Shown here: in pieces, positions 1 to 64,000 of the stretch
Position numbering within the stretch: the stretch's first letter is position 1
How the letters are laid out: each line of letters opens with the position of its first letter
NCBI GenBank assembly: GCA_017465885.1
Contig: JAFTVG010000002.1
Coordinates: 30,726-94,725 of the forward strand
Length of the DNA: 64,000 bases
Origin: Clostridia bacterium
GTDB lineage: Bacteria > Bacillota > Clostridia > Oscillospirales > CAG-272
Direction of reading: 5' to 3'
The notes under the pieces: model-generated
What the model saw: only the letters and a program-made list of their open reading frames with translations
What the model was told of the DNA's origin: nothing
Database searches by the model: none
Position numbers and translations under genes: made by a program

Positions 1-926
1 GCAAGCAGAGATGCGGCGAGGGCGGCGTGCCGCTCCTCGGTCAGTCTGGCGTGCTCCTTGCCTGCGTTTTCGCTTTGCTCGCGGTTTTCGCGTACCCGTT
101 GAAGCAGCCGCTCGCTCTGTCTTTCAAGGCTTTGCAGAGAGTCCTCTGCCATTTCCAACTCGTGCTTTGAGATCTCATAGTCCGCCTGCAGCTTTGCGGT
201 GCGCTCACGGATGGAGTCGATCTCGTAGAGCCACAGTCCCACGTCCACTTCTTTTTTCTGACCGTACAGCTCTAAGTATTTTCTTGCTTTTTCGGCGTCC
301 TTTTCAAGGGGGCCCACCCGTCCTTGAAGCTCTCCTAAAATGTCGGTGACGCGGGAGAGGTTGTCGTCTGCCTTTTCAAGCTTTCTTTCTGCCTCGGATT
401 TCTTGTAGCGGTATTTGGAGATGCCCGCCGCCTCTTCAAAGATGCCGCGGCGATCCTCGCTCTTTTTGGAGATGATCTCGGCAATTCGTCCCTGCCCGAT
501 GATGGAGTAGCCCGATTTGCCCAGACCCGTGTTCATAAACAGCTCGGTGATGTCCTTTAAGCGGACGTTCTTGCCGTTGATCATATATTCGCTGTCGCCC
601 GAGCGGTAATATTTTCTGGTGACCGTCACCTCGTCGTATTCCACGGGCAGGGCGATCTCACCCGAGGTGTTGTCGAAGGTCAGCGATACCTCGGCGTAGC
701 CCATGGGACGGCGGTTGTCAGTACCTCCGAAGATCACGTCCTCCATTTTGGTACCGCGGATATTTTTGCTGGAAAGCTCGCCCAGCACCCAGCGGATGGC
801 GTCGGCAATGTTGGATTTGCCGCTTCCGTTGGGGCCGATGACCACCGTCATACCCGCATCGAAATTCAGCTTCGTGCGGTCGGGGAAGGACTTAAAGCCC
901 TGCAGTTCAAGTGATTTCAGTCGCAC
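1..926 (-). CDS. smc: Chromosome segregation ATPase SMC, N-terminal part (cut by window edge)
   Basis: Condensin-type SMC ATPase that organises and segregates the chromosome with ScpA/ScpB. Only the N-terminal ~308 residues are present; the frame runs off position 1. The reading begins VRLKSLELQGFKSFPDRT, and Walker A GPNGSGKSN falls at about residues 31-39, followed by ADAIRWVLGE, the standard SMC ATPase head. Further in, the sequence becomes charged and heptad-like, the start of the first coiled-coil arm. The start is GTG, chosen because the KSLELQGFKSF motif must be near residue 1. It overlaps the 3' end of the radical SAM gene by 20 bp, so the two are translationally linked at the end of the rnc cluster. 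The identification is firm; the hinge and C-terminal head lie outside the window. Confidence 0.95.
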   Translation of the reverse strand, partial: MRLKSLELQGFKSFPDRTKLNFDAGMTVVIGPNGSGKSNIADAIRWVLGELSSKNIRGTKMEDVIFGGTDNRRPMGYAEVSLTFDNTSGEIALPVEYDEVTVTRKYYRSGDSEYMINGKNVRLKDITELFMNTGLGKSGYSIIGQGRIAEIISKKSEDRRGIFEEAAGISKYRYKKSEAERKLEKADDNLSRVTDILGELQGRVGPLEKDAEKARKYLELYGQKKEVDVGLWLYEIDSIRERTAKLQADYEISKHELEMAEDSLQSLERQSERLLQRVRENREQSENAGKEHARLTEERHAALAASLL

Positions 927-1947
927 TGTATGCTCCTTCTTCCACGGTTGCCGTTCTGCCCGTCAGCAGGTCGCTTTCTTTAAAGCGCAGACGGCATCCG
1001 TATTTTTCGCTCAAATACTTTTTGTTTGCCCCCTTTTGACCGATCGCCTTGGAAAGGTGACCGCGGGGCAGGGAAACGGTATATGCTTTTCCCCTTTTCG
1101 GGGGATGGTTTTCAAACAGCTCTTCTAAAAGGGTGCGCCACAGAGCGTTTTCGGCAAGCTCTCCGAAGGCAGGATGATAACAGCCCGCAAGGGCGTCCTT
1201 CAGTCCCTCCTCTGCCTGCAGACCCATCCGCAGGATCTTCACCCCTCTTTCTTCAAAGAGAGGAATGAGCTCAGCCGTTCTCTTCACCCCCTCTTCAAGG
1301 GTGAGAGGGGCGTAGCGTCCGCTTTTGTATAATTCTCCAAGCTCTGTGCCCTCTAAAACCACCGTGGGGTAGATGCGCACCGTGTCCGCCCCCCAGGCAC
1401 AGATGTCAAGGGCGGTCTTTTTTTCCTTTTCGGGGGTAGAGAGGGGAAGTCCCAGCATCATCTGTCCGCCCGCCTCAAAGCATCCTCGCTCCTTGATGAG
1501 ACGAAGAGCCCTTTGCCCGTCTGAGGGCGTGTGTCTTCGTTGGCAGGCATCCAGGACCTGCCCATCGGTGCTTTGAAGCCCCAGCTCGATGGCGCTGACC
1601 CCGTACCGCTCAAGCAGATCCAAGATCTGCCCGTCGATGCAGTCGGGGCGGGTGGAGAGGCGGATCCCGCAGATCCTGCCGTTCTCGATCTCCCTTTTGC
1701 CCATTTCCAGCAGGGCGATCATCAGCTCACGGTCGATGGCGGTAAAGGAGCCGCCGAAAAAGGCAAGCTCCGCCTGTCTTTCTCCAAGGGTCTTCAAGGC
1801 GTTTTTTAAGGTTTCCTCCGCCTTTGACAGCGAAAAGGCGTTCGTGCCCGAGATGGTCCTTTGGTTGCAAAAGACGCACCCGTGGGGACAGCCCATATGG
1901 GGGACAAAAATGGGGATGTTGGCGTGTTTTTTTGGAAAGGGGCTCAT
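907..1947 (-). CDS. Radical SAM protein, Elp3-like, of the rnc-smc cluster
   Basis: A 346-residue radical SAM enzyme. The 4Fe-4S/SAM motif CPHGCVFC (CxxxCxxC) puts the cluster cysteines at residues 20, 24 and 27. Next come an AFFGGSF stretch (SAM-contacting GGE-type motif), LSTRPD and a barrel segment ELGLQS, all typical of the Elp3/YhcC-like branch. No GNAT acetyltransferase domain follows, so it is not a full Elp3. A gene of this kind commonly sits between rnc and smc in Clostridia. Its substrate is unknown to me; RNA modification is the usual guess. The start codon overlaps the rnc stop (ATGA, 4 bp), and the 3' end overlaps smc by 20 bp. Confidence 0.85.
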   Translation of the reverse strand: MSPFPKKHANIPIFVPHMGCPHGCVFCNQRTISGTNAFSLSKAEETLKNALKTLGERQAELAFFGGSFTAIDRELMIALLEMGKREIENGRICGIRLSTRPDCIDGQILDLLERYGVSAIELGLQSTDGQVLDACQRRHTPSDGQRALRLIKERGCFEAGGQMMLGLPLSTPEKEKKTALDICAWGADTVRIYPTVVLEGTELGELYKSGRYAPLTLEEGVKRTAELIPLFEERGVKILRMGLQAEEGLKDALAGCYHPAFGELAENALWRTLLEELFENHPPKRGKAYTVSLPRGHLSKAIGQKGANKKYLSEKYGCRLRFKESDLLTGRTATVEEGAYSATEIT

Positions 1948-2696
1948 TGCTCCTCACCGTAATCCAGACCGAAATACCCCAGCGCCATCTTAGCCGCCTG
2001 CTGTTCAGCCATTCTCTTGCTGGAGCCCTTGCCCCTGCCGATCACGTTGCTGTTTAACTGCGCCTCCACTTCAAAGACCTTGCAGTGGTCAGGACCATAT
2101 TCGGCAATGGGCACGTATTCAAGTCTCTCGCCGTGATCCATCTGTACGATCTGCTGCAAGATGGTCTTGTAGTCTCTGTTTTCACCCTTTTTCACGGTGG
2201 CGCTCACCTTTTGCTCGATGAAGGGCAAGACCACCTTTTCGGCACTTTCAAGCCCTGCATCCAGGTAAATGGCACCGATGAGCGCCTCAAAGGCGTTCTC
2301 AAGGGTGGATTTGCGGTCGCGCCCCTCGGGGTTGTCCTCCCCCTTGCCAAGATAGAGGCATCCGCCCATCTCTAAGTCTCTTGCATACTGAGAAAGGGCG
2401 ATATCCCTTACGGCAAGAGAGCGGAGCTTTGAAAGGTCGCCTTCGTTTTCCTCGGGGTAGCGATCGTAAATATAGTGGGCGGTGATCAGAGAGATCACCG
2501 AGTCGCCGAGAAACTCTAACCGCTCGTTGCAGTGGCAGCTAAGCCCTCGGCTCTTCATTTCGTTTTGGTAGGAGGAGTGGGTCAGAGCGGTTCTCAAAAG
2601 CTCCTTGTTTTTAAAACGGTATCCGATCCGTTTTTCAAACGCCTCAAGGCGCTCCTCGTCGTTTTTGTAGAGTTCTTCGTGGCTTTTTCCGCTCAT
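1944..2696 (-). CDS. rnc: Ribonuclease III
   Basis: Double-strand-specific endoribonuclease for rRNA and mRNA processing; 250 residues, the usual length. The signature NERLEFLGD lies at about residues 57-65, the second acidic patch is in LENAFEALIGAIYLD, and a double-stranded-RNA-binding domain fills the last ~75 residues (DYKTILQQIVQ through GKGSSKRMAEQQAAKMAL). The frame stays open another 24 codons upstream, but that would overlap the end of plsX. An AAAGGAG sits 7 bases before the ATG at 2696, so I use that start. It lies in the plsX-rnc-radical SAM-smc operon. Confidence 0.95.
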   Translation of the reverse strand: MSGKSHEELYKNDEERLEAFEKRIGYRFKNKELLRTALTHSSYQNEMKSRGLSCHCNERLEFLGDSVISLITAHYIYDRYPEENEGDLSKLRSLAVRDIALSQYARDLEMGGCLYLGKGEDNPEGRDRKSTLENAFEALIGAIYLDAGLESAEKVVLPFIEQKVSATVKKGENRDYKTILQQIVQMDHGERLEYVPIAEYGPDHCKVFEVEAQLNSNVIGRGKGSSKRMAEQQAAKMALGYFGLDYGEEQ

Positions 2697-2736
2697 CACG
2701 GCACTCCTTTCTCTTGTCGTTTGTTTTTTTGGATGC

Positions 2737-3747
2737 TCAGCTTTCGTTTGTGGCGGAGAATCCTTCAATTGCCTCGCTGATCTTCGAAACCGCCTCGCCC
2801 TTTACCAGGCGGATGGCTTGCAAAATGGCGTTTTTCATAGCGTAGGCATCCGAATTGCCGTGCGCCTTGATCACGGGAGCGGAGATGCCCAGCAGAGGCG
2901 CACCGCCGTATTCCTTGGCGTCGTACTTCTTCTTCATTTTATACACGTCTTTTCTGCAAAGAAGTCCCGCGATCTTGTTTTTAAGAGAGGAATTCAGCGT
3001 TTCCTTCAGGTTGAGCATCAGGAATTTGCTCATTCCCTCCATACTCTTTAACAGCACGTTGCCCGCAAAGCCGTCGGTGACCAGCACGTCGCAAACGCCC
3101 TTGGGCACGTTGCCCGCCTCCACGTTGCCAACGAACCGGATGCCCTTCATTTCCGAAAGGCGCTTATATGCCTTCACGTGCTCCTCGGTGCCCTTGTGGG
3201 GCTCTGCACCGATGTTCAGCAGACCCACGCGGGGCTCTTCCACCCCGCAGACCGCCTTCATATAAAGGCTTCCCATAATGGCGTACTGTGCAAAGATGTC
3301 CTCGTTGAAGCTGGTGTTGGCGCCGCAGTCTAAAATGAGCACGGGGCAGGACAGCGCCACCACCGTACCGATGGCAGCCTTCTTGACCCCCTTCAGCCTT
3401 TTGACAAAAAGAGTGGCACCCACCTGCACGGCGCCCGTGCTTCCCGCACTGACGAAGGCATCCACCTCTTTTTTTGCAAGCAGCTCAAAGCCCACCTTCA
3501 GAGAGGTATCGGGCTTGGATCTGACCGATAAGGGGGGATCCTCCATGGTGATGACGTTTTCTGCGTGTACGATCTCAATGCCCGAAAGGTCAAGACCGTG
3601 CTCCTTGGCACAAGCCTCGATTTGTTCCTTGTGACCCACCAAAACAGGGGTAAAGTCTGCTTCTTTTCGGGCGTCAATACAGCCTTTGATCTGTTCAAGA
3701 GGGGCAAAATCGCCGCCCATTGCATCAATAAGTATCTTCATATCCAC
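2737..3747 (-). CDS. plsX: Phosphate acyltransferase PlsX
   Basis: Makes acyl-phosphate from acyl-ACP and phosphate, the first step of the PlsX/PlsY route to lysophosphatidic acid; a peripheral membrane enzyme. 336 residues, typical length. It opens with ILIDAMGGDFAP (the conserved DAMGGD signature) and carries ITMEDPPLSVRSKPDTS, SAGSTGAV, ILDCGANT and TDGFAGNVLLK, all standard PlsX blocks. A second ATG two codons in (position 3741) is an equally good start. An acyl carrier protein gene normally follows plsX; here the next gene is rnc, and the only acpP-like gene in the window is at 51.2 kb beside a ligase. Confidence 0.95.
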   Translation of the reverse strand: MDMKILIDAMGGDFAPLEQIKGCIDARKEADFTPVLVGHKEQIEACAKEHGLDLSGIEIVHAENVITMEDPPLSVRSKPDTSLKVGFELLAKKEVDAFVSAGSTGAVQVGATLFVKRLKGVKKAAIGTVVALSCPVLILDCGANTSFNEDIFAQYAIMGSLYMKAVCGVEEPRVGLLNIGAEPHKGTEEHVKAYKRLSEMKGIRFVGNVEAGNVPKGVCDVLVTDGFAGNVLLKSMEGMSKFLMLNLKETLNSSLKNKIAGLLCRKDVYKMKKKYDAKEYGGAPLLGISAPVIKAHGNSDAYAMKNAILQAIRLVKGEAVSKISEAIEGFSATNES

Positions 3748-3764
3748 TCCGCGGGCGCAAAGGA

Positions 3765-5099
3765 TCAGTCCTTTAGCGCATCCTTTATGCTTTCGATATA
3801 GGCAAGCGACCGCTCGGCGTACACCTTGTTGCGTGCCTGCTTGCCGCCCTTGACCTTTTTTTCAAGGGGCTCGATGACGCCGAAGTTGGCGTTCATCGGC
3901 TGGAAGTCTCCCAGCGACCCGTGTGCCACGTATCTTGCCATCGCCCCCAGCTCCGATACGGGGGAGAAGAGGAATGGCTCCTTGCCCAGCGCCTGCCTTG
4001 CGGCGTTGATGCCTGCCACGAGTCCCGAGCCTGCCGACTCCACGTAGCCCTCCACGCCGGTCATCTGTCCTGCAAAATAGACTGCCTCCCCGCTTTTTAA
4101 GCGGTAGCTTTCGTCAAGAAGACCGGGTGAGTTTAAGAAGGTATTGCGGTGCATCACCCCGTAGCGCACGAACTCGGCGTTTTGTAGCCCCGGGATCAGG
4201 CGAAAGACCCTTCTTTGCTCGGGAAAGGTCAGGTGGGTCTGGAAGCCCACCAGATTGTACATAGTTTTGTCAAGGTTTTCCTGACGAAGCTGCAGCACGG
4301 CAAAGGCTTCCTTTCCCGTGTCGGGTAAAGGCAGACCCACCGGCTTCATCGGGCCGTATAAAAGGGTCTCGTATCCTCTTTTTGCCATGACCTCCACGGG
4401 CATACACCCTTCAAAAACGGTCAGCTCCTTCTGACTTTCCTTGTCAAAGTCCTTTAGGGGGGCTTCCTCTGCGGAAACGAGCGCCTCGTAGAAGACGTCG
4501 TATTCCTCCTTGGTCATGGGGCAGTTGATATAGCACGCCTCACCCTTGCCGTAGCGGGAGGCGATGAATGCCTTTGACATATCAATGGAGGAAGCCTCCA
4601 CGATGGGGGCGGCGGCGTCAAAGAAGTGAAGGCGCTTGTCGCCCACCAGGCTTTGGATATAGTCCGCCATGGGCTCGGAGGTCAGGGGACCGGTTGCGAT
4701 CACGGTGATCTCACCGTCTATGGGATGAGCGCATTCCTCCTCTATCACGGTGATGAAGGGATGGTTTTTGATCTTTTGGGTGATATAGGAGGCAAACGCC
4801 GTTCTGTCCACAGCCAGCGCCGAGCCCGCGGGCACACGGGTCTTCATTGCCGCCTCCATAATGAGCGAGCCTAAAGCGCTCATCTCTGCCTTTAAAAGCC
4901 CCACGGCGTTTTCGGGCATTTCGGAGCGCAGGGAGTTGGAGCAGACCAGCTCGCCAAAGAGGGGTTGGTGGTGGGCGGGGGTCATCTTGTTAGGCTTCAT
5001 TTCGTGAAGGATCACCTTCACGCCCATATTTGCCGCCTGCCACGCCGCCTCGCATCCCGCAAGGCCTGCGCCGATCACGTGTACGGTCGGATTATTCAC
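3765..5099 (-). CDS. trmFO: Folate/FAD-dependent tRNA m5U54 methyltransferase TrmFO
   Basis: Forms 5-methyluridine at tRNA position 54 using methylenetetrahydrofolate and FAD. 444 residues from a GTG start. The N-terminal dinucleotide-binding motif is VIGAGLAGCEAA (residues ~8-19), followed by LVCSNSLRSEMPENAVGLLK, TGPLTSEPM, the MPVEVMAKRG and GPMKPVGLP blocks and the C-terminal FAGQMTGVEGYVESAGSGL, all characteristic of TrmFO (GidA family, small form). The frame is open farther upstream, but AAGGAGG six bases before the GTG at 5099 decides the start and gives an 8-bp overlap with the topA stop. Confidence 0.95.
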   Translation of the reverse strand: MNNPTVHVIGAGLAGCEAAWQAANMGVKVILHEMKPNKMTPAHHQPLFGELVCSNSLRSEMPENAVGLLKAEMSALGSLIMEAAMKTRVPAGSALAVDRTAFASYITQKIKNHPFITVIEEECAHPIDGEITVIATGPLTSEPMADYIQSLVGDKRLHFFDAAAPIVEASSIDMSKAFIASRYGKGEACYINCPMTKEEYDVFYEALVSAEEAPLKDFDKESQKELTVFEGCMPVEVMAKRGYETLLYGPMKPVGLPLPDTGKEAFAVLQLRQENLDKTMYNLVGFQTHLTFPEQRRVFRLIPGLQNAEFVRYGVMHRNTFLNSPGLLDESYRLKSGEAVYFAGQMTGVEGYVESAGSGLVAGINAARQALGKEPFLFSPVSELGAMARYVAHGSLGDFQPMNANFGVIEPLEKKVKGGKQARNKVYAERSLAYIESIKDALKD

Positions 5100-7347
5100 C
5101 TTTATCCTCCTTGGCGGAGGCAGGTGCCTGATAGCCGCAGTCCTTATCGTGGCAAACAAGCAGCTCCTTGGTCTTTTTGATGAAGAGCATCTTGCCGCAC
5201 TCGGGGCAACGCTCCTTGGTGGGCAGATCCCAGGAGGAGAAGGAGCATTCGGGATAGCCTGAGCAGCTATAGAAGATGCCCTTGTTTCTGCCGCGCTTGG
5301 ACACCACTGTTTTGCCGCACAAAGGACAGCTCACGTCCAGCTCGTTTTGAGGCTGCTTGGTGTAGGTGCACTTGGGGTAGGCGGCGCAGGCAAAGAAGCT
5401 TCCGTAGCGTCCCTGGCGCATCACCATCGGTCCGCCGCACTTTTCGCAGGTCATTCCTGCCGCAGGCGCGGGGGCTTTGTCTTCCTTGGCACTCTTGCCG
5501 TCCTTGGCAAGCTGCTTGGTGTTTTTACAGTCGGGGTAGTTGGGGCAGGCGGCAAACTTGCCGAACCGCCCGTTTTTCACGATCATTCTGGCGCCGCACT
5601 TGTCGCAGATGATGTCGGTCTCCTCGGGGGGCAGCTCGATCTTCTTTTCGTCCGCCTCCTTCATTGCCTTGTCAAGGGTGGAGGCAAAGGGAGCGTAGAA
5701 GTCGTCGAGAATGCGGAGCATATCCTCTCTGCCGTTTTCGATTCCGTCAAGCTGCTCCTCCATCTGGGCGGTGAAGCCGTAGTCCACCACGTCGGCGAAG
5801 TTTTCCTTCATCAAATCGGTGGTCACGAATCCCATCTCAGTGGGAACGAGAGACTTGCCCTCGTGGGCAACGTAGCCTCTTTGAATGATGGTGGTCACGA
5901 TGGTGGCAAAGGTGGAGGGGCGTCCGATGCCCTTTTCTTCAAGGAATTTTACAAGAGAGCCCTCGTTGAAGCGGGCAGGGGGCTCGGTGAAGTGCTGTTC
6001 GGGGCTGATAGAGCCGCAGGACAGATCCTGCTTTTCAAAGAGGTCGGGTAAAAGACCGTCGCTCTCGCCTTCCTCGGCGTTGTCCTCGTAAATGGTCAAG
6101 AAGCCCGTGAAGCGCAGAGCGCTTCCTGCCGACTTGAATTGGTAGCCGGCACATTCAAGATCCGCCGATACGGTGTCGTAACGGGCGGAAGACATCTGGC
6201 TTGCCAAAAATCTTGCCCAGATCAGTCTGTAGAGCTTATACTGATCGGCACTCACGTGTCCCTTGATCATTTCGGGGGTCTTTGCGGGATCGACGGGACG
6301 GATGGCTTCGTGGGCGTCCTGTGCGCCTGACTTGGTCTTATAGATCCTTCTTTGCTGAGGCAGGAACTCCTCGCCGTAGGTGGTGTGGATATAGCTGCTT
6401 GCCGCGGCGTATGCCTCGTCGGAGATACGCACCGAGTCGGTTCTCATATAGGTGATCAGACCGGTCGTTCCGCCCAGCGCACTGCCCAGATTCACGCCCT
6501 CGTAAAGCTCTTGCGCCACCTTCATGGTTTTGGAGGAGGAGAACCCTAACTTTCTGTGGGCATCCTGCTGAAGGGTGGAGGTGGTGAAGGGAGGAGCGGG
6601 ATTGCGCAGCTTGACAGCCTTTTTCACGCCCGTTACGGTAAAGGGCTTTCCTGCCACCGCAGAAACCACTGCCAGCGCCTCCTGCTCGTTGTTCAAATCG
6701 GTCTTTTTGCCGTTTTCGCCGTAGAAGCGGGCAAGGAAGGAGCGGCCCTCCTCGGTGAACAGCTTTGCCGAAATGGTCCAGTATTCCTTGGGAATAAATG
6801 CCTTGATTTCTTCTTCTCTTTCCACGATGATGCGGGTGGCAACAGACTGCACTCTGCCTGCCGAAATGCCGCTTCTCACCGTCTTCCAAAGGTAGGGGGA
6901 GAGCTTATAGCCCACGATACGGTCAAGAATTCTTCTTGCCATCTGGGAATAGACCAGATTCATATCGATCTGGCGGGGCTTTTTGATCGCCGCCTTTACC
7001 GCGCTCTTCGTGACCTCGTTGAAGGTCACTCTTTTGACCTTTTTTTCGTCGATCTTTAAGGCAGTGGTCAGATGCCATGCGATCGCCTCGCCCTCACGGT
7101 CAGGGTCGGTTGCAAGATAAACGGTGGTTGCCTTTTTGGCTTCCTTTTGCAGCTCCTTGATCAGATCTCCCTTGCCGCGGATGTTGATGAAGTGGGGCTC
7201 GAAGCCGTTTTCCACGTCTACACCCAAGGAGGACTTGGGCAGGTCTCTGACGTGACCGACCGACGCCATGACCTTATAGTTGGAGCCCAGATAGCTTTTT
7301 AAGTTGGTGGCTTTGGTGGGCGACTCGATAATTACCAGATTTGCCAT
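5092..7347 (-). CDS. topA: DNA topoisomerase I (type IA)
   Basis: Relaxes negative supercoils. 751 residues. The TOPRIM domain starts at residue 1 (LVIIESPTKA) with the acidic DPDREGEAIAWH motif. The active-site tyrosine is in GLITYMRTDSVRIS near residue 300. The C-terminus carries four four-cysteine zinc ribbons in a row (CDKCGARM, CEKCGGPM, CPLCGKTV and CPECGKML and their partners). The order dprA-topA-trmFO is classical for Bacillota. The ribosome-binding site is weak: no clear GGAGG lies directly before the ATG. Confidence 0.96.
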   Translation of the reverse strand: MANLVIIESPTKATNLKSYLGSNYKVMASVGHVRDLPKSSLGVDVENGFEPHFINIRGKGDLIKELQKEAKKATTVYLATDPDREGEAIAWHLTTALKIDEKKVKRVTFNEVTKSAVKAAIKKPRQIDMNLVYSQMARRILDRIVGYKLSPYLWKTVRSGISAGRVQSVATRIIVEREEEIKAFIPKEYWTISAKLFTEEGRSFLARFYGENGKKTDLNNEQEALAVVSAVAGKPFTVTGVKKAVKLRNPAPPFTTSTLQQDAHRKLGFSSSKTMKVAQELYEGVNLGSALGGTTGLITYMRTDSVRISDEAYAAASSYIHTTYGEEFLPQQRRIYKTKSGAQDAHEAIRPVDPAKTPEMIKGHVSADQYKLYRLIWARFLASQMSSARYDTVSADLECAGYQFKSAGSALRFTGFLTIYEDNAEEGESDGLLPDLFEKQDLSCGSISPEQHFTEPPARFNEGSLVKFLEEKGIGRPSTFATIVTTIIQRGYVAHEGKSLVPTEMGFVTTDLMKENFADVVDYGFTAQMEEQLDGIENGREDMLRILDDFYAPFASTLDKAMKEADEKKIELPPEETDIICDKCGARMIVKNGRFGKFAACPNYPDCKNTKQLAKDGKSAKEDKAPAPAAGMTCEKCGGPMVMRQGRYGSFFACAAYPKCTYTKQPQNELDVSCPLCGKTVVSKRGRNKGIFYSCSGYPECSFSSWDLPTKERCPECGKMLFIKKTKELLVCHDKDCGYQAPASAKEDKGE

Positions 7348-7481
7348 AGAGGTGTTTTACGCTGAAAAGCGTTCCTTTCTTTCGTGTATCGGGGCGGCGG
7401 GAAAGCGCATCCGTCTGCCCCCGACGGATGCCCGCGTGTTTTTCGGGAATGGGTGTGCGTCTTCTTTTGGGACGCGGGACG

Positions 7482-8804
7482 TCATTTCAGCAGGAATCTG
7501 CCGCCCGGCAGGGCTGAAACGTATCCTCTGATCTCTAAAATGGTCAGGGTGGTCATGACCGAGGAGATGGGTGCGCCGCTTTTTTCGCAAAGCTGATCGG
7601 CGCTGAGTGCACCTTCCGCCTCCTCAAGCAGGTCAAGGAGCTTTAATGTCAGCTCGTTTGCCCCTGCGGGACGGGGTCTTGCCTCTTTCTTCTGCTCTGC
7701 CTCGGGTGCGGGCTTTTTCATTTCCTCTTTGGGGGAAGCGGCAGGCTCCCGTTCTTTTGAGGAAGACGGCTCTATTTTGGAAGCGCTCTTTGGGGATTTC
7801 GAGGAAGCTTCGGTATTGTCTGCCGTTTTGGGCGTGCCGCCGCGCTTGCCCGTGGGTCTGGGATAGGGAGAGAGGACGATATCGGGATGATAGATGGGGA
7901 TGCGCTCGATGAAGATCTTGTGGGGATAAAGCAGACTGTAGTCTGCAAGCAGGTCGCAGGCGTCGGTGACGGGAAGCGCACCCTCCTTCAAAAGGGCGTT
8001 GGTTCCCTCGCTGTTTTGCTCGCCCACCATACCGGGCAGGGCAAACAGATCTCTGCCTTGGGACAGGGCGCATCTTGCGGTGATCAGCGCACCGCTCTGT
8101 TTATCCGCCTCGATGACCAGCGTGCCCTGAGACAGTCCGCTGATGATGCGGTTGCGGATGGGGAAGGAGCTTCTTGAGGGACGGGAGCCGGGCTTATACT
8201 CGCTGATGACCAGTCCTCTTTTCTCGATCTGCTCCATCAGCTCAAAATTTTCCTTAGGATAGGTGATGTCGATCCCGCAGCCAAGGACAGCCACGGTGTC
8301 TGCTCCCGCGTCCAGCGCTCCTTGGTGGCAGACGGCGTCCACTCCTGCGGCAAGCCCCGACACCACCACCGCTCCGGCACAGCCAAGGTCGTGGCAGATG
8401 GTGTAGGCAGAGCGCTTTCCGTATTCGGTGATGCGCCTGGTGCCCACGGCGGCGATGAGCAGGTTGTCGTTGAGGTCCACGTCCTTTCCCTTGCAGTAAA
8501 GAAGGACGGGTCTTTTGCCGATGCGCTTTAAGCGCTGAGGGAAGGCAGGATCGTCGTATGCAAGGATCCTTACCCCGTGGTCGTTACACCAGAAGAGGAT
8601 CTTGCGCGCTTCCTCCGAGCCTTTTTTGAGCAGTCTTGCCTTGACCTCCTCCGAAAGATCCAGCTTCTCGTAGTCCTCTTTTCCTGCTTCATAGATCTTT
8701 TGCGCATTTTCGTCGAAATATTCAAGCAAAACGTCAGACGCCTTGCTTCCCGGCGAAACGCACAGGCTCAGCCAGATCCAATATAAGATATGCGATCGTG
8801 CCAT
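7482..8804 (-). CDS. dprA: DNA-processing protein DprA/Smf
   Basis: Loads RecA onto incoming single-stranded DNA during transformation. 440 residues from the ATG at 8804, which has CCGAAAGGAG ahead of it; the open frame continues 29 codons upstream without support. The Rossmann core shows GTRRITEYGKRSA, VVSGLAAGVDAVCHQGAL and VLGCGID, then SRPSRSSFPIRNRIISGLS and QGRDLFALPG. A Lys/Pro/Ser/Glu-rich linker (about residues 290-370) makes the protein longer than usual and leads to a C-terminal winged-helix domain (LLDLLEEAEGALSADQLCEKSG). Between this gene and topA lies a GC hairpin (7407-7431, 9-bp stem) without a T-run. No other competence genes are in the window. Confidence 0.93.
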   Translation of the reverse strand: MARSHILYWIWLSLCVSPGSKASDVLLEYFDENAQKIYEAGKEDYEKLDLSEEVKARLLKKGSEEARKILFWCNDHGVRILAYDDPAFPQRLKRIGKRPVLLYCKGKDVDLNDNLLIAAVGTRRITEYGKRSAYTICHDLGCAGAVVVSGLAAGVDAVCHQGALDAGADTVAVLGCGIDITYPKENFELMEQIEKRGLVISEYKPGSRPSRSSFPIRNRIISGLSQGTLVIEADKQSGALITARCALSQGRDLFALPGMVGEQNSEGTNALLKEGALPVTDACDLLADYSLLYPHKIFIERIPIYHPDIVLSPYPRPTGKRGGTPKTADNTEASSKSPKSASKIEPSSSKEREPAASPKEEMKKPAPEAEQKKEARPRPAGANELTLKLLDLLEEAEGALSADQLCEKSGAPISSVMTTLTILEIRGYVSALPGGRFLLK

Positions 8805-8841
8805 AAGAAGCTCCTTTCGGTGAAGATAACCGTGTGTTACT

Positions 8842-9663
8842 TTAATCGACCCTGGTTGCAAAGCGGCTGTAAAGCAGAACGGAGGCGGCAATAGAGGCGT
8901 TCAAGGACTCCGCCCTTTCGGTCATGGGGATGAACACGGTGCCGCTGCAGCAATCGATCAGGTCTTTCGGCAGGCCGTGCCCCTCGTTGCCCACCAAGAA
9001 GCAGCAGGCATCCTCTGTCTTCAGCTTATGAAGTCCCACGGCTCTTCTGTCAAGGGCGGCGGCGTATACGCCCACGCCCTGCTCCTTGAGTGCTCCTACC
9101 GTGCCCTCCGCGTCCTTTACCACCGTTACGGGGCAGTCAAAGAGGGTCCCCATAGAGGCGCGGACGGTCTTGGGTGAATAAAGATCTGCGCAGTCTTCGC
9201 TTAAGATCAGCCCGTCGCATCCAAAGGCGGAGGCAGAGCGGATCACCGTCCCAAGGTTGCCGGGGTCGCGCAGAGATACTGCCATAAGCAGGGTGGGATC
9301 CTGCTTTGCAAAATCTGAGGGTTTATTATATATTGTAGCAAATTTATGATATTTGTCAATAGTTTTTGCAATGCAAAATAGCCCTTCGGGCGATTTTTCT
9401 TCGGTGAGCTTGTCATAAACGCTGTCGTTTACCAAAAAAACGCGGCATCCCTCGGGCAGCCGTCCGAGAAGTTCGGGGCAGGGCAGAGCCTTTTGCAGGG
9501 CGAAGACGGTCACAAGAGGGACGCGCCGCTTCACCGCCTCCTCAAAAAGCTTTTTTCCCTCGAAGAAAAAAAGACCCCGTTCCTTTCTGGTTTTTTTGTC
9601 CTTCAAGGCAACCGCCTCGGTGATCTTGGGATTTTGTCTGCTGGTAATGAGTTCAAAATTCAT
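8842..9663 (-). CDS. SpoU/TrmH-family rRNA 2'-O-methyltransferase
   Basis: SAM-dependent ribose methyltransferase of the SPOUT superfamily, probably acting on 23S rRNA. 273 residues from the ATG at 9663 (AGGGGA nearby); the open frame extends 38 codons farther without a ribosome-binding site. Residues 1-100 form an L30e-like substrate-binding domain. The catalytic SPOUT domain contains LRDPGNLGTVIRSA (motif 1), FLVGNEGHGL (motif 2) and IPMTERAESLNASIAAS (motif 3). It follows rplT, a common clostridial arrangement, but a hairpin terminator separates them. The exact target nucleotide cannot be read from the sequence. Confidence 0.9.
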   Translation of the reverse strand: MNFELITSRQNPKITEAVALKDKKTRKERGLFFFEGKKLFEEAVKRRVPLVTVFALQKALPCPELLGRLPEGCRVFLVNDSVYDKLTEEKSPEGLFCIAKTIDKYHKFATIYNKPSDFAKQDPTLLMAVSLRDPGNLGTVIRSASAFGCDGLILSEDCADLYSPKTVRASMGTLFDCPVTVVKDAEGTVGALKEQGVGVYAAALDRRAVGLHKLKTEDACCFLVGNEGHGLPKDLIDCCSGTVFIPMTERAESLNASIAASVLLYSRFATRVD

Positions 9664-9713
9664 ATTTTCCCCTCGTTTCGGGCTTTTTCTTTCGATGTCC
9701 GTAAACAAAACTA

Positions 9714-9743
9714 CGGGGTCAGCGCAAAAGGGCGCCAACCCCG
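9714..9743 (-). terminator. Terminator after rplT
   Basis: On the minus strand an imperfect stem (CGGGGT and GCGC arms pairing with GCGC and ACCCCG, with small internal mismatches) is followed by TAGTTTTGTTT. It sits just after the rplT stop and probably ends part of the infC-rpmI-rplT transcript. Confidence 0.55.
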
Positions 9744-9751
9744 GACGTTTA

Positions 9752-10105
9752 TTACAGTGCAGCCTTTGCGGTAGCAACCAGAGATGCGAATGCTTCCTTG
9801 TCGGAAACAGCCAGCTCAGCCAGCATCTTTCTGTTCATGGTCACGCCTGCCTTCTTCAGACCGTGCATGAACTGAGAGTAGTTGATGCCGTTTACCTTTG
9901 CCTGAGCAGAGATTCTGGTGATCCACAGAGCGCGGAAATCTCTCTTCTTCAGCTTTCTGCCTACGTAAGCGTAGTTGCCGCTCTTCATTACGGCCTGCTT
10001 AGCCATCTTGAAGTGCTTGCTCTTGGCACCCCAGTAACCCTTAGCGGCCTTTAAAACTTTATTTCTTCTCTTGCGCGTCATCATTGCGCCTTTTACTCTT
10101 GCCAT
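9752..10105 (-). CDS. rplT: Ribosomal protein L20
   Basis: 50S subunit assembly protein and, in low-GC Gram-positives, the autogenous repressor of its own operon. 117 residues, full length. It begins [26 protein letters not shown] and contains [16 protein letters not shown] and [16 protein letters not shown], the standard L20 blocks. Third gene of infC-rpmI-rplT. AGGAGG lies a few bases before the ATG. It is the likely effector for the attenuator found upstream of infC. Confidence 0.97.
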
Positions 10106-10147
10106 TTCAATATCCTCCTATCAAACTTTAAAAAAACTCGGAACGAA

Positions 10148-10345
10148 TTAGAACTTCTGGATCAGCGTCTTGATTGCGGGAGCCATAGACTCGCTCAGGT
10201 AAGCGCCTTTTCTTAAAGCCATCTTACGCTTTGCAGTCTTGATACCCAGCTTGTGACGACGATGGGAGTGGTTCATCTTTACTTTTCCCGACTTGGTCAG
10301 AGAAAATCTCTTGGCAGAAGCCTTGTGCGTTTTGATCTTTTGCAT
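10148..10345 (-). CDS. rpmI: Ribosomal protein L35
   Basis: Small basic 50S protein, 65 residues. It begins MQKIKTHKASAKRFSLTKSG and contains HSHRRHKLGIKTAKRKMALRKGA, the canonical L35 sequence. It lies between infC (101 bp upstream) and rplT (42 bp downstream), with a GGGG-type Shine-Dalgarno ahead of the ATG. Confidence 0.97.
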   Translation of the reverse strand: MQKIKTHKASAKRFSLTKSGKVKMNHSHRRHKLGIKTAKRKMALRKGAYLSESMAPAIKTLIQKF

Positions 10346-10446
10346 AGCTTTGATCCCCTTTCAACGATCTTGTTTTTACTGTGGAATTTTTAACTTTATC
10401 TGTTCGCGCGATTCTCGCGCGGTGGGTAACGGATGATGCCTTGCGC

Positions 10447-10992
10447 TTATTTCTTCAGCGGCACGATGAACATGGTCAGCGTTCTTCCCTCAAGCACCGG
10501 CTTCTTGTCCACGCTTCCCACGTCTGCAAGCACGCCTGCAAAGCGCTCAAGCAGCTCCAGACCGATCTCCTGGTGCGCCATCTGGCGTCCCTTGAATCGG
10601 ATGGCAACGCGCACCTTGTCGCCGTCGGTAAGGAAGCGGCGGGCGTGATTTGCCTTGGTGTTGAAGTCGTTGGTGTCGATGCGGCAGGAAAGCTGAACCT
10701 CCTTGATGTCCATTTTCTGCTGCTTTTTTCTGTTTTCCTTCTCTTTTTTGTCGCGCTCAAAGCAGAACTTGCCGTAGTCCATAATTCTGCAAACGGGCAC
10801 CTCGCCCTTGTCGGACATCAGAACCAGATCCATATCCTTGTCGTATGCAAGGTCCAAAGCCGCGGAAAGCGGGATCACACCGATCTGTTCGTTGTCCTGC
10901 GCGATCACGCGGACGTTCGTGTTGTAGGAGATACCGGGCAGACGCACGATCTCCTCGTTGATGCTCATGTCCTTAGAAGATTTGGGTTTGAT
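10447..10992 (-). CDS. infC: Translation initiation factor IF-3, probable AUC start
   Basis: IF-3 binds the 30S subunit and discriminates against non-standard start codons. The body is canonical (VPVCRIMDYGKFCFE, DIKEVQLSCRIDTNDFNTK, VRVAIRFKGRQMAHQEIG). The first ATG (10968) has no usable Shine-Dalgarno, whereas GAGGTGAT, a near-complete anti-16S match, lies just upstream of an in-frame ATC at 10992. That start adds residues reading KPKSSKD before MSINEEI, matching the SKDLIVNE-type N-terminus I recall for Bacillus IF-3. An in-frame TGA three codons above the ATC closes the frame. IF-3 genes are known for AUU-type starts used in autoregulation, so I infer an AUC start and 181 residues. If ATG is used the gene is 10447-10968. 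Confidence 0.9.
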   Translation of the reverse strand: MKPKSSKDMSINEEIVRLPGISYNTNVRVIAQDNEQIGVIPLSAALDLAYDKDMDLVLMSDKGEVPVCRIMDYGKFCFERDKKEKENRKKQQKMDIKEVQLSCRIDTNDFNTKANHARRFLTDGDKVRVAIRFKGRQMAHQEIGLELLERFAGVLADVGSVDKKPVLEGRTLTMFIVPLKK

Positions 10993-11010
10993 TGAAAATC
11001 ACCTCTTTCG

Positions 11011-11129
11011 AAAATAAAAAAGCGCATGGAAAGACTCTCCACGCACGAAAATAAGCCCAATACATCGGGGCAGTTCGGTGATATCAACCGTCCGTGACCT
11101 GTTGTCCGGAGGTGAGAGTGGAGACTCTT
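11011..11129 (-). promoter_or_regulatory. infC leader: attenuator with alternative hairpins (L20-leader type)
   Basis: Read on the minus strand, a terminator hairpin lies at 11046-11022 (stem GUGCGUGGA with UUCCAUGCGC, two G-U pairs, loop about GAGUC), followed by a T-rich run at 11021-11011, just before the infC Shine-Dalgarno. An upstream segment at 11129-11118 (AAGAGTCTCCAC) can pair instead with GTGGAGAGTCTT of the terminator's left arm and loop, with one G-G mismatch. That is the layout of a terminator/antiterminator switch. L20-dependent attenuation of infC-rpmI-rplT is known from Bacillus subtilis; the assignment here is by position and structure only. The stretch 10993-11377 has no gene. 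Confidence 0.65.
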
Positions 11130-11146
11130 CTTCTTTGTCCTTGAAG

Positions 11147-11175
11147 ACTATACCACAAAAAAACGTCCTTGTCAA
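11147..11175 (-). promoter_or_regulatory. Sigma-A promoter of infC-rpmI-rplT
   Basis: TTGACA (11175-11170), 17-bp spacer, TATAGT (11152-11147). Position and spacing suit transcription of the infC leader. Confidence 0.85.
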
Positions 11176-11277
11176 TACTTTTTTTAAAAAAAACGAAGAA
11201 AAGTCGGCGAACGTCTTTGAAAATGGGTGAAAAATGGGCAAAACGGGTGTTTTGGGGGCGTAAAACCGCTTTTTTCC

Positions 11278-11307
11278 TTGACAAAGGCGGCGGCAGGATG
11301 CTATAAT
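11278..11307 (+). promoter_or_regulatory. Sigma-A promoter of gatCAB
   Basis: TTGACA (11278-11283), 18-bp spacer, TATAAT (11302-11307), about 70 bp before the gatC start and divergent from the infC promoter. Confidence 0.85.
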
Positions 11308-11377
11308 TGAAAAAATGCTCCGCGGGAAGGCAGGCAAGAGCCGTCCCCAACGCGTGAGCCTGAAAGGAGGGCAGGGG

Positions 11378-11686
11378 ATGCCATTTGAAAAAGAAGAGCT
11401 TTTTAAGAGAGAAGAGCTTGAAAAAACGGCGGAGCTTTGCCGTGTTTTTTTGACCGAGGAAGAAAAGCGGGCACTTGAAGAGGAGCTGGCTCCCTTCCTG
11501 CTCATGGCACGCGCCCTTTCCGATCTGCCCGATCAGGAGGTGTTTGAGGAAGCACAGCCGTCGGCAAAAGTCAGAGAGGACGCGGTGAAGGAAAGCCTTC
11601 AAAGAGCGCGCCTTCTTTCCTGCGCCCCCGAGCAAGGCGAGGGCTTTTTCCTCTTTTCAAAAAAGGAGGAGCAAAAAGGGATATGA
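11378..11686 (+). CDS. gatC: Asp/Glu-tRNA(Asn/Gln) amidotransferase subunit C
   Basis: Small stabilising subunit of the GatCAB amidotransferase. 102 residues from the ATG at 11378, which follows AAAGGAGG by a spacing of about 8 bases. It shows the GatC pattern: an N-terminal helical part (LEEELAPFLLMARALSDLPD), then KVREDAVKESLQRARLLSCAPEQGEGFF, equivalent to the family's LREDEV...APE..G.FFVP ending. It overlaps gatA by 4 bp (ATGA). Confidence 0.88.
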   Translation: MPFEKEELFKREELEKTAELCRVFLTEEEKRALEEELAPFLLMARALSDLPDQEVFEEAQPSAKVREDAVKESLQRARLLSCAPEQGEGFFLFSKKEEQKGI

Positions 11687-13118
11687 AAAGAGAGCTTACC
11701 CGTCTGACGGTGAAGGAGATGGCGCAGGGCTTGAAAAAGAGAGAGTTCTCCTGCTTTGAGCTGACCGGCGCCCATCTTGACGCCATTGCAAAAAAAGACG
11801 AAGAAATCGGCGCCTATCTGACGGTCTGTGCCGAAAATGCAAAGGAGCGTGCCCTTGCGCTGGATGCTCTCGGCAAGGAACAGCCGGCCGGCGCCCCCCT
11901 TTACGGCGTGCCCTACGCCCTAAAGGACAACATCTGCACCGCAGGGATCAGAACCACCTGCGCTTCAAAAATGCTGGAGGACTTCGCCCCTCCTTACGAC
12001 GCCACGGTGGAAAAGCGGTTAAAGGCTGCGGGCGGCGTGCTTCTTGGCAAGACCAATATGGACGAATTCGGGATGGGCAGCACCACCGAGTATTCTGCCC
12101 TTCAAAAAACGCTCAACCCCATCGCGCCCGACTTCGTGCCGGGGGGCTCATCCGGAGGATCTGCCGCGGCGGTGGCTGCCCATGAAGCGCCCTACGCCCT
12201 CGGGTCGGACACGGGCGGGTCGGTCAGACTCCCCGCCGCCTATTGCGGTCTGGTGGGCTTGAAGCCGAGCTATGGCGCCCTTTCCCGCTATGGGCTGGTG
12301 GCGTTTGCCTCTTCCCTTGAGCAGGTGGGGGTGCTTTCAAGAGGTGTTTACGAAAACGCCGCCGCCTTTCTGACCCTTCTTGGCGAGGACGAAAAGGACG
12401 CCACCTCCCGCGCTTTTCCCCCTTTTGATCTTGAACGGACAGAGCAGGCGGGGGTGAAGGGTCTGCGCATCGCTCTTCTCCGTCCCTTTTTTGAAAAGGG
12501 GGTGGATCCTCGTGTGGCACAGGGCGTGCTTGACGCCGCCAAAACCTTGGAGCATATGGGGGCGCAGGTGACCTTTTGCCCGCTTACCCCGCCCGAGCAC
12601 AGTCTTGCGGCATATTACGTGATCTCCTCTGCCGAGGCATCCTCCAATCTTGCCCGCTTTGACGGCGTCAGGTTCGGAAAACGCTGCGAAAAAGGGGACA
12701 GTCTTGAAGAAAGCTACGCCTTTTCAAGGGGCGAGGGCTTTGGCAAAGAGGTGAAAAAGAGAGTGCTTTTCGGGGGCTACGTGCTTTCTGCAGGGCAGAT
12801 CGACCGCTATTATCATAAGGCAAGAGCCGTTGCGGCGGCGTTGAAGAGCGAGGTGACCTCCCTTTTTGAAGACTTCGACCTCCTTCTTTGCCCCACCGCT
12901 CCATCTCTTCCTCCAAAAAGGGGAGAGTATCCCCCGACCAATGCCTACGGGCAGGATCTTTGCACCGTTCTTGCAAATCTCACGGGACTCCCCGCCCTTT
13001 GTCTGCCCTGCGGAAGGACAATGGAGGGCTTGCCCCTCTCGCTTCAGCTTTTGGCACCTATGGGCAGAGAGGATCTGCTTTACCGTGCCGCCTTTGCCTA
13101 TGAAGGGGAGGAGAAAAA

Positions 13119-13122
<4 letters not shown>
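11683..13122 (+). CDS. gatA: Asp/Glu-tRNA(Asn/Gln) amidotransferase subunit A
   Basis: Amidase subunit that releases ammonia from glutamine and feeds it to GatB, which amidates Glu-tRNA(Gln) and/or Asp-tRNA(Asn). 479 residues. The amidase-signature triad is visible: Lys81 (ALKDNI), cis-Ser156 (GGSSGGS) and nucleophile Ser180 (SDTGGS), each shifted two residues from the positions I recall for Staphylococcus GatA. GKTNMDEFGMGSTTE and VGLKPSYGALSRYGLVAFASSLEQVG are hallmark blocks. Middle gene of gatCAB with 4-bp overlaps at both ends. Confidence 0.97.
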
Positions 13123-14531
<1,409 letters not shown>

Positions 14532-14536
14532 AAAAT

Positions 14537-14570
14537 GCCGTCTTGATCTTGTGATCAAGACGGCGTTTTT
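14537..14570. terminator. Bidirectional terminator between gatB and the convergent lipoprotein gene
   Basis: A perfect 12-bp stem (GCCGTCTTGATC with GATCAAGACGGC, loop TTGT) has GTTTTT on the plus side and an A-run on the other side, so it can stop both convergent transcripts. Confidence 0.92.
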
Positions 14571-15490
14571 CATCTTTCAAAAAAGTCATGGTGTACGTTA
14601 AGCTCAATGCGGGTATGGGGTGCGGTGACGGTGAGCATATATCCGTTTGCAGAGCCGAGATAGCTGAGCTTGACTGTTTTGCTCTCTCCCTTTTTTAGCG
14701 AAAGGATGGTGTCTGCGCCCCCCAGAACGACGTCGTCGCTTTCGTCGCTTTTTACGGCAATTCCGGCGTTTTGTACCTCCTCCAAGGCGTATACGGTCAG
14801 GGTGATCTCGTCAATGGGACAGCCTTGTTCTTGCTTTTGGCTGCGCTTTAAGTCGGTCACGGCGATCTTTAAGGGGGAGGGCATCTTCAATACACGGTTG
14901 ACGGTCAGCCCGTCCTTTGCCGTTCCCCGATAGCTATCGTAAGGAAAGTAAAAAAAGGCGTTAAAAAGAAGACTGTGAAGCGCTGATACATCGGGTGTCT
15001 GCCACCCCTCTCCCTCGCCCAAAAACGCATCTACAAGGACGGGGATATCGTGAAAGCGGTAAAGGCGGTCTTCGGCGTCAAGAGAGAGAAAAAAGGTGTG
15101 GGGCTTTGCGGGAAGAGTTTCTGCGGTGAACTCTTCAAAGGGACGGTCGCTGAGTGCAGGCTCTCTTTGGAAGGCAGTTTCAAGCTTTTCTGAATCGAGA
15201 AACGCCTTTGCGATCACTCCTGCAAGATAGCCGTCGATCACCTTTTTTTCAAGGACGAGCGACCGACTTCCCATCCCCACGTGCTTTTCGTAGTAGTACC
15301 ACAGGGTCACGCTGCCCTCGTAATCGGGAAAGACCTCTTCAAGGGGGAAGTGCGATGGCAGGAAGACCGAGGGATCCTCTGCCAAGGAGGGCGGGGCTGA
15401 AGGGGGCTTTGGGGGCAGGGTGTGCCCATTTTCGCAGGAGGAGAGGCAGAATAGCAAAAGAAATAGCAAGAAAGATACGATTCTTTTCAT
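14570..15490 (-). CDS. Lipoprotein of unknown function
   Basis: 306 residues from the ATG at 15490, preceded by AGAAAGGAGC; the open frame continues 83 codons upstream but lacks support and would run into a repeat. A signal peptide (KRIVSFLLFLLLFCLSSC) ends in a lipobox with lipidated Cys19, followed by a Pro/Ser-rich linker. The rest is soluble with no motif I recognise. Its last ~100 residues (ITLTVYALEEVQNAGIAV through YMLTVTAPHTRIEL) look like a beta-sandwich. It faces other envelope lipoproteins downstream. Function unknown. Confidence 0.85.
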   Translation of the reverse strand: MKRIVSFLLFLLLFCLSSCENGHTLPPKPPSAPPSLAEDPSVFLPSHFPLEEVFPDYEGSVTLWYYYEKHVGMGSRSLVLEKKVIDGYLAGVIAKAFLDSEKLETAFQREPALSDRPFEEFTAETLPAKPHTFFLSLDAEDRLYRFHDIPVLVDAFLGEGEGWQTPDVSALHSLLFNAFFYFPYDSYRGTAKDGLTVNRVLKMPSPLKIAVTDLKRSQKQEQGCPIDEITLTVYALEEVQNAGIAVKSDESDDVVLGGADTILSLKKGESKTVKLSYLGSANGYMLTVTAPHTRIELNVHHDFFER

Positions 15491-15629
15491 ATCACGAAGC
15501 TCCTTTCTGTTCGTTTTGAATTGTCCTTCACCCATATAAACACTCTTTTTTTCTTTTGGTTGCATCTTTACGTAAAAAGCCTTGAATCTTTTCTCTGTTA
15601 TTCTTAACGGAGAAATGGCAGACACATAA

Positions 15630-15673
15630 AAATTGGCAGAGACATTGTTTTCTCTGCCAATTTGTGTTATAAT
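15630..15673 (+). promoter_or_regulatory. Cassette 1 promoter within a 13-bp inverted repeat
   Basis: A perfect inverted repeat (AAATTGGCAGAGA at 15630-15642 and TCTCTGCCAATTT at 15651-15663, 8-base loop) overlaps a promoter: TTGTTT (15645-15650), 17-bp spacer, TATAAT (15668-15673). The spacer text TCTCTGCC.ATTTGT recurs in the second cassette. The left arm of the inverted repeat does not. Confidence 0.65.
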
Positions 15674-15909
15674 AGGGCTATAGGAACGCCTCCCTCCGAG
15701 AGGGAGGGGGACCGCGTTAGCGGTGGAAGGAGCCTGCATGACTTTAGGTTTGCACTAACTTCATTGTAACGCGCTCTCCCTCAGTCGCCTACGGCGCCAG
15801 CTCCCTCCCGGAGGGAGTCTTTGGGTGCTCGCAACCTTAGGGGTATGGGCTTTGCCCGAAGTCGGCGTTGCTTGCAACGCTGTAATACAAAGGCAAAACT
15901 GGCGGTAAA
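15651..15909 (+). repeat. Palindromic leader repeat, copy 1
   Basis: About 250 bp, closely matching 48710-48959. Contents in order: the promoter spacer and TATAATAGGGCTA; a CTCCCTCCGAGAGGGAGG palindrome; GCGTTAGCGGTGGAAGGAGCCTG; GCGCTCTCCCTCAGTC and a short hairpin (GCCTACGGC); CTCCCTCCCGGAGGGAG; a GGGCTTTGCCC hairpin; and AATACAAAGGC.AAACTGGCG.TAAA just before the cargo gene. As RNA it would be heavily folded. GAGGGAG-type palindromes are familiar to me from gut Clostridia intergenic regions, but I cannot name a family. Confidence 0.85.
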
Positions 15910-15945
15910 ACGGAACGATAAATAAGAATCTTACGGGGCTTCAAT

Positions 15946-16806
15946 ATGATAAAAATAATTGATACATATTCGCAAATTGAAATCTTGTTTGATAACGGAA
16001 ATTTCGACATAGAAAAATGGGAATTATATATTAACTCCATTTATGATAAATCTGCAAGTATTTTCAAGGATGACTTAAGGGATTGTTTGGATAACGGGAA
16101 CTATGTCTATGAAAAAGATATATTGCCGATTCTCAATGCTGTGTATAAAAATCCTCAATTAGAAACCTTGTATTCCTCATTTTGCGATATTACAGACTGC
16201 TTGAATGAAAAAATTCTTGATCGCTTTGAGTGTGAGTTGAACGTTGACATAGTCTTGTATGTTGGTCTTTGTAATGCCGCAGGGTGGGTAACCACTATAA
16301 ATGGGAGAGATGTAGTATTGTTGGGGATAGAAAAAATTCTTGAACTAAATTGGTGCGATCTATCTTCAATGTATGGACTGGTTTATCACGAATTGGGGCA
16401 TATATATCACAAACAATATGGTATGTTTCATCAATTGAGCGATAATAACGCTCGCAATTGCGTTTGGCAGTTGTTTACAGAGGGAATAGCAATGTGTTTC
16501 GAACAAGCCTTGGTTAATGACTCTAACTATTACCATCAAAATAAAGACGGTTGGTTGGAGTGGTGCAATAATCATTATGAGCAAATATTAGCAGATTTTC
16601 ATTCCGATTTGCCAACGATGACAAAATCAAATCAACACTATTTTGGGGATTGGGTAAGTTATCACGGAAAAGGAGATGTTGGATATTACCTTGGAACAAG
16701 ATTTGTTCAACAATTATGTGGTAAATACGCCATAGAACAATTAATTCGTATGGATATCGATGATATATACCAAGAATATTTGGGCTTTATCGAGGTGCAA
16801 TCGTGA
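15946..16806 (+). CDS. Cargo 1: putative HExxH zinc metallopeptidase
   Basis: 286 residues, strongly AT-rich unlike all flanking genes, which indicates horizontal origin. The motif YHELGHIYHKQ near residue 149 is an HExxH zinc site. LFTEGIAMCFEQ about 30 residues later supplies a glutamate that could be the third zinc ligand, giving a gluzincin arrangement like that of the DUF2268-type predicted proteases. There is no signal peptide and no membrane segment, so it is probably cytoplasmic. The ribosome-binding site is weak (CGGGGCTTCAAT before ATG). Substrate unknown. Carried as the only gene between conserved cassette ends; a role as an accessory or defence gene is only a guess. Confidence 0.8.
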   Translation: MIKIIDTYSQIEILFDNGNFDIEKWELYINSIYDKSASIFKDDLRDCLDNGNYVYEKDILPILNAVYKNPQLETLYSSFCDITDCLNEKILDRFECELNVDIVLYVGLCNAAGWVTTINGRDVVLLGIEKILELNWCDLSSMYGLVYHELGHIYHKQYGMFHQLSDNNARNCVWQLFTEGIAMCFEQALVNDSNYYHQNKDGWLEWCNNHYEQILADFHSDLPTMTKSNQHYFGDWVSYHGKGDVGYYLGTRFVQQLCGKYAIEQLIRMDIDDIYQEYLGFIEVQS

Positions 16807-16834
16807 CTGACAAACGACAATTCATCGAATAGTG

Positions 16835-16867
16835 AACGCCGACAGACATTAAAAATCTGTCGGCGTT
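16835..16867 (+). terminator. Cassette 1 terminator
   Basis: A perfect 12-bp stem (AACGCCGACAGA with TCTGTCGGCGTT, 9-base loop) follows the cargo stop. Its inner 8 bp (CCGACAGA/TCTGTCGG) are identical to the terminator of cassette 2. Only a weak T-rich stretch follows. Confidence 0.75.
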
Positions 16868-16924
16868 AATATTTGTCTACTGCGGAGCAAATCTGCGTCG
16901 TATGAACAATAATTTTATGAGAAC

Positions 16925-16949
16925 GTGATTTCTCCGCTAAGAACATCAC
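16925..16949 (+). repeat. Right-end hairpin, copy 1
   Basis: A 25-nt element, 24 of 25 bases identical to 49437-49461; the single difference is in the loop. It folds as GTGAT plus TTCT pairing with AGAA, one bulged C, and ATCAC, with a 6-base loop. It marks the right limit of similarity between the cassettes. Beyond it lies ordinary spacer before the VanY/amidase stop at 16991. Confidence 0.75.
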
Positions 16950-16990
16950 ACATTTTGATCCAAGGCTTTTATATGTTTTTCAAAAGTAGT

Positions 16991-18970
16991 TTATCCTGCA
17001 ATGGGATACTGCGCCATAATGGCAGAGGCGATGGCATTTGCCATACCTGCACACCACTCTGCGGTAATCGCCTTTTCGGCGTCTGCCTGATTGGTAAGGA
17101 AGCAGGTCTCCACCAGAATGGAGGGCATATCGGTGTGGGTCAGCACGGCGTATTCTGCGGTTGAGGGCGAAACGGTGGTGGCAGAGCATCCGCCCGTGCC
17201 GTTGATCGCTCCGCAAAGGGCGCGGCTGAGCGCCAGGCATTCCTCCACCCTTTCGTGCTCGGCGTAGTGGTAGACTCTTGCTCCCTTTGCCGTGCCGTCG
17301 GTAAAGGAGTTGGCGTGGATGGATACGAAGAGGTCGGCGCCTGCGTCGTTTGCTTCTTCTGCCCGCTTTGAAACGGTCACGTGCTCTTTTCTGTAGCCAT
17401 CGCGGGTCAGCAGGACGGTGTAGCCCGCTTTCTTTAAAATGGCAGACACGCGGGAGGTGATCTCCATATTCAGGTCTGCCTCGTAAAGTCCGCCCGACAG
17501 GGTGAAAAAGGGAGTGCCCGTACCGGTGCCCACGTCGGCAACGCCCTGGCTGTTGTCACAGCCGTGGCCGGCATCCAGCCATACAGTGGGCGCACCGTCC
17601 TTTAAGGACACGGTCACCTGCACCGTTTTTTCAAAGCCGCCCTCGGCGGTTTTTACGGTGATAATGGCGCTACCCTCAGCCACGCCCTTCAGCACGCCAA
17701 GGGGGGATACGGTGACCACTTGTTCATTGGAGGAGGCAAAGGTCAGTCCCTTGTTGGTGGCGTTTGCAGGGGTAACTGCGGCGTTTAAGGTGAGGCGCTC
17801 GCCCTTTTGCAGGCTGACGGCGCTTTGCTCTAAGGTCAAGCCCGTTACGGCGATCTTGGGTGCTTCATCGGTAAGGGGACCCTCCCACACCGATTTGACG
17901 GCGACGATGAAGCCGTCCTTGTTGTTGCCCGAAAGCTCGTAGACCACGCCCTGAGGCAGGATCACGGTGGTGTTGCCCTCCGCGGAGGCGGCAACGTAGT
18001 AAACGCTCCAGGAATATCCGTTGCCGTCGGTAACCACCAGACGGTCGTTGGGCGTGTACTTTTTGATCTCTTCCAGATATTCCTCAAGACAGAGGTTCTT
18101 TTGATACATATAGGAGGCGTGAGCGATGCCCACGTAACGGAAGTGGTCGGCATCGGCATCCTTGCCCGTTACGCCGCTCTTGTCCTTGGTATACCGCTCG
18201 ATGATGCCGAAGCGGTGGGCGTTTCTCTTTAACCACAGGCTTTCGCTCGCCACCGCGTCAAGCCCTACGGTGTAAGAACCCGTGCCGTCCCAGAACTTGA
18301 CGTCCAGGGCAAGACCCGTGTGATGCTCGCTGAATCCGGGGGTGTCGGTTTTGAAATCGGGGTTGCTTTCGTTCTTTTCGATCAGATCCTTATAGTAAGC
18401 CTCGTCTCTGAAGGCAGAGCGCACCAACAGCGATTTGGTGGTCAGCGTTTCCTTTTGCAGGGTAAGGATCATCTTTTCAAACGCCGAAAGGGTCTCAGAG
18501 GTCACCTGGTGCATAAATTCGGAAACGGCAAGAACGCCCGTGCCCTGCGTCTTGATGATCTTCAGATCCTTGGTCAATAAGGAGGCGTAGCCGTTTTTCT
18601 CATCCACCAGCACCAGGCTTCCCTTGGAAAGATCCTCCGTCTTTTTGGTCACCGAGGTCACCCCGTTGGGCTTCAGGTCAAAATCCGGGTCTCTTGGATC
18701 CTCGGAGGGGGTAGGGGTCGGCGTGGGCGTGGGCTCGGGAGAGGGTAAAACGGGGGAGAGAGAGGGCGATGCTTCGGAGGGAAGGATGGGCGGTGCTGAG
18801 GGCGAGGGGGTCGAGGGCATCTGCACGCTCGGCTCTTTTGAGGAAAAGGGAGAGCTGAGCGAGGGTTCGCCGTTGCTTTCAAGAGGCGGCTTTTTGGCGC
18901 ACGCAGCCAAAAGGGTGAGGCAGGTGATCAGAGCAAGAAGCAGGCTGATCGCTTTCAGGATTGTTTTCAT
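16991..18970 (-). CDS. Lipoprotein with VanY-type carboxypeptidase, Ig-like and amidase_3 domains
   Basis: 659-residue bifunctional peptidoglycan hydrolase. The lipobox LAAC gives lipidated Cys24, followed by a long Pro/Ser/Glu linker to ~100. Residues ~110-300 are a VanY-like D,D-carboxypeptidase: SEHHTGLALD (S214 to D223; predicted zinc ligands His216 and Asp223) and DADHFRYVG (His276). The usual catalytic Glu of EPWHFRYVG is replaced by Asp273. Residues ~373-455 are a Big_2-type Ig fold. Residues ~460-655 are N-acetylmuramoyl-L-alanine amidase (amidase_3): DAGHG (His469), YEADLN (Glu497), SIHANS (His552) and VETCFLTN (Glu), all four key residues present. It would act on wall stem peptides outside the membrane. 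First gene in the minus-strand run of envelope lipoproteins. Confidence 0.9.
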   Translation of the reverse strand: MKTILKAISLLLALITCLTLLAACAKKPPLESNGEPSLSSPFSSKEPSVQMPSTPSPSAPPILPSEASPSLSPVLPSPEPTPTPTPTPSEDPRDPDFDLKPNGVTSVTKKTEDLSKGSLVLVDEKNGYASLLTKDLKIIKTQGTGVLAVSEFMHQVTSETLSAFEKMILTLQKETLTTKSLLVRSAFRDEAYYKDLIEKNESNPDFKTDTPGFSEHHTGLALDVKFWDGTGSYTVGLDAVASESLWLKRNAHRFGIIERYTKDKSGVTGKDADADHFRYVGIAHASYMYQKNLCLEEYLEEIKKYTPNDRLVVTDGNGYSWSVYYVAASAEGNTTVILPQGVVYELSGNNKDGFIVAVKSVWEGPLTDEAPKIAVTGLTLEQSAVSLQKGERLTLNAAVTPANATNKGLTFASSNEQVVTVSPLGVLKGVAEGSAIITVKTAEGGFEKTVQVTVSLKDGAPTVWLDAGHGCDNSQGVADVGTGTGTPFFTLSGGLYEADLNMEITSRVSAILKKAGYTVLLTRDGYRKEHVTVSKRAEEANDAGADLFVSIHANSFTDGTAKGARVYHYAEHERVEECLALSRALCGAINGTGGCSATTVSPSTAEYAVLTHTDMPSILVETCFLTNQADAEKAITAEWCAGMANAIASAIMAQYPIAG

Positions 18971-19044
18971 AGGTATTACCGTGCTTTCCTTTGGAAAGCC
19001 GTCCTTTCTTCTGAGTGGGGCATCTTCCCTTTATCGGGCGAAGA

Positions 19045-19731
19045 TCAGCAATGGACGTTTAAGGTGGACCCCTTCAGGGTGCAGTCCACCGAGGGGGTCT
19101 TGCCGTCATCGGTGACGATATAGACCGAGTCGGAGGCATCGGCAAGGATCAGCTCCAAAGGATAGCTGCCGACGTTGACGCCCTCGTTGATACGGAAGGT
19201 GAGCAGATCGCAAACGCCGTTCAAGGTCAGCTTGTTTCCGCCCATCACGGTGCACATCACCCGTACCTTGCCCGTTACCGTGCTGTTGGTGACGGAAAAG
19301 CCTCCGGGGACGTTGTTTTTGCAGGAGAGGAAGGTGAGCACCTGGGGATCGTAGCAAACGGTGACGCTGTAGCCTGCGATGCCGTCGTTATTTTCGATCG
19401 TAAGGGGGAGGGAGATCTCTCTGCTGGCGGCACCTGCGGCATTTTCAAGGTAAAAGGTGAGCACGTCGGGCTCTTTGGAGGGCAGAGAGGGGGAAGAATC
19501 GTCAAGAGAGGGGGTGGGCGAGGGCTGGGAAAGCGAGGGGGAAGCGGAAGGGATAGAGGGGCGTGCTTCGCCGTTGCTTTCGACGGTGCTTTCTTTTCCG
19601 TCCAAGGAGACGGGACTGCTTGCCGAAGGGGCGTCAGATCCCTCAGGGGCAGGCTTTACACAGCCTGCAAGCAGGGCAAGCAGGCAAAAGAGTGCGAGAA
19701 AAAATGCGGTGGACTTGATATAACGGTTCAT
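19045..19731 (-). CDS. Lipoprotein with a single cohesin-like domain (1)
   Basis: 228 residues. The signal peptide and lipobox LAGC give lipidated Cys24, followed by a Ser/Pro/Glu-rich spacer to about residue 95, then one cohesin-like beta-sandwich: ISLPLTIENNDGIAGYSVTVCYDPQVLTFLSC, GGFSVTNSTVTGKVRVMCTVMGG and VCDLLTFRINEGVNVGSYPLELIL. This matches the cohesin pattern (IAGY..T..YDP.VL...G.F....G.I.V....G...L.TL.F.V...G.YPL.L). Cohesins bind dockerins; no dockerin-like calcium repeat is seen in the window. It is 42 bp downstream of a paralogue, with which the domain is highly similar. A surface anchor for dockerin-bearing partners is an inference. Confidence 0.8.
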   Translation of the reverse strand: MNRYIKSTAFFLALFCLLALLAGCVKPAPEGSDAPSASSPVSLDGKESTVESNGEARPSIPSASPSLSQPSPTPSLDDSSPSLPSKEPDVLTFYLENAAGAASREISLPLTIENNDGIAGYSVTVCYDPQVLTFLSCKNNVPGGFSVTNSTVTGKVRVMCTVMGGNKLTLNGVCDLLTFRINEGVNVGSYPLELILADASDSVYIVTDDGKTPSVDCTLKGSTLNVHC

Positions 19732-19773
19732 AGCGGTTCCTTTCGCTCAAAGAGCCTTGTTTTTTCTGTTTGG

Positions 19774-20304
19774 TTATTTTACGGTGACACTGCCCTGTTC
19801 CAAGATGCACTCAACAGAGGGCATTTTCCCGTTTTCGGTTTTGTAAATGGCGTCAGCGGAGTCGGCAAGGATCAGTTCAAGGGTGCTGGTTCCCGCGGGG
19901 GCATCTTCCTTCACCGTGAAGGTGAGCAGGTCGCAGACACCCTCGTGGGCAAGGGCGTTTCCGCCCATCACGGTGCACATCACCCGCACCTTGCCCGGTA
20001 CCGTGCTGTTGGTGACGGCAAAGCCGCCGGACACCTTGTTGTCACAGCTCTTGAAGGTCAGCACTGCAGGATCGTAGCAGACGGTGACGCTGTAGCCCGC
20101 AATAGAGGGGTTGCTCCGAATGGTCAGGGGGATCTCCACGTCCTCTCCCGCCGTTCCTTCGGCAGATCCGAGAGCAAAGGTGAAGTCTCCGCCCTCGGGA
20201 GAAGGCCCGTCGGTGGAGGATTTCTTTTTGGCACAGCCGGCACAGCAAACCAGTGCAAGAGCAATGAGCAGGCTCAGTGCGGTCTTAAAAATGACAGATT
20301 TCAT
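19774..20304 (-). CDS. Lipoprotein with a single cohesin-like domain (2)
   Basis: 176 residues with a very short linker. Lipobox VCCAGC precedes the lipidated Cys; the cohesin-like domain starts near residue 42 (FTFALGSAEGTAGEDVEIPL) and shows SIAGYSVTVCYDPAVLTFKSC, GGFAVTNSTVPGKVRVMC and VCDLLTFTVKEDAPAGTSTLEL. It is a tandem paralogue of the next gene; the long surface spacer of that protein is missing here. It is transcribed from the promoter at 20379-20407, divergent from the leucine-rich-repeat lipoprotein. Confidence 0.8.
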   Translation of the reverse strand: MKSVIFKTALSLLIALALVCCAGCAKKKSSTDGPSPEGGDFTFALGSAEGTAGEDVEIPLTIRSNPSIAGYSVTVCYDPAVLTFKSCDNKVSGGFAVTNSTVPGKVRVMCTVMGGNALAHEGVCDLLTFTVKEDAPAGTSTLELILADSADAIYKTENGKMPSVECILEQGSVTVK

Positions 20305-20378
20305 GGGAAGCTCCTTGTTCTAAGCGTTGAAGCTTGGGGATTTGGTCTTTTTGTGGGTAGAAAGACCCTTATACCGTC

Positions 20379-20407
20379 ATTATAGACCATCTCGGGGCGG
20401 ATGTCAA
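20379..20407 (-). promoter_or_regulatory. Sigma-A promoter of the cohesin lipoprotein genes
   Basis: TTGACA (20407-20402), 17-bp spacer, TATAAT (20384-20379) on the minus strand: a consensus promoter 75 bp before the gene start. Confidence 0.88.
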
Positions 20408-20474
20408 GTAAAAAAACGGGTAGAAGGCGAAAATGGATGATCTTTTGAACGGAAAATAAACTTTTTTCTTGCGG

Positions 20475-20503
20475 TTGACAAAAAAGGAGGAGTGTAGTAG
20501 AAT
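20475..20503 (+). promoter_or_regulatory. Sigma-A promoter of the LRR lipoprotein gene
   Basis: TTGACA (20475-20480), 17-bp spacer, TAGAAT (20498-20503), about 40 bp before the start codon. Confidence 0.75.
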
Positions 20504-20544
20504 AGAAAGAAGTGAATGAATGCAATGAGAAAAGAGATCAGATT

Positions 20545-22263
20545 ATGGGAAAAATAATTGCGGCGCTCTGCCTTTTGACAGCGCTTTTGACTCTTGTTGC
20601 CTGCACCAAGACAGGCACGACCACTCCGACCCCGATCCCCTCTCCTACTCCGGAGTCTTCCTCTGAGGAAAGCAACAGCTCCCCTTCGCGGGAGCCCGTG
20701 ACGGTAGAGGAGATCCTGACCCCAAAGGAAGAGATCACCCTTTTAAATGAAAAGCAGATTGCCTTCACTTATACCATTCTGCCCGAAAACGCCGACGATC
20801 CCTCCGTTTCGGTCAGCGTGGAGGACGAGACGATCGCCCGCTATGAGCAGGGCGTTCTTTACGCACTGAGCGCCGGACAGACCAAGATCATCCTTGCGTC
20901 AAACGACGGCGGATGCACCAAGCAGGTCAGCCTGACCGTGTTGCCGTATACCTCGGTAAAGGAGCTGCAGGCGGAAGAGCCCTCCGCGCAGATTGATCTG
21001 GGGGACAGCACCTATGTGAAGATCACAGTCCTTCCTCTGGAGGCTACCGACAAAACGCTGACCTTCTCCTCCTCCGATCCGCAGGTTTTCACCGTGAACA
21101 AGGAGGGCAAGATCAAAACGGTCGGTCTGGGCACGGGCGTGCTGAGCGTGGGCTGTGCTGATGGGGTAGAGCTGACTATAGAGGTGAGTGTGGTGCCTCA
21201 CGAGAACCACCGTATGGGTCCGTGGGAGGTCGCCTTTGAGCCCACCTGCGCCGAGGTGGGTATGCGCATCCGCTACTGCGAGATCTGCGGAAGCGAAAAA
21301 TACGATTATGAAGCAATTGAGAAGACCGAGCACGCCTATGGCGAGGTAGAGGTGCTCGTTCCTGCCACGAGAGAAAAGAACGGAAGCGGCAAGCAGACCT
21401 GCGGCGGATGCGGCGACGTGAAGGAGCTGGTCCTGCGGGATACCGAGGGGATGCGCGCAGAGGGCAAGCTTGGTCCCGATATCGAGTTCGCCCTTTACGA
21501 GGACGGCATTCTTTACGTGAGAGGCAGCGGACAGTTCTACAGCTGGTCCACCCAGCGCCCCAACCCCTTGAAGGGGTTGACGGGCATTCAAAAGGCGGTG
21601 ATCGGCGAGGGCATTCTGCTCATTTCCGACTACAGCTTTGAGGGATGCACCGAGCTGACCTCTCTGCAGCTGCCCGACAGCCTGCAGATGATCGGCACCA
21701 GAGCCTTTTACGGATGCAAGTCCCTGACCTTGACAGAGGAAAGACTGCCCCGCGATCTGCAGTTTGTGGGCGGTGCGGCATTTGCGGGATGCAAGAGCAT
21801 CCGTGCGCTCATCCTCGGCGATGCCTTTGTCGGCTGCGGACAGTCTGCTTTTGAAGGATGCACCGGACTGACGGATCTGACCCTGTCCAAAAAGATCGAG
21901 TCGTTGGGCTCCCGTGCCTTTGCGGGATGCACCGCACTTGAAAAGGTGACCTTTTTAGAGGGTAGTGCTCTTACCGAGCTGCCCAGCGACCTGTTCCTTG
22001 GCTGCACGTCCTTGAAGGAGATCGTCCTGCCCGACACCATTCACACGGTGGGCAAGGAGGCGTTTTCGGGCTGTACTGCTTTGGAGCGGGTGGTCTTTGG
22101 GAAAGCATTGGTCTTCGTGAATACCGATGCCTTTGCAGGATGCACTGCACTGAAGCAAGCAGTCTATCCCGAAAGCAAGGACTATTTTGATACCCACGTG
22201 GCAATCGAAGAGGGCAACGGGGCGCTTGAAGGCTGCCTCGTCTTCGGCTTGGACGGTCAATAA
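20545..22263 (+). CDS. Lipoprotein with Ig-like and BspA-type leucine-rich repeats
   Basis: 572 residues from the ATG at 20545, giving GKIIAALCLLTALLTLVAC with a lipidated Cys; an ATG 11 codons upstream is possible but spoils the signal. A Thr/Pro/Ser linker is followed by two bacterial Ig-like domains (about 60-140 and 145-235; the second reads LEATDKTLTFSSSDPQVFTVNKEGKI). Next is a short Cys-pair module (CAEVGMRIRYCEICG, CGGCGD), then LRR_5/BspA repeats to the end (FEGCTELTSLQLPDSLQMIGTRAFYGC and similar, with a GCT/GCK step about every 23 residues). BspA-type repeats mediate binding to proteins or other cells; it is surface anchored. It ends at a strong terminator. Confidence 0.88.
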   Translation: MGKIIAALCLLTALLTLVACTKTGTTTPTPIPSPTPESSSEESNSSPSREPVTVEEILTPKEEITLLNEKQIAFTYTILPENADDPSVSVSVEDETIARYEQGVLYALSAGQTKIILASNDGGCTKQVSLTVLPYTSVKELQAEEPSAQIDLGDSTYVKITVLPLEATDKTLTFSSSDPQVFTVNKEGKIKTVGLGTGVLSVGCADGVELTIEVSVVPHENHRMGPWEVAFEPTCAEVGMRIRYCEICGSEKYDYEAIEKTEHAYGEVEVLVPATREKNGSGKQTCGGCGDVKELVLRDTEGMRAEGKLGPDIEFALYEDGILYVRGSGQFYSWSTQRPNPLKGLTGIQKAVIGEGILLISDYSFEGCTELTSLQLPDSLQMIGTRAFYGCKSLTLTEERLPRDLQFVGGAAFAGCKSIRALILGDAFVGCGQSAFEGCTGLTDLTLSKKIESLGSRAFAGCTALEKVTFLEGSALTELPSDLFLGCTSLKEIVLPDTIHTVGKEAFSGCTALERVVFGKALVFVNTDAFAGCTALKQAVYPESKDYFDTHVAIEEGNGALEGCLVFGLDGQ

Positions 22264-22275
22264 CTATCTGAAAAT

Positions 22276-22312
22276 GGCGGTGAACGCTTTGCGTTCACCG
22301 CCCTCTTTTTTT
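22276..22312 (+). terminator. Terminator after the LRR lipoprotein gene
   Basis: A 12-bp perfect stem (GGCGGTGAACGC with GCGTTCACCGCC, TTT loop), then CTCTTTTTTT. Confidence 0.92.
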
Positions 22313-22382
22313 GCATATACTGTAGGGGGAGAGATTTTACAGTCAGTGATCTCCCGAAAAAAGAAAGGGAAGAGAAAAGACC

Positions 22383-22613
22383 ATGAAAGCAAACGACAAA
22401 GGCTGCGTAATCGCAATGTCGTCCATGACCTATGCTTTAAGAGCAGAGGGGCTTTTAAAAAGCCGCGGTATGAGGGTGCGGATCATCAAGCTTCCCCAGG
22501 GACGCACCAAGAAGGGATGCACCTACGGGCTGGAGATGTCTTGCGTTTTGACCGGGCAGGCGCTTTTATACCTGAACGAAGCGGGCATCGGGTACGGAGA
22601 GCTGCTGAGATAG
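22383..22613 (+). CDS. DUF3343 small protein (putative Se/S carrier-like)
   Basis: 76 residues. The pattern VIAMSSMTYALRAEGLLKSRGMRVRIIKLPQ, then KGCTYGLEM, is that of DUF3343, a ferredoxin-fold-like family described as putative Se/S carrier proteins. The cysteine in GCTYG is the likely functional residue, and an early cysteine (KGC) precedes it. The next gene is a cysteine-desulfurase-like enzyme, the usual partner. The function is inferred from family and context only. Confidence 0.8.
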   Translation: MKANDKGCVIAMSSMTYALRAEGLLKSRGMRVRIIKLPQGRTKKGCTYGLEMSCVLTGQALLYLNEAGIGYGELLR

Positions 22614-22672
22614 ACGGTCGGCGGGATCACAGCATTGAAGAAAGGATGCTTTTTGAAAAAGCAGTTGAGCGT

Positions 22673-23818
22673 ATGATCTATTTTGACAACGGAGCCACCT
22701 CTCTGCCCAAGCCCCCTGCCGTCCTTCAGGCGGCTGTGAGGGCGGCGGCGCTTGGGAACCCCGGAAGAGGCGGTCACCGCCTTGCCCTTGAGGGGGCGCG
22801 GCTTCTTTATAAGACCCGTGAAGAGCTTGCCCTTCATTTCAAAGCCCCTGCACCCGAAAACGTCTGCTTTTTTTCGGGTGCCACCGAAGCCCTTTGCAGG
22901 GTCATCAAAAGCCTTGTACCTGCAGGCGGAAGGATCCTTCTTTCGGATATGGAGCACAATGCCGTAAGACGGCCTGCTCTGGCGCTGAAAAAAAGAGGGG
23001 TGCGGGTGGAGTATTTTCACGGTTACGGAAAGAAGGAGGCGATCCTTTCCTCCTTTGAACGAGCCCTTGCCGGCAAGCCCGACCTTGCCGTGTTCATTCA
23101 CACGTCCAACATCTGTCCCCAGAGCCTGCCCGTTTTTGAGCTGTGCGCCCTTTGCAAAAAAAGGGGTGTGCTTTCGCTTTTGGACTGCGCTCAGGCGGGC
23201 GGACATCTGCCCCTGCCGCTTGCCGATCTGCAGGCGGACGGACTGGTCTTGCCGGGCCACAAGGGCTTGCTCGGCTTGCAGGGAGGGGGCGTGCTTCTTT
23301 GCTCCGACCTGCTAAAAGAGGCTCTTGAAAAAGCCGATACCTTAGTGGAAGGGGGGAGCGGGAGCGCTTCCTTGGAGGAGGGAATGCCTGCCCTTCTGCC
23401 TGAGCGGATGGAGGCGGGGACCCTTGCCCTGCCCGCCATCGCCTCTCTTGGTGCGGGCGTGCGCTTCGTGGCAGAACGGGGTTACGGAGCAATCGGCGAC
23501 CGTCTGTCCCGTCTTTGTCTGCAGTGTATGGAGGGGCTGTCGGTCATTCGCGGGGTGAAGCTTTGTGCGCCCCATGCACAGGGCGCGGGACCGATTTTGT
23601 TTGAAACCGACTTTTCGGACAATGCGTCGATGGCAGAGGCGCTTTCTCTTGCAGGCGTGTGCGTCAGAGAAGGGCTTCATTGCGCCCCGCTTGCCCACGA
23701 AACGGTGGGAAGCGCTCGCCACGGGGGCATCAGGGTCAGCTTTTCGCTGTTCAACACACCGGCGCAGGTGGATGCCTTTTTGAAGCTCTTGCAAAGAGAG
23801 ACCGCAGCTCTTTACTGA
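22673..23818 (+). CDS. Cysteine desulfurase-like class V aminotransferase
   Basis: PLP-dependent enzyme, 381 residues from the ATG at 22673 (MIYFDNGATSLPKP, the family start). An ATG nine codons earlier (22646) abuts an AAAGG and is an alternative. The PLP lysine lies in LPGHKGLLGLQGGG. GSGSASLEEGMPALLPERMEAGTL is the substrate-loop block of the IscS/SufS-like group TIGR01977. The persulfide cysteine is in REGLHCAPLAHETVG near the C-terminus. With DUF3343 upstream this looks like a sulfur or selenium mobilisation pair; the acceptor is not in the window. The neighbours are unrelated envelope genes. Confidence 0.88.
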   Translation: MIYFDNGATSLPKPPAVLQAAVRAAALGNPGRGGHRLALEGARLLYKTREELALHFKAPAPENVCFFSGATEALCRVIKSLVPAGGRILLSDMEHNAVRRPALALKKRGVRVEYFHGYGKKEAILSSFERALAGKPDLAVFIHTSNICPQSLPVFELCALCKKRGVLSLLDCAQAGGHLPLPLADLQADGLVLPGHKGLLGLQGGGVLLCSDLLKEALEKADTLVEGGSGSASLEEGMPALLPERMEAGTLALPAIASLGAGVRFVAERGYGAIGDRLSRLCLQCMEGLSVIRGVKLCAPHAQGAGPILFETDFSDNASMAEALSLAGVCVREGLHCAPLAHETVGSARHGGIRVSFSLFNTPAQVDAFLKLLQRETAALY

Positions 23819-23835
23819 GAGAATAACGAAAAACA

Positions 23836-23861
23836 CGGCGTGCCCTCGGGCACGCCGTGCT
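23836..23861. terminator. Shared terminator between convergent genes
   Basis: An 11-bp stem (CACGGCGTGCC with GGCACGCCGTG) is followed on the minus strand by TTTTTCG, giving a good terminator for the minus-strand peptidase gene. The plus side has only CTTGTGCTTTT. Confidence 0.8.
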
Positions 23862-23871
23862 TGTGCTTTTA

Positions 23872-26286
23872 TTAACCTGCGATGGTTACGAAGGTGAAGG
23901 ATGCGGCGGAGGCGCCGGTCTCAGCATTGAGAACCTTTACCAGATAATCGCCTGCAGCGGTCACGTCAACGGTAGCGGTGAAGGTGGTGGAAGCGTCAGC
24001 TTCAACGGTCTTCACAACGTTACCCTCCAGGTCGGTAACAACGATGCTCAGCTTGGTTACCTTCTTTGCAACGGTACCGGTAACGGTCAGACCGTCAGCA
24101 GAAACTGCAACGGAGGAGGTTACCTGAGGAGCTGCATCGGGAGTGAACTTCCACTTCATATCGTCGGTGAGAGCGGTTGCCTTCTTCAGGCAGATCACGC
24201 CGTCAACCTCAGCCAGAGCGTAGTTGGTGCCCTTTGCGGAGGTGATGTACATGGTGATGGTGCCGTCCTCGTTGTGAGACAGCTTCCAGTTCTGGGTGGT
24301 TGCGCGGTTCTGAGCGATCTCGGGGTTGGAGCTCTCAGCGTTGAACTGAGGAGTTGCACCGGAGGTCAGAGTCTTTACGATATCCAGAACGTAGGTGGGG
24401 TTCTTTGCACCCTTCTCGATCTTCCAGAACAGGTAGCTCTGTTTTGCGGGGCTGTAAGCCACGTTCATCATCAGAGCGTCGGAAGCCTTGGAGGAGGGCT
24501 TGAAGGTCATAGAGCCGTCAGCTGCCAGATAGTTGCCCGAAGCGGCGTTCTGCAGAGTGTAGTCGCCTGCCAGAGTGCCGTATGCGGTCTTGCCGCCCAG
24601 CTCGAAGACGTAGGTGTTGTTTGCCTTGAGCAGAGTTTCGTTCTGGAACTTCACGCTCTTGACCACGTCACCGTTACCCTTCTTGATCACGATGCTCTTT
24701 ACGTTTACGGTGTCGGTATCAGGATTGTCGCTCTTGGAGGAAACCTTGATGGACCACTTGAAGTTTTCCATGGTGGATCCCTCGGGGATGGAGCTCATCA
24801 GTCTTTCGAAGCTTACGGTGTAGAATGCGGTGGTTGCCTTGCCGTTTGCTTCGCCCTTGGTGTTGAAGTAGAAGTCGTCGTCAGCGCCAAGGCCTGCCTC
24901 TTCCTTGGTTACCATGGAAGGACGGTTGCCGTAGTAGTAGAACAGATAGGGGGTAGCGCCTACGTATCTGCCGTAAGCGTCGGTTCTGCCCAGCTCTACG
25001 TTGAGCTGAGCGCGGTCGGTCGTCTCGATCTCCAGCTCAGCGTACATAGCGGGCTTTTCGGTGGTAACGTCGCGGTCCCAGTAGATGAAGCAGAACTGGT
25101 CAAGTGCCCAGTCTCTGGTCTCGGTGGGAGCGATCTTGAAGTCTTCAACTTCGGAAATGGTGTTGACTGCGTCGTACATCATCCATACGTAACCCTTGTC
25201 GTTCTTGGTGGGCCAAGTGGTGCCGTAGGAGTTCTGAATGAGGAATGCGCCCTTCAGGGTCTGGTCGGAGCCGGGAACCTCAACGGTCAGGTTGTCGTCG
25301 TAACCAACGATTGCAACCTGGTGTCCGCCGCCCTTTTCGGTGGTGTAGGAAGCGTGGGTGATAACGGTCTGACCCTTCTTTGCCAAAGAGCCGGCAGTCT
25401 TGATGGTCTCGGTCTTCCACATAGAGGGATAGCCGCCGGTAACGACAACGTTACCCTGAGCAACTGCGTCCTTGATCTTGGCAAGCAGTTCCTGGCCGGC
25501 CTCGGAGGTGGTGAACTGAACGCCGATGGTCTTGCCGTCCTCGGTCTTATCCTTGTTCCAGTAAAGACCGTCGGTAGCGGTTACCCAGTACTGCTCGTGG
25601 TTGGTGAGTCTGTAGGCAAGAGCCTTCTCACCGAAGCCCTGATCCAGCACCCAACCGGTGGTCTGGGTCTGATACTTGCCGTTCTTGAAGATCACGGAAG
25701 CCTTGCTGGTGCTTCTTGCGAACATATCGTCGTCAACGGTAACGGCACCGTGGTCACGCAGGAAGTAGTAAACTGCGCTGGTGGACGCACCTGCGAACTG
25801 GAAGGACCACTTGGGGGAGAAGCAGGATTCGAATGCGGTTGCAGGCTTCCATGCGCTGTCGGGATTCAGCTTCTTAGCGTACTGAGCGGCAGCGTTGGTG
25901 AACTGCAGATAGGTGATAGCCTGAGAAGCGCAGGAGCCGATCTCGCCCTGGTTGTCAACGGGGGGCAGGAAGTCGGTGCCTACCAGAGTGAAGCTCTCGG
26001 GAAGGGTGTCCAGAGGCTTGTGCTCTGCGGGCTTGCTTGCGGGATAGTTCACAGAGGTGAAGATGTCGTTGGGCGTGCCCTGACCGTCGTCGTCAGTCAC
26101 TTCGTCAACAACAGGCTTATTCGAGGGCTTGTTGTCTTCGCCCTTGGATTCATCGCCTCCTTGTGCGGGGGAAGAGGGGGTCTGGGTGTTGTCGGTGGTG
26201 TCGTTGCCGCCTTTGTTACATGCAGCAAGGGCAAGCGCAGAAACACACATCAGCAATGCCAGAACGATTGCGAGAAAACGTTTCAA
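23872..26286 (-). CDS. C1 (papain-like) peptidase lipoprotein, paralogue 1
   Basis: 804 residues, surface anchored (lipobox LAAC, lipidated Cys23, then an Asp/Lys/Ser linker). The C1 core shows DNQGEIGSCASQA (oxyanion Gln113, nucleophile Cys119), GGGHQVAIVGYDDN (His) and LIQNSYGTTW (Asn), so the catalytic set is complete. The spacing is much longer than in plant papain, and no propeptide is evident. From ~500 to ~710 is a beta-trefoil-like region (GDYTLQNAASGNYLAADG, YVLDI and QNWKL, a ricin-B pattern). The last ~90 residues form an Ig-like domain. Closest in the window to paralogue 4 in the His block. It has its own promoter at 26335-26363. Confidence 0.88.
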   Translation of the reverse strand: MKRFLAIVLALLMCVSALALAACNKGGNDTTDNTQTPSSPAQGGDESKGEDNKPSNKPVVDEVTDDDGQGTPNDIFTSVNYPASKPAEHKPLDTLPESFTLVGTDFLPPVDNQGEIGSCASQAITYLQFTNAAAQYAKKLNPDSAWKPATAFESCFSPKWSFQFAGASTSAVYYFLRDHGAVTVDDDMFARSTSKASVIFKNGKYQTQTTGWVLDQGFGEKALAYRLTNHEQYWVTATDGLYWNKDKTEDGKTIGVQFTTSEAGQELLAKIKDAVAQGNVVVTGGYPSMWKTETIKTAGSLAKKGQTVITHASYTTEKGGGHQVAIVGYDDNLTVEVPGSDQTLKGAFLIQNSYGTTWPTKNDKGYVWMMYDAVNTISEVEDFKIAPTETRDWALDQFCFIYWDRDVTTEKPAMYAELEIETTDRAQLNVELGRTDAYGRYVGATPYLFYYYGNRPSMVTKEEAGLGADDDFYFNTKGEANGKATTAFYTVSFERLMSSIPEGSTMENFKWSIKVSSKSDNPDTDTVNVKSIVIKKGNGDVVKSVKFQNETLLKANNTYVFELGGKTAYGTLAGDYTLQNAASGNYLAADGSMTFKPSSKASDALMMNVAYSPAKQSYLFWKIEKGAKNPTYVLDIVKTLTSGATPQFNAESSNPEIAQNRATTQNWKLSHNEDGTITMYITSAKGTNYALAEVDGVICLKKATALTDDMKWKFTPDAAPQVTSSVAVSADGLTVTGTVAKKVTKLSIVVTDLEGNVVKTVEADASTTFTATVDVTAAGDYLVKVLNAETGASAASFTFVTIAG

Positions 26287-26334
26287 TGTTTTGTACCTCC
26301 AAAAAAATGTATACTCCCATAATGGGTCGCTATT

Positions 26335-26363
26335 AGTATAGTGCTTTTTTTCAAAAAAGTCAA
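26335..26363 (-). promoter_or_regulatory. Sigma-A promoter of C1 peptidase paralogue 1
   Basis: TTGACT (26363-26358), 17-bp spacer, TATACT (26340-26335), about 50 bp before the start codon with GGAGG between. Confidence 0.82.
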
Positions 26364-26443
26364 GGGGGCAGAAACAAAGTACACAAAATATTTATAATTC
26401 CCTTGCGTAATTGCACTCTTTTTTCCTTTTGCTGGAAAAAGAT

Positions 26444-26480
26444 CCCCGTCTTTTTCAGCTTGTTGCCGAAAAAGACGGGG
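26444..26480 (-). terminator. Terminator after C1 peptidase paralogue 2
   Basis: A perfect 13-bp stem (CCCCGTCTTTTTC with GAAAAAGACGGGG, 11-base loop) in the spacer downstream of paralogue 2; on the minus strand it is followed by ATCTTTTTCC. Confidence 0.8.
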
Positions 26481-26531
26481 CTTGCTTTCCTTTGGTTTCC
26501 AAAAGGAAGAATGTTTTTGGTTTTTCGGAGC

Positions 26532-29231
26532 TTATCCGATACGCAGCGCCACTCTGTTGCCCAGGCAAACGCCCTTCGCCTCAAGACAGATCAGGTAGTC
26601 CCCTTTCTCCAGCGTGCAGGAGAAGGTCAGGGTTTGCCCCTGGGACTTACCGGTCAGGGTCTTTACCGTTTTGCCGTCCTTGACCACCAGCAGGCTCAGT
26701 TCCTCTGCTTGATAGTCCGCAGGAAGGGAGACTGCAGCGTCAAAGCCGTCCTTAGCGGGGGTCAGATCCAGATAGCGGGCTGTCTTGGTGGTGACCTTTG
26801 CAATGAAGCGGTAGCTTGGGTCGGAGGGATCCTTGCCCAGGGTGAAGTCCTTGCCGTCAAAGCCGATATAGAGGGAGGGATCTGCCTTGCTTGCGATGGA
26901 AATGGTGGCATCCTCGTTTTGGATCACCGTCCACGCCTGCGCCGTTCTCTGGGGGGACTGGGCGTTCATTTTCACCAGCACCCCTTCCTTCAGCTCCTTG
27001 CCGTGGATGTCGAAAACGTAGTTCATGGTGCCGTGGCGGAAGAGATATGCGCCGGATGCGGCGTCGTATTCCACGCGGAAGACCGAGCGCTCCACCGAGT
27101 CGTCCTTCTTTTCGTTTTGCCATTCAAAGAGCATATTGTTGCTCTTGAGCGACAGTGTCTTTTTCTGACCCACGTTATAGAAGGTATAGCTTCCCGAGCC
27201 GAAATGGGCACCCAGCTCGCCGTTTTGTCTGAATTCAAAGATCTTGGGCGCTCCCTTTTCGATAGTGCGGTCCTTTTCTGCGGGGATGACCTTGCACAGC
27301 TCCTTGCCGTTTTCGTCAAGTAATCTCAAGCTGAGCACCTCGGTCCCGCCGCCGCGGATGCGCACGCCCCAGACGAAGTCGTCGTAATCTGCGGCAGAGC
27401 CAAAGTCATCCAGCACGTGGTATCCGAAGGTGAAATAGCCGATCTCTTCCTTGGTGGGCTGGGATTTGCCCGAGAAGGAGGTCTGTCCCACCTGATTGAG
27501 CTCGGGCAGGAAGTTTTTGTTTAAGGGCACGTCGGTGCAGGCGGGGGTGTATTCCAGGGTGTTGCCGTTTTTGTCGGTACGGGTGAGCACGAACGCCAGA
27601 TCGTCTCTGCCTGCCTTGCTTACCTTCGCCTCCACCATCAGCGTGGGCGTGCCGATCTGAATATCCTCGTCCCAGTAAAGGAAGCTGAAGCGGTAGAAGG
27701 TGCCGGTGCGCTTATAGCCCGTTCCGCTGCTCTTTGAAACGCACACGCGGGAAAGGAAGGCGCCTTCCTTTTTGTCTGCCGAAAGATCGAAGCAGACCTT
27801 GTCCATATTGCCGTCGGCGGTTTTATAGAAACGGAGGGAGGCGTGGTTGCCGTTGATCTCTGTTCCGAAATATCCCTTGATGCCGTTGCCCGACACCACA
27901 GCCAGCAGATAACCGCCGCTGTAGTCCTCGTCGTGGGGGGGATTTGCGGCATCCTCATAAGGAATCAGGGCAAGCTCTGCGGCGTTGCCCGCGTGACCGG
28001 AGGAGAAGGTGGTGCCGTTTAAAACCAGGGCACAGCCGTTTTGCTCGTCGGTGATGGTATAAAGGGGCAACTCCTTGCCCTTGTGGGTCAGGGTCTTTCC
28101 CGTGGGGGTAAAGGTGAGCATCTGGTTGTGCTCTGCCTGATAGCCGAATTCAAATTCGTTGCCCTCAAGGGAGAGGGCGGCGTTGTTCAGATAGAAATCG
28201 GGATCGTTGAAGATCTGGTTTTCCGATACCTGGTTGAAGGCGTCGTACATCACGTAGTAGATCTCTCTGTTGTCGTTGGCATAGGAGTCTCTGATCTGGA
28301 AGGCGCCCTTTAAGGTCACGCCTGCCTTGGTTACGGTGATGTTATCGTCATATCCGATGATGGAGACGCAGTGGTTTCCGCTGGAGCCCTCGCCCGAAAC
28401 GTAGGTCATACCTGTCCACGCCACCGATTCTCCTGCAATGCCGATGGCGCCCTTACCCTCTTCGGTGAGCTTTTCGTTGGTCAGATAGTAGGGCCAGCCG
28501 CAGATGGTCACCGAATTGCCTCGTGCCAGCGCTTCCTTGATCTTGTAAAGGAGATCCTGTCCCCGCTGATCGGTGGTCAGCTGACCTGCGTGGCTGACCG
28601 AAAATTCCACCTCTTCAAAGTCGGTGATGCGGTATTTCAGCGCCTTTTCCATCAGTCCCTTGGCTACGTCCCAGGAACGGGATTTCTCTTGGTTGAGCCC
28701 TGAGGCATTCTGGAAGAGCTGGGAGGGCTTTCTCTCACTTTTGTAGAAGGAGGAAAGGCTCATGGGCAGGCATCCGTGGTCCTTGAGGACGGTGTAGCAG
28801 TATTCGGTGCTGGGACCTGCAAAGTTATAGGTGAATTTGGGAGAAAAGATATACTTGTCGTCGCCCGAGGAGGGATCCCAGTCGGTGTCGGGATCATTTG
28901 CGTGGATGAACTGGGAGACTGCCACGGTAAATTGGGTGTAGGTCACGCCCTCGGAGGTACAGCTGCCGATGGATCCCTGATGGTCGGGGATGGGCAGATG
29001 CTTGGTGCCGTAAAGGGTGGCGTGGGTAGGCAGCTCCATCCGCTCCTCTTCGGAAGAGGAGGGGGCGTCGGGAGAGGTGGGTGTGGGCGTTTCGCTGTCG
29101 GTGCCGAGCGAAGGGGAGGAGGGAAGGACGGGCTCGGTCGTCTTTTCCGCCTTCGTACAGCAAGAGAGCAAAAGGGAGGAGGACAGCATCAGTATTGCCG
29201 TCAGAAGAGCGAGGATGCGTTTGATGTTCAT
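26532..29231 (-). CDS. C1-like peptidase lipoprotein, paralogue 2, catalytic Asn replaced by Asp
   Basis: 899 residues. Signal peptide with LLSC lipobox (Cys24), then a Ser/Pro/Thr linker. Papain-like core: DHQGSIGSCTSEG (Gln85, Cys91) and GNHCVSIIGYDDN (His). The block that should read NSxG is IRDSYAND, so the catalytic Asn is Asp (codon GAC, checked on the DNA) and the usual glycine is missing. Activity may be reduced or altered. The C-terminal half contains a beta-trefoil-like domain (YTFYNVGQKKTLSLKSNN, YVFDIHG, AQAWTVIQ) and a final Ig-like segment. Its domain order and sequence resemble paralogue 3. murI lies directly upstream. Confidence 0.87.
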   Translation of the reverse strand: MNIKRILALLTAILMLSSSLLLSCCTKAEKTTEPVLPSSPSLGTDSETPTPTSPDAPSSSEEERMELPTHATLYGTKHLPIPDHQGSIGSCTSEGVTYTQFTVAVSQFIHANDPDTDWDPSSGDDKYIFSPKFTYNFAGPSTEYCYTVLKDHGCLPMSLSSFYKSERKPSQLFQNASGLNQEKSRSWDVAKGLMEKALKYRITDFEEVEFSVSHAGQLTTDQRGQDLLYKIKEALARGNSVTICGWPYYLTNEKLTEEGKGAIGIAGESVAWTGMTYVSGEGSSGNHCVSIIGYDDNITVTKAGVTLKGAFQIRDSYANDNREIYYVMYDAFNQVSENQIFNDPDFYLNNAALSLEGNEFEFGYQAEHNQMLTFTPTGKTLTHKGKELPLYTITDEQNGCALVLNGTTFSSGHAGNAAELALIPYEDAANPPHDEDYSGGYLLAVVSGNGIKGYFGTEINGNHASLRFYKTADGNMDKVCFDLSADKKEGAFLSRVCVSKSSGTGYKRTGTFYRFSFLYWDEDIQIGTPTLMVEAKVSKAGRDDLAFVLTRTDKNGNTLEYTPACTDVPLNKNFLPELNQVGQTSFSGKSQPTKEEIGYFTFGYHVLDDFGSAADYDDFVWGVRIRGGGTEVLSLRLLDENGKELCKVIPAEKDRTIEKGAPKIFEFRQNGELGAHFGSGSYTFYNVGQKKTLSLKSNNMLFEWQNEKKDDSVERSVFRVEYDAASGAYLFRHGTMNYVFDIHGKELKEGVLVKMNAQSPQRTAQAWTVIQNEDATISIASKADPSLYIGFDGKDFTLGKDPSDPSYRFIAKVTTKTARYLDLTPAKDGFDAAVSLPADYQAEELSLLVVKDGKTVKTLTGKSQGQTLTFSCTLEKGDYLICLEAKGVCLGNRVALRIG

Positions 29232-29270
29232 ATTCGTGTTCGCTTTCGGATTCAGATTTGTTTTGATCGT

Positions 29271-30062
29271 TCAGATGCTTTTGAAAAAGCGCTCCATTGT
29301 GAAAAGGGCTTGCCCATCCTGCTTGCTGCTCAGGAACCTCACGCCGCCGGCGTTTTCTTTCGGAGCGCAAAGCCCCTCTTCGCACAGCCTTTTTTCAAGC
29401 TGTCGTGCCGTGCCCTCGGCGCCGTCGAAAAAGGCGGTATCCTCGGGAAAAAAGCGCTTTAACAGAGGCTTGATGAAGGGATAGTGGGTACAGCCCAGCA
29501 CCACGGCTTTCGGGGGATTTTTCAGATGGGGAGCAAGAAGCTCTTGCAGAAAGGCGCAAAGCATTTCTTGGTCGTCAAGCCCCTGCTCGATCAGCTCCAC
29601 CAGCCCCGGACAGGGCAGGGTGACGAACTCGGCAAGGTCGGACAGCTCCTTTTCAAGAGTCTTGAATTTGTCCATCTTCAAAGTCATCGGCGTTGCCATA
29701 ATGAGCACCGTGGGGTGCTTCCCACAAAGTGCGGCGGGACGGATGGCAGGCTCCACCCCCAGTATAGGCAGATCCTCGTGCTCTGCGCGCAGGACCTCTG
29801 CCGCCGCCGCGGTGGCGGTGTTGCAGGCAATGACCACTGCCTTCACGTCAAAGGAGAGCAGCTTGTTTAAGGCGCTCCGGCTGAGAGAGAGGATCTCCTC
29901 CCTGCTTTTTACGCCGTAGGGAGCGTTGGCGCTGTCGCCGTAATAGATGAACCTTTCGTTTGGCAGACGCTGCACCAGCGCCTTGAGCACGCTGATGCCG
30001 CCTACCCCCGAATCAAAGACGCCGATGGGTCTTGAGTCGGTGTTGGTGTGCCCGATGTGCAA
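29271..30062 (-). CDS. murI: Glutamate racemase
   Basis: Cofactor-independent racemase making D-glutamate for peptidoglycan. 263 residues. Conserved IGVFDSGVGGISVLK, FIYYGDSANAPYG, catalytic Cys80 in IACNTATAAAA and the second catalytic Cys in VLGCTHYPFI. The start is TTG at 30062, placed by an AAAGGAGGTG eight bases upstream. It lies between two large peptidase paralogues, 39 bp from the one downstream, so the duplicated peptidase genes have grown around an essential wall gene. Confidence 0.95.
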   Translation of the reverse strand: MHIGHTNTDSRPIGVFDSGVGGISVLKALVQRLPNERFIYYGDSANAPYGVKSREEILSLSRSALNKLLSFDVKAVVIACNTATAAAAEVLRAEHEDLPILGVEPAIRPAALCGKHPTVLIMATPMTLKMDKFKTLEKELSDLAEFVTLPCPGLVELIEQGLDDQEMLCAFLQELLAPHLKNPPKAVVLGCTHYPFIKPLLKRFFPEDTAFFDGAEGTARQLEKRLCEEGLCAPKENAGGVRFLSSKQDGQALFTMERFFKSI

Positions 30063-30110
30063 TCAAGGCACCTCCTTTCGGGAATGGCGTTGGAATGGGT
30101 AAAATGCTTT

Positions 30111-30137
30111 GCGGGGCTGCCTGAAGGGCAGCCCCGC
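30111..30137 (-). terminator. Probable terminator after C1 peptidase paralogue 3
   Basis: An 11-bp GC stem (GCGGGGCTGCC with GGCAGCCCCGC) just past the stop. The minus-strand trailer AAAGCATTTTA is only moderately T-rich. Confidence 0.6.
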
Positions 30138-30152
30138 AGGGTCGATCATAGA

Positions 30153-32855
30153 TTAAGAAACGGTGTAAATGGTTTGAGTGCCCATTACCTGTCCGTTATA
30201 GTACATTGTGAACAGGTAGGTGCCCTTTTCCAGGGTCACGGTGTCGGTCATCACCTTGTTTTCCGCTTCCTTGGTGATGGTTGCCACCACCTGGCCGTCC
30301 TTGACGATCTTCACGTCTAAAGCGCCGCCCTCGTAGTCCTTGGTGACCTTTGCCTTCACGGTCACGGAGGTGCCGTCGCTGGTCACGTCCAGATTGATGT
30401 CGGAGGTCTCCACCGGCTCAAGAACCCAAAGGAAGTTCTTGTCGTCTGACTTCTTGATGCAGAAGTCCTTGTCGTAGCCGAAGGCGTACTCGCTGTTTTC
30501 CTTCAGAGTGATGCGCAGATAGCCGTCTGCCGTGCGGGTCACCACCCACTTCTGTGCGGGTCTGGAGGCGCTTGCGGCGTTCATCAGGACCTTCACGCCG
30601 TCGGCGTACTCTGTGCCGTGGATGTCAAAAACGTGCTCCTTATAGCTTGCGAAGGTGTAGAAGTCGCCCTGCTTATCGTATTTGATGGTGAAGGCGGCTC
30701 TTTCCTCGTTGGCCTTCTTTCCGTCAAACCACTCGAAGAGCATATTGTTGGACTTCAGACCCAGCACCTTGCCGGTGCCCACGTTCTTGAGTCTGTAGGT
30801 ACCGGTGCCGAAATAGGTATCCAGTTCCTTTCCCGCATCGAAGACGAAGGAATGGATCACGCCCTTTTCAAGAGGTCCTGCAGAGCTGTCGGGAACGACC
30901 GAGAACAGCTCCTTGCCCTGCTCGTCAAGCAGGCGCAGACCCTTGATGGTCACGCCCGAGCCTCTGACGGTCACGCCCCAGAGGAAATCCTCGTAAGAGA
31001 AGTCGGAGTTGAAGCCGCACAGGGTGTCGTAAGAGAAGACGAAATAGCCTTCCTCAGCCTCGGTGGGGTCGACCTTGCCGGAGAAGGAGAAGCCGGTGCC
31101 CTCGGGGAACTCCTCAACAGTACCGGGCTTGACGCCCTGTCTGTAGCGAAGCTCCATGGATGCGGGAGAGAAGGTGTCCTGCACGCCGTTCTTGTCGGTT
31201 CTGTTGAGTGCCATATAGAGATTGCTTCTGTCGGTTGCCGAAACATGCACCTCGACTGAGAGGCGGGAGGGACCGACCACGATGTCCTCGTCCCAGTAGG
31301 TGAAGCTGAAGCGGTAAAGGGTGCCGGTGCGGTCGTTGCCCACTCCGGTGGGAACGGTGTTGATCATATCCGCGAACACGCCGGTCTCTTTGTCGGCGGC
31401 GTCGGTGTTGATCTTCAGGCAGGCGTATGCTTTCTTGGTTTCGGGCTTTTCGATGAGTCCTGCCTTTGCGCCTGCGTTGCCGCCGGTGAAGGCGAAGTAG
31501 CGCAGGGGGCTGTTGCCGTTGTTAACGGCATAGAGATACTCGGTGCCTGCGTAATCGCCGCTCTGCTTGCTGTCAAGCACGGCGAAATGACAGCTTTCGT
31601 CAGCCTGTGCCACCAGAGTCAGCTCACCCTTGGCGTTGTAGCTCAAGAACTCGCCGTCCTCGTTGGAGAGGGTGTAAACGGTGCACTTCTGACCGTTGAC
31701 CTCCTGCTCGGTGGCAACGGGGGTAAAGGTCATCTGTACGCTGCCCTTGTTCTTTAAGGGGGTCACTGCCTTCAGGGTGGAGGGCTCCAGAGTCACGCAG
31801 TTGTCGTAGTAGTCGGGATCGTTGAAGATGTCAAATTCGGATTCCACGTTGCAGGCATCGTATGCCAGCCAGATGTAGCCCTTCTGACCGTAGCCGGTAC
31901 CCCAGGAGTTCATGACCTGGAAGGCACCCTTCAAGGTGATGCCGCCGCGGGTGATGGTGATGTCGTCGTCGTAGCCTACGATTGCAACGCAGTGGTTGCC
32001 GTCGGAGGTGGAGTCTTCTCTCTTATAGCCGTTCCAGATGATCTGGTCGCCGCGCTTACCCAGCGTACCCAGACCGTCTCTGTCAAGCACGTCGGTCTGC
32101 CAATAGGAGGACCATCCGCAGATGGCAACGGCGTTGCCTCTTACAACGGCGTCCTTCACCTTTTGCAGAAGCTCCAGACCCTGCTCGTTGGTGGTCAGCT
32201 TGCCTGCGTTGGTGGAGGTGAATTCGATCTCCTCGTAGTTGGTGATGCGGTAGTTGAGCGCCGCCAGCATCAGATCGGGGGAGGAAACGTCCCAGCCTCT
32301 GGACAGATCGGAATTCAAGATCGAACCGCCCCAGCTGCCGTCGGCAGCCATAGGCGTTTTGTCAAAGGAGGACATGCTCATGGGCAGGCATCCGTTGTCT
32401 CTGAGCACCTGATAGCAGATGTCGGTACCGGAGCCCGAATAGTTGTAGGTGAACTTGGGGGAGAAGATGTAGGAGGGATTGCCGGAGGAAGGATTCCACT
32501 TGGAATCGGGGTCCTTGCTGTTGATATACTGAGAAACGGCGATGGTGAACTGTGCGTAGGTCACGCCCTCAGAGGTACAGCATCCGATGCTTCCCTGGCT
32601 GTCGATGACGGGCATATGCTTGGTGCCCACCAGCGAAGAAGAGGAGGGAAGGGGGTCGGGCTCGGGCTCGGGAGAGACCGAGGGAGAGGGAGACTCGCTC
32701 TTCTCGTCCTCGGATACGGAAGGAAGGGTGCTTTCAACCGATGCCGAAGGGGAGCTTACGGTGTCGTCGGTGGTTGCGGGGGGAGTTTTGGTGCAGGCTG
32801 CAAAAACGCCCGTCACCATTAAAAGCGCCAGAATAAGGGTAAGAACTCTTTTCAA
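30153..32855 (-). CDS. C1 peptidase lipoprotein, paralogue 3
   Basis: 900 residues, the same length as paralogue 2. Lipobox FAAC (Cys21), linker rich in Ser/Pro/Glu. Catalytic set complete: DSQGSIGCCTSEG (Gln87; nucleophile Cys93 of a CC pair), GNHCVAIVGYDDD (His) and MNSWGTGYGQKGY (Asn). Three blocks follow as in paralogue 2: a beta-rich middle, a trefoil-like region (YRLKNVGTGKVLGLKSNN, VFDIHG, AQKWVVTR) and a terminal Ig-like domain. It is upstream of murI and paralogue 2 on the same strand. A secreted surface protease or adhesin is the likely role; the substrate is unknown. Confidence 0.88.
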   Translation of the reverse strand: MKRVLTLILALLMVTGVFAACTKTPPATTDDTVSSPSASVESTLPSVSEDEKSESPSPSVSPEPEPDPLPSSSSLVGTKHMPVIDSQGSIGCCTSEGVTYAQFTIAVSQYINSKDPDSKWNPSSGNPSYIFSPKFTYNYSGSGTDICYQVLRDNGCLPMSMSSFDKTPMAADGSWGGSILNSDLSRGWDVSSPDLMLAALNYRITNYEEIEFTSTNAGKLTTNEQGLELLQKVKDAVVRGNAVAICGWSSYWQTDVLDRDGLGTLGKRGDQIIWNGYKREDSTSDGNHCVAIVGYDDDITITRGGITLKGAFQVMNSWGTGYGQKGYIWLAYDACNVESEFDIFNDPDYYDNCVTLEPSTLKAVTPLKNKGSVQMTFTPVATEQEVNGQKCTVYTLSNEDGEFLSYNAKGELTLVAQADESCHFAVLDSKQSGDYAGTEYLYAVNNGNSPLRYFAFTGGNAGAKAGLIEKPETKKAYACLKINTDAADKETGVFADMINTVPTGVGNDRTGTLYRFSFTYWDEDIVVGPSRLSVEVHVSATDRSNLYMALNRTDKNGVQDTFSPASMELRYRQGVKPGTVEEFPEGTGFSFSGKVDPTEAEEGYFVFSYDTLCGFNSDFSYEDFLWGVTVRGSGVTIKGLRLLDEQGKELFSVVPDSSAGPLEKGVIHSFVFDAGKELDTYFGTGTYRLKNVGTGKVLGLKSNNMLFEWFDGKKANEERAAFTIKYDKQGDFYTFASYKEHVFDIHGTEYADGVKVLMNAASASRPAQKWVVTRTADGYLRITLKENSEYAFGYDKDFCIKKSDDKNFLWVLEPVETSDINLDVTSDGTSVTVKAKVTKDYEGGALDVKIVKDGQVVATITKEAENKVMTDTVTLEKGTYLFTMYYNGQVMGTQTIYTVS

Positions 32856-32940
32856 AACGGTGATCCTCCTGTGTTTTGTTTGATGTTTGTTTTAAGGTGA
32901 GCAGGGGCGTATGCCGCCCCTCGGCAGAAGAAATGAATTG

Positions 32941-34773
32941 TCAGATCTTGAAAACGATCTCGTTTGCGCCCTTGCCTTCGGCAAGAACGGTCTTGGAGGC
33001 ATCCAGCAGGCTTGCCTCAACCAGCTGCGCCTTGCCCTTTCTGCCCTTCTTTAAGCGGATGCCCCACTCAAAGTCGGCAAAGGTCTTGCCCTTGGGCAGC
33101 TTCAACAGTGCATCCAGGGGGAAGGCGAAGTAGCCGGTGGTCACGCCGCCGTTCTTTACGCCCTCAAAGTTCAGGTATTCGCCCTTTGCCTTGTTGCAGA
33201 AGGTGGGATGATATTCTGCGTAGCGGAACATGGCGGGAAGGTAGGTCTTTGCCTGTGCCTTGCCCTTTTCCTTTCTGGTCAGGATGAGCTTGAAGCAGTC
33301 GCGGTCGTTGGCGTTGACCGTCGCCTTTACGTAGTAGGCGGGCATACCCACGTTCATATCCTTTTCCCAGTTGAGGAACGCAAACTGGTCGAATACCCAG
33401 TTTCTTGCCGACTCGATGTCCTTGCCTGCGGTGATGGACAGCTTGGCGGTGAATTCCTCAGCAGGCTCAGCCGAAAGCTCCCAGGACTTTGCGGCGGGGT
33501 ACTTACCGCCGTTGTGGGTGGCGATGTTCACCTTTCTGCCCGAGCTGGAGAAGCCCAGACCCGCATCCAGCATCTTGAAGCCGTATTCGCTTCCTTCCTT
33601 GTCCACGGTGTATACCCACACGCTCTTTTCAAATTCTTCTTTTCTGTGCTCTGCCTCAGCCTTGTCCCAAGCCATAATGTCGGCGTAGGGCAGGAGGGCG
33701 TAGCGGCAGCCCTCGTTTTCGTCGGTCAGATAAAGACTTCTGTCCGCGGCGTCCTTCTTGTAGCAGAGATACTTTCTGCTGGCGTCGTCCTGAATGGTGT
33801 AGGCTGTATATTCCTTGCCTTGGATGGTGACCTTGCCGTCAGCCTTGAAGTCTAACAGCTGGTTTGCGGTGGCAAGAGAGCCGGGAAACATACTCATACC
33901 CTGCGCGGGAGTGAGGGACATTCTGCCCGAATAGAGCTTGGGGTTGTTTAACTCGGGGAAGGCGGATACGGTATTGAGGGCGTCGTACATTGCCCAGGTA
34001 AGACCGCCGTTCATCCAGCCCTCGCCATAGGAGTTGGCGATGAGGAAGGCACCTCTCATCTTCACGCCCGCAAAGGTGGTGGTCACCTCGTCGTCGTATC
34101 CGATGATGGCGACCTGATGTCCGCCGCCCGCATTGCCCGAAGCGGCAACGATGGTATTTTCGCCCACCTTGCCGATGCTTCCGCAGCCGTCGAGCTTGTT
34201 GTAGATCCATCTGGAGGGATAACCGCCGGTAACCACGGCGTCGCCCCGCAGGACTGCCAGCTTGATCTTTTCAAGCAGAGCCAGACCAAGCTCGGAGGTG
34301 GTCAGTCTTTCGTGATAGGGCTCACCCTCAAACCATACCCGCTCATAGCCGCTGATACGGTTTTCCATCGCCTTTTCCATCAGTCCCTCGGTTGCCGCGG
34401 GGGAACGGGTGGTGTCGATATAGAGATTTCCGTCCTTGTCCTTGGCTCTGTGACCGCCCCGCTCGTCCTTGGAGAAGGCGCAGTCGTCGGTGAAGACGCA
34501 TCCGTGCTCCATCAGGGTCTCGTACACCCAAACGGTGCCCGCACCCGACAGGGTGAAGGTGAACTTGGGCGCGAAGCACTGATTCTTATCGTCTCTGGGA
34601 GAGAAGGTGCTGTCGGGATCAAGCTTGTGCAGATGGCGGGAGTAGGCGTTGGAGAACTGCGTTCTGGAGATCGCCTGGGAGGCACAGGAGCCGATGGCAC
34701 CCTGATTGTCGATAGAGGGACAGTGGGTGGTGCCCCACAGGGTGGCGTAGGAGGGAAGTACTGTTTTTTTCAT
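32941..34773 (-). CDS. C1 peptidase paralogue 4, without signal peptide or C-terminal domains
   Basis: 610 residues. The start MKKTVLPSYATLWGTTHCPS leads directly into the catalytic domain with no hydrophobic leader and no lipobox, unlike the other three. AAAGG lies at a suitable distance before the ATG. Catalytic residues are intact: DNQGAIGSC (Gln24, Cys30), GGGHQVAIIGYDDE (His) and IANSYGEGW (Asn). After the core there is a shortened beta-rich region and no final Ig-like domain. It is either cytoplasmic, exported by another route, or the product of a truncated duplication. It has its own promoter at 34854-34882. A GC hairpin (32903-32921) lies after its stop. Confidence 0.86.
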   Translation of the reverse strand: MKKTVLPSYATLWGTTHCPSIDNQGAIGSCASQAISRTQFSNAYSRHLHKLDPDSTFSPRDDKNQCFAPKFTFTLSGAGTVWVYETLMEHGCVFTDDCAFSKDERGGHRAKDKDGNLYIDTTRSPAATEGLMEKAMENRISGYERVWFEGEPYHERLTTSELGLALLEKIKLAVLRGDAVVTGGYPSRWIYNKLDGCGSIGKVGENTIVAASGNAGGGHQVAIIGYDDEVTTTFAGVKMRGAFLIANSYGEGWMNGGLTWAMYDALNTVSAFPELNNPKLYSGRMSLTPAQGMSMFPGSLATANQLLDFKADGKVTIQGKEYTAYTIQDDASRKYLCYKKDAADRSLYLTDENEGCRYALLPYADIMAWDKAEAEHRKEEFEKSVWVYTVDKEGSEYGFKMLDAGLGFSSSGRKVNIATHNGGKYPAAKSWELSAEPAEEFTAKLSITAGKDIESARNWVFDQFAFLNWEKDMNVGMPAYYVKATVNANDRDCFKLILTRKEKGKAQAKTYLPAMFRYAEYHPTFCNKAKGEYLNFEGVKNGGVTTGYFAFPLDALLKLPKGKTFADFEWGIRLKKGRKGKAQLVEASLLDASKTVLAEGKGANEIVFKI

Positions 34774-34853
34774 GGTGTTGCCTTTCGATTGCCTTTCGGC
34801 TTGTTTTTGTCTTTAGATCTCGGGGGACGTGCAACCGCAATCCCCCACTCTCC

Positions 34854-34882
34854 ATTTTAGGGCTTCTTGCCAAAAAAGTCAA
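34854..34882 (-). promoter_or_regulatory. Sigma-A promoter of C1 peptidase paralogue 4
   Basis: TTGACT (34882-34877), 17-bp spacer, TAAAAT (34859-34854) on the minus strand. The gene-free stretch 34774-35110 holds this promoter, a short palindrome and the ruvC promoter. Confidence 0.75.
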
Positions 34883-34899
34883 TAGCAAAACGAAAAAAG

Positions 34900-34914
34900 G
34901 TAAAATAATTTTAC
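34900..34914. promoter_or_regulatory. 15-bp palindrome between divergent promoters
   Basis: GTAAAATAATTTTAC is perfectly self-complementary around its central A and sits just upstream of the paralogue 4 promoter, 130 bp from the ruvC promoter. A possible operator or simply an AT-rich coincidence. Confidence 0.35.
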
Positions 34915-35047
34915 TTAAACGCCTTCAAGCAGCAGCTCTCAAGACGCTGTTTTCCGTTCCTCCTTCGGCTGCCCCGTTCTTTTTTGAAAAAGTGAGGCAC
35001 AACGAAGAGCGGAGCTGTAAATATTTTTTAAAGATGAAGAAAACCCT

Positions 35048-35077
35048 TTGACAAGAGCGGGGGATATGTGGTATAAT
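35048..35077 (+). promoter_or_regulatory. Sigma-A promoter of the ruvC operon
   Basis: TTGACA (35048-35053), 18-bp spacer, TATAAT (35072-35077), about 35 bp before the ruvC start. No Bacillus-type LexA box is seen nearby. Confidence 0.88.
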
Positions 35078-35110
35078 ATACTAAATTACTATGGGAAGGT
35101 ATTGGGCGAT

Positions 35111-35611
35111 ATGATCATATTGGGCATCGACCCGGGGCTTGCGATCGTGGGCTACGGGGTGATCGAATACGAGCGCTCCCGCTTTAAGGTGCTGGACTTC
35201 GGAGCCATCACCACTCCTGCGGGCTTGAAGGTGGAGGACCGCCTTCTGATGATCGAGCGGGGAATGTCGCAGATCATCGACCGTTACCGTCCCGAAGAGA
35301 TGGCGGTGGAGGAGCTCTTTTTCACCAACAACCGCACCACGGGCATTGCCGTTGCAGAGGCAAGAGGGGTCATTCTGCTTTCCGCACGCAAGAAGGGGGT
35401 AAGGATCGCCGAATATACCCCCCTGCAGGTCAAAAGCGCAGTAGTGGGCTACGGCAAGGCCGAAAAGAAGCAGGTCATTGCCATGGTGAAGTCCATTCTG
35501 CATATCGGACCCGAGCTGAAGCTTGACGACACGGCAGATGCCCTTGCCATTGCCGTCTGCCACGCCCACACGGGCGGCGGGGGATTGCGCGATTTCTACA
35601 ATCTGAAATGA
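35111..35611 (+). CDS. ruvC: Holliday junction resolvase RuvC
   Basis: Structure-specific endonuclease that cuts Holliday junctions in concert with RuvAB. 166 residues from the ATG at 35111 (the frame is open 21 codons earlier, across the promoter). RNase H-like fold with acidic residues in ILGIDPGLAIVGYG, AVEELFF and LDDTADALAIAVCH. First gene of ruvC-ruvA-ruvB. Many Bacillota use RecU instead, so RuvC fits a clostridial host. Confidence 0.96.
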   Translation: MIILGIDPGLAIVGYGVIEYERSRFKVLDFGAITTPAGLKVEDRLLMIERGMSQIIDRYRPEEMAVEELFFTNNRTTGIAVAEARGVILLSARKKGVRIAEYTPLQVKSAVVGYGKAEKKQVIAMVKSILHIGPELKLDDTADALAIAVCHAHTGGGGLRDFYNLK

Positions 35612-35673
35612 TACGATAAAGACAAAAGGGACTGACAAGGGCGGACGCGTGTCCGCTGAAAGGAAGCGTTTTT

Positions 35674-36279
35674 ATGTTTTATTACCTTGAAGGAAAGCTG
35701 TTTTTACCCGATCTTGCCACCGCCGTCATCGATTGCGGCGGGGTGGGCTACCGACTGACCGTCAGCGGAAACACCCGCTCTCAGATCGCCGTAAAGGGGG
35801 GGCAGACCGTCCGTCTTTACACTTATCTGTCGGTGAGAGAGGATGCCATGGAGCTCTTCGGCTTTTACGACGAGCAGGAGCTGACCGCCTTTACCCAGCT
35901 CATTTCGGTATCGGGTGTGGGACCCAAGGCAGCCGTTGCCATTTTGTCGGTGCTGACTCCCGAGCGGCTCAATCACGCCGTGCTGACCGGAGATGCCAAG
36001 GCCATCACCGCCGCCCAGGGTGTGGGCGGAAAGATCGCCGCCCGCATCGTGCTGGAGCTGAAGGACAAGCTGGCAAAGGCGCTGGGCGTGACGGCGGAGG
36101 ATCTGCCCAGCGTGCCCGCCGCCGGCGGCGCGGAGGCGCTGTCCGACGCACTCAACGCCCTGATGGTGCTGGGCTACACAAGAGGAGAGGCTGCCGCGGC
36201 GCTCAAAAAGGTGAATCCCGCCGGCAAGAGCACCGAGGATCTGATCAAGGAGGGGCTGATGCTCCTTGCAAGGGGTTAA
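35674..36279 (+). CDS. ruvA: Holliday junction branch-migration protein RuvA
   Basis: Junction-binding subunit of the RuvAB motor. 201 residues. The OB-fold N-terminus reads MFYYLEGKLFLPDLATAVIDCGGVGY; the two helix-hairpin-helix motifs lie at VSGVGPKAAVAILS and AQGVGGKIAARIVLELKDK. A Gly/Ala-rich linker is followed by the C-terminal domain III (ALNALMVLGYTRGEAAAALKKV) that contacts RuvB. AAAGGAAG precedes the start. Confidence 0.97.
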   Translation: MFYYLEGKLFLPDLATAVIDCGGVGYRLTVSGNTRSQIAVKGGQTVRLYTYLSVREDAMELFGFYDEQELTAFTQLISVSGVGPKAAVAILSVLTPERLNHAVLTGDAKAITAAQGVGGKIAARIVLELKDKLAKALGVTAEDLPSVPAAGGAEALSDALNALMVLGYTRGEAAAALKKVNPAGKSTEDLIKEGLMLLARG

Positions 36280-36334
36280 CGGGCGGAAAAGAGCATACCG
36301 CCTTTGAAAGTGCTTTCTGAAAGGAAGGAAAGAA

Positions 36335-37414
36335 ATGAACGAAAACATCTACGGCGACGATTTTGATTTTGAATCGCGGATCGTCAGCTCCAACGTGACG
36401 GGAGCGGACGGCGACACCGAAATAAGCCTTCGACCCAAGTCTCTTGCCGACTACGTGGGACAAAGCAAGGTCAAGGACAATTTAAAGGTCTATATGGAGG
36501 CGGCAAAGAGCAGAGGGGAGATGCTGGATCACGTTCTGCTTTACGGCCCTCCCGGTCTTGGTAAGACCACCCTTTCCACCATCATCGCAGAGGAGATGGG
36601 GGTCAATATCAAGGTCACCTCGGGTCCTGCCATCGAGCGTCCGGGCGACCTTGTGGCGCTTTTGACCAATCTCTCCGAGCACGACGTGCTCTTCATCGAC
36701 GAGATCCACCGTCTGCCTCGCACCGTGGAGGAGATCTTATATCCCGCAATGGAGGATTTTGAGATCGACATCATCATCGGCAAGGGTCCCTCGGCGCGCA
36801 GCTTTCGGATGCAGCTGCCCAAGTTTACCCTGATCGGTGCCACCACAAGGGCAGGACAGCTCTCCACCCCTCTTCGCGACCGCTTCGGTGTGATCTTCAA
36901 GCTGGAATTATATACTCCCGAGGAGTTGGCGCAGATCGTTACCCGCAGTGCGGGCATTCTGGGTCTGCCCATCACCGAGGACGGTGCGCTGGAGATCGCC
37001 TCCAGAAGCCGCGGCACACCACGAATTGCCAACCGCTTTTTAAAGAGAGTGAGAGACTTTGCCCAGGTGATGGGCAACGGCAGGATCGACGAGCAGATCG
37101 CCGACTACGCTCTGCGGGCGCTGGAGGTGGACGAGCTGGGGCTTGACGCCGTGGACAGACGGATGCTTGAAACCATCATCCGCGCCTTTTCGGGCGGACC
37201 CGTGGGTCTTGATACCCTTGCCGCCACGGTGGGCGAGGAGGCGGTGACCATCGAGGACGTGTACGAGCCGTATCTGATGCAGATCGGATTTTTGAACCGT
37301 ACCCCCAGGGGCAGATGCGTGACCTCCCTTGCCTACGAGCATCTGGGCATCAAGCGTCCCTCTGCACAAAGGATCGACGGCGTTCAGACGGGACTGTTTG
37401 ACGACGGCGAATAA
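36335..37414 (+). CDS. ruvB: Holliday junction DNA helicase RuvB
   Basis: AAA+ hexameric motor for branch migration. 359 residues. Walker [12 protein letters not shown], Walker [11 protein letters not shown], sensor [18 protein letters not shown] and the arginine-rich [17 protein letters not shown], then the winged-helix DNA-binding end ([21 protein letters not shown]). 55 bp after ruvA with a good AAAGGAAGG site. Confidence 0.97.
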
Positions 37415-37462
37415 CGAAAAAGACGAAGGAAGACCGTCAAAAGACGGAAATGAGGATAAACT

Positions 37463-38359
37463 ATGTGGTATTCTGAAAACTGGAAGGACTACGAGCTGCT
37501 GGACTGCTCGGACGGTCAGCGCATTGAAAGATGGGGGGACTACACCCTCATCCGCCCCGATCCGCAGGTGATCTGGAAGGGCGTCAAGCGCCATCCCGCC
37601 TGGAAAAAGGCAGACGCCAGCTACAAGCGCTCCTCGGGCGGAGGAGGCGCTTGGAATGAAAACAAGCTGCCCGAGGAATGGACGCTGCCTTACGGGGCTC
37701 TTGATATGAATTTCTGCATCCGTCCCATGGGCTTTAAGCACACGGGCGTCTTTCCCGAGCAGGCGGTGAACTGGGATTGGTTTTCCGACCTGATCAGAAA
37801 GGAAAACAAGGTTAGACCCGCCGATAAGCCGGTGAGAGTATTAAATCTCTTTGCCTACACGGGCGGTGCCACCCTTGCGGCGGCGCAGGCAGGGGCGAAG
37901 GTCTGCCACGTGGACGCCTCCAAGGGGATGGTCCAGCTTGCCAAGAAAAATGCAGAGCTGTCGGGCTTAAAGGACGCCCCCATCCGCTATATCGTGGACG
38001 ACTGCAAGAAGTTTGCAGAACGGGAGATCCGCCGCGGAAATTTTTACGATGCGGTCATCATGGACCCTCCCTCCTATGGCAGAGGCCCTTCGGGTGAGGT
38101 GTGGAAGCTGGAGGACAACATCGGGGAGTTAATCGAGCTTTTGTCGGGACTGCTTTCCGACGAGCCTCTCTTCTTCCTGGTGAACTCCTACACCACGGGA
38201 CTCTCGCCCTCCACCATGGGCTATCTGCTCTCCCTTTATCTCCGCCCTCGCTTTGGCGGCAGGGTGATCGCCGACGAGATCGGTATTCCCGTAAAGCAGA
38301 CGGGCGGGGTGCTTCCCTGCGGCTCCTCTGCCAGATGGACGGCGGATAAGAGCAAATAA
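37463..38359 (+). CDS. Class I SAM methyltransferase, RlmI/RlmK-like
   Basis: 298 residues. Rossmann methyltransferase with motif I VLNLFAYTGGATLAAAQAGA, an acidic HVDASKG loop and motif IV VIMDPPSYGRGP, the DPP(S/R)(F/Y) pattern of the RlmI/RlmK 23S rRNA m5C/m7G methylase group. The PUA domain of RlmI is absent; the N-terminal ~110 residues are instead the short beta-rich segment seen in stand-alone clostridial members. The target is probably rRNA; the nucleotide is unknown. Co-directional with ruvCAB, 48 bp after ruvB. Confidence 0.85.
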   Translation: MWYSENWKDYELLDCSDGQRIERWGDYTLIRPDPQVIWKGVKRHPAWKKADASYKRSSGGGGAWNENKLPEEWTLPYGALDMNFCIRPMGFKHTGVFPEQAVNWDWFSDLIRKENKVRPADKPVRVLNLFAYTGGATLAAAQAGAKVCHVDASKGMVQLAKKNAELSGLKDAPIRYIVDDCKKFAEREIRRGNFYDAVIMDPPSYGRGPSGEVWKLEDNIGELIELLSGLLSDEPLFFLVNSYTTGLSPSTMGYLLSLYLRPRFGGRVIADEIGIPVKQTGGVLPCGSSARWTADKSK

Positions 38360-38412
38360 AAGACCGCGCTTGCCGCGGAACGAACAGGCGCTTGGCGCAA
38401 GAAGGAAACGAA

Positions 38413-39288
38413 ATGTCAAACGGTGCGTTTATCAAGATCGAAAATTTGTCTTTTACCTACAAGGATAGCGAGGGCGAAGGAAAAAAAGCCCTGCGCGGAG
38501 TGGATCTGGAGATCGAAAAGGAAAGCTTTGTGGCTCTGCTGGGGCATAACGGAAGCGGAAAATCCACTCTTGCCAAGATCATTTCCGCCATCCTTCTGCC
38601 CGAGGAGGGCAGAGTGGTGGTGGACGGGATGACCGTTACCGACGAGGATCTTTCCGACGAGGATATTTTAAAGCTCCATAAAAAGGTGGGGATGGTCTTT
38701 CAGAACCCCGACAACCAGCTGGTTGCCACGGTGGTGGAGGAGGACGTTGCCTTCGGTCCCGAAAATCTGGGCATTGAGCCGGAGGAGATCAGACGCCGGG
38801 TGGACGACGCCATGGCGTTGATGGGCATTTCAGAATACGCCCGCCACGCCCCCTCAAAGCTGTCGGGCGGACAGAAGCAACGGGTCGCCATTGCCGGATT
38901 GATGGCGATGGAGCCGCAATGTATGATCCTTGACGAGGCGACCGCCATGCTTGATCCCAGAGGGCGCAAAGAGGTGATGGACACCGTTTTGAGATTGAAC
39001 AGAGAAAAGGGCATCACCGTTTTGCACATCACCCACCATATGGACGAGGCGGCGCTTGCCGACAGAGTGGTGGTGATCGACGACGGCAGAGTGCTGCTTG
39101 ACGGTACGCCGGGGGAGGTCTTTTCAAAGGTGGGGCTGATGCAGTCGGTGGGACTGGAGGTACTGCCCCAGACCGAGCTGCTTTATGAGTTGACCCAGTG
39201 TGGACTGCCCCTGCCCGACCACGTTACCGACGCAGAGGAGTGCGCGAGAGTGATCTTCGAGTATTATCAAAGCCAAAAAAAGGCGTGA
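38413..39288 (+). CDS. ecfA1: ECF transporter ATPase A1
   Basis: One of two ATPases of the energy-coupling module that drives vitamin uptake with interchangeable S components. 291 residues from the ATG at 38413 (AAGGAAA before it). Walker A GHNGSGKST, Q-loop FQNPDNQLVA, signature LSGGQKQR and Walker B MILDEAT. First of ecfA1-ecfA2-ecfT. No S component gene is adjacent, as is usual for group II ECF systems. Confidence 0.93.
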   Translation: MSNGAFIKIENLSFTYKDSEGEGKKALRGVDLEIEKESFVALLGHNGSGKSTLAKIISAILLPEEGRVVVDGMTVTDEDLSDEDILKLHKKVGMVFQNPDNQLVATVVEEDVAFGPENLGIEPEEIRRRVDDAMALMGISEYARHAPSKLSGGQKQRVAIAGLMAMEPQCMILDEATAMLDPRGRKEVMDTVLRLNREKGITVLHITHHMDEAALADRVVVIDDGRVLLDGTPGEVFSKVGLMQSVGLEVLPQTELLYELTQCGLPLPDHVTDAEECARVIFEYYQSQKKA

Positions 39289-39300
39289 AAAGGATAGAAC

Positions 39301-40173
39301 ATGAGCGAATATGCAATCAGCTTTCAAGGGGTAAGCTATTTTTACGGAAAGGGCACGCCCTTTTATAAAAAAGCCCTTGACGGTGTGGATCTGAATATCA
39401 AAAAGGGAATGATCACCGGGATCGTGGGACACACGGGCAGCGGAAAATCCACCCTTTTGCAGATGATGAACGGTCTTCTTGAGCCCCACGAGGGGCAGGT
39501 GCTCCTTTTTGGCGAGAGGATCGGCTCAAAGCAGATGCCCAAAAGAAAGGCGGCGTTTACCGCAGGGCTGGTTTTTCAGTATCCCGAATATCAGCTTTTT
39601 GAGGAGACGGTGGGCAAGGACATTGCCTACGGTCCAAAGAATATGGGACTTGATCAGGGGGAGATCGAGGTCCGCGTAAGGGAAGCGATGCGCTTCGTGG
39701 GGCTTCCCGAGAGCCTTCTTGAGGTGTCGCCCTTCGATCTTTCGGGCGGACAGAAGAGAAGGGTCGCCATTGCGGGCATTCTTGCAATGCGTCCGCAGAT
39801 CCTGGTGCTGGACGAGCCCGCCGCAGGACTTGACCCCAAGGGCAGAGCCGAGATCTTCGGCAATATTTACAATTATCAGAAGAGCACCGACAGCACGGTG
39901 ATCATCGTCAGCCACAGTATGGACGATATGGCGAAATACGCAAAGGAGCTGGTGGTGATGCACGAGGGACGTCCCGTGATGCACGATCTGACGAAGAAGG
40001 TCTTTTTGCAGGACGAGATGCTCAAAAGCATCGGTCTTGACGTACCCGGCATCACGGCGGTCATCAAGAAGCTGAAGGCGCTGGGGGTACCCGTCAGTGA
40101 GGACGTGTTCACTGTGGAGGAGGCGCGTGCCGCCCTGCTGCCCCTGCTGAAGGGAGGGGAAGATCATGCTTAA
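39301..40173 (+). CDS. ecfA2: ECF transporter ATPase A2
   Basis: Second ATPase of the ECF module. 290 residues. Walker A GHTGSGKST, Q-loop FQYPEYQLFEETV, signature LSGGQKRR, Walker B LVLDEPAAGLDPKGR and the conserved switch His in IIVSHSMDDMA. The FQYPEYQLFEETV text is typical of EcfA2. It starts 12 bp after ecfA1 and overlaps ecfT by 8 bp, so the three are translated together. Confidence 0.93.
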   Translation: MSEYAISFQGVSYFYGKGTPFYKKALDGVDLNIKKGMITGIVGHTGSGKSTLLQMMNGLLEPHEGQVLLFGERIGSKQMPKRKAAFTAGLVFQYPEYQLFEETVGKDIAYGPKNMGLDQGEIEVRVREAMRFVGLPESLLEVSPFDLSGGQKRRVAIAGILAMRPQILVLDEPAAGLDPKGRAEIFGNIYNYQKSTDSTVIIVSHSMDDMAKYAKELVVMHEGRPVMHDLTKKVFLQDEMLKSIGLDVPGITAVIKKLKALGVPVSEDVFTVEEARAALLPLLKGGEDHA

Positions 40174-41020
40174 GGACGTTACCCTCGGTCAGTTTTTCCC
40201 CGGAAATTCTCTTCTTCACCGTCTTGATCCAAGGATCAAGATCATTGCCACGGTATTGCTCATCATCGTGGTCTTTCTTGCACAGAATATGCTTGGCTAC
40301 GGATTGCTCATCCTGCTGACCCTTCTGCTGGTGGCGGTTTCGGGCATTCCCGTAAAGACCATCTTAAAGAGCGTCAAGCCTCTTATATTCATCGTTTTGC
40401 TGACCTGTGCGATGAACGTGTTGTTCACCGGCGGTGAAAACGTGCTGTTAGATCTGCGGTGGTCCTTTATCCATTTGAAGATCAGTGTGGAGGGACTGCT
40501 TGGCGGTGTGAAGATGGCGCTTCGGATCCTCCTGCTCATCGTGGATACGGGTGTGGTGTTGACTTATACCACCTCGCCCATTGACCTCACCGACGGCATT
40601 GAGCGGTTGCTCTCACCCCTTGCAAAGATCGGTCTGCCCGTGCACACCTTTGCCATGATGATGTCGCTGGCGCTTCGCTTCGTGCCCACGCTGATCGAGG
40701 AGACCGACAAGATCATGTCGGCTCAAAAATCAAGGGGAGCAGACTTTTCAAGCGGCAATCTGGTTTCGCGGGTGAAGGCGCTGGTGCCCATCCTCATTCC
40801 CCTGCTCATCTCCTCCTTCCGCCGTGCCGACGAGCTGGCGCTTGCCATGGAGTGCCGTTGCTATCACGGGGGCAAGGGACGCACGAAAATGAAGCAGCTG
40901 CATTTAAGGGCGGCGGATATCCTCTTTTTGATCTTCATCGCCCTCTTTATCGGGGTGGCGTTTTTGCCGGGCATCCATTGCTCGCTTTTGGGCATCACCG
41001 GCTTTGACTTTTTATTCTGA
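40166..41020 (+). CDS. ecfT: ECF transporter transmembrane protein EcfT
   Basis: Membrane scaffold that couples the ATPases to S components. 284 residues. It begins VTLGQFFPGNSLLHRLDPRIK, typical of EcfT, then has about five to six hydrophobic spans. The coupling helix motif is AQKSRGADF (an xRG motif), with a second ARG-like site at ALAMECRCYHGG. The last hydrophobic span ends the protein. Confidence 0.93.
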   Translation: MLKDVTLGQFFPGNSLLHRLDPRIKIIATVLLIIVVFLAQNMLGYGLLILLTLLLVAVSGIPVKTILKSVKPLIFIVLLTCAMNVLFTGGENVLLDLRWSFIHLKISVEGLLGGVKMALRILLLIVDTGVVLTYTTSPIDLTDGIERLLSPLAKIGLPVHTFAMMMSLALRFVPTLIEETDKIMSAQKSRGADFSSGNLVSRVKALVPILIPLLISSFRRADELALAMECRCYHGGKGRTKMKQLHLRAADILFLIFIALFIGVAFLPGIHCSLLGITGFDFLF

Positions 41021-41097
41021 CACATTTTTGACCCTCGGGGTCTTGAAAAACTTTTGAAGGGAGGCTCGCGGCGAGCCCTTTCGGCTTGCTTTGAATT

Positions 41098-41886
41098 ATG
41101 AAATTTTTGTTGGAGCTTTCCTTCGTGGGGAGCAACTATCACGGCTGGCAGGTACAGCAAAACGCACCCAGCGTGCAAAAGACCTTTCAAGCCGCCTGCG
41201 AAAAGCAGATTGGACCCTGCAAGATCACGGGCTGCAGCCGCACCGACGCGGGGGTGCACGCCAGACGCTTTTACTGCACGGTGGAAAACGATCTGCTTGC
41301 CGCCATCCCTCCCGACTCCTTTCCTCGCGCCATTGCCCACCGCCTGCCTCCCGATCTGTCGGTGAAGAGCGCGCGGATCGTGCCCGATGACTTTCATCCC
41401 CGCTACGATGCCAAGGCAAAGGAATATGAATATCTGATCTGCCCCGCGGTGGTTTCCGACCCCTTCTTGCAAGGCAGAAGCTGGATGCTTTTGAAAAAGG
41501 ACTTGGATGGAAAAGAGCTGGCAAGGCGGATGAACCTGGGGGCGCAGATGCTGGTGGGGTATCACGATTTTTCCTCCTTTTGCGCCGCAGGAGGCAAGGT
41601 GGAGGACAAAAGGCGCACGGTGTATTATTGCCGCGTGAAGGAACGGGAGGGGCTGATCTGTCTGCAGATCTGTGCCGACGGCTTCCTTTACAATATGGTG
41701 CGTATCATTACGGGCACCCTTTACGACTATGCCTGCGGCAGGATCACCGATCTTTTGGCGGTGCTCGAGGCGCGGGACAGAGACGCGGCGGGCAGAACGG
41801 CGCCTGCCGAGGGACTTTACCTCAATCGGGTGTTTTATAACGACGAAGAGCGCATTGCCGCCCAAAACGAAGATTTTTACGGCTAA
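41098..41886 (+). CDS. truA: tRNA pseudouridine synthase A
   Basis: Makes pseudouridine at tRNA positions 38-40. 262 residues. Catalytic Asp in CSRTDAGVHAR; other family blocks are FVGSNYHGWQVQ near the N-terminus, FHPRYDAKAKEYEYLI and GFLYNMVRIITGTL. It follows ecfT in the same direction, the common clostridial order ecfA1A2T-truA. Confidence 0.96.
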   Translation: MKFLLELSFVGSNYHGWQVQQNAPSVQKTFQAACEKQIGPCKITGCSRTDAGVHARRFYCTVENDLLAAIPPDSFPRAIAHRLPPDLSVKSARIVPDDFHPRYDAKAKEYEYLICPAVVSDPFLQGRSWMLLKKDLDGKELARRMNLGAQMLVGYHDFSSFCAAGGKVEDKRRTVYYCRVKEREGLICLQICADGFLYNMVRIITGTLYDYACGRITDLLAVLEARDRDAAGRTAPAEGLYLNRVFYNDEERIAAQNEDFYG

Positions 41887-41921
41887 AGGAAAGGATCTTT
41901 TATCAAAGGAACGTGAAGAGA

Positions 41922-43340
41922 ATGAAAAATCCTTTGCACTTTTTTAAGAAAAGAGAAAAGAAAGAAAGCGGACTGACCGCCCACGCAGGATCTGCTGTGG
42001 GCACGGCACGGCAGTCGGCGGAGCGCCCGGGACGCCGTCCCAGGCTAAAAAAGCCGGTCAAGCCCGATCGGTATTACGGCAAGCTTTCCTCGGCAAGCCG
42101 TCTGATCCAATATATCGTCACCTTCACTCTGCTGGTCTTTGCCACGGGAATGCCCTTTTTGTTCAGCGATGAGATCACGGCAGAGAACTTCGGCTTGCTT
42201 CTGAGAAACATCTCCTTCAGCTTTCCGGGAGAGCAGGTGGAATTCACCACTGTGCGTTATGACGCTGATCTTGCCATGGATTTTGCCGCGTATAAGGAAT
42301 ATTTTGCGGTGGCGACCACCTCGGGAGTGCGTCTTTACGACCACAGAGGGCACATTGCGCTGGATGAAAAGCTGGGCATGAGCGATCCGGTGCTGGATGC
42401 AGGCGATCGATACGTGCTGGCGTACGACAGAGAGGGCAGGGATTTCGCTCTCTTTAACAGCATTTCGCTGCTTTATACGGGCAAGGAGGAGAGCGCTATT
42501 CACTGCGCCGATCTTTGCGACGAGGGAAGCTTTCTGGTGGTTACGGGCTCCACCTCCTCAAAGAGCGTGATCAAGGTGTATAACCGGGCATTCAACCTGC
42601 AAAGAGAGCTGAAGATTGACCGTTATCCTCTGTCGGCGGGGCTTGCCCCCGACGGGAAGACCATGCTCTTTTTGTCCTGCGATACCACCGACGGCGGTGA
42701 GATGGCGGGATACGTGACGCTATACGATCTGGGGGACAAGACCAGTCTGGTGCTTGAAAAAAAGCACAACGGATTGCCCCTTTACGGTGCCCCCTTGAAG
42801 GACGGCGCCGTGGTGGTCTTTGAGGACGGCGTGTATTTTTACGGAAAGGACGGCACGCAGCGCAAGGTCTGCGCCTTTGACGGAGCAGCGCCCTGCAGGG
42901 CGGCGTCCTCGAAGAGCCTGCTTGCGTTGGCCTTTGAAGAAAACGGGGTCACGGGCGAATATACCCTGATGCTGATGTCCCTCAGGGATGGAAAAATACT
43001 GCTTGAGTGCGGCTACGAGGGCAGGATCAGAGGGCTGTTTGCCTGCGAAGACACGGCTTGGCTGGTGGATGATGAGCAAACGACCGTTTTTGATCCCGCA
43101 AAAGAAGAGCCCGAGGTGCATAAGGGCGCTCGCCCGCTGAATATCGTTTGCAGTGAGGATGCCACTGTCTTTGCCTGCTTTGCCAACAAGGCGCAGGTGG
43201 TCGGAAAGGTGGAGCAGTCTTTATCCGAGCAAGAGCAAAACAACGAGGACGGTACGCCGTCCCATACCGCGGGGGAGCAAGCCCCCGATCATACCCAAGA
43301 ACCTGCCGAGGAGTCGGCAAACGGAAAGAAGGTTAGCTGA
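41922..43340 (+). CDS. Membrane-anchored beta-propeller-like protein (DUF5711-like)
   Basis: About 472 residues. A basic, Pro-rich cytoplasmic N-terminus (~60 residues) is followed by one membrane span (LIQYIVTFTLLVFATGMPFLF), then a large extracellular domain of repeated beta-strand blocks (DLAMDFAAYKEYFAVATTSGVRLYDHRG and KSVIKVYNRAFNLQRELKI), consistent with a degenerate propeller. I recognise the DUF5711 pattern from clostridial genomes. The C-terminus is a Glu/Gln/Ser-rich tail. The ATG at 41922 is used; a GTG three codons earlier is possible. It precedes the ClpE-like gene by 2 bp. Function unknown. Confidence 0.75.
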   Translation: MKNPLHFFKKREKKESGLTAHAGSAVGTARQSAERPGRRPRLKKPVKPDRYYGKLSSASRLIQYIVTFTLLVFATGMPFLFSDEITAENFGLLLRNISFSFPGEQVEFTTVRYDADLAMDFAAYKEYFAVATTSGVRLYDHRGHIALDEKLGMSDPVLDAGDRYVLAYDREGRDFALFNSISLLYTGKEESAIHCADLCDEGSFLVVTGSTSSKSVIKVYNRAFNLQRELKIDRYPLSAGLAPDGKTMLFLSCDTTDGGEMAGYVTLYDLGDKTSLVLEKKHNGLPLYGAPLKDGAVVVFEDGVYFYGKDGTQRKVCAFDGAAPCRAASSKSLLALAFEENGVTGEYTLMLMSLRDGKILLECGYEGRIRGLFACEDTAWLVDDEQTTVFDPAKEEPEVHKGARPLNIVCSEDATVFACFANKAQVVGKVEQSLSEQEQNNEDGTPSHTAGEQAPDHTQEPAEESANGKKVS

Positions 43341-43342
43341 AA

Positions 43343-45661
43343 ATGAATATGAGAGTATGTGCGCGTTGCAAAAAGCGCCCTGCGGTGATCTTCATCACCC
43401 GTATGGAGCAGAATGAGACCATCAACGAGGGCATTTGCTTGAAGTGTGCTAAGGAACTGGGCATCAAGCCGGTGGACGACATTATGCAAAAAATGGGCAT
43501 CACCGACGAGGATATCGAGCGTATGGATCTGGAAATGACCGAGATGCTGGAGTCGGGCGATCTGACCCTGCCCGAGGAGCAGGGTGATGAGTCGGTCAGC
43601 CACACCCCGCCCATTGATTTCAGAAAGCTGTTTGGCGGACTGCCCGTGCAAAACGAGGGAACGTCCTCGGGCTCGGAGCAGAGCAAGGACAAAAAGAAGG
43701 GAAAGGGTAAAAAGGGAAAAGAGGACAAGGACAGACAGTACCTCTCCCTTTACTGCAGAGATCTGACCGATAAGGCAAGAAAAGGAGAGCTGGGGAAGGT
43801 CATTGGAAGAGACAGAGAATTTGCCCGCCTTGTGGAGATCCTTTGCCGCCATCAGAAAAACAATCCCTGCCTCATCGGCGAGCCGGGTGTGGGCAAGACT
43901 GCCATTGCAGAAGCCCTTGCACAGCGCATCGTTTCGGGTGAGGTGCCCTATAAGCTGAAGAACAAGGAGGTCCATCTGGTGGACCTGACTGCCATCGTGG
44001 CAGGAACGCAGTTCCGCGGACAGTTTGAAGCGCGTATCAAGGGGCTCATCGACGAGGTTAGAGCTCTTGGCAACGTGATCCTGGTCATCGACGAGGTACA
44101 CAGCATCGTGGGAGCGGGCGACGCCGAGGGCGGTATGAATGCCGCCAACATTTTGAAGCCCGCTTTATCAAGAGGGGAGATCCAGGTCATCGGTGCCACC
44201 ACCCTTGCCGAATACAGAAAATATATTGAAAAGGATGCGGCGCTTGAAAGAAGATTTCAGCCCATCTTCGTGGATGAGCCGAGCATTGAGGCGACCGTCA
44301 AGATCCTTTGCGGTATCAAGGACCGCTATGAGGATTTCCACCGTATCACCGTGCCCGACGACGTGTTAAGAAGAGCCACGGTGCTCTCCGAGCGGTATAT
44401 CACCGATCGGTTCTTACCCGACAAGGCGATCGACCTGCTTGACGAGGCGGGGGCGTATCTGTCCATCAACTCGCCCTGCTTAAAGCAGCTTGCCGAGACC
44501 GAGGAGGAGCTGGCGGCGCTGATCAAGGCACAGGAGGAGATCGAGGGACGGGAGCCCGAAAACGAGGAGGCAACGGCGGAAAAATACAAGGCGCTTGCCG
44601 AAAACAAGCAGCATCAGCTTGCCGCACAGCAGCGCCTTGACGCACTCAGAGAAGAGCAGAAGAAGGTGGTCCTCACCACCGAGGAGCTGGCGCGGGTGAT
44701 CGAGGTGTGGACGGGCATCCCCGCCTCCAGCATCACCGAGCTGGAATATGAAAAGATCGACAGACTGGGTGCGCGCATCAAGGAAAAGATCGTGGGACAG
44801 GATCAGGCGGTAGATGCGGTGGTCAGAGCCATCAAGAGAAGCCGCGCAGGCATTTCCTATAAGAAAAAGCCGGTGTCCTTCATCTTTGCAGGACCCACGG
44901 GCGTGGGCAAGACCGAGCTTGTCAAGACCCTTGCCGATCAGCTTTTCGACTCTCCCGAAACGCTCATCCGCCTGGATATGACCGAGTTTATGGAAAAGCA
45001 CTCGGTGTCCAGAATCATCGGAGCGCCTCCCGGATACGTGGGCTACGACGATGCGGGACAGCTTACAGAAAAGATCAGAAGAAAGCCCTATTCGGTGGTG
45101 CTCTTCGACGAGATCGAAAAGGCACATCCCGACGTGCTGAATATCCTTTTGCAGATCTTGGACGACGGCAGAGTGACCGATGCACAGGGCAGAGCGGTGA
45201 ACTTTGAAAACACCGTGGTCGTGATGACCACGAACGCAGGCTCCTCCCTTGCCTCGGGCACGGCGGGCTTTGGAAAGACCTCCACCGAGCAGTCCTCCGA
45301 AAAGACTATGCGGGCGCTGGAGCAGTTCTTACGCCCCGAGTTCTTGAACAGAGTGGACGAGATCATCACCTTCCGTCAGCTGGATGAAGGGGACTTCACC
45401 TCCATTGCCCGCATTATGCTGGATCAGCTGGCAGGAGTGCTGGCAGATCGGGGCGTGAAGCTTTGCTACACCGATGCCGCGGCAGAGAAGGTGGCAAAGG
45501 ATTCTTATTCTGTCAAGTACGGCGCACGGAATATGAGAAGATATATCCAAAAGCAGATCGAGGACGTGATCGCCTCAAGGATCATCGGCTCTTATTTGAA
45601 GCAGATCACCGCGATCTCGGTGGACTGCACCGAGGGAGAATTGCAGATCGTTTGTCTTTGA
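43343..45661 (+). CDS. ClpE-like Hsp100 unfoldase with N-terminal zinc finger
   Basis: 772-residue double-AAA+ ATPase that unfolds proteins, probably for ClpP. The N-terminus holds a CxxC...CxxC zinc finger (Cys6, Cys9, Cys32, Cys35), as in ClpE, not the Clp_N repeat of ClpC. A charged linker follows (~75-130, with Lys/Gly runs). AAA1: [16 protein letters not shown] short coiled middle domain (about 370-440) precedes [11 protein letters not shown]2: [15 protein letters not shown], then the [37 protein letters not shown] block. No ctsR, mcsA or mcsB is adjacent. ClpE versus ClpC naming is a judgement from the zinc finger. Confidence 0.88.
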
Positions 45662-45705
45662 TCGGACCAAAGAGAAAAATAAAGGAAAAAGAAAGGAGGA
45701 TGCTC

Positions 45706-48471
45706 TTGAATAACAGATGGTACGACTGTGCGGCGAGCGAGGTCGTGCGCTTGCTTGAAAGTGACGGCGAAAAGGGACTTTCGGTGAAGGAAGCAGGGGC
45801 GCGGCTGAAGGAGGATGGAAAAAACATTATCCATCCCGTGGTACGCGTTCCGATCAGAGGCTATCTTTTGCAGGTGCTCTCGGATCTTTCGGCGATCCTG
45901 CTTTTGGCGGCGGCGATGCTTGCACTGGTGTTTGACCGCGACGTGGGCGCACTGGTGATGATGGTGCTCATCGCCTTGAACTGTACCCTGACCCTCCTTT
46001 CCTATACCCGCTCCCAGCGGATGCTGGAGGACTTCGGCAAGCGCTCTTATCCCACAGCCAAGGTGATCAGAGGGGGGAAGCTTAGACAGATCTCGGGGGA
46101 GATGGTGGTGCAGGGCGACCTGATCCTGCTGACGGCGGGAGACGTGGTGCCTTGCGATTGCAGACTGCTTGAGGACGAGGAGCTGACGGTGATGGAGAGC
46201 GGACTCTTCGACACCGACGGCATTTCGAAGAAGGACGCCTCCTATCTGAGGGCGGGACTGCCCAAGGGGGGCGCATCGCCCAATATGGTCTACGCCTCTA
46301 CCGTGGTGGTGACGGGCAGAGCCAAGGCTGTGGCGGTGGAGACCGGACCCGACACCGTGATTTGCCGCAAGGGGATGAACCGCCCCATTGCCGCCTGCCA
46401 CAAGCTGGAGGTCATCAGCGATATGAAAAAGCTCAGCAGAGTGCTGGGCGTGGCAGTTCTTCTTCCGGTATTCCTCTTTACCCTGATGGCACTGACCCGG
46501 GGGGAAACGAGTCTGGTGACCGTTTTTCTCACCTCGCTGTCTATGGCGGTGGCGTCTATGCCCGAAATGTACACTGCTTTCGTTTATATGATCGTTTCGG
46601 GGGGGATGTATGCCCTGCTGAAGCTGGATAAGGGCAAAAAGGGTGCCTTTATTAAGAATCCCACAGCCCTGCCCGCTTTATCGGAATTGGACTGTCTGAT
46701 TTTGCCAATGGATGCCTTTTGTATGGAGGGCTCGGCAAGGCTGGCGGAGATCTTCGAGGGAAGCAGGGTGGCGGATCTTTCGGGAGAACAGCCCGACAAG
46801 GAGGCGCTCAGAGTCCTGCGGTACGCGCTGATCTCCACAGGTCTTTACGGGACGGAGCGGCTGGCGGGACTGCACGCCCGCAATGAAAACGTATATTCCT
46901 TTGAGCGCCGTGCCATTCTTGACGCAGGACAGCATTACGAGCTTTATAACAAAAGTCTGGAGGACGACTATCCTTTGCTGGAGCACTTAGACAAGGGCGA
47001 AAAGGGAAGTCTTTTCGAAACCTCGCTGGTGCACTACCGCGGTCAGGACGTGGTGGTTCTGCGGGGTGAGCCCGAAGGGGTGATCGGCAGATGCACGGGG
47101 TATTATAAAGAAGGAAGAATTTTGCCTCTTGACGACGGCTTGCGGGGCGAGCTTCTTGCTTTGGCAGGCGAATTTTCAAGGAACAACCGCCGTCCCGTGG
47201 CGGTAGCCACCAAATTCAGCCGCTTCAACAATCTGCTTCGTATCGGCGAAGCGCAAAACGATCTGATCTTCGAGGGCTTCGTTGCCATCGAAAAGCCCTT
47301 TTTGACCGGTGCACCCAAGGAGGTGCTCCGCCTGCGGGATGCAGGGGTGAGGCTGATGATCTATTGTCCCGACGAGGGGCAGGAGCATTGGTACAGAGCC
47401 CGCGCCCTGGGTGTAGTGACGAAGGAGGAGCAGGTGGTGCGCTTGTCCGATCTGAAGGAGATGAGCGAGGATATCTTCCGCATCAGGCTGAAAAACTACA
47501 CCCTGCTTGAGGGCTTTGACAGCGACGCTTTACGCTATACCGTGTCCTGCTTGAAGAAGGAATACGGCTATCGGGTGGGCGTTTGGAGCAAGGATCTGAC
47601 CTTCCTGCCGGTGATGTATGAGGCAGATGCCACCTTCTCGGTGGAGGAGGGACACCAGCTTGTGGGGCAGGGGATGGAGGATGACAACGTGACCACCCCC
47701 GTTTGGTCCAAGGGATCCGATGAAAGCAGAGGCTGTCAGGCGCTCAACCATTTGTCGGACGTGATCGTTCCGCCGGTCAGCGATCGGGGAGAAGGCGGTG
47801 TGAATGCCGTTGCAGCCTCCTTGCGGTCTGCACGCACCATTTACCGCAATATCGGCACCCTGCTAAGGTATCTTGCCTTCAGCGGTGCGATGCGCTTTGC
47901 CGTTCTGCTTTTCTCTATGGGCGGAGATTACTATCTCAACGCCGTTGGCGGATTGCTTCTCGGCTTGCTTTTCGATCTGATCGCTGCGTTTGTGATCGCA
48001 CTTCAAAAGCCGGGTGTGCACTACGAGCAAAAGGGCTCTTACGCCAAGGGCGCAAGTCTTACTGCGCGCCTTACGGCGATGCTCCCCTTTTTCGGGGTGG
48101 GCGCGGTGATGGGCGCCGTGACGGTGCTTGCTGCCAACGTCTTGCAAAACGGAGGGTGGATCGTCGATCAGACCCGTCCGACCTTCGTGTTCTGTACACT
48201 GCTGATGCTTCAGGTCGTTTTGTCCCTCTTGCTGATGCGCACCGACCGTCCCTTCGGCAAGGGCCGGAATCTTGCCCCCTTGGCGGCGGTCTATCCCCTT
48301 TCGGCAGTGCTCTTTTTGGCACTTTGCTTTGCCATTCCCGCTGTTGGAGGGGTGCTTGGCGTGTGCTTTACAGGCTGGCAGGCGCTTGGCACGGCAGTGC
48401 TCATTCCTCTTCTTTTTGCGGGGATCTACGCGCTTTTGCGCTTGGTCTTGTCAAGACTGAACAGATCCTGA
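45706..48471 (+). CDS. Catalytically dead P-type ATPase homologue (pseudo-pump)
   Basis: 921 residues from a TTG at 45706 (GGAGG six bases upstream; the ATG at 45700 directly abuts GGAGG). The architecture is that of a P2-type cation pump: N-terminal cation-ATPase domain, paired membrane spans at ~55-100 and ~245-305, an actuator-like segment, a nucleotide-binding-like segment retaining LRGEPEGVIGRC (KGAPE-like), and C-terminal spans. Every catalytic motif is lost: TGES becomes DTDGIS (~170), PEGL becomes PEMY (~286), the DKTGTLT segment reads ILPMDAFCME (~332) with no Asp at the aligned position, TGD reads YCP (~553), and GDGxND is replaced at VWSKDLTFLP (~626). The frame is intact and codon use matches the neighbours, so it looks like a maintained pseudoenzyme rather than a decaying gene. 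Role unknown; possibly a membrane sensor or scaffold. Confidence 0.85.
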   Translation: MNNRWYDCAASEVVRLLESDGEKGLSVKEAGARLKEDGKNIIHPVVRVPIRGYLLQVLSDLSAILLLAAAMLALVFDRDVGALVMMVLIALNCTLTLLSYTRSQRMLEDFGKRSYPTAKVIRGGKLRQISGEMVVQGDLILLTAGDVVPCDCRLLEDEELTVMESGLFDTDGISKKDASYLRAGLPKGGASPNMVYASTVVVTGRAKAVAVETGPDTVICRKGMNRPIAACHKLEVISDMKKLSRVLGVAVLLPVFLFTLMALTRGETSLVTVFLTSLSMAVASMPEMYTAFVYMIVSGGMYALLKLDKGKKGAFIKNPTALPALSELDCLILPMDAFCMEGSARLAEIFEGSRVADLSGEQPDKEALRVLRYALISTGLYGTERLAGLHARNENVYSFERRAILDAGQHYELYNKSLEDDYPLLEHLDKGEKGSLFETSLVHYRGQDVVVLRGEPEGVIGRCTGYYKEGRILPLDDGLRGELLALAGEFSRNNRRPVAVATKFSRFNNLLRIGEAQNDLIFEGFVAIEKPFLTGAPKEVLRLRDAGVRLMIYCPDEGQEHWYRARALGVVTKEEQVVRLSDLKEMSEDIFRIRLKNYTLLEGFDSDALRYTVSCLKKEYGYRVGVWSKDLTFLPVMYEADATFSVEEGHQLVGQGMEDDNVTTPVWSKGSDESRGCQALNHLSDVIVPPVSDRGEGGVNAVAASLRSARTIYRNIGTLLRYLAFSGAMRFAVLLFSMGGDYYLNAVGGLLLGLLFDLIAAFVIALQKPGVHYEQKGSYAKGASLTARLTAMLPFFGVGAVMGAVTVLAANVLQNGGWIVDQTRPTFVFCTLLMLQVVLSLLLMRTDRPFGKGRNLAPLAAVYPLSAVLFLALCFAIPAVGGVLGVCFTGWQALGTAVLIPLLFAGIYALLRLVLSRLNRS

Positions 48472-48498
48472 TCTATACCGAAAAAACGCCGAGGTGCT

Positions 48499-48703
48499 TG
48501 GCGTGATACTCTTAACGGAGTATCACGCCAGTTCTATTCGCCTCTCGGCGAGTTCTATTGCTTCGCAGTGATATTCGGCTTACGCTGAGTGATATTCGCT
48601 TCGCGAGTTTGGGATGCGAATAGAATATCACTGAAGCCGCAAGGCTTCAATATAACTATCGCGTCAGCGATAATATCACTCCGACAAAGTCGGAATATAA
48701 CTC
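48499..48703. repeat. Array of short hairpins spaced by ATATCACT-like linkers
   Basis: It begins with a perfect 13-bp hairpin (TGGCGTGATACTC with GAGTATCACGCCA, loop TTAACG). Then follow small GC hairpins such as TCGCC/GGCGA, TCGGC/GCTGA, TCGC/GCGA, GAAGCC/GGCTTC, TATCGC/GCGATA and CCGAC/GTCGG, separated by ATATCACT, ATATAACT or AGTGATATT. A larger fold pairs AGTGATATTCG with CGAATAGAATATCACT across the middle. It lies directly before the promoter of cassette 2. Units differ in the stems, so it is not a CRISPR array. Confidence 0.75.
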
Positions 48704-48732
48704 TTATTTTCTCTGCCGATTTGTAGTATAAT
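48704..48732 (+). promoter_or_regulatory. Cassette 2 promoter
   Basis: TTATTT (48704-48709), 17-bp spacer containing CTCTGCCGATTTGT, TATAAT (48727-48732). Spacer and -10 match cassette 1. Confidence 0.7.
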
Positions 48733-48959
48733 AGGGCTAACGCGGTCCCCCTCCCTCCGAGAGGGAGGGGGACCGCGTTAGCGGTGGAAGGAGCCTGCGT
48801 GACCTTGGGGTTGTGCTAACTTTATTATAACGCGCTCTCCCTCAGTCAGCTTCGCTGACAGCTCCCTCCCGGAGGGAGCCTATTGAAGCGTTCGCACAAC
48901 TTTTAGGAGTATGGGCTTTGCCCGCAGCCTTGTAATACAAAGGCGAAACTGGCGATAAA
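48710..48959 (+). repeat. Palindromic leader repeat, copy 2
   Basis: About 250 bp matching 15651-15909. The first palindrome is extended here to an 18-bp perfect arm (AACGCGGTCCCCCTCCCT and its complement around CCGAG). The second small hairpin is CAGCTTCGCTG in place of GCCTACGGC. The segment between the two GAGGGAG palindromes and the GGGCTTTGCCC...AATACAAAGGC tail are conserved. The tail stops about 10 bp before the cargo start. Confidence 0.85.
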
Positions 48960-48968
48960 GGAGATATT

Positions 48969-49346
48969 GTGAACTATCAAAAATTAATGACCGATTCATT
49001 AACCTCCCTATTAGATGGAAAGGAAAGCTTGAAATGCTCTTTTTTTGCAATATTGTTGCAAGGAACAAATTTTTATTCTGGTTACTGGGGCTTGTCGGAC
49101 AATAATTTGCTGGGAGCAGTCTTGACGTTTTCAGGTACAGAAGTATCATACACAATAAAAGTACCTTTAGAAATAAAAAAGGTCAAGATCCGAAAGAGCC
49201 TTTTTCCAAAGCAATATATAGTGAAAATCAAATTTATGGAAGGAAAATCTTGTAAATTAAGAGTGCCTTTAAAAGCATACCAAATTAAAAAGCAGAAAGA
49301 AAATTTCGAGTTTTTTTGCAAGGAACTCACTGACAAATCGATATGA
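48969..49346 (+). CDS. Cargo 2: small PH-domain-like protein
   Basis: 125 residues from a GTG start with GGAG just upstream. AT-rich (30% G+C in one sampled 60-base line) and basic. The strand pattern YSGYWGLSDNNLLGAVLTF, VSYTIKVPLEIKKVKIRKS, YIVKIKFMEGKSCKLRVP, then a closing helix ENFEFFCKEL, resembles bacterial PH-like domains. There is no signal peptide or membrane span. It shares no similarity with the cargo of cassette 1. The PH-like assignment is tentative, and no biological role can be named. Confidence 0.7.
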   Translation: MNYQKLMTDSLTSLLDGKESLKCSFFAILLQGTNFYSGYWGLSDNNLLGAVLTFSGTEVSYTIKVPLEIKKVKIRKSLFPKQYIVKIKFMEGKSCKLRVPLKAYQIKKQKENFEFFCKELTDKSI

Positions 49347-49352
49347 TAACAA

Positions 49353-49383
49353 ACCCCCGACAGATTTAAGGTCTGTCGGGGGT
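49353..49383 (+). terminator. Cassette 2 terminator
   Basis: A perfect 12-bp stem (ACCCCCGACAGA with TCTGTCGGGGGT, loop TTTAAGG), followed by ATCTCTTTGTTTT. The inner 8 bp equal those of cassette 1. Confidence 0.85.
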
Positions 49384-49436
49384 ATCTCTTTGTTTTATGT
49401 GGTTCAATTTTTATTATCCGTAGGAGCGTGTGTTGG

Positions 49437-49461
49437 GTGATTTCTCCGATAAGAACATCAC
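49437..49461 (+). repeat. Right-end hairpin, copy 2
   Basis: A 25-nt element differing from 16925-16949 at one loop base. Here flanking bases extend the stem to GGGTGAT/ATCACCC. It lies 46 bp before the end of pssA. Confidence 0.75.
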
Positions 49462-49506
49462 CCATTTGCACCTCGGTGTTTGGTTTGTTATGTTACTTTG
49501 AAAGGG

Positions 49507-50187
49507 TTATTTGCTGTTGAGAATGAATGCCACGATCACTGCAATTCCGGCGATGGCGCCGATGATCAGCGGGATGAGCATTTTTTTGCCGTGCATCTTG
49601 GGGATCTTAAAGCCCTTGAACAAGAAGCCGAAGGAAAAGAACAGCAGCTCAACGCAGTAGAAGATGAAGTAGCCCAGATCAAGGCTTGCCTCGGGAGCCA
49701 GCGATTTTGCAATGCCGTAAACGGCAAAAAAGAAGGGAATGACCACGGCGGTGGTGGTGACGGGAATGCCGTTATAGGATTTGCGCACACCTTTTTCCGA
49801 CTTCTGGCGGTTTTCCTCGGTAACGTTGAAGTAAGCCAGACGGATCAGCCCTGCCAGCACGTAGATCGATGCCAGGGGCAAGAACCATTTGGTATCCACC
49901 TCGGGAAGCACTGCCTTTTGCAGACAGAGCATCACGGTAGCGGGCAGAACGCAGAAGCAGACCAGGTCGGACAGCGAATCGATCTGAATGCCGAAGCGCT
50001 TCATATCGTCGGTGCGGTCCTTTTTGGTGGATGCGACCTTTCCGTCGAAGAGATCAAAAAAGCCTGCAAGACACAGACAAACGATGGCTGCCGTTTCGTG
50101 TCCCCCTGCGGCAAAGCCGATGCCGAACACGCCGCACACCAAGCCAAGATAGGTGAGCCAGGTGGTGTAATTATAAAAACCTAACAT
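49507..50187 (-). CDS. pssA: CDP-diacylglycerol-serine O-phosphatidyltransferase
   Basis: Makes phosphatidylserine from CDP-diacylglycerol and serine. 226 residues with about six to seven membrane spans. The CDP-alcohol phosphotransferase motif is DGKVASTKKDRTDDM followed by FGIQIDSLSD, the longer-spaced clostridial form. The usual Arg after DGxxA is Ser here (codon TCC). All four aspartates of the motif are present. It has its own promoter at 50225-50253. No phosphatidylserine decarboxylase gene is adjacent. Confidence 0.9.
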   Translation of the reverse strand: MLGFYNYTTWLTYLGLVCGVFGIGFAAGGHETAAIVCLCLAGFFDLFDGKVASTKKDRTDDMKRFGIQIDSLSDLVCFCVLPATVMLCLQKAVLPEVDTKWFLPLASIYVLAGLIRLAYFNVTEENRQKSEKGVRKSYNGIPVTTTAVVIPFFFAVYGIAKSLAPEASLDLGYFIFYCVELLFFSFGFLFKGFKIPKMHGKKMLIPLIIGAIAGIAVIVAFILNSK

Positions 50188-50224
50188 TTTGCATACCTTT
50201 CAGAGTGATTGCTTTCATAGAAAA

Positions 50225-50253
50225 AGTATACCATCTTTCGCTTGAAAAAGCAA
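50225..50253 (-). promoter_or_regulatory. Sigma-A promoter of pssA
   Basis: TTGCTT (50253-50248), 17-bp spacer, TATACT (50230-50225), about 38 bp before the pssA start. Confidence 0.75.
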
Positions 50254-50334
50254 GAGAAAACGGCAATTTTTTAAGAATATATTTTTGAAAAAGACAAAAT
50301 AACTGCCCTTTTTCGGCGTTACACACAAAAAACA

Positions 50335-50360
50335 GGGGTGCACCTTTCAAGGTACACCCC
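50335..50360 (-). terminator. Terminator of the ligase-acpP-NERD operon
   Basis: An 11-bp stem with one mismatch (GGGGTGTACCT with AGGTGCACCCC on the minus strand), followed by TGTTTTTTG. Confidence 0.85.
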
Positions 50361-50433
50361 GGGTTTTTAAACTGAGTATAAACCGAAGGATCAAAGCACC
50401 GATCCTGCCGTGATGCGGAGGATCGGTACGTCA

Positions 50434-51165
50434 TCAGCTGCGCTCCTCCGAGACGGGAGGTCTGCGCACAGCTCTCGGCTTTTTGTCGCCCTCCTCGGGC
50501 TCTTTTCCTGCGGTTGCTTTTTCCTCCAGATAATCGGCACAGGCGGAAATGGCTTGGCAGACTCCGGCATATTCGGCGGAGTTGAAATGCTTGCGGCGGT
50601 TGAACGCTTCCACGTAATCAAAAAGCGTTGCCACGGTCAGGCACTCGGGGTAATCGGTGGTGAAGTCCACGTGATCGGCGGAGAAGACCACCGCGCGGGT
50701 CACCGAAGGGTTTAAGACCTCCTCGGAGATCATCAGCTTTTCAGCAACCGTGGCAAAGAACGCCATGGTGTCGAAGGGGTTGCTTTTCTGCAGGGTGATC
50801 GTTTCCTTTTTGGTGTTGATATAGCGATGGCGCCAGGGCCCGATCTTCGGGTTATCGTATGTGCCGACGTCGGGGAAAACGGTGAGCAAAAGCACGCCGC
50901 CTTTGCTGATATACACCACGTCGCAGGCACATTTCAGCCCGTCCTTTGCGGCTTCCTCCTTCAAAAAGCGGACGTTTTTGTAAACGGTCGCCTCGGGGAA
51001 TCGCTCGCAAAGCAGATCGCAGATGTGGGAAGGACCTCTGCCCTTGCCTTCTCTGAGCTTATTGATGGTCAGAATGCGGATGATCTCTCTGCACAGAAGC
51101 AGTGCAAGCACGATGCCCACAAGGCAGAGAAAGATCACGAAATATACCGAAGTGAAAAATTCCAT
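50434..51165 (-). CDS. Membrane-anchored NERD-like protein
   Basis: 243 residues. One N-terminal membrane span (VYFVIFLCLVGIVLALLL), then a cytoplasmic domain with CDVVYISKGGVLLLTVFPDVGTY and W...NP spacing (GPWRHRYIN, KSNPFDT) that recalls the NERD fold. The acidic and Lys residues of an active nuclease site are not clear, since VFPDVG stands where VKxxxG is usual. The C-terminus is charged (EEGDKKPRAVRRPP). Third gene after the AMP-ligase and acpP, 3 bp from acpP. Function unknown; the operon suggests a link to acyl-chain metabolism at the membrane. Confidence 0.7.
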   Translation of the reverse strand: MEFFTSVYFVIFLCLVGIVLALLLCREIIRILTINKLREGKGRGPSHICDLLCERFPEATVYKNVRFLKEEAAKDGLKCACDVVYISKGGVLLLTVFPDVGTYDNPKIGPWRHRYINTKKETITLQKSNPFDTMAFFATVAEKLMISEEVLNPSVTRAVVFSADHVDFTTDYPECLTVATLFDYVEAFNRRKHFNSAEYAGVCQAISACADYLEEKATAGKEPEEGDKKPRAVRRPPVSEERS

Positions 51166-51168
51166 TTT

Positions 51169-51402
51169 TTACTTTACAAGCCCTTCAAGGTAGGTCACCA
51201 CGTCACCCACGGTGACGAAGTTGCGAATGGAGCTGTCGTCGATCTCAATATCGAACTCCTCCTCGCAAACCAGCACCAGGTCGGCAAGCTCCAGAGAGTT
51301 GATGCCCAGGTCGTTTACCAGCTCTGCTTCGGGCTTGATGTCCTTTTCATCGATTTGAAGATTGGTTACCAGTACGTCCTTTACGCGGTCAAACATGCTC
51401 AT
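51169..51402 (-). CDS. acpP: Acyl carrier protein
   Basis: 77 residues from the ATG at 51402 (GAGGA eight bases upstream; an ATG five codons earlier is less well placed). The phosphopantetheine serine is in DLGINSLELADL, giving NS rather than the usual DS. Acidic four-helix sequence throughout. Here it sits between an AMP-dependent ligase and a NERD-like membrane protein, not in a fatty-acid synthesis cluster, so it may be a dedicated carrier loaded by the ligase. The gene symbol is by similarity only. Confidence 0.88.
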   Translation of the reverse strand: MSMFDRVKDVLVTNLQIDEKDIKPEAELVNDLGINSLELADLVLVCEEEFDIEIDDSSIRNFVTVGDVVTYLEGLVK

Positions 51403-51491
51403 GATATTGTTCCTCATTTCAAAAATTTTATGTAGGGGATGTGCTTTTTTATAAGACCTTGCGGTCTTGAAAACGGATCGTGTCCGAAAGA

Positions 51492-53204
51492 TCAGATCTT
51501 GTGTCTCTTGATCTTTCTGCTGGTGGTCTTTTCAAACTCGGTCTCTCTGACCTCAAGACCTCTCATTTGCTTGTATTGGGGCAGGGTGCGGTTGATCTCA
51601 TTGAGCTCCTGACGTAAAAGCCCTTCGATCTCCTCGGCGGTCTTGCCCTTGAGCAGATCGTAGTTGGGGTAGATGACGGCGGTGATGGTCAATTCACCCT
51701 CGTGCTCTCTGCCCACCACGGCGTATTCCGCAAAGAGGTCGTGACCGGCTAAATGCTCCTCAAGCTCCTCGGGGTAGATGTTCTTGCCGTTGCTTAAAAT
51801 GATGATATTCTTTTTTCTGCCGGTGATGTGGATGTAGCCCTTGGCGTCAAGATAGCCGATGTCGCCGGTGCGGAAGAAGCCGTCCTCGGTAAAGACCGCT
51901 TCGGTCGCTTCGGGATTGTTGAAGTAGCCAAGCATCACGTTTGGACCCTTTGCCACGATCTCGCCCGTTTCGTCGCTCTCCTTTTCCTTGTCGATCTTTA
52001 CGGTCACGCCCTTCACTGCAGGTCCCACAGAGCCCACTCTGTTTGCATTGATGGGGTTTGCGGCAAGCAGGGGAGAGCACTCGGTGATGCCGTAGCCCTC
52101 CTGGATCTCGATGCCGATGGAACGGAAGTCCTTGATGCACTGAGGATTGAGCTTTGCGCCGCCGCAGACGATGGCGTCAAGCCGTCCGCCGTAGCTTTCA
52201 AGGATCTGGGCAAAGAATTTCTTTCTGAGGTCGATGCCGAAGCACATCAGCAGGTTGCTGACCTTCATAGCAAGGCGCACCTTTTTTTCCATACCCTTTT
52301 TGCGGATCTCGTCCCACATCTTTTTGTGCATCGTTTCAACGAAGAGGGGCACGAGGATCAGGTAGTCGGGCTTATACTTCTTGATGTTTTTGGAAACGTA
52401 TTTGATGCTGTCGTTTAAGGCGATGGTGGCGCCGTAATAGTGGGCAGTCAGGTGTCCTGTGGTCACCTCATAGGTGTGGTGCATGGGCAGGACCGACAAA
52501 AGGGTGGTCCTGTCATCCAGCTGATCGATCACGTTTGCCGACATCATGGCGTTGGAAACGAGATTGCCCTGAGAGAGCATCACGCCCTTGCTGGTGCCGG
52601 TGGTGCCGGAGGTGAAGATGATGGCAGAGCATTTTTCCATATCCTGAGGCACCGTTTCAAAGAAGCGTTCACCTTCCTCAAAGGCAGACTTTCCTTCCTC
52701 GATAAGGGCGGTGAAGGCTACGGTACGCTCACACACAGCCTCTTCGGTCTCGGGGGTAACGGGGGCAAAGATCTGCACGTCGGGCAGAAGCTCTGCCAGC
52801 TTGCCGATGCGGTTGTTCTGGGAGGCGGTGTAGACCACGGTGCGCACGTTTGCCAGCTTGATAAAGTTGATGATCTCCTCGTCGGAGATGTCCTTATCCA
52901 GGGGAACGATCACGCCGCCGGTGATCACGGTGGCATAATAAGTGGTCATATAGGCGGGGTCTGCCTCGCCGATGATAGCGGTTGCCGAGCCTGCCAGTCC
53001 TCTTTTATAAAGGGCAGTTCCCAGCGCTCGGATGTTTTCGTAGAAGTCCTTATAGGTAAGGCTGAAATCCTGTTTTTTGCGGGAATAGAGATAGACAGCC
53101 TTGTCCTCGGGCAGACGGTCTACCGTTTTTTTCAGCATATCTCTGAAATCCACGATCGGCTGACTGTCGATCAAGGGGTTTCTTGTGTATTTTACTCTTT
53201 TCAT
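51492..53204 (-). CDS. AMP-dependent acyl ligase (acyl-CoA or acyl-ACP synthetase)
   Basis: 570 residues from the ATG at 53204; a TTG 12 codons earlier is possible. ANL-family adenylating enzyme: P-loop IIFTSGTTGTSKGVML, VLPMHHTYE, YGITECSPLL, FFRTGDIGYLD, GRKKNIIILSNGKNIYPEELE and a C-terminal catalytic Lys region TTSRKIKRHK. It is longest-chain-acyl-ligase-like. With an acyl carrier protein 90 bp downstream, loading a fatty acid onto that carrier is a reasonable inference; CoA as acceptor is the alternative. Two consensus promoters lie upstream. Confidence 0.88.
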   Translation of the reverse strand: MKRVKYTRNPLIDSQPIVDFRDMLKKTVDRLPEDKAVYLYSRKKQDFSLTYKDFYENIRALGTALYKRGLAGSATAIIGEADPAYMTTYYATVITGGVIVPLDKDISDEEIINFIKLANVRTVVYTASQNNRIGKLAELLPDVQIFAPVTPETEEAVCERTVAFTALIEEGKSAFEEGERFFETVPQDMEKCSAIIFTSGTTGTSKGVMLSQGNLVSNAMMSANVIDQLDDRTTLLSVLPMHHTYEVTTGHLTAHYYGATIALNDSIKYVSKNIKKYKPDYLILVPLFVETMHKKMWDEIRKKGMEKKVRLAMKVSNLLMCFGIDLRKKFFAQILESYGGRLDAIVCGGAKLNPQCIKDFRSIGIEIQEGYGITECSPLLAANPINANRVGSVGPAVKGVTVKIDKEKESDETGEIVAKGPNVMLGYFNNPEATEAVFTEDGFFRTGDIGYLDAKGYIHITGRKKNIIILSNGKNIYPEELEEHLAGHDLFAEYAVVGREHEGELTITAVIYPNYDLLKGKTAEEIEGLLRQELNEINRTLPQYKQMRGLEVRETEFEKTTSRKIKRHKI

Positions 53205-53286
53205 AATACCGTTCGCCTTGCGGCGTCCTTTCTGATTCAAAGAGCGGACGACCCGTTTTTTGCTTGAAAACGGTCGATCTCACCCT

Positions 53287-53315
53287 ATTATACAACGAAA
53301 TATACAATTTGTCAA
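53287..53315 (-). promoter_or_regulatory. Proximal promoter of the ligase-acpP operon
   Basis: TTGACA (53315-53310), 17-bp spacer, TATAAT (53292-53287) on the minus strand. Confidence 0.88.
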
Positions 53316-53322
53316 CTATGAC

Positions 53323-53352
53323 ATTTGAAGAGAGGTGCATTCTCTTTCAAAT
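53323..53352. promoter_or_regulatory. Inverted repeat between tandem promoters (candidate operator)
   Basis: ATTTGAAGAGA (53323-53333) and TCTCTTTCAAAT (53341-53352) are complementary except for one inserted base, with a 7-base centre. It lies just upstream of the proximal -35 and downstream of the distal -10, where a regulator could act on both. Confidence 0.5.
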
Positions 53353-53369
53353 TTGCCGAAGATGGGTAC

Positions 53370-53398
53370 ATTATACACGGTGAATGTTGATTTGTCAA
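53370..53398 (-). promoter_or_regulatory. Distal promoter of the ligase-acpP operon
   Basis: TTGACA (53398-53393), 17-bp spacer, TATAAT (53375-53370) on the minus strand, 83 bp upstream of the proximal promoter. Confidence 0.82.
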
Positions 53399-53428
53399 CA
53401 TCTTTGTTGAAAAAAGAAGAAAAAACTC

Positions 53429-53457
53429 TTGCAAAGAGCGAAGAAATAAGGTATACT
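53429..53457 (+). promoter_or_regulatory. Promoter of the 53.5-kb membrane protein gene
   Basis: TTGCAA (53429-53434), 17-bp spacer, TATACT (53452-53457), divergent from the ligase promoters. Together these occupy the gene-free stretch 53205-53531. Confidence 0.7.
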
Positions 53458-53531
53458 ATCCTTAGTATAAAAGCATCTCCCGCAGGCGGATTGTCGGGGG
53501 CTTTGATCGATGAAAGAGTGTAATATATAAT

Positions 53532-54263
53532 ATGGAAGAAAAGAGATTTGAGCAAGAGCCGGCAGAGGAGACGGGCGCCGTCAAAAGAGGTCGGAGCAAA
53601 AAGGGTGCGGTGATCCTGATCGCGGTGGTGCTGTGTCTGCTGGTGGTGGTCTGCGCGCTGGCGGCGGTGGATTTTGACGCCATCAAGGACAAAATGTTTG
53701 AGGACACGGGGAAGGTGGAGTATTATCAGCCCGTGTACGGTGAGAACGTCTGGGAAAACGAGGAATATCTTGCCCATGCCTACGCCGCGATGAAGATCGG
53801 CGTGTGTGAGGACGGCTTTTTCACGGCGGAATATCCCTTTGGCGATGCGGACAGTGCTCAGGAGGCGTTTGAAAAGGCGGGCGAGCACCAAAACGGCGCG
53901 AGCGTCCTGGCGAAGTATTTCTACAGCTTGCTTTGCGGATGCGATACGCCTGCCCAAAAGACCCGTTTTAAAGAGCTTTTTTGCAAGGAATTTCGGATCA
54001 ACAGAGGCAAAAGCCAGCTTCCCGGAGGCTTTACCTGCCAGAAGATCTACGACCTGCAATTCGTGTATCAGGGAGAGGAGGCGAGCTACGACGGTACGGC
54101 GACCTGCCAGGTGTGGATGGTCAGCTACAGGATCGTGAGAAACGACGGCACAGTGCTCAACTATTCCTCCGGTCTTGACAACGGTCAGGCGCGCTTTTTC
54201 GTAGAGGAAACGGCTGAGGGCTTCCGTATCAAGGAGATCATCGGCATTTACAGAGTGAACTGA
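53532..54263 (+). CDS. Single-span membrane protein of unknown function
   Basis: 243 residues. An acidic then basic cytoplasmic N-terminus (~25 residues) is followed by one membrane span (AVILIAVVLCLLVVVCALAAV) and a ~195-residue extracellular domain with several cysteines (CEDG, LLCGCD, LFCKEF, FTCQ, ATCQ). The end reads YRIVRNDGTVLNYSSGL and FRIKEIIGIYRVN, like a small beta-rich NTF2-like fold, though I cannot assign a family. It precedes the ribosomal/secE cluster, which has its own promoter. Confidence 0.75.
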   Translation: MEEKRFEQEPAEETGAVKRGRSKKGAVILIAVVLCLLVVVCALAAVDFDAIKDKMFEDTGKVEYYQPVYGENVWENEEYLAHAYAAMKIGVCEDGFFTAEYPFGDADSAQEAFEKAGEHQNGASVLAKYFYSLLCGCDTPAQKTRFKELFCKEFRINRGKSQLPGGFTCQKIYDLQFVYQGEEASYDGTATCQVWMVSYRIVRNDGTVLNYSSGLDNGQARFFVEETAEGFRIKEIIGIYRVN

Positions 54264-54399
54264 GGGAACGACGGCGACGGTTCCCCAAAAAGGGAGGATG
54301 AGGAAGGACTCCTTGCTTCGATTGATGAAAAAAGGGGGACATCTGCCCCAAATCCCATAAAAAAAGCCGAAATCGAGCCGAAAAAAACGAAAAAACATC

Positions 54400-54428
54400 T
54401 TGACAAGAAGGAAAGAAAGTGCTATAAT
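54400..54428 (+). promoter_or_regulatory. Sigma-A promoter of rpmG-secE-nusG
   Basis: TTGACA (54400-54405), 17-bp spacer, TATAAT (54423-54428), 100 bp before rpmG. A CCTCTTCGGTGGGG stretch follows in the leader. The gap 54264-54527 otherwise shows only a weak GGGAAC/GTTCCC hairpin. Confidence 0.9.
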
Positions 54429-54527
54429 GACCTCACCTCTTCGGTGGGGTCTTTTTTTGTGCGCACATTTTTGCGCCAAATGCCGATGAGGGAGGTAGAA
54501 AACTCAAATTTATCAGGAGGTGCCGCA

Positions 54528-54677
54528 ATGAGGGTTAAGATCACAATGGTTTGCAGCGAATGCAAGCAGAGAAACTACGAAACCAAGAAGAATAAGAAGA
54601 ATGACCCGGACAGACTTGAGATGAACAAGTATTGCCGGTTCTGTCGCAAGCATACTCTTCATAAGGAAAGCAAGTAA
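54528..54677 (+). CDS. rpmG: Ribosomal protein L33
   Basis: 49 residues, the short form, starting at the ATG after AGGAGGTGCCGCA. Zinc-binding type with two CxxC pairs (CSEC and CRFC), ending KHTLHKESK. The order rpmG-secE-nusG is standard in Bacillota. Confidence 0.95.
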
Positions 54678-54686
54678 GGAGGAACG

Positions 54687-55016
54687 ATGATGACAGAAGA
54701 GATCAAGAAAGACACTTCTGCAGCCGTCGAGACCAAGGAAGACAAGAAGACCGCTTCCAAGGACTCCAAGCCCAAGCAGAAGAAGCCCAATCCCATCGTG
54801 AAGTTTTTCAAGAAGATTGGCAAGTTCCTCAAGGAATGCAAGAGTGAGCTGAAGAAGATCGTTTGGGCGTCCCCCGCGTCCACTTTGAAGAACACGATCA
54901 TCGTAACTATAGCGATCGTGATTTTCGCAGCGTTCTTCTTTGTATGCGACTGGCTGTTCCGCGACGTTGTAATCGCTGGACTGTGCAAGATCCCCGAGCT
55001 GATCGGACTTGCGTAA
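54687..55016 (+). CDS. secE: Preprotein translocase subunit SecE
   Basis: 109 residues. A long Lys/Glu/Pro-rich N-terminal extension (~45 residues) precedes the SecE core: FKKIGKFLKECKSELKKIVWASPA, then one membrane span (TIIVTIAIVIFAAFFFVC). An essential partner of SecY. It starts at MM; either ATG is possible after AAGGAGG. Confidence 0.93.
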   Translation: MMTEEIKKDTSAAVETKEDKKTASKDSKPKQKKPNPIVKFFKKIGKFLKECKSELKKIVWASPASTLKNTIIVTIAIVIFAAFFFVCDWLFRDVVIAGLCKIPELIGLA

Positions 55017-55047
55017 CGCGAAAGCGTTTTGTTAACGGAGAAAAAAG

Positions 55048-55593
55048 ATGGCAGAAAACAGCAGCTTTGAAAATTTAGGTCCCCGTTGGTACATCGCACA
55101 TACCTACACGGGCTACGAGAACAGAGTAAAAGCCAATATCGAAAAGATCGTGGAGAACAGAAATATGGGACACATGATCTTTGATGCACGCGTCCCCGTG
55201 GAAACGGTGGTGGAAAACGTCAACGGCAAGGAAAAGGAGATCGAGGTCAAGATCTACCCCAGCTACGTTTTCGTAAAGATGTGCATGACCGATGAGACCT
55301 GGCATATTGTCAGAAACATCAGCGGCGTTACCGGCTTCGTAGGCCCCGGAAGCAAGCCTGTTCCTATGACCGAGGAAGAGGTTGCGGCAATGGGTATCGA
55401 GTCCAAGGTGATTGAACTGCGCTATGCCGTGGGTGACAGCGTCCGCGTGATTTCCGGAGCCTTGAAGGGCTTTGTGGGCGTTGTAAAGGAAATTTCCGAA
55501 GACAAGAAAAAGATCATGGTGCTTGCATCGATGTTCGGCAGAGAGACTCCCGTCGAGCTGGATGCAGACAGCGTGGAAAGACTGGAAATCTGA
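55048..55593 (+). CDS. nusG: Transcription termination/antitermination factor NusG
   Basis: 181 residues. NGN domain: RWYIAHTYTGYENRVKANIEK, YPSYVFVKMCMTDETWHIVRN and GVTGFVGPG. C-terminal KOW domain: VGDSVRVISGALKGFVGVVKEI. It binds RNA polymerase and couples it to the ribosome or Rho. AACGGAG before the start. Confidence 0.96.
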   Translation: MAENSSFENLGPRWYIAHTYTGYENRVKANIEKIVENRNMGHMIFDARVPVETVVENVNGKEKEIEVKIYPSYVFVKMCMTDETWHIVRNISGVTGFVGPGSKPVPMTEEEVAAMGIESKVIELRYAVGDSVRVISGALKGFVGVVKEISEDKKKIMVLASMFGRETPVELDADSVERLEI

Positions 55594-55629
55594 GCAATAT
55601 CCAAAATTTAAAGTATTAAAATGAGCTTT

Positions 55630-55695
55630 GATGCGTGGCGAAAACGCATCGGTGGGAGAGGGAAAATCTTTCAATCCCTCATAGGAACCACATTT
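55630..55695 (+). promoter_or_regulatory. rplK leader, probable L1-binding site
   Basis: Between nusG and rplK: a hairpin GATGCG/CGCATC, then GGTGGGAG leading into a GAGGGA/TCCCTC stem and ATAGGAACCAC. This resembles the L1-binding arm of 23S rRNA (GGTGGGAG with a partner ...ACCAC). Autoregulation of rplKA by L1 through such a mimic is known in bacteria; the assignment here is by pattern only. Confidence 0.5.
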
Positions 55696-55708
55696 GGAGG
55701 TATTTAAA

Positions 55709-56134
55709 ATGGCTAAGAAAATTATGGGCTATGTTAAGCTTCAGCTGCCTGCAGGTAAGGCAACTCCTGCTCCCCCCGTAGGTCCCGCACTGGGTCAGTA
55801 CGGCGTGTCCATCCCCAACTTCACCAAGGACTTCAACGAGAGAACCAAGAGCCAGGCAGGTCTGATCATCCCCGTAGTGATCACCGTATACGCTGACCGT
55901 TCTTTCACTTTCATCACCAAGACTCCTCCCGCACCCGTTCTGATCAAGAAGGCACTGGGTCTGGAGAGCGCTTCCGACAAGCCCAACAAGAACAAGGTTG
56001 GCCAGCTGACCAAGGCGCAGGTTGAAGAGATCGCAAAGACCAAGATGCCTGACCTGAATGCAGCATCTCTGGAAGCAGCAATGAGCATGGTTGCAGGTAC
56101 CGCTCGCAGCATGGGCGTTACCGTTGAAGAATAA
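55709..56134 (+). CDS. rplK: Ribosomal protein L11
   Basis: 141 residues from the ATG after TTGGAGG. Begins [29 protein letters not shown], with [16 protein letters not shown] and the C-terminal rRNA-binding part ([24 protein letters not shown]). Part of the GTPase-associated centre. Confidence 0.97.
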
Positions 56135-56153
56135 TTGAAGGGAGGATATCGAA

Positions 56154-56849
56154 ATGGCTAAAATGGGTAAGAAATATCAGGATAGCGTAAAGGAGCTGGA
56201 AAAGTCCAAGCTCTACGATCCTTCCGAGGCACTTGAGCTGGTTTGCAAGACCGCTAAGGCAAAGTTTGATGAGACCATCGAGCTGCACATCCGTCTGGGC
56301 GTTGACTCCCGTCACGCTGACCAGCAGGTTCGTGGCGCAGTAGTACTGCCCAACGGTACCGGTAAGACCATCCGCGTTCTGGCAATCTGCAAGGACGACA
56401 AGATCGAGCTGGCAAAGGAAGCAGGCGCTGACTATGCAGGCAACACCGAGTTCATCGAGAAGATCCAGAAGGAAAACTGGTTCGAGTTCGACGTGATCAT
56501 CACCACTCCCGATATGATGGGTCAGCTGGGTCGTCTTGGTAAGGTGCTGGGTCCTAAGGGCCTGATGCCTAACCCCAAGGCAGGTACCGTTACCCCTGAT
56601 ATCGCAAAGGGTATCAAGGAAGCCAAGGCAGGTAAGATCGAGTACCGTCTTGACAAGACCAACATCATTCACTGCCCCATCGGCAAGGCATCCTTCGGTG
56701 CTGAGAAGCTGGGCGAGAACTTTGACACTCTGATGGCAGCTGTTATCAAGGCTAAGCCCGCTGCTGCAAAGGGTCAGTATATCAAGAGCTGCGTAGTGGC
56801 TTCCACTATGGGCCCCGGTATCCGCGTAAACAGCGCGAAGATCGGCTAA
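56154..56849 (+). CDS. rplA: Ribosomal protein L1
   Basis: 231 residues, full length. Blocks: [64 protein letters not shown] and [19 protein letters not shown] terminator follows directly; rplJ and rplL, usual next genes, are not here. Confidence 0.97.
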
Positions 56850-56860
56850 TAAGCTTTATT

Positions 56861-56898
56861 GATCCTCTTTGGCAAGTCCAAAGAGGATCTTGCTTTTT
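56861..56898 (+). terminator. Terminator after rplA
   Basis: A 12-bp perfect stem (GATCCTCTTTGG with CCAAAGAGGATC, 5-base loop), then TTGCTTTTTAA. Confidence 0.9.
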
Positions 56899-56929
56899 AA
56901 ACAACGTCAAAAAAGGCAGGAGGCAGAGG

Positions 56930-57844
56930 ATGAACAGGATCAATAAAGAATGGGCAAAGCTGTGGCTTTTTGGAGGACTTTGCCTGACGGTACAGCTTCT
57001 TTGCTACGGCGCAGTCTCGCTCTGCCTTGCCGACGGCATCCTGCTGGGAGCGGGTCAGGCGGCACTGCTTTGCCTTGGCGCGCTGTGGCTTGCCTTTGAT
57101 AAAAGAAAGGAAACGGGTGCTTCCCTTGGGGCAAATGCGCGAGAGGGGAAGAAAGCAGGTCAAGGATCGGTTGCGGGAAAGCGGGATGCAGAGCGGTGTG
57201 CTCCGCCGTCCTTGCTCAAGATCACCCTTTCTTCGGTGTGGTACGCCGCCATCATCGTCTGCTTTTCTTTTTTAGCGACCCTTCCCTTGCAAAAGGGGCT
57301 GTCTCTTTTGGGCGTGGGATCACTAAACGAAACGGCGGTCTTCACCACTCTGTGGGAGCGGCTTTTGTATTGCTGGTTTTTGCCCGCGGTGGCGGTTGAG
57401 TCGGTGCAAAGAGCGGTGGTTTTTCCCCGCATTGAGGGACTGACCAAAAAGAATTGGCAGACCGTCCTTTTGGCAGCCGTCTTTTACGCCCTTTGTATGC
57501 CTGCCCTCGGGAATTTGCTTGCCCGTTTTCTGATGGGCGCACTGCTTTGCCTGCTGTATCGGCGAACGCGCTCGGCTCTTGCTTCTTTTTCGGCGGCTCT
57601 GGCGGCAAACGGCTTTCTCTTTTTGCAAAGCTATCTGCAGACCCTGGGGCTTGCGGGCGCGGAGGCGTATAGCCTTTCTCAGACCCTCGGTATTGGATTG
57701 ACCTTTGCGGCTCCCGGCGCGGTGATCCTCTATTTTGTCGAAAAAAGAGCAGGGAATGGGCAAGTTAAGCCTCTTGAGATGCTCTGCCTTGCGGTCGGTA
57801 CACTTTTTGCCTTTGCTCTCGGTATGGCGCTGTGGCTGGGCTGA
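56930..57844 (+). CDS. CPBP-type intramembrane protease homologue, motifs degenerate
   Basis: 304 residues, about eight hydrophobic spans. The layout matches CPBP/CAAX-type intramembrane proteases: motif 1 EExxxR appears as VESVQR (second Glu and Arg kept, first Glu lost); motif 2 FxxxH reads FYALC (His to Cys); motif 3 HxxxN reads ALAAN (His to Ala, Asn kept). Predicted to be inactive as a protease. A hydrophilic insert rich in Lys/Gly/Glu lies at ~65-95. It has its own ribosome-binding site after the rplA terminator. Family assignment is moderate. Confidence 0.6.
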   Translation: MNRINKEWAKLWLFGGLCLTVQLLCYGAVSLCLADGILLGAGQAALLCLGALWLAFDKRKETGASLGANAREGKKAGQGSVAGKRDAERCAPPSLLKITLSSVWYAAIIVCFSFLATLPLQKGLSLLGVGSLNETAVFTTLWERLLYCWFLPAVAVESVQRAVVFPRIEGLTKKNWQTVLLAAVFYALCMPALGNLLARFLMGALLCLLYRRTRSALASFSAALAANGFLFLQSYLQTLGLAGAEAYSLSQTLGIGLTFAAPGAVILYFVEKRAGNGQVKPLEMLCLAVGTLFAFALGMALWLG

Positions 57845-57864
57845 TCACAGAATAAACGAATATC

Positions 57865-57907
57865 AAAAAGCGTGTCCTTCAACCTTTGGCTGGAGTGCAC
57901 GCTTTTT
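57865..57907 (+). terminator. Terminator after the CPBP-like gene
   Basis: AAAAAGCGTG pairs with CACGCTTTTT around an imperfect stem-loop; T-run included. Confidence 0.75.
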
Positions 57908-57924
57908 TAAGAACGCTTGGTAAT

Positions 57925-57957
57925 GAAAAACGTCGGGCAAGCATTGCTTGCCCGACG
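57925..57957 (-). terminator. Terminator after kbl
   Basis: A 12-bp perfect stem (CGTCGGGCAAGC with GCTTGCCCGACG), followed on the minus strand by TTTTTCATT. Confidence 0.9.
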
Positions 57958-57973
57958 CGGAAGGAGTCGTGTC

Positions 57974-59188
57974 TTATGCGTTTTCTGCAGCAGCGTCCTC
58001 TGCTTCCATTTCTTCTCTTGCCTTGATGAAGCACTGAACTGCGAATTCCAGGTCTTCCTTGGTGTGAGAAGCAGAAACCTGAGTACGGATTCTTGCCTTG
58101 CCCTTGGGAACGACGGGGTAGGTGAAGGAGACGGCGTAGATGCCCAGCTTGTAGAGCTTTTCAGCCATTCTTGCTGCCTTATGCTCGTCGTAGAGCATTA
58201 CGGGCACGCAGGGGTGAGTGCCGGGGATGATGTCAAAGCCTGCATCCTCCAGAGCCTTGCGGTAGTCTGCAACCAGGCTTTCCAGATAGTCTCTTCTGGA
58301 GGTGTCCTTCTCCAGCATCTCGAGGGTTGCCAGAGTACCTGCCGCGATGGCGGGGGTCAGGGTGTTGGAGAAGAGGTAGGGACGGGATCTCTGACGGAGC
58401 AGATCGATGATCTCCTTCTTACCGGTGGTGAAGCCGCCGGAAGCGCCGCCCAGTGCCTTACCGAAGGTACCGGTGATCACGTCAACTCTGCCCATCACGC
58501 CGCAGTGGTCGGTAGCGCCTCTGCCGCGCTTGCCAACGAAGCCCGAAGCGTGGGAGTCGTCAACCATAACCAGCGCATTGTACTTGTCAGCCAGATCGCA
58601 AACGCCCTGCAGGTTGCAGATGATGCCGTCCATGGAGAAGACGCCGTCGGTAGCGATCATCTTGATGCGTGCGCCGTCAGCGTCAGCCTGCTTCAGCTGT
58701 GCTTCCAGATCTTCCATATTGTTGTTTGCGTAGCGGTATCTCTTAGCCTTGCACAGACGAACGCCGTCGATGATGGAGGCGTGGTTGAGCTGGTCGGAGA
58801 TGATGGCGTCCTCAGCGGTCAAAAGCACCTCGAACAGACCTGCGTTTGCATCGAAGCAGGAGGAGTAGAGAATGGTGTCCTCAGTCTCGAAGAACTCGGC
58901 AACCTTCTTCTCAAGCTTCTTGTGGATGTCCTGAGTGCCGCAGATGAAACGAACCGATGCAAGACCGTAGCCGTACTTGTCGTAAGCGTCCTTGGCAGCC
59001 TGAACCAGCTCAGCATTGTCAGCTAAACCCAGGTAGTTGTTGGCACACATATTTACCAGGTCCTTGCCGTCTGCGTGGATGTGTGCAGACTGGGGGGTCA
59101 CGATGATTCTCTCGTTCTTCTCAACGCCCGAAGCCTTGATGCCGTCCAGCGTTTCTCTGTAGTATGCGTATACTTCATTCTTGTTCAT
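57974..59188 (-). CDS. kbl: Glycine C-acetyltransferase (2-amino-3-ketobutyrate CoA ligase)
   Basis: PLP enzyme that cleaves 2-amino-3-ketobutyrate with CoA to glycine and acetyl-CoA. 404 residues. Blocks: [52 protein letters not shown] and the PLP lysine in [14 protein letters not shown]. Downstream of tdh on the same strand (55 bp), forming the two-step threonine-to-glycine route. The name could be a close alpha-oxoamine synthase, but the tdh partner makes kbl by far the best fit. Confidence 0.93.
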
Positions 59189-59242
59189 AGCGCGTTACTT
59201 CCTTTCAAATTCAAGTAAAATATATTCTGTCGTCTTAGGCGA

Positions 59243-60298
59243 TCAGTCGTTTACGTCTGCCCAGTCAAGGATGACCTTACCGGACTGACCGGAGATCATT
59301 GCCTCAAATCCCTTCTCGTAGTCCTTGACCGAGAAGCGGTGGGTCACGATCTTCTCAAGCGGGAAGCCTGCTTCCACCATCGCGGTCATCTTGTACCAGG
59401 TCTCGTACATTTCTCTGCCGTAGATACCCTTTAACTGCAGACCGTTCCAGATGATGGTGTTCAGGGGCAGTTCAACTGCGTTCTTGGGCTGAATACCAAG
59501 CAGAGCCACACGGCCGCCGTTTGCCATAGCGCCGATGAGCTGATTGAGTGCAAAGCGGTTACCGGACATTTCCATACCCACGTCAAAGCCCTCAACGATG
59601 CCCAGCTCCTGCATCTTCTCTTCCAGAGCGCCCTTTACGCCGGTGTTGACGGTGGTCACGCCGAACTGAGCGGCAAGCTCCAGACGGTAGTCGTTTAAGT
59701 CGGTGATCACAACGTTTCTCGCGCCGGAGAACTTTGCAATGGCAGCAGCCATAATGCCGATGGGACCTGCACCCGTTACCAGCACGTCCTCACCGATGGT
59801 GGTGAAGGAGAGAGCGGTATGGGTTGCATTTCCGAAGGGATCAAAAATGGAGTAAAGCTCTTCGGGGATACGGGGAGAGCAATGGATCACGTTGGTAGCG
59901 GGGATCACCAGATACTCGGCAAAAGCACCGTTACGGTTTACGCCCACGCCCTTGGTAGCGCGGCAGAGGTGTGCCTTGCCTGCGCGGCAGCTGCGGCAGT
60001 TTCCGCAAACGATGTGGCCTTCGCCCGAAACGATGTCGCCGATCTTTGCGGAGGTCACGTTCTTACCAACCTCTACGATCTCACCAACGTACTCGTGGCC
60101 TGCGGTGGTGCCCAGCTTGATGGTTTCCTGTGCCCAGCTGTTCCAGTCGTAGATATGTACGTCGGTTCCGCAGATAGCGGTCTTGTGGATCTTGATCTTT
60201 ACGTCGTTGTCGCCAACCTCGGGGATCTCGACCCTCTTCATGGTCAGACCTTTTTCAGCCTTGTCCTTTACAAGTGCCCACATAGTTTGATTGCTCAT
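59243..60298 (-). CDS. tdh: L-threonine 3-dehydrogenase
   Basis: Zinc-dependent NAD enzyme oxidising threonine to 2-amino-3-ketobutyrate. 351 residues from the ATG at 60298 (AAGGAG eight bases upstream; the open frame continues 14 codons). Catalytic zinc: [11 protein letters not shown] and GHEYVGEI. Structural zinc: [18 protein letters not shown] fold: [16 protein letters not shown]. Medium-chain dehydrogenase family, Tdh subgroup by IYDWNSWAQ. First gene of tdh-kbl. Confidence 0.94.
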
Positions 60299-60355
60299 AA
60301 TACTTACTCCTTCTTTAGAAAAAATAAAAGTGGGAAACATAATTACCTACCTTGT

Positions 60356-60384
60356 ATTATACACCAACGCGCACCACAATTCAA
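60356..60384 (-). promoter_or_regulatory. Promoter of tdh-kbl
   Basis: TTGAAT (60384-60379), 17-bp spacer, TATAAT (60361-60356) on the minus strand. The gap 60299-60679 holds this and the promoter at 60615; no gene or T-box-like leader is evident. Confidence 0.7.
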
Positions 60385-60614
60385 GAGCATTTTCAAAAAA
60401 ACTTTTCTCTCTTTGCAAAAAAATAAGGATTGCCGCACCCGTAAAAGAGGACGGTCCCCCAAAGCTTTTGTGCTTTTGGAAGGAATATGGACGAAGCTTG
60501 AAAGAACTGTCTCTGCTGTCCGGTGAAAAGAAGCGTTTTTCTATATCTTTGGCGAAGGCGCGATTCACCTCTACTGCATTGGCGTCGCTTTTTTTGCAAT
60601 ATTTGCTCGGACGA

Positions 60615-60643
60615 TTGACAAAACGAAAAAAAGACTATATAAT
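60615..60643 (+). promoter_or_regulatory. Promoter of the 60.7-kb methyltransferase gene
   Basis: TTGACA (60615-60620), 17-bp spacer, TATAAT (60638-60643), 37 bp before the start. Confidence 0.88.
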
Positions 60644-60679
60644 AAAGGAAGTGATCTTGTAAACGCAAAGGAGAATGCA

Positions 60680-61435
60680 ATGGCGGCAAGCTATACCGAA
60701 TTGCCCGCTTTTTACGACTTTTTGGGGGAGCACCCCGATTATGAGAAAATGGCGGAGCGTATTATAAATATATATGAAGAAAAAGGTGCCAAGGAAAGCG
60801 GGCTGATCTTAGACTTGGCTTGCGGTACGGGCAAGCTCACCTGCGCACTGCTTGACAAGGGTGCTGACGTGATCGGTACCGACCTTTCTCCCGAAATGCT
60901 CATGCAGGCAAGGGATGCCTGTGTGCAAAAGGGGCATTCTCCTCTGCTTCTTTGCCAGGATATGAGAGAGCTTGATCTTTACGGCACGGTGGATGTGACG
61001 GTCTGCGCCACCAACAGTCTCAATTATCTTGAAAACGAGGGTGAGCTTGAAAGGGTCTTTTCACTGGTACATAATTTCCTCACCCCCGGAGGACTGTTCT
61101 TCTTCGATATCAATTCGCTTTATAAATTTGAGAAGCTGTACGGCGAAAATACCTACGTTTTTGAAAACGAAGGCGTCTTTTGCGTGTGGGAGAACCAATA
61201 CGAGGCAGAAGAGGGCGTATGCGACTTCCGCCTGACCATGTTTGAAAAGGAACGGAGCGGGCGCTACCGCAGGCTGGAGGAGGAGCAGAGCCAGACCTAC
61301 TTTGCGGAAGAGTTGGTTGAAAAGCTGCTGAAAAAGACGGGTTTTGAGCTGATCGAAAAGGCGGGCGACCTTGAGGGCGGCGCGGTAAATGAGGAAAGCG
61401 CGGATCTGTTTTATGTCTGCAAATGCGTGAAATAA
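60680..61435 (+). CDS. Class I SAM-dependent methyltransferase
   Basis: 251 residues. Motif I LILDLACGTGKLTCALLDKGADVIGTDLSPEML, then LCQDMRELDLYGTVDVTVCATNSLNYL and FDINSLYKFEKLYGENTYVFENEG, the pattern of a widespread Bacillota methyltransferase (YqeM-like group). Substrate unknown. AAAGGAG before the ATG. Confidence 0.85.
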   Translation: MAASYTELPAFYDFLGEHPDYEKMAERIINIYEEKGAKESGLILDLACGTGKLTCALLDKGADVIGTDLSPEMLMQARDACVQKGHSPLLLCQDMRELDLYGTVDVTVCATNSLNYLENEGELERVFSLVHNFLTPGGLFFFDINSLYKFEKLYGENTYVFENEGVFCVWENQYEAEEGVCDFRLTMFEKERSGRYRRLEEEQSQTYFAEELVEKLLKKTGFELIEKAGDLEGGAVNEESADLFYVCKCVK

Positions 61436-61451
61436 AACGCCGATCGGCAAA

Positions 61452-61660
61452 GAATAAAGAAATTTACCCCAAAAGTTCCGCTCAAAACTTTTGGAATTCT
61501 CAAAACCTTGCCTTTATCAAAAGGCTTTCGAACGGCTTGGCGGGAAGCAAATCGTGAAGAATAAGAAAATTTACCCCCAAAAAATCCGTTCAAAATTTTT
61601 GGAATTCTCAAAACCTTTTTATAAAAAGGTTTTGAGCGGGGTGTTGGGGCAGAGCCCCAA
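61452..61660. repeat. Imperfect direct repeat and palindromes upstream of hslO
   Basis: Two ~59-bp copies (61452-61509 and 61558-61616) share AGAATAA.AAATTTACC, TCCG.TCAAAA and TTTTGGAATTCTCAAAACCTT. The second runs into a 26-bp perfect palindrome centred in CAAAACCTTTTTATAAAAAGG (61609-61634), then TTGGGGC/GCCCCAA (61644-61660). The palindromes may terminate upstream transcription. Confidence 0.7.
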
Positions 61661-61682
61661 TATATAATATAAAGGAGAAAAA

Positions 61683-62555
61683 ATGAGTTCTAAGATTACG
61701 AGAGGAATGACGAGCGACGGATCGGCGCGCTTTTTTGTAATAAATTCCACCGAAATGGTAAACGAGGCGGTGCGTTTGCACCACACCATGCCCACGGCAA
61801 CGGCGGTGCTGGGAAGGGTGCTGACGGTGACCTCGCTGATGGGCAGTATGCTTAAAAACAAGGGAGACAGCCTGACGGTGCAGTTCCGTGGGGATGGACC
61901 CGTGGGAACGGTATTGGCGGTTTCCGACTATTACGGCAACGTGAAGGGGTACGTGGGAAATCCCTCCTGCGACCTGCCCTTGAAGGCAAACGGAAAGTTA
62001 GACGTGGGCGGAGCCATCGGAGCAGGCGGGCTTTACGTGCTGAAGGATGAGGGGGAAAAGGAGCCTTATACAGGCATTTCGCCCATCGTTACGGGCGAGG
62101 TGGCAGAGGATCTGACCCACTATTTTGCCATCAGTGAGCAGACGCCCACTCTTTGCTCGCTGGGGGTCTTGGTGGACACAGATCTTTCCTGCAAGGCGGC
62201 GGGAGGGGTGATTGTGCAGCTTTTGCCCTTTGCGGACGACGCTGTGATCGACGCGCTTGAAAAAAATGCACCGAAGATCACAAACATTTCGCGGCTTTTT
62301 GATGCGGGTCTGTCAAACGAGGAGATTGCGGCGATCGCTCTCGAGGGTATAGAATACGATCTCTTTGACGAGATCGAGGTAGACTATCACTGCGATTGCT
62401 CCAAGGAGAGAATGGCAAGAGGCATCTGCTCACTGCCCGAAAAGGATATTGACGAGCTTTTTGAAAAAGAAAAAAACATTGAAACGGTCTGCCACTTTTG
62501 CGGAAAAACCTACGGCTTTTCCGAAGAGGAGGTCAGGGAGATGAGAGAGAATTGA
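61683..62555 (+). CDS. hslO: Redox-regulated chaperone Hsp33
   Basis: 290 residues. The N-terminal holdase domain shows VLGRVLTVTSLMGSMLK, VQFRGDGPVGTVLAVSD and GYVGNPSCDLPLK. The C-terminal zinc site is CDCSKERMARG and CHFCGKTYGF (CxC plus CxxC), the redox switch that activates the chaperone on oxidation. AAAGGAG before the ATG; a strong hairpin follows the stop. Confidence 0.95.
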   Translation: MSSKITRGMTSDGSARFFVINSTEMVNEAVRLHHTMPTATAVLGRVLTVTSLMGSMLKNKGDSLTVQFRGDGPVGTVLAVSDYYGNVKGYVGNPSCDLPLKANGKLDVGGAIGAGGLYVLKDEGEKEPYTGISPIVTGEVAEDLTHYFAISEQTPTLCSLGVLVDTDLSCKAAGGVIVQLLPFADDAVIDALEKNAPKITNISRLFDAGLSNEEIAAIALEGIEYDLFDEIEVDYHCDCSKERMARGICSLPEKDIDELFEKEKNIETVCHFCGKTYGFSEEEVREMREN

Positions 62556-62564
62556 CAAGAAAGA

Positions 62565-62609
62565 AGAGAAAGTCTGCGCTTTTATGTGCTGAAAGTGCAG
62601 ACTTTCTCT
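62565..62609 (+). terminator. Terminator after hslO
   Basis: A 13-bp perfect stem (AGAGAAAGTCTGC with GCAGACTTTCTCT), followed by TGGTTTAAGCTCTTTTG. Confidence 0.75.
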
Positions 62610-62627
62610 TGGTTTAAGCTCTTTTGA

Positions 62628-62695
62628 AAAAACTCAAAAAAACTTGAAAAATTTTAAAAAAAGGTATTGACAAATCGATTTGCCTGTGCTATAAT
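62628..62695 (+). promoter_or_regulatory. tRNA-cluster promoter with A/T-rich upstream element
   Basis: TTGACA (62667-62672), 17-bp spacer, TATAAT (62690-62695), preceded by ~38 bp of A/T tracts (CTCAAAAAAACTTGAAAA...). The same upstream text recurs at 63.83 kb. Confidence 0.9.
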
Positions 62696-62745
62696 AACCA
62701 CCGTCGCAGGTGAGCAGCGCACCGAACGGTGAAGCGAATCTGTAC

Positions 62746-62821
62746 GGGAGCATAGCTCAGCTGGGAGAGCATCTGCCTTACAAGCAGAGGGTCATAGGTT
62801 CGAGCCCTATTGTTCCCACCA
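62746..62821 (+). tRNA. tRNA-Val (anticodon TAC)
   Basis: 76 nt with encoded CCA. Acceptor GGGAGCA/TGTTCCC, anticodon stem TCTGC/GCAGA with loop CTTACAA, T-arm GGTTCGAGCC. First of a four-tRNA cluster. Confidence 0.97.
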
Positions 62822-62825
62822 TTTT

Positions 62826-62902
62826 GGCCCGGTAGTTCAGTTGGTTAGAACGCTAGCCTGTCACGCTAGAGGTCAGGGGTTCGAGTCCCCTTCGGGTCGC
62901 CA
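62826..62902 (+). tRNA. tRNA-Asp (anticodon GTC)
   Basis: 77 nt with encoded CCA. Anticodon stem CTAGC/GCTAG, loop CTGTCAC; acceptor GGCCCGG with TCGGGTC (two G-U pairs), discriminator G. Confidence 0.97.
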
Positions 62903-62947
62903 ACAACACGTGGGGTTGATCTTCACGATCAACCTCACCAACCAAAC

Positions 62948-63023
62948 GCCTTGATAGCTCAGTTGGTAGAGCAGTAGACTGAAAATCTACGTGTCGTTGG
63001 TTCAATTCCGACTCAAGGCACCA
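62948..63023 (+). tRNA. tRNA-Phe (anticodon GAA)
   Basis: 76 nt with encoded CCA. Anticodon stem GTAGA/TCTAC, loop CTGAAAA; acceptor GCCTTGA/TCAAGGC. Confidence 0.97.
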
Positions 63024-63027
63024 CCAT

Positions 63028-63103
63028 GCGGATTTAGCTCATTTGGTAGAGCGCGACCTTGCCAAGGTCGAGGTGGCGGGTTCGAGCCCCGTAATCCGCT
63101 CCA
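63028..63103 (+). tRNA. tRNA-Gly (anticodon GCC)
   Basis: 76 nt with encoded CCA. Anticodon stem CGACC/GGTCG, loop TTGCCAA; acceptor GCGGATT/AATCCGC. Confidence 0.97.
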
Positions 63104-63140
63104 AAGGATTCAAGCCGAAAGGTTTGGATCCTTTCTTTTT
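63103..63140 (+). terminator. Terminator of the tRNA cluster
   Basis: AAAGGAT pairs with ATCCTTT around an imperfect inner stem, followed by CTTTTTTG. Confidence 0.75.
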
Positions 63141-63200
63141 TGCTCAGGGCTTTGGAAAGGTGTAGGAGCGAGAAAAGGATTGAAGCGGGAGGGTGATTCA

Positions 63201-63623
63201 ATGTACAGATCAAAAATGATGATCGTGATGCGCAGGGATCTGAAAATGCGCAAGGGCAAAATAGCGGCGCAGGCGGGACACGCGTGCATCGAGGCGATCC
63301 TGTTGACGCTGAAAAGAGAAGGGCGTATGGGCGACGTGGAGGTGAGCGGCGACGGCGTGACTCTGAGGGCTGAGGGGAAAGAGAGTACTCCCTTGACCGA
63401 TTGGTTTGAGTATGGGTGCGCCAAGGTCTGCGTCTATGTGGATTCGGAGGAGGCTCTGATGGACATCGCGCGAAAAGCTGCTGAACGGGGAATCGCCGCG
63501 GCTGTCATTACCGATGCGGGTATGACCGAGTTTCACGGCGTGCCCACCAAGACCTGCCTTGCCCTCGAGCCGCTGCCTGCTGAGGTGGCAGATGAGATAA
63601 CGGGAGACTTGCCGCTTTATTGA
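63201..63623 (+). CDS. Pth2-type (archaeal/eukaryotic-type) peptidyl-tRNA hydrolase
   Basis: 140 residues from the ATG after GGGAGGGTGATTCA. It reads MMIVMRRDLKMRKGKIAAQAGHACIEA, then WFEYGCAKVCVYVDSEEALMDIARKAAERG, AVITDAGMTEFHGVPTKTCLALEPL and ITGDLPLY, the full Pth2 pattern (lysine-rich catalytic start, DAGxTE, T.T.LAI.P). Bacteria mostly use unrelated Pth1. An open frame reaches back into the tRNA genes, but the ribosome-binding site fixes this start. It recycles peptidyl-tRNA; the location beside tRNA genes is fitting. Confidence 0.9.
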   Translation: MYRSKMMIVMRRDLKMRKGKIAAQAGHACIEAILLTLKREGRMGDVEVSGDGVTLRAEGKESTPLTDWFEYGCAKVCVYVDSEEALMDIARKAAERGIAAAVITDAGMTEFHGVPTKTCLALEPLPAEVADEITGDLPLY

Positions 63624-63833
63624 GTGCGTGGTGCTTGCGGCTTTTTCGGAATGACGACTGAGCTTTTTTGGGGGTCGAGAACAAGCTGAAAAAAGTGAAA
63701 ATCAAAACTTTTTTGAAAAAAGATGGGCGAAATTAAAAAGCAGAGAGAAAAGTTGCTTGATTTTGTTGCTTATTCCGGCACTTTTGTTTGAAACGTAGCG
63801 GCAAGTGTGCCATTTTTTTGACGAATGCAAAAA

Positions 63834-63898
63834 ATCTCAAAAAAACTTGAAAAAATTTAAAAAAAGGTATTGACAAAACGGGACGAAAGTGGTATACT
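63834..63898 (+). promoter_or_regulatory. Stable-RNA-type promoter, probably of an rRNA operon beyond the window
   Basis: A/T-rich upstream element almost identical to that of the tRNA promoter (CTCAAAAAAACTTGAAAAAA...), then TTGACA (63870-63875), 17-bp spacer, TATACT (63893-63898). The stretch 63624-63833 has no gene. Confidence 0.8.
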
Positions 63899-64000
63899 AC
63901 CTGAGCGCCCGAAAGAAGGGGTGCGGCTGATCCTTAAAAATTGAACAACAAAGAGAGAAAGTACAAAGCACGAAAGTGTGTAACACAAGAAGTGTGAAAC
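63899..64000 (+). other. Leader transcript, probable pre-rRNA 5' region
   Basis: The text GCGCCCGAAAGAAGGGGTGCGGC forms a short hairpin, and TTAAAAATTGAACAACAAAGAG resembles sequences before 16S genes in Bacillota. No gene is visible before the window ends. The rRNA assignment is inference. Confidence 0.45.

Follow-up and report, generated by a model that had tools for sequence, protein, structure and literature searches.

I report here that two units in a 64,000-nt stretch of Clostridia bacterium DNA (the window; assembly GCA_017465885.1, contig JAFTVG010000002.1, a MAG that is 80.6% complete) are bounded by terminal inverted repeats (TIRs) and inserted in the loops of host Rho-independent terminators. 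They are part of a large family of small terminator-loop cassettes in gut Clostridia, with AT-rich cargo that seems foreign to its hosts. The units are probably non-autonomous derivatives of elements encoding RAYT, a REP-type Y1/HUH transposase, and mobilised in trans.

The first element, copy 1, occupies positions 15592..16952 (1361 bp; + strand, as are all element parts given below) from TIR end to TIR end; the initial annotation had recognised the unit, the ends of which are here corrected from 15601-16949. It splits the stem of a host terminator, the left half of which (AAAAAGCCTTGAATC) lies at 15574..15588 and the right half (GATCCAAGGCTTTT) at 16957..16970, just downstream of an amidase gene (16991-18970, - strand). 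The element is flanked by a 2-nt direct repeat, TT (15590..15591 and 16953..16954). From left to right it comprises the left TIR (TCTCTGTTATTCTTAACGGAGAAAT, 15592..15616), a hairpin promoter (15633..15673; stem TTGGCAGAGA/TCTCTGCCAA, TATAAT at 15668-15673) of a kind also found upstream of RAYT genes in relatives, a CTCCCTC palindromic leader occupying slot 1 (15689..15820), a diverged leader motif with an extra hairpin (GGGGTATGGGC..GCCC..ACAAAGGCAAAACTGGCGGTAA, 15840..15908), an ORF for a 286-aa protein with a HELGH motif (cargo 1, 15946..16806), a terminator (16837..16865) and the right TIR with its 25-nt hairpin (16925..16952).

Copy 2 (48500..49464, 965 bp) likewise splits a host terminator, with the left half (AAACGCCGAGGTGC) at 48484..48497 and the right half (GCACCTCGGTGTTT) at 49468..49481, adjoining a CDP-alcohol phosphatidyltransferase gene (49507-50187, - strand); the flanking TT repeats are at 48498..48499 and 49465..49466. 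Its left TIR is a perfect hairpin (GGCGTGATAC TCTTAACGGA GTATCACGCC, 48500..48529), followed by a fold-back array resembling Gut-1 (RF01706; 48529..48600) which scores 48.9 bits in Rfam, below the gathering score of 50. Such arrays also appeared in the Rfam search of 11 loci, where one exceeds the gathering score; no paper on a Gut-1 RNA by that name was found in the open-access full-text literature. Then come the promoter (48704..48732), the CTCCCTC leader (48750..48881), the leader motif (48905..48958), a gene for a 125-aa protein (cargo 2, 48969..49346), the terminator (49354..49382) and the right TIR (49437..49464). The DNA of the motif and cargo region is 91% identical over 523 bp in a sheep-colon MAG (L120).

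That both copies share their non-coding frame had been proposed from the letters alone, and most of the particulars hold. The right-end 25-mers (GTGATTTCTCCG[C/A]TAAGAACATCAC, starting at 16925 and 49437) agree in 24 of 25 bases, the inner stem of the terminator (CCGACAGA/TCTGTCGG) is identical in both, and the palindromic leaders are 89% identical over 132 nt. In the promoter, TATAATAGGGCTA is indeed identical, while the 17-bp spacers, described as having the same text, agree in 14 of 17 bases. The cargo genes are AT-rich in a GC-rich host, as stated (34% and 33% GC vs 54% in the 3-kb flanks of each copy), and unrelated, for they fall in different clusters; at thresholds of E 0.001 for Pfam and E 1 for NCBIfam, both proteins are without a match. 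What the initial annotation missed is that the right-end sequence forms a TIR together with the left end (TCTTAACGGAGAAAT at copy 1), and that each copy is flanked by the two halves of an intrinsic terminator of the host. The genome of the window contains the end pattern TTTCTCCGNTAAGA 11 times and its reversed control 0 times, and the c-class end (TTCTCATAAGGANGTTT, at most 1 mismatch) was found 92 times in 59 family genomes vs 4 control matches; the ends are therefore not due to chance.

Direct evidence of insertion comes from empty sites. In the same-genus relative G002 the copy-1 site (L234) is intact and reads AAAAAGCCTTGAATC-TTTTT-GATCCAAGGCTTTTT, that is, with the T5 loop predicted from the 2-nt repeat at copy 1. 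The same relative has a second empty site, corresponding to a gene-less element at rpsR in the genome of the window, with flanks 98% identical on both sides. As to copy 2, the phosphatidyltransferase gene is present in each of the 5 genomes of the genus that were searched (that of the window included), with differing surroundings and no readable empty site.

Since other end pairings were partly chosen by stem, the test to be trusted is a set of 49 TIR pairs picked without regard to flanking stems. In 40 of these 49 pairs the two flanks of the element together form a hairpin that has the junction at its apex, vs 98 of 980 mispaired flanks, the loops being mostly of 3-5 nt; nine pairs fail. An identical dinucleotide, mostly TT, is found at both junctions in 47 of the 49, compared with 0 to 10 at other offsets (-4 to +4); the offset was set by hand for each end class after viewing examples, with the neighbouring offsets as control, and an earlier tabulation of junctions had left out eight pairs with variant end cores. 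The repeat is polar: among 37 motif-oriented elements longer than 450 bp, the promoter-side dinucleotide is TT in 36 and AT in 1. The host stems flanking the elements differ between loci, and one and the same element (L087, L107) is present in two genomes in terminators that are not the same.

The cassette frame (promoter, leader and terminator) mostly encloses one gene, and at least 119 distinct cassettes in at least 89 cargo clusters, with a mean cargo GC of about 34%, were recovered from related MAGs, at least 115 of the stretches stemming from a contig scan of related genomes. The count starts from 164 motif instances, of which 8 are gene-less (AGAGAGA test), 32 have no ORF or lie at a contig end and 124 have an ORF; with 4 of the latter left out (terminator not found, GC at or above 42%) there are 120, one being a second copy-1 entry (L229), while copy 2 is counted once, as L239. 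Together with the two empty sites and the junction repeats, these numbers support the idea of fixed ends around exchangeable AT-rich cargo put forward in the initial annotation. Gene-less end pairs at cargo-length spacing had been regarded as evidence against it; such pairs do occur, at shorter lengths (78 to about 370 bp; L264, L257, L262, L084, L109), and seem to be MITE versions of this family. Cargo in place without the ends would likewise have spoken against a cassette, and the copy-1 locus of G002 has neither. Homologues of cargo 1 (37-68% protein identity) lie elsewhere, and no motif, promoter or TIR was detected in any of the 19 loci outside the genome of the window, over the entire fetched stretches; this protein family thus exists outside cassettes, from where it was presumably captured.

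One cargo may be combined with different left modules or TIR classes. L081 and L165 are 97% identical from the motif to the tail and differ in slot 1, the 88% similarity between L101 and L131 begins at the motif, and L138 and L260 carry the same cargo within TIRs of different classes. In the family alignment of the leader motif (without copy 1) 96.6% of cells are paired, with a two-sided change at just one pair, an outcome that fits a role of the motif as RNA as well as one as DNA. Among the Pfam matches listed (60 of 63 family entries) for 75 of the 89 cargo representatives (14 left out), none is to a transposase or recombinase family. Defence functions of the cargo were set aside, PADLOC giving a small number of weak matches (14 families, none with more than 3 of the 89 members), and so was viral spread, the exact cassette-type motif having 0 matches in the viral contig collection.

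The link to RAYT is provided by relatives. Of the 44 motif elements that have both ends, 7 contain a RAYT gene and an eighth contains a truncated one, and L252 carries another; RAYT-carrying relatives with TIRs are L087, L107, L091, L097, L136, L183, L191 and L252. Many RAYT genes of the family are preceded by a promoter of the shared kind, and in several complete elements the gene takes slot 1, directly after it. Two proteins of these relatives were tested: the solved TnpArep 4er8 is matched by one of them over the HxH and YxxxNP motifs (E 5e-8), and NF047646, 'REP-associated tyrosine transposase', by two, at E 4.5e-18 and 8.5e-19, which falls short of its cut-off; matches to Pfam Y1_Tnp are sub-threshold (E 0.19 and 0.038). 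Thirty RAYT loci are among the matches listed, 29 of them testable once L303, near a contig end, is left out. Promoter-like sequence is present at 20 of the 29, and promoter, TIR and motif together at 12 by loose criteria; even so, the TIR is absent from 15, one of the 14 TIR matches (L301) looks spurious, and at L308 and L311 neither promoter, TIR nor motif was found. Of the 22 genomes that have the c-class TIR, 17 contain RAYT genes, vs 11 of the 37 that lack it (Fisher p 5e-4, uncorrected for kinship). The incomplete genome of the window gave no RAYT match, meaning that the partner was lost, is missing from the assembly or resides in another cell. In other elements slot 1 is occupied by DUF559 or 23S-IVP genes, hence RAYT itself could be a passenger. 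Palindromes headed by GTAG occur within these elements as well as within RAYT genes, and it could be these that RAYT really acts on.

From this I infer that RAYT mobilises the cassettes. The predicted cleavage site of the enzyme lies beside a TT dinucleotide, and one strand would be inserted at a TT of the single-stranded loop that an extruded terminator hairpin exposes. According to the accessible text of PMC8266576, the TnpAREP enzymes studied cut next to a dinucleotide, and a CT-to-TT change abolished cutting by one of them in one assay; a TT-cutting RAYT member is accordingly a prediction. In the cargo copies RAYT would probably have been lost or replaced, cargo and left modules being likely swapped by recombination in the conserved leader motif. 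The terminator of the element likely replaces the function of the split host terminator, in which case insertions would stay cheap for the host. The wider picture, for which the odds seem even, is one of dispersed integron-like shuffling, in which the loop of any intrinsic terminator would serve a RAYT-type HUH transposase as a safe harbour defined by structure, while upstream modules and foreign genes would be swapped across gut Clostridia within a constant frame of hairpin promoter, two-hairpin leader and terminator.

The polar TT at both junctions would also fit the 2-bp crossover core of a trans-acting recombinase other than RAYT, of the serine or IS110 type, with RAYT, DUF559 and 23S-IVP genes as mere passengers of slot 1. 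This alternative, unlikely yet the most serious one, agrees with ends that are inverted repeats, with the several unrelated occupants of slot 1 and with genome G000, which has many elements and no RAYT match. Against it, no such recombinase gene was recognised by eye in the ORFs listed for the elements or in the Pfam matches listed for the 75 representatives, a sequence-specific attachment site is hard to see in target stems that differ, and the promoter precedes RAYT also where there is no cargo, as in L285. A DDE insertion sequence of the usual sort, with a target duplication of 2 bp, which mobilises MITE-like relatives and hits terminators through a preference for palindromic AT-rich DNA, is improbable. 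DDE elements typically have TIRs and a short duplication, and IS30-like elements prefer palindromic targets; yet a symmetric transpososome should yield TT and AA equally by orientation, at odds with the strict polarity seen, and no DDE gene was recognised in the same ORFs and listed matches, for which reasons symmetric DDE insertion was set aside. Group II introns were ruled out, as the ends are TIRs and Rfam reports no intron family in the window at the gathering threshold, nor in the 11 loci up to E 1. Finally, old vertically inherited gene islands, which would account for a frame shared within one genome by duplication and with no insertion event, have next to no probability in view of the differing flanking stems and of the element found in different terminators of two genomes, and are refuted for copy 1 and the rpsR element by the empty sites.

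The preferred reading, that of terminator-loop elements likely mobilised by RAYT, supplies a concrete landing rule for a mobile element, the terminator loop, which is apparently defined by structure rather than by sequence; it also offers a candidate activity for RAYT transposases and points to a store of single genes that gut Clostridia can swap, of which the open-access texts searched gave no description. Targeting of terminator loops would explain the tolerance of many insertions and, if the reading is true, genes would be exchanged in a dispersed, integron-like manner at sites where insertion should do little harm.

Among known systems, mobile insertion cassettes, of which MIC231 is an example, resemble copies 1 and 2 in having a passenger gene between transposon ends and no transposase gene. 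As far as the accessible text on them goes (MIC with MITE, PMC5444012), they differ from the present family, which has a constant expression frame, a very large cargo diversity and a structure as target; mobilisation in trans by the cognate transposase, which belongs to the definition of such cassettes, is putative here. Apart from the cargo copies, the family is also MITE-like, its gene-less relatives being short, TIR-bounded and non-coding, with a target duplication.

Integron gene cassettes are small, mostly single-gene and AT-rich, diverse in content (GNAT, NUDIX and many unknown proteins), and have a hairpin as recombination site. The likeness to the cassettes described here, which lies in how they work, extends to small, mostly single-gene, diverse AT-rich cargo, likewise including GNAT, NUDIX and many unknown proteins, and to the hairpin as recombination site; unlike integron cassettes, these are dispersed and have their own promoter. 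Group IIC introns also prefer sites at intrinsic terminators, but insert beside the hairpin, whereas the present elements lie inside the loop. A link between these introns and integrons appears in the available part of PMC7923331.

Textbook IS200/IS605 elements have neither TIRs nor target duplications in the accessible text of PMC2817692 and PMC7290912, in contrast to the TIRs and repeated junction dinucleotides found here, although the semblance of such a repeat would also arise if the element itself brought an invariant TT at its right cleavage site; polar insertion 3' of a fixed short sequence is common to both. REPtrons, REPINs and BIMEs, as covered in the accessible part of PMC2817692, share a transposase homologous to TnpAREP, inverted repeats around the gene and cleavage next to a dinucleotide, but the present elements end in TIRs (core TTCTTANCGGAG or TTCTCATAAGGA) instead of GTAG-headed hairpins, and the GTAG-headed palindromes are separate modules inside the elements.

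Closest are the TIRtrons or TIRYTs, in which RAYT-like Y1 transposase genes are flanked by TIRs (PMC3733652 and PMC6006769, in their accessible parts, as for what follows). The RAYT-carrying relatives have the same arrangement, with TIRs in place of GTAG hairpins and further TIR copies elsewhere in the genome; the window copies have no RAYT gene and are at most derivatives. Of the 26 described TIRYTs, 20 have been assigned to a subclass characterised by an additional C-terminal domain. The cores found here lack the GGGGWSAS consensus that many described TIRs show, but this consensus defines the largest TIRYT group only and other described TIRs lack it too (PMC3733652). Neither passenger genes nor a terminator-loop target are reported for TIRtrons in these sources, and no description of terminator-loop insertion or of RAYT-linked cassettes was found in open-access full texts, a scope that excludes preprints and most subscription papers. 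The statement of the initial annotation that the units fit no described family thus needs amending, given the resemblance of their frame to TIRtrons: on the best reading, the cassettes are non-autonomous, gene-carrying derivatives of a RAYT TIRtron that targets terminator loops.

Both window copies are bounded by terminal inverted repeats (TIRs) that the initial annotation did not list, namely TCTCTGTTATTCTTAACGGAG...CTCCGCTAAGAACATCACACA in copy 1 (positions 15592-16952, with a HELGH protein gene as cargo) and GGCGTGATACTCTTAACGGAG...CTCCGATAAGAACATCACCCA in copy 2 (48500-49464, with a 125-aa cargo). Among the parts that it held to be common to the two, the palindromic leader, the inner stem of the terminator and the right-end hairpin stand; the 17-bp promoter spacer, reported as identical, is equal at 14 of 17 bases. 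Outside the TIRs, the flanks of copy 1 are mutually complementary (AAAAAGCCTTGAATC/GATCCAAGGCTTTT), as are the flanks of copy 2 (AAACGCCGAGGTGC/GCACCTCGGTGTTT), which differ from them; since each pair consists of an A-run, a GC-containing stem and a T-run, each copy splits a Rho-independent terminator. In the same-genus relative G002, where the copy-1 locus was located via the neighbouring amidase protein (78% identical), the element is absent and the site reads ...TTTACGTAAAAAGCCTTGAATC TTTTT GATCCAAGGCTTTTTATATG..., in agreement with the loop of five T predicted from the filled site with a 2-nt repeat. A second element of the window's own MAG (G000), gene-less, 369 bp long and lying after a gene identified by eye as that of ribosomal protein S18, is also absent from G002, where the flanks are 98% identical on both sides and the terminator is CCCGTTGCCC TTTG GGGCAACGGG, one base off the predicted TTTT loop.

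From left to right, the elements comprise a TIR, an optional module before the promoter (a Gut-1-like fold-back array or a GTAG-type palindrome), a hairpin promoter (TCGGCAGAGA..TCTCTGCCGATTTGTGTTATAAT), a position termed slot 1, the leader motif (GGGGTATGGGCTTTGCCCGATGCCTTTGTAATACAAAGGCGAAACTGGCGATAA), the cargo, a terminator (CCCCGACAGA..TCTGTCGGGG) and the second TIR. Slot 1 is occupied by a palindromic CTCCCTC or CTCTCCC sequence, by nothing, by the gene of a REP-type Y1/HUH tyrosine transposase (RAYT), or by a DUF559 or 23S-IVP gene; the DUF559 genes (L100, L165) and the 23S rRNA intervening-sequence protein gene (L101) fill the place of the RAYT gene, from promoter to motif. The leader motif has a mean column identity of 94% in 44 aligned equal-length copies, and in its two helices 96.6% of cells are paired, only one pair varying on both sides. 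Gene-less relatives range from 78 bp (L264) to ~370 bp. Matches to Rfam Gut-1 (RF01706, sRNA type) fall within the fold-back arrays, at window 48529-48600, L025:1284-1458, L006:1743-1814, L011:1190-1277 and L014:2076-2249, the best scoring 55.8 bits against a gathering threshold of 50 and all others staying under it; Gut-1 here looks like a mobile-element piece and not like an sRNA gene standing on its own. Palindromes of REP/BIME type, headed by GTAG, are present within elements and, in frame, within RAYT genes (L087, L107, L091, L184, L191, L257, L264).

Both ends are in reach for 43 of 117 distinct motif instances; with copy 1 added by hand, the flank-stem score of these 44 elements averages 12.0, against 7.06 for 1892 mispaired flanks, and reaches >=12 in 57% of them, against 1.1%. 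Because end pairing in this set was partly selected by the stem, the analysis was redone stem-blind on the 49 nearest TIR pairs, a pass being a hairpin of <=-12 kcal/mol with the junction at its apex: 40 pairs passed and 9 failed, compared with 98 passes among 980 mispaired. Loops in the 40 passing pairs measure 3 nt (n=12), 4 (n=17), 5 (n=5), 6 (n=3), 7 (n=2) or 10 (n=1).

The dinucleotide adjoining the element is identical on both sides in 47 of the 49 stem-blind pairs (45 TT or complement, one AT, one TA), other offsets giving a match in 0-10 of 49; another count gives 54 of 56, leaving out 8 variant pairs. This 2-nt repeat could stem from genuine duplication of the target, favoured by the AT/AT and TA/TA junctions of L101 and L154, though both are self-complementary, or from a TT borne by the element's right end, as favoured by L259 (AA left, TT right). 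When 37 elements longer than 450 bp are oriented by the leader motif, the promoter-side dinucleotide is TT in 36, AT in one and AA in none. Such polarity is expected of single-strand (HUH) insertion and also of a 2-bp-core recombinase, which is the main rival as mover of the cassettes; a symmetric transposase would not be expected to produce this polarity.

Judged from sequence, the most likely mover is the RAYT. A RAYT-GNAT element common to L087 and L107 (95% identity over 1663 bp) occupies different terminators in different genomes (G006 and G025), and in elements of this type the RAYT gene directly follows the promoter and stops just before the motif; L285, as read by eye, consists of TIR, promoter, RAYT, motif, terminator and TIR within a split stem, without cargo. 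A match between the RAYT protein and TnpArep 4er8 (E 5e-8) spans both catalytic motifs, and the NCBIfam RAYT model matches two RAYT proteins (E 4.5e-18 and 8.5e-19), both under the model cut-off. By loose criteria, 29 testable RAYT loci have promoter-like sequence in 20 cases, TIR-like sequence in 14 (one probably spurious) and promoter, TIR and motif together in 12. RAYT is present in 17 of 22 genomes with the TIR and in 11 of 37 without (p 5e-4, not corrected for kinship); G000, a MAG of 1.92 Mb in 37 contigs with a completeness of 80.6%, has no RAYT match. According to the accessible text of PMC8266576, the TnpAREP enzymes studied cleave beside a CT, or a CT and a CA, dinucleotide, the choice depending on a guide sequence, and in one of them a CT-to-TT change abolished cleavage.

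The cargo is diverse, with 89 clusters among 119 distinct cassettes and a GC content of 27-45% (mean 34%). Searching one representative per cluster gave, among the families listed (25 of 68), GNAT acetyltransferase PF00583 (9), NUDIX (3), methyltransferase (2) and MazG (2); a nearly full list, for 75 of the 89, contains no transposase or recombinase family, and PADLOC matches are few and weak. The copy-1 cargo (286 aa) has no family match. Its homologues occur in 18 further genomes among 394 searched in the order, and motif, promoter and TIR were found at none of their 19 non-own loci; the family thus exists outside cassettes, from where the copy-1 gene was probably captured. Equal cargo also occurs in frames that differ. 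Between L081 and L165, identity is 97% across 651 bp of motif, cargo and tail and 92% across 235 bp of left arm, but slot 1 is not the same; from the motif onwards L101 matches L131 at 88% identity, their left parts being unlike; L138 and L260 have a common cargo and unlike TIR classes. As breakpoints fall there, recombination at the leader motif is suggested.

In G000 the end core has 11 matches, against none for the reversed pattern. Copy 2 is 91% identical across 523 bp, spanning motif and cargo, to a locus of a sheep-colon MAG (L120). One element with its flank is present on both C5 (32549-33494) and C8 (29650-30767) of G000, which makes the assembly redundant in part. Several copies of the motif are found at the ends of contigs, where repeats are expected. 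On C17, from 18022 (L005), a left end of the element family is followed by an XRE-type regulator gene (named by eye from sequence), and no right end was found. Elsewhere in the window, large adjoining genes with mutual repeats of 61-82% identity (23857-34773) are probably paralogues, and four tRNA genes cluster at 62746-63100.

Across 59 family genomes, the 16-base motif core (<=1 mismatch) has 100 matches in 23, G000 included, its reversed control 24 in 19; the exact core occurs in 14, and the c-class end, one of the TIR classes, in 22 (92 matches versus 4 in the control). The exact cassette-type motif ACAAAGGCGAAACTGGCGATAA lies in at least 115 stretches of the GTDB genome set and has no match in viral contigs. 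Hosts among the matches listed are titled Clostridia, Clostridiales, Eubacteriales or Oscillospiraceae MAGs, plus one Fibrobacter MAG, and sources, where named, are mostly the gut of goat, sheep, deer, yak, buffalo or cattle. The contig filed under Fibrobacter (L197) is either misbinned or the product of a transfer to another phylum.

Among known systems, TIRYT are RAYT genes with TIRs in place of GTAG repeats, whole units being called TIRtrons (PMC3733652, PMC6006769). The cassettes differ from these in carrying passenger genes and in being inserted in terminator loops, neither of which is reported for TIRYT or TIRtrons in the accessible text of those two papers; that of a 2024 review of prokaryotic MITEs (PMC10969869) mentions 'terminator' four times, never as an insertion target, and contains no 'cargo', 'passenger' or 'mobile insertion cassette'. 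Passenger genes and terminator-loop insertion are thus, as far as the literature searches go, two unreported traits, set in a TIRtron-like frame.
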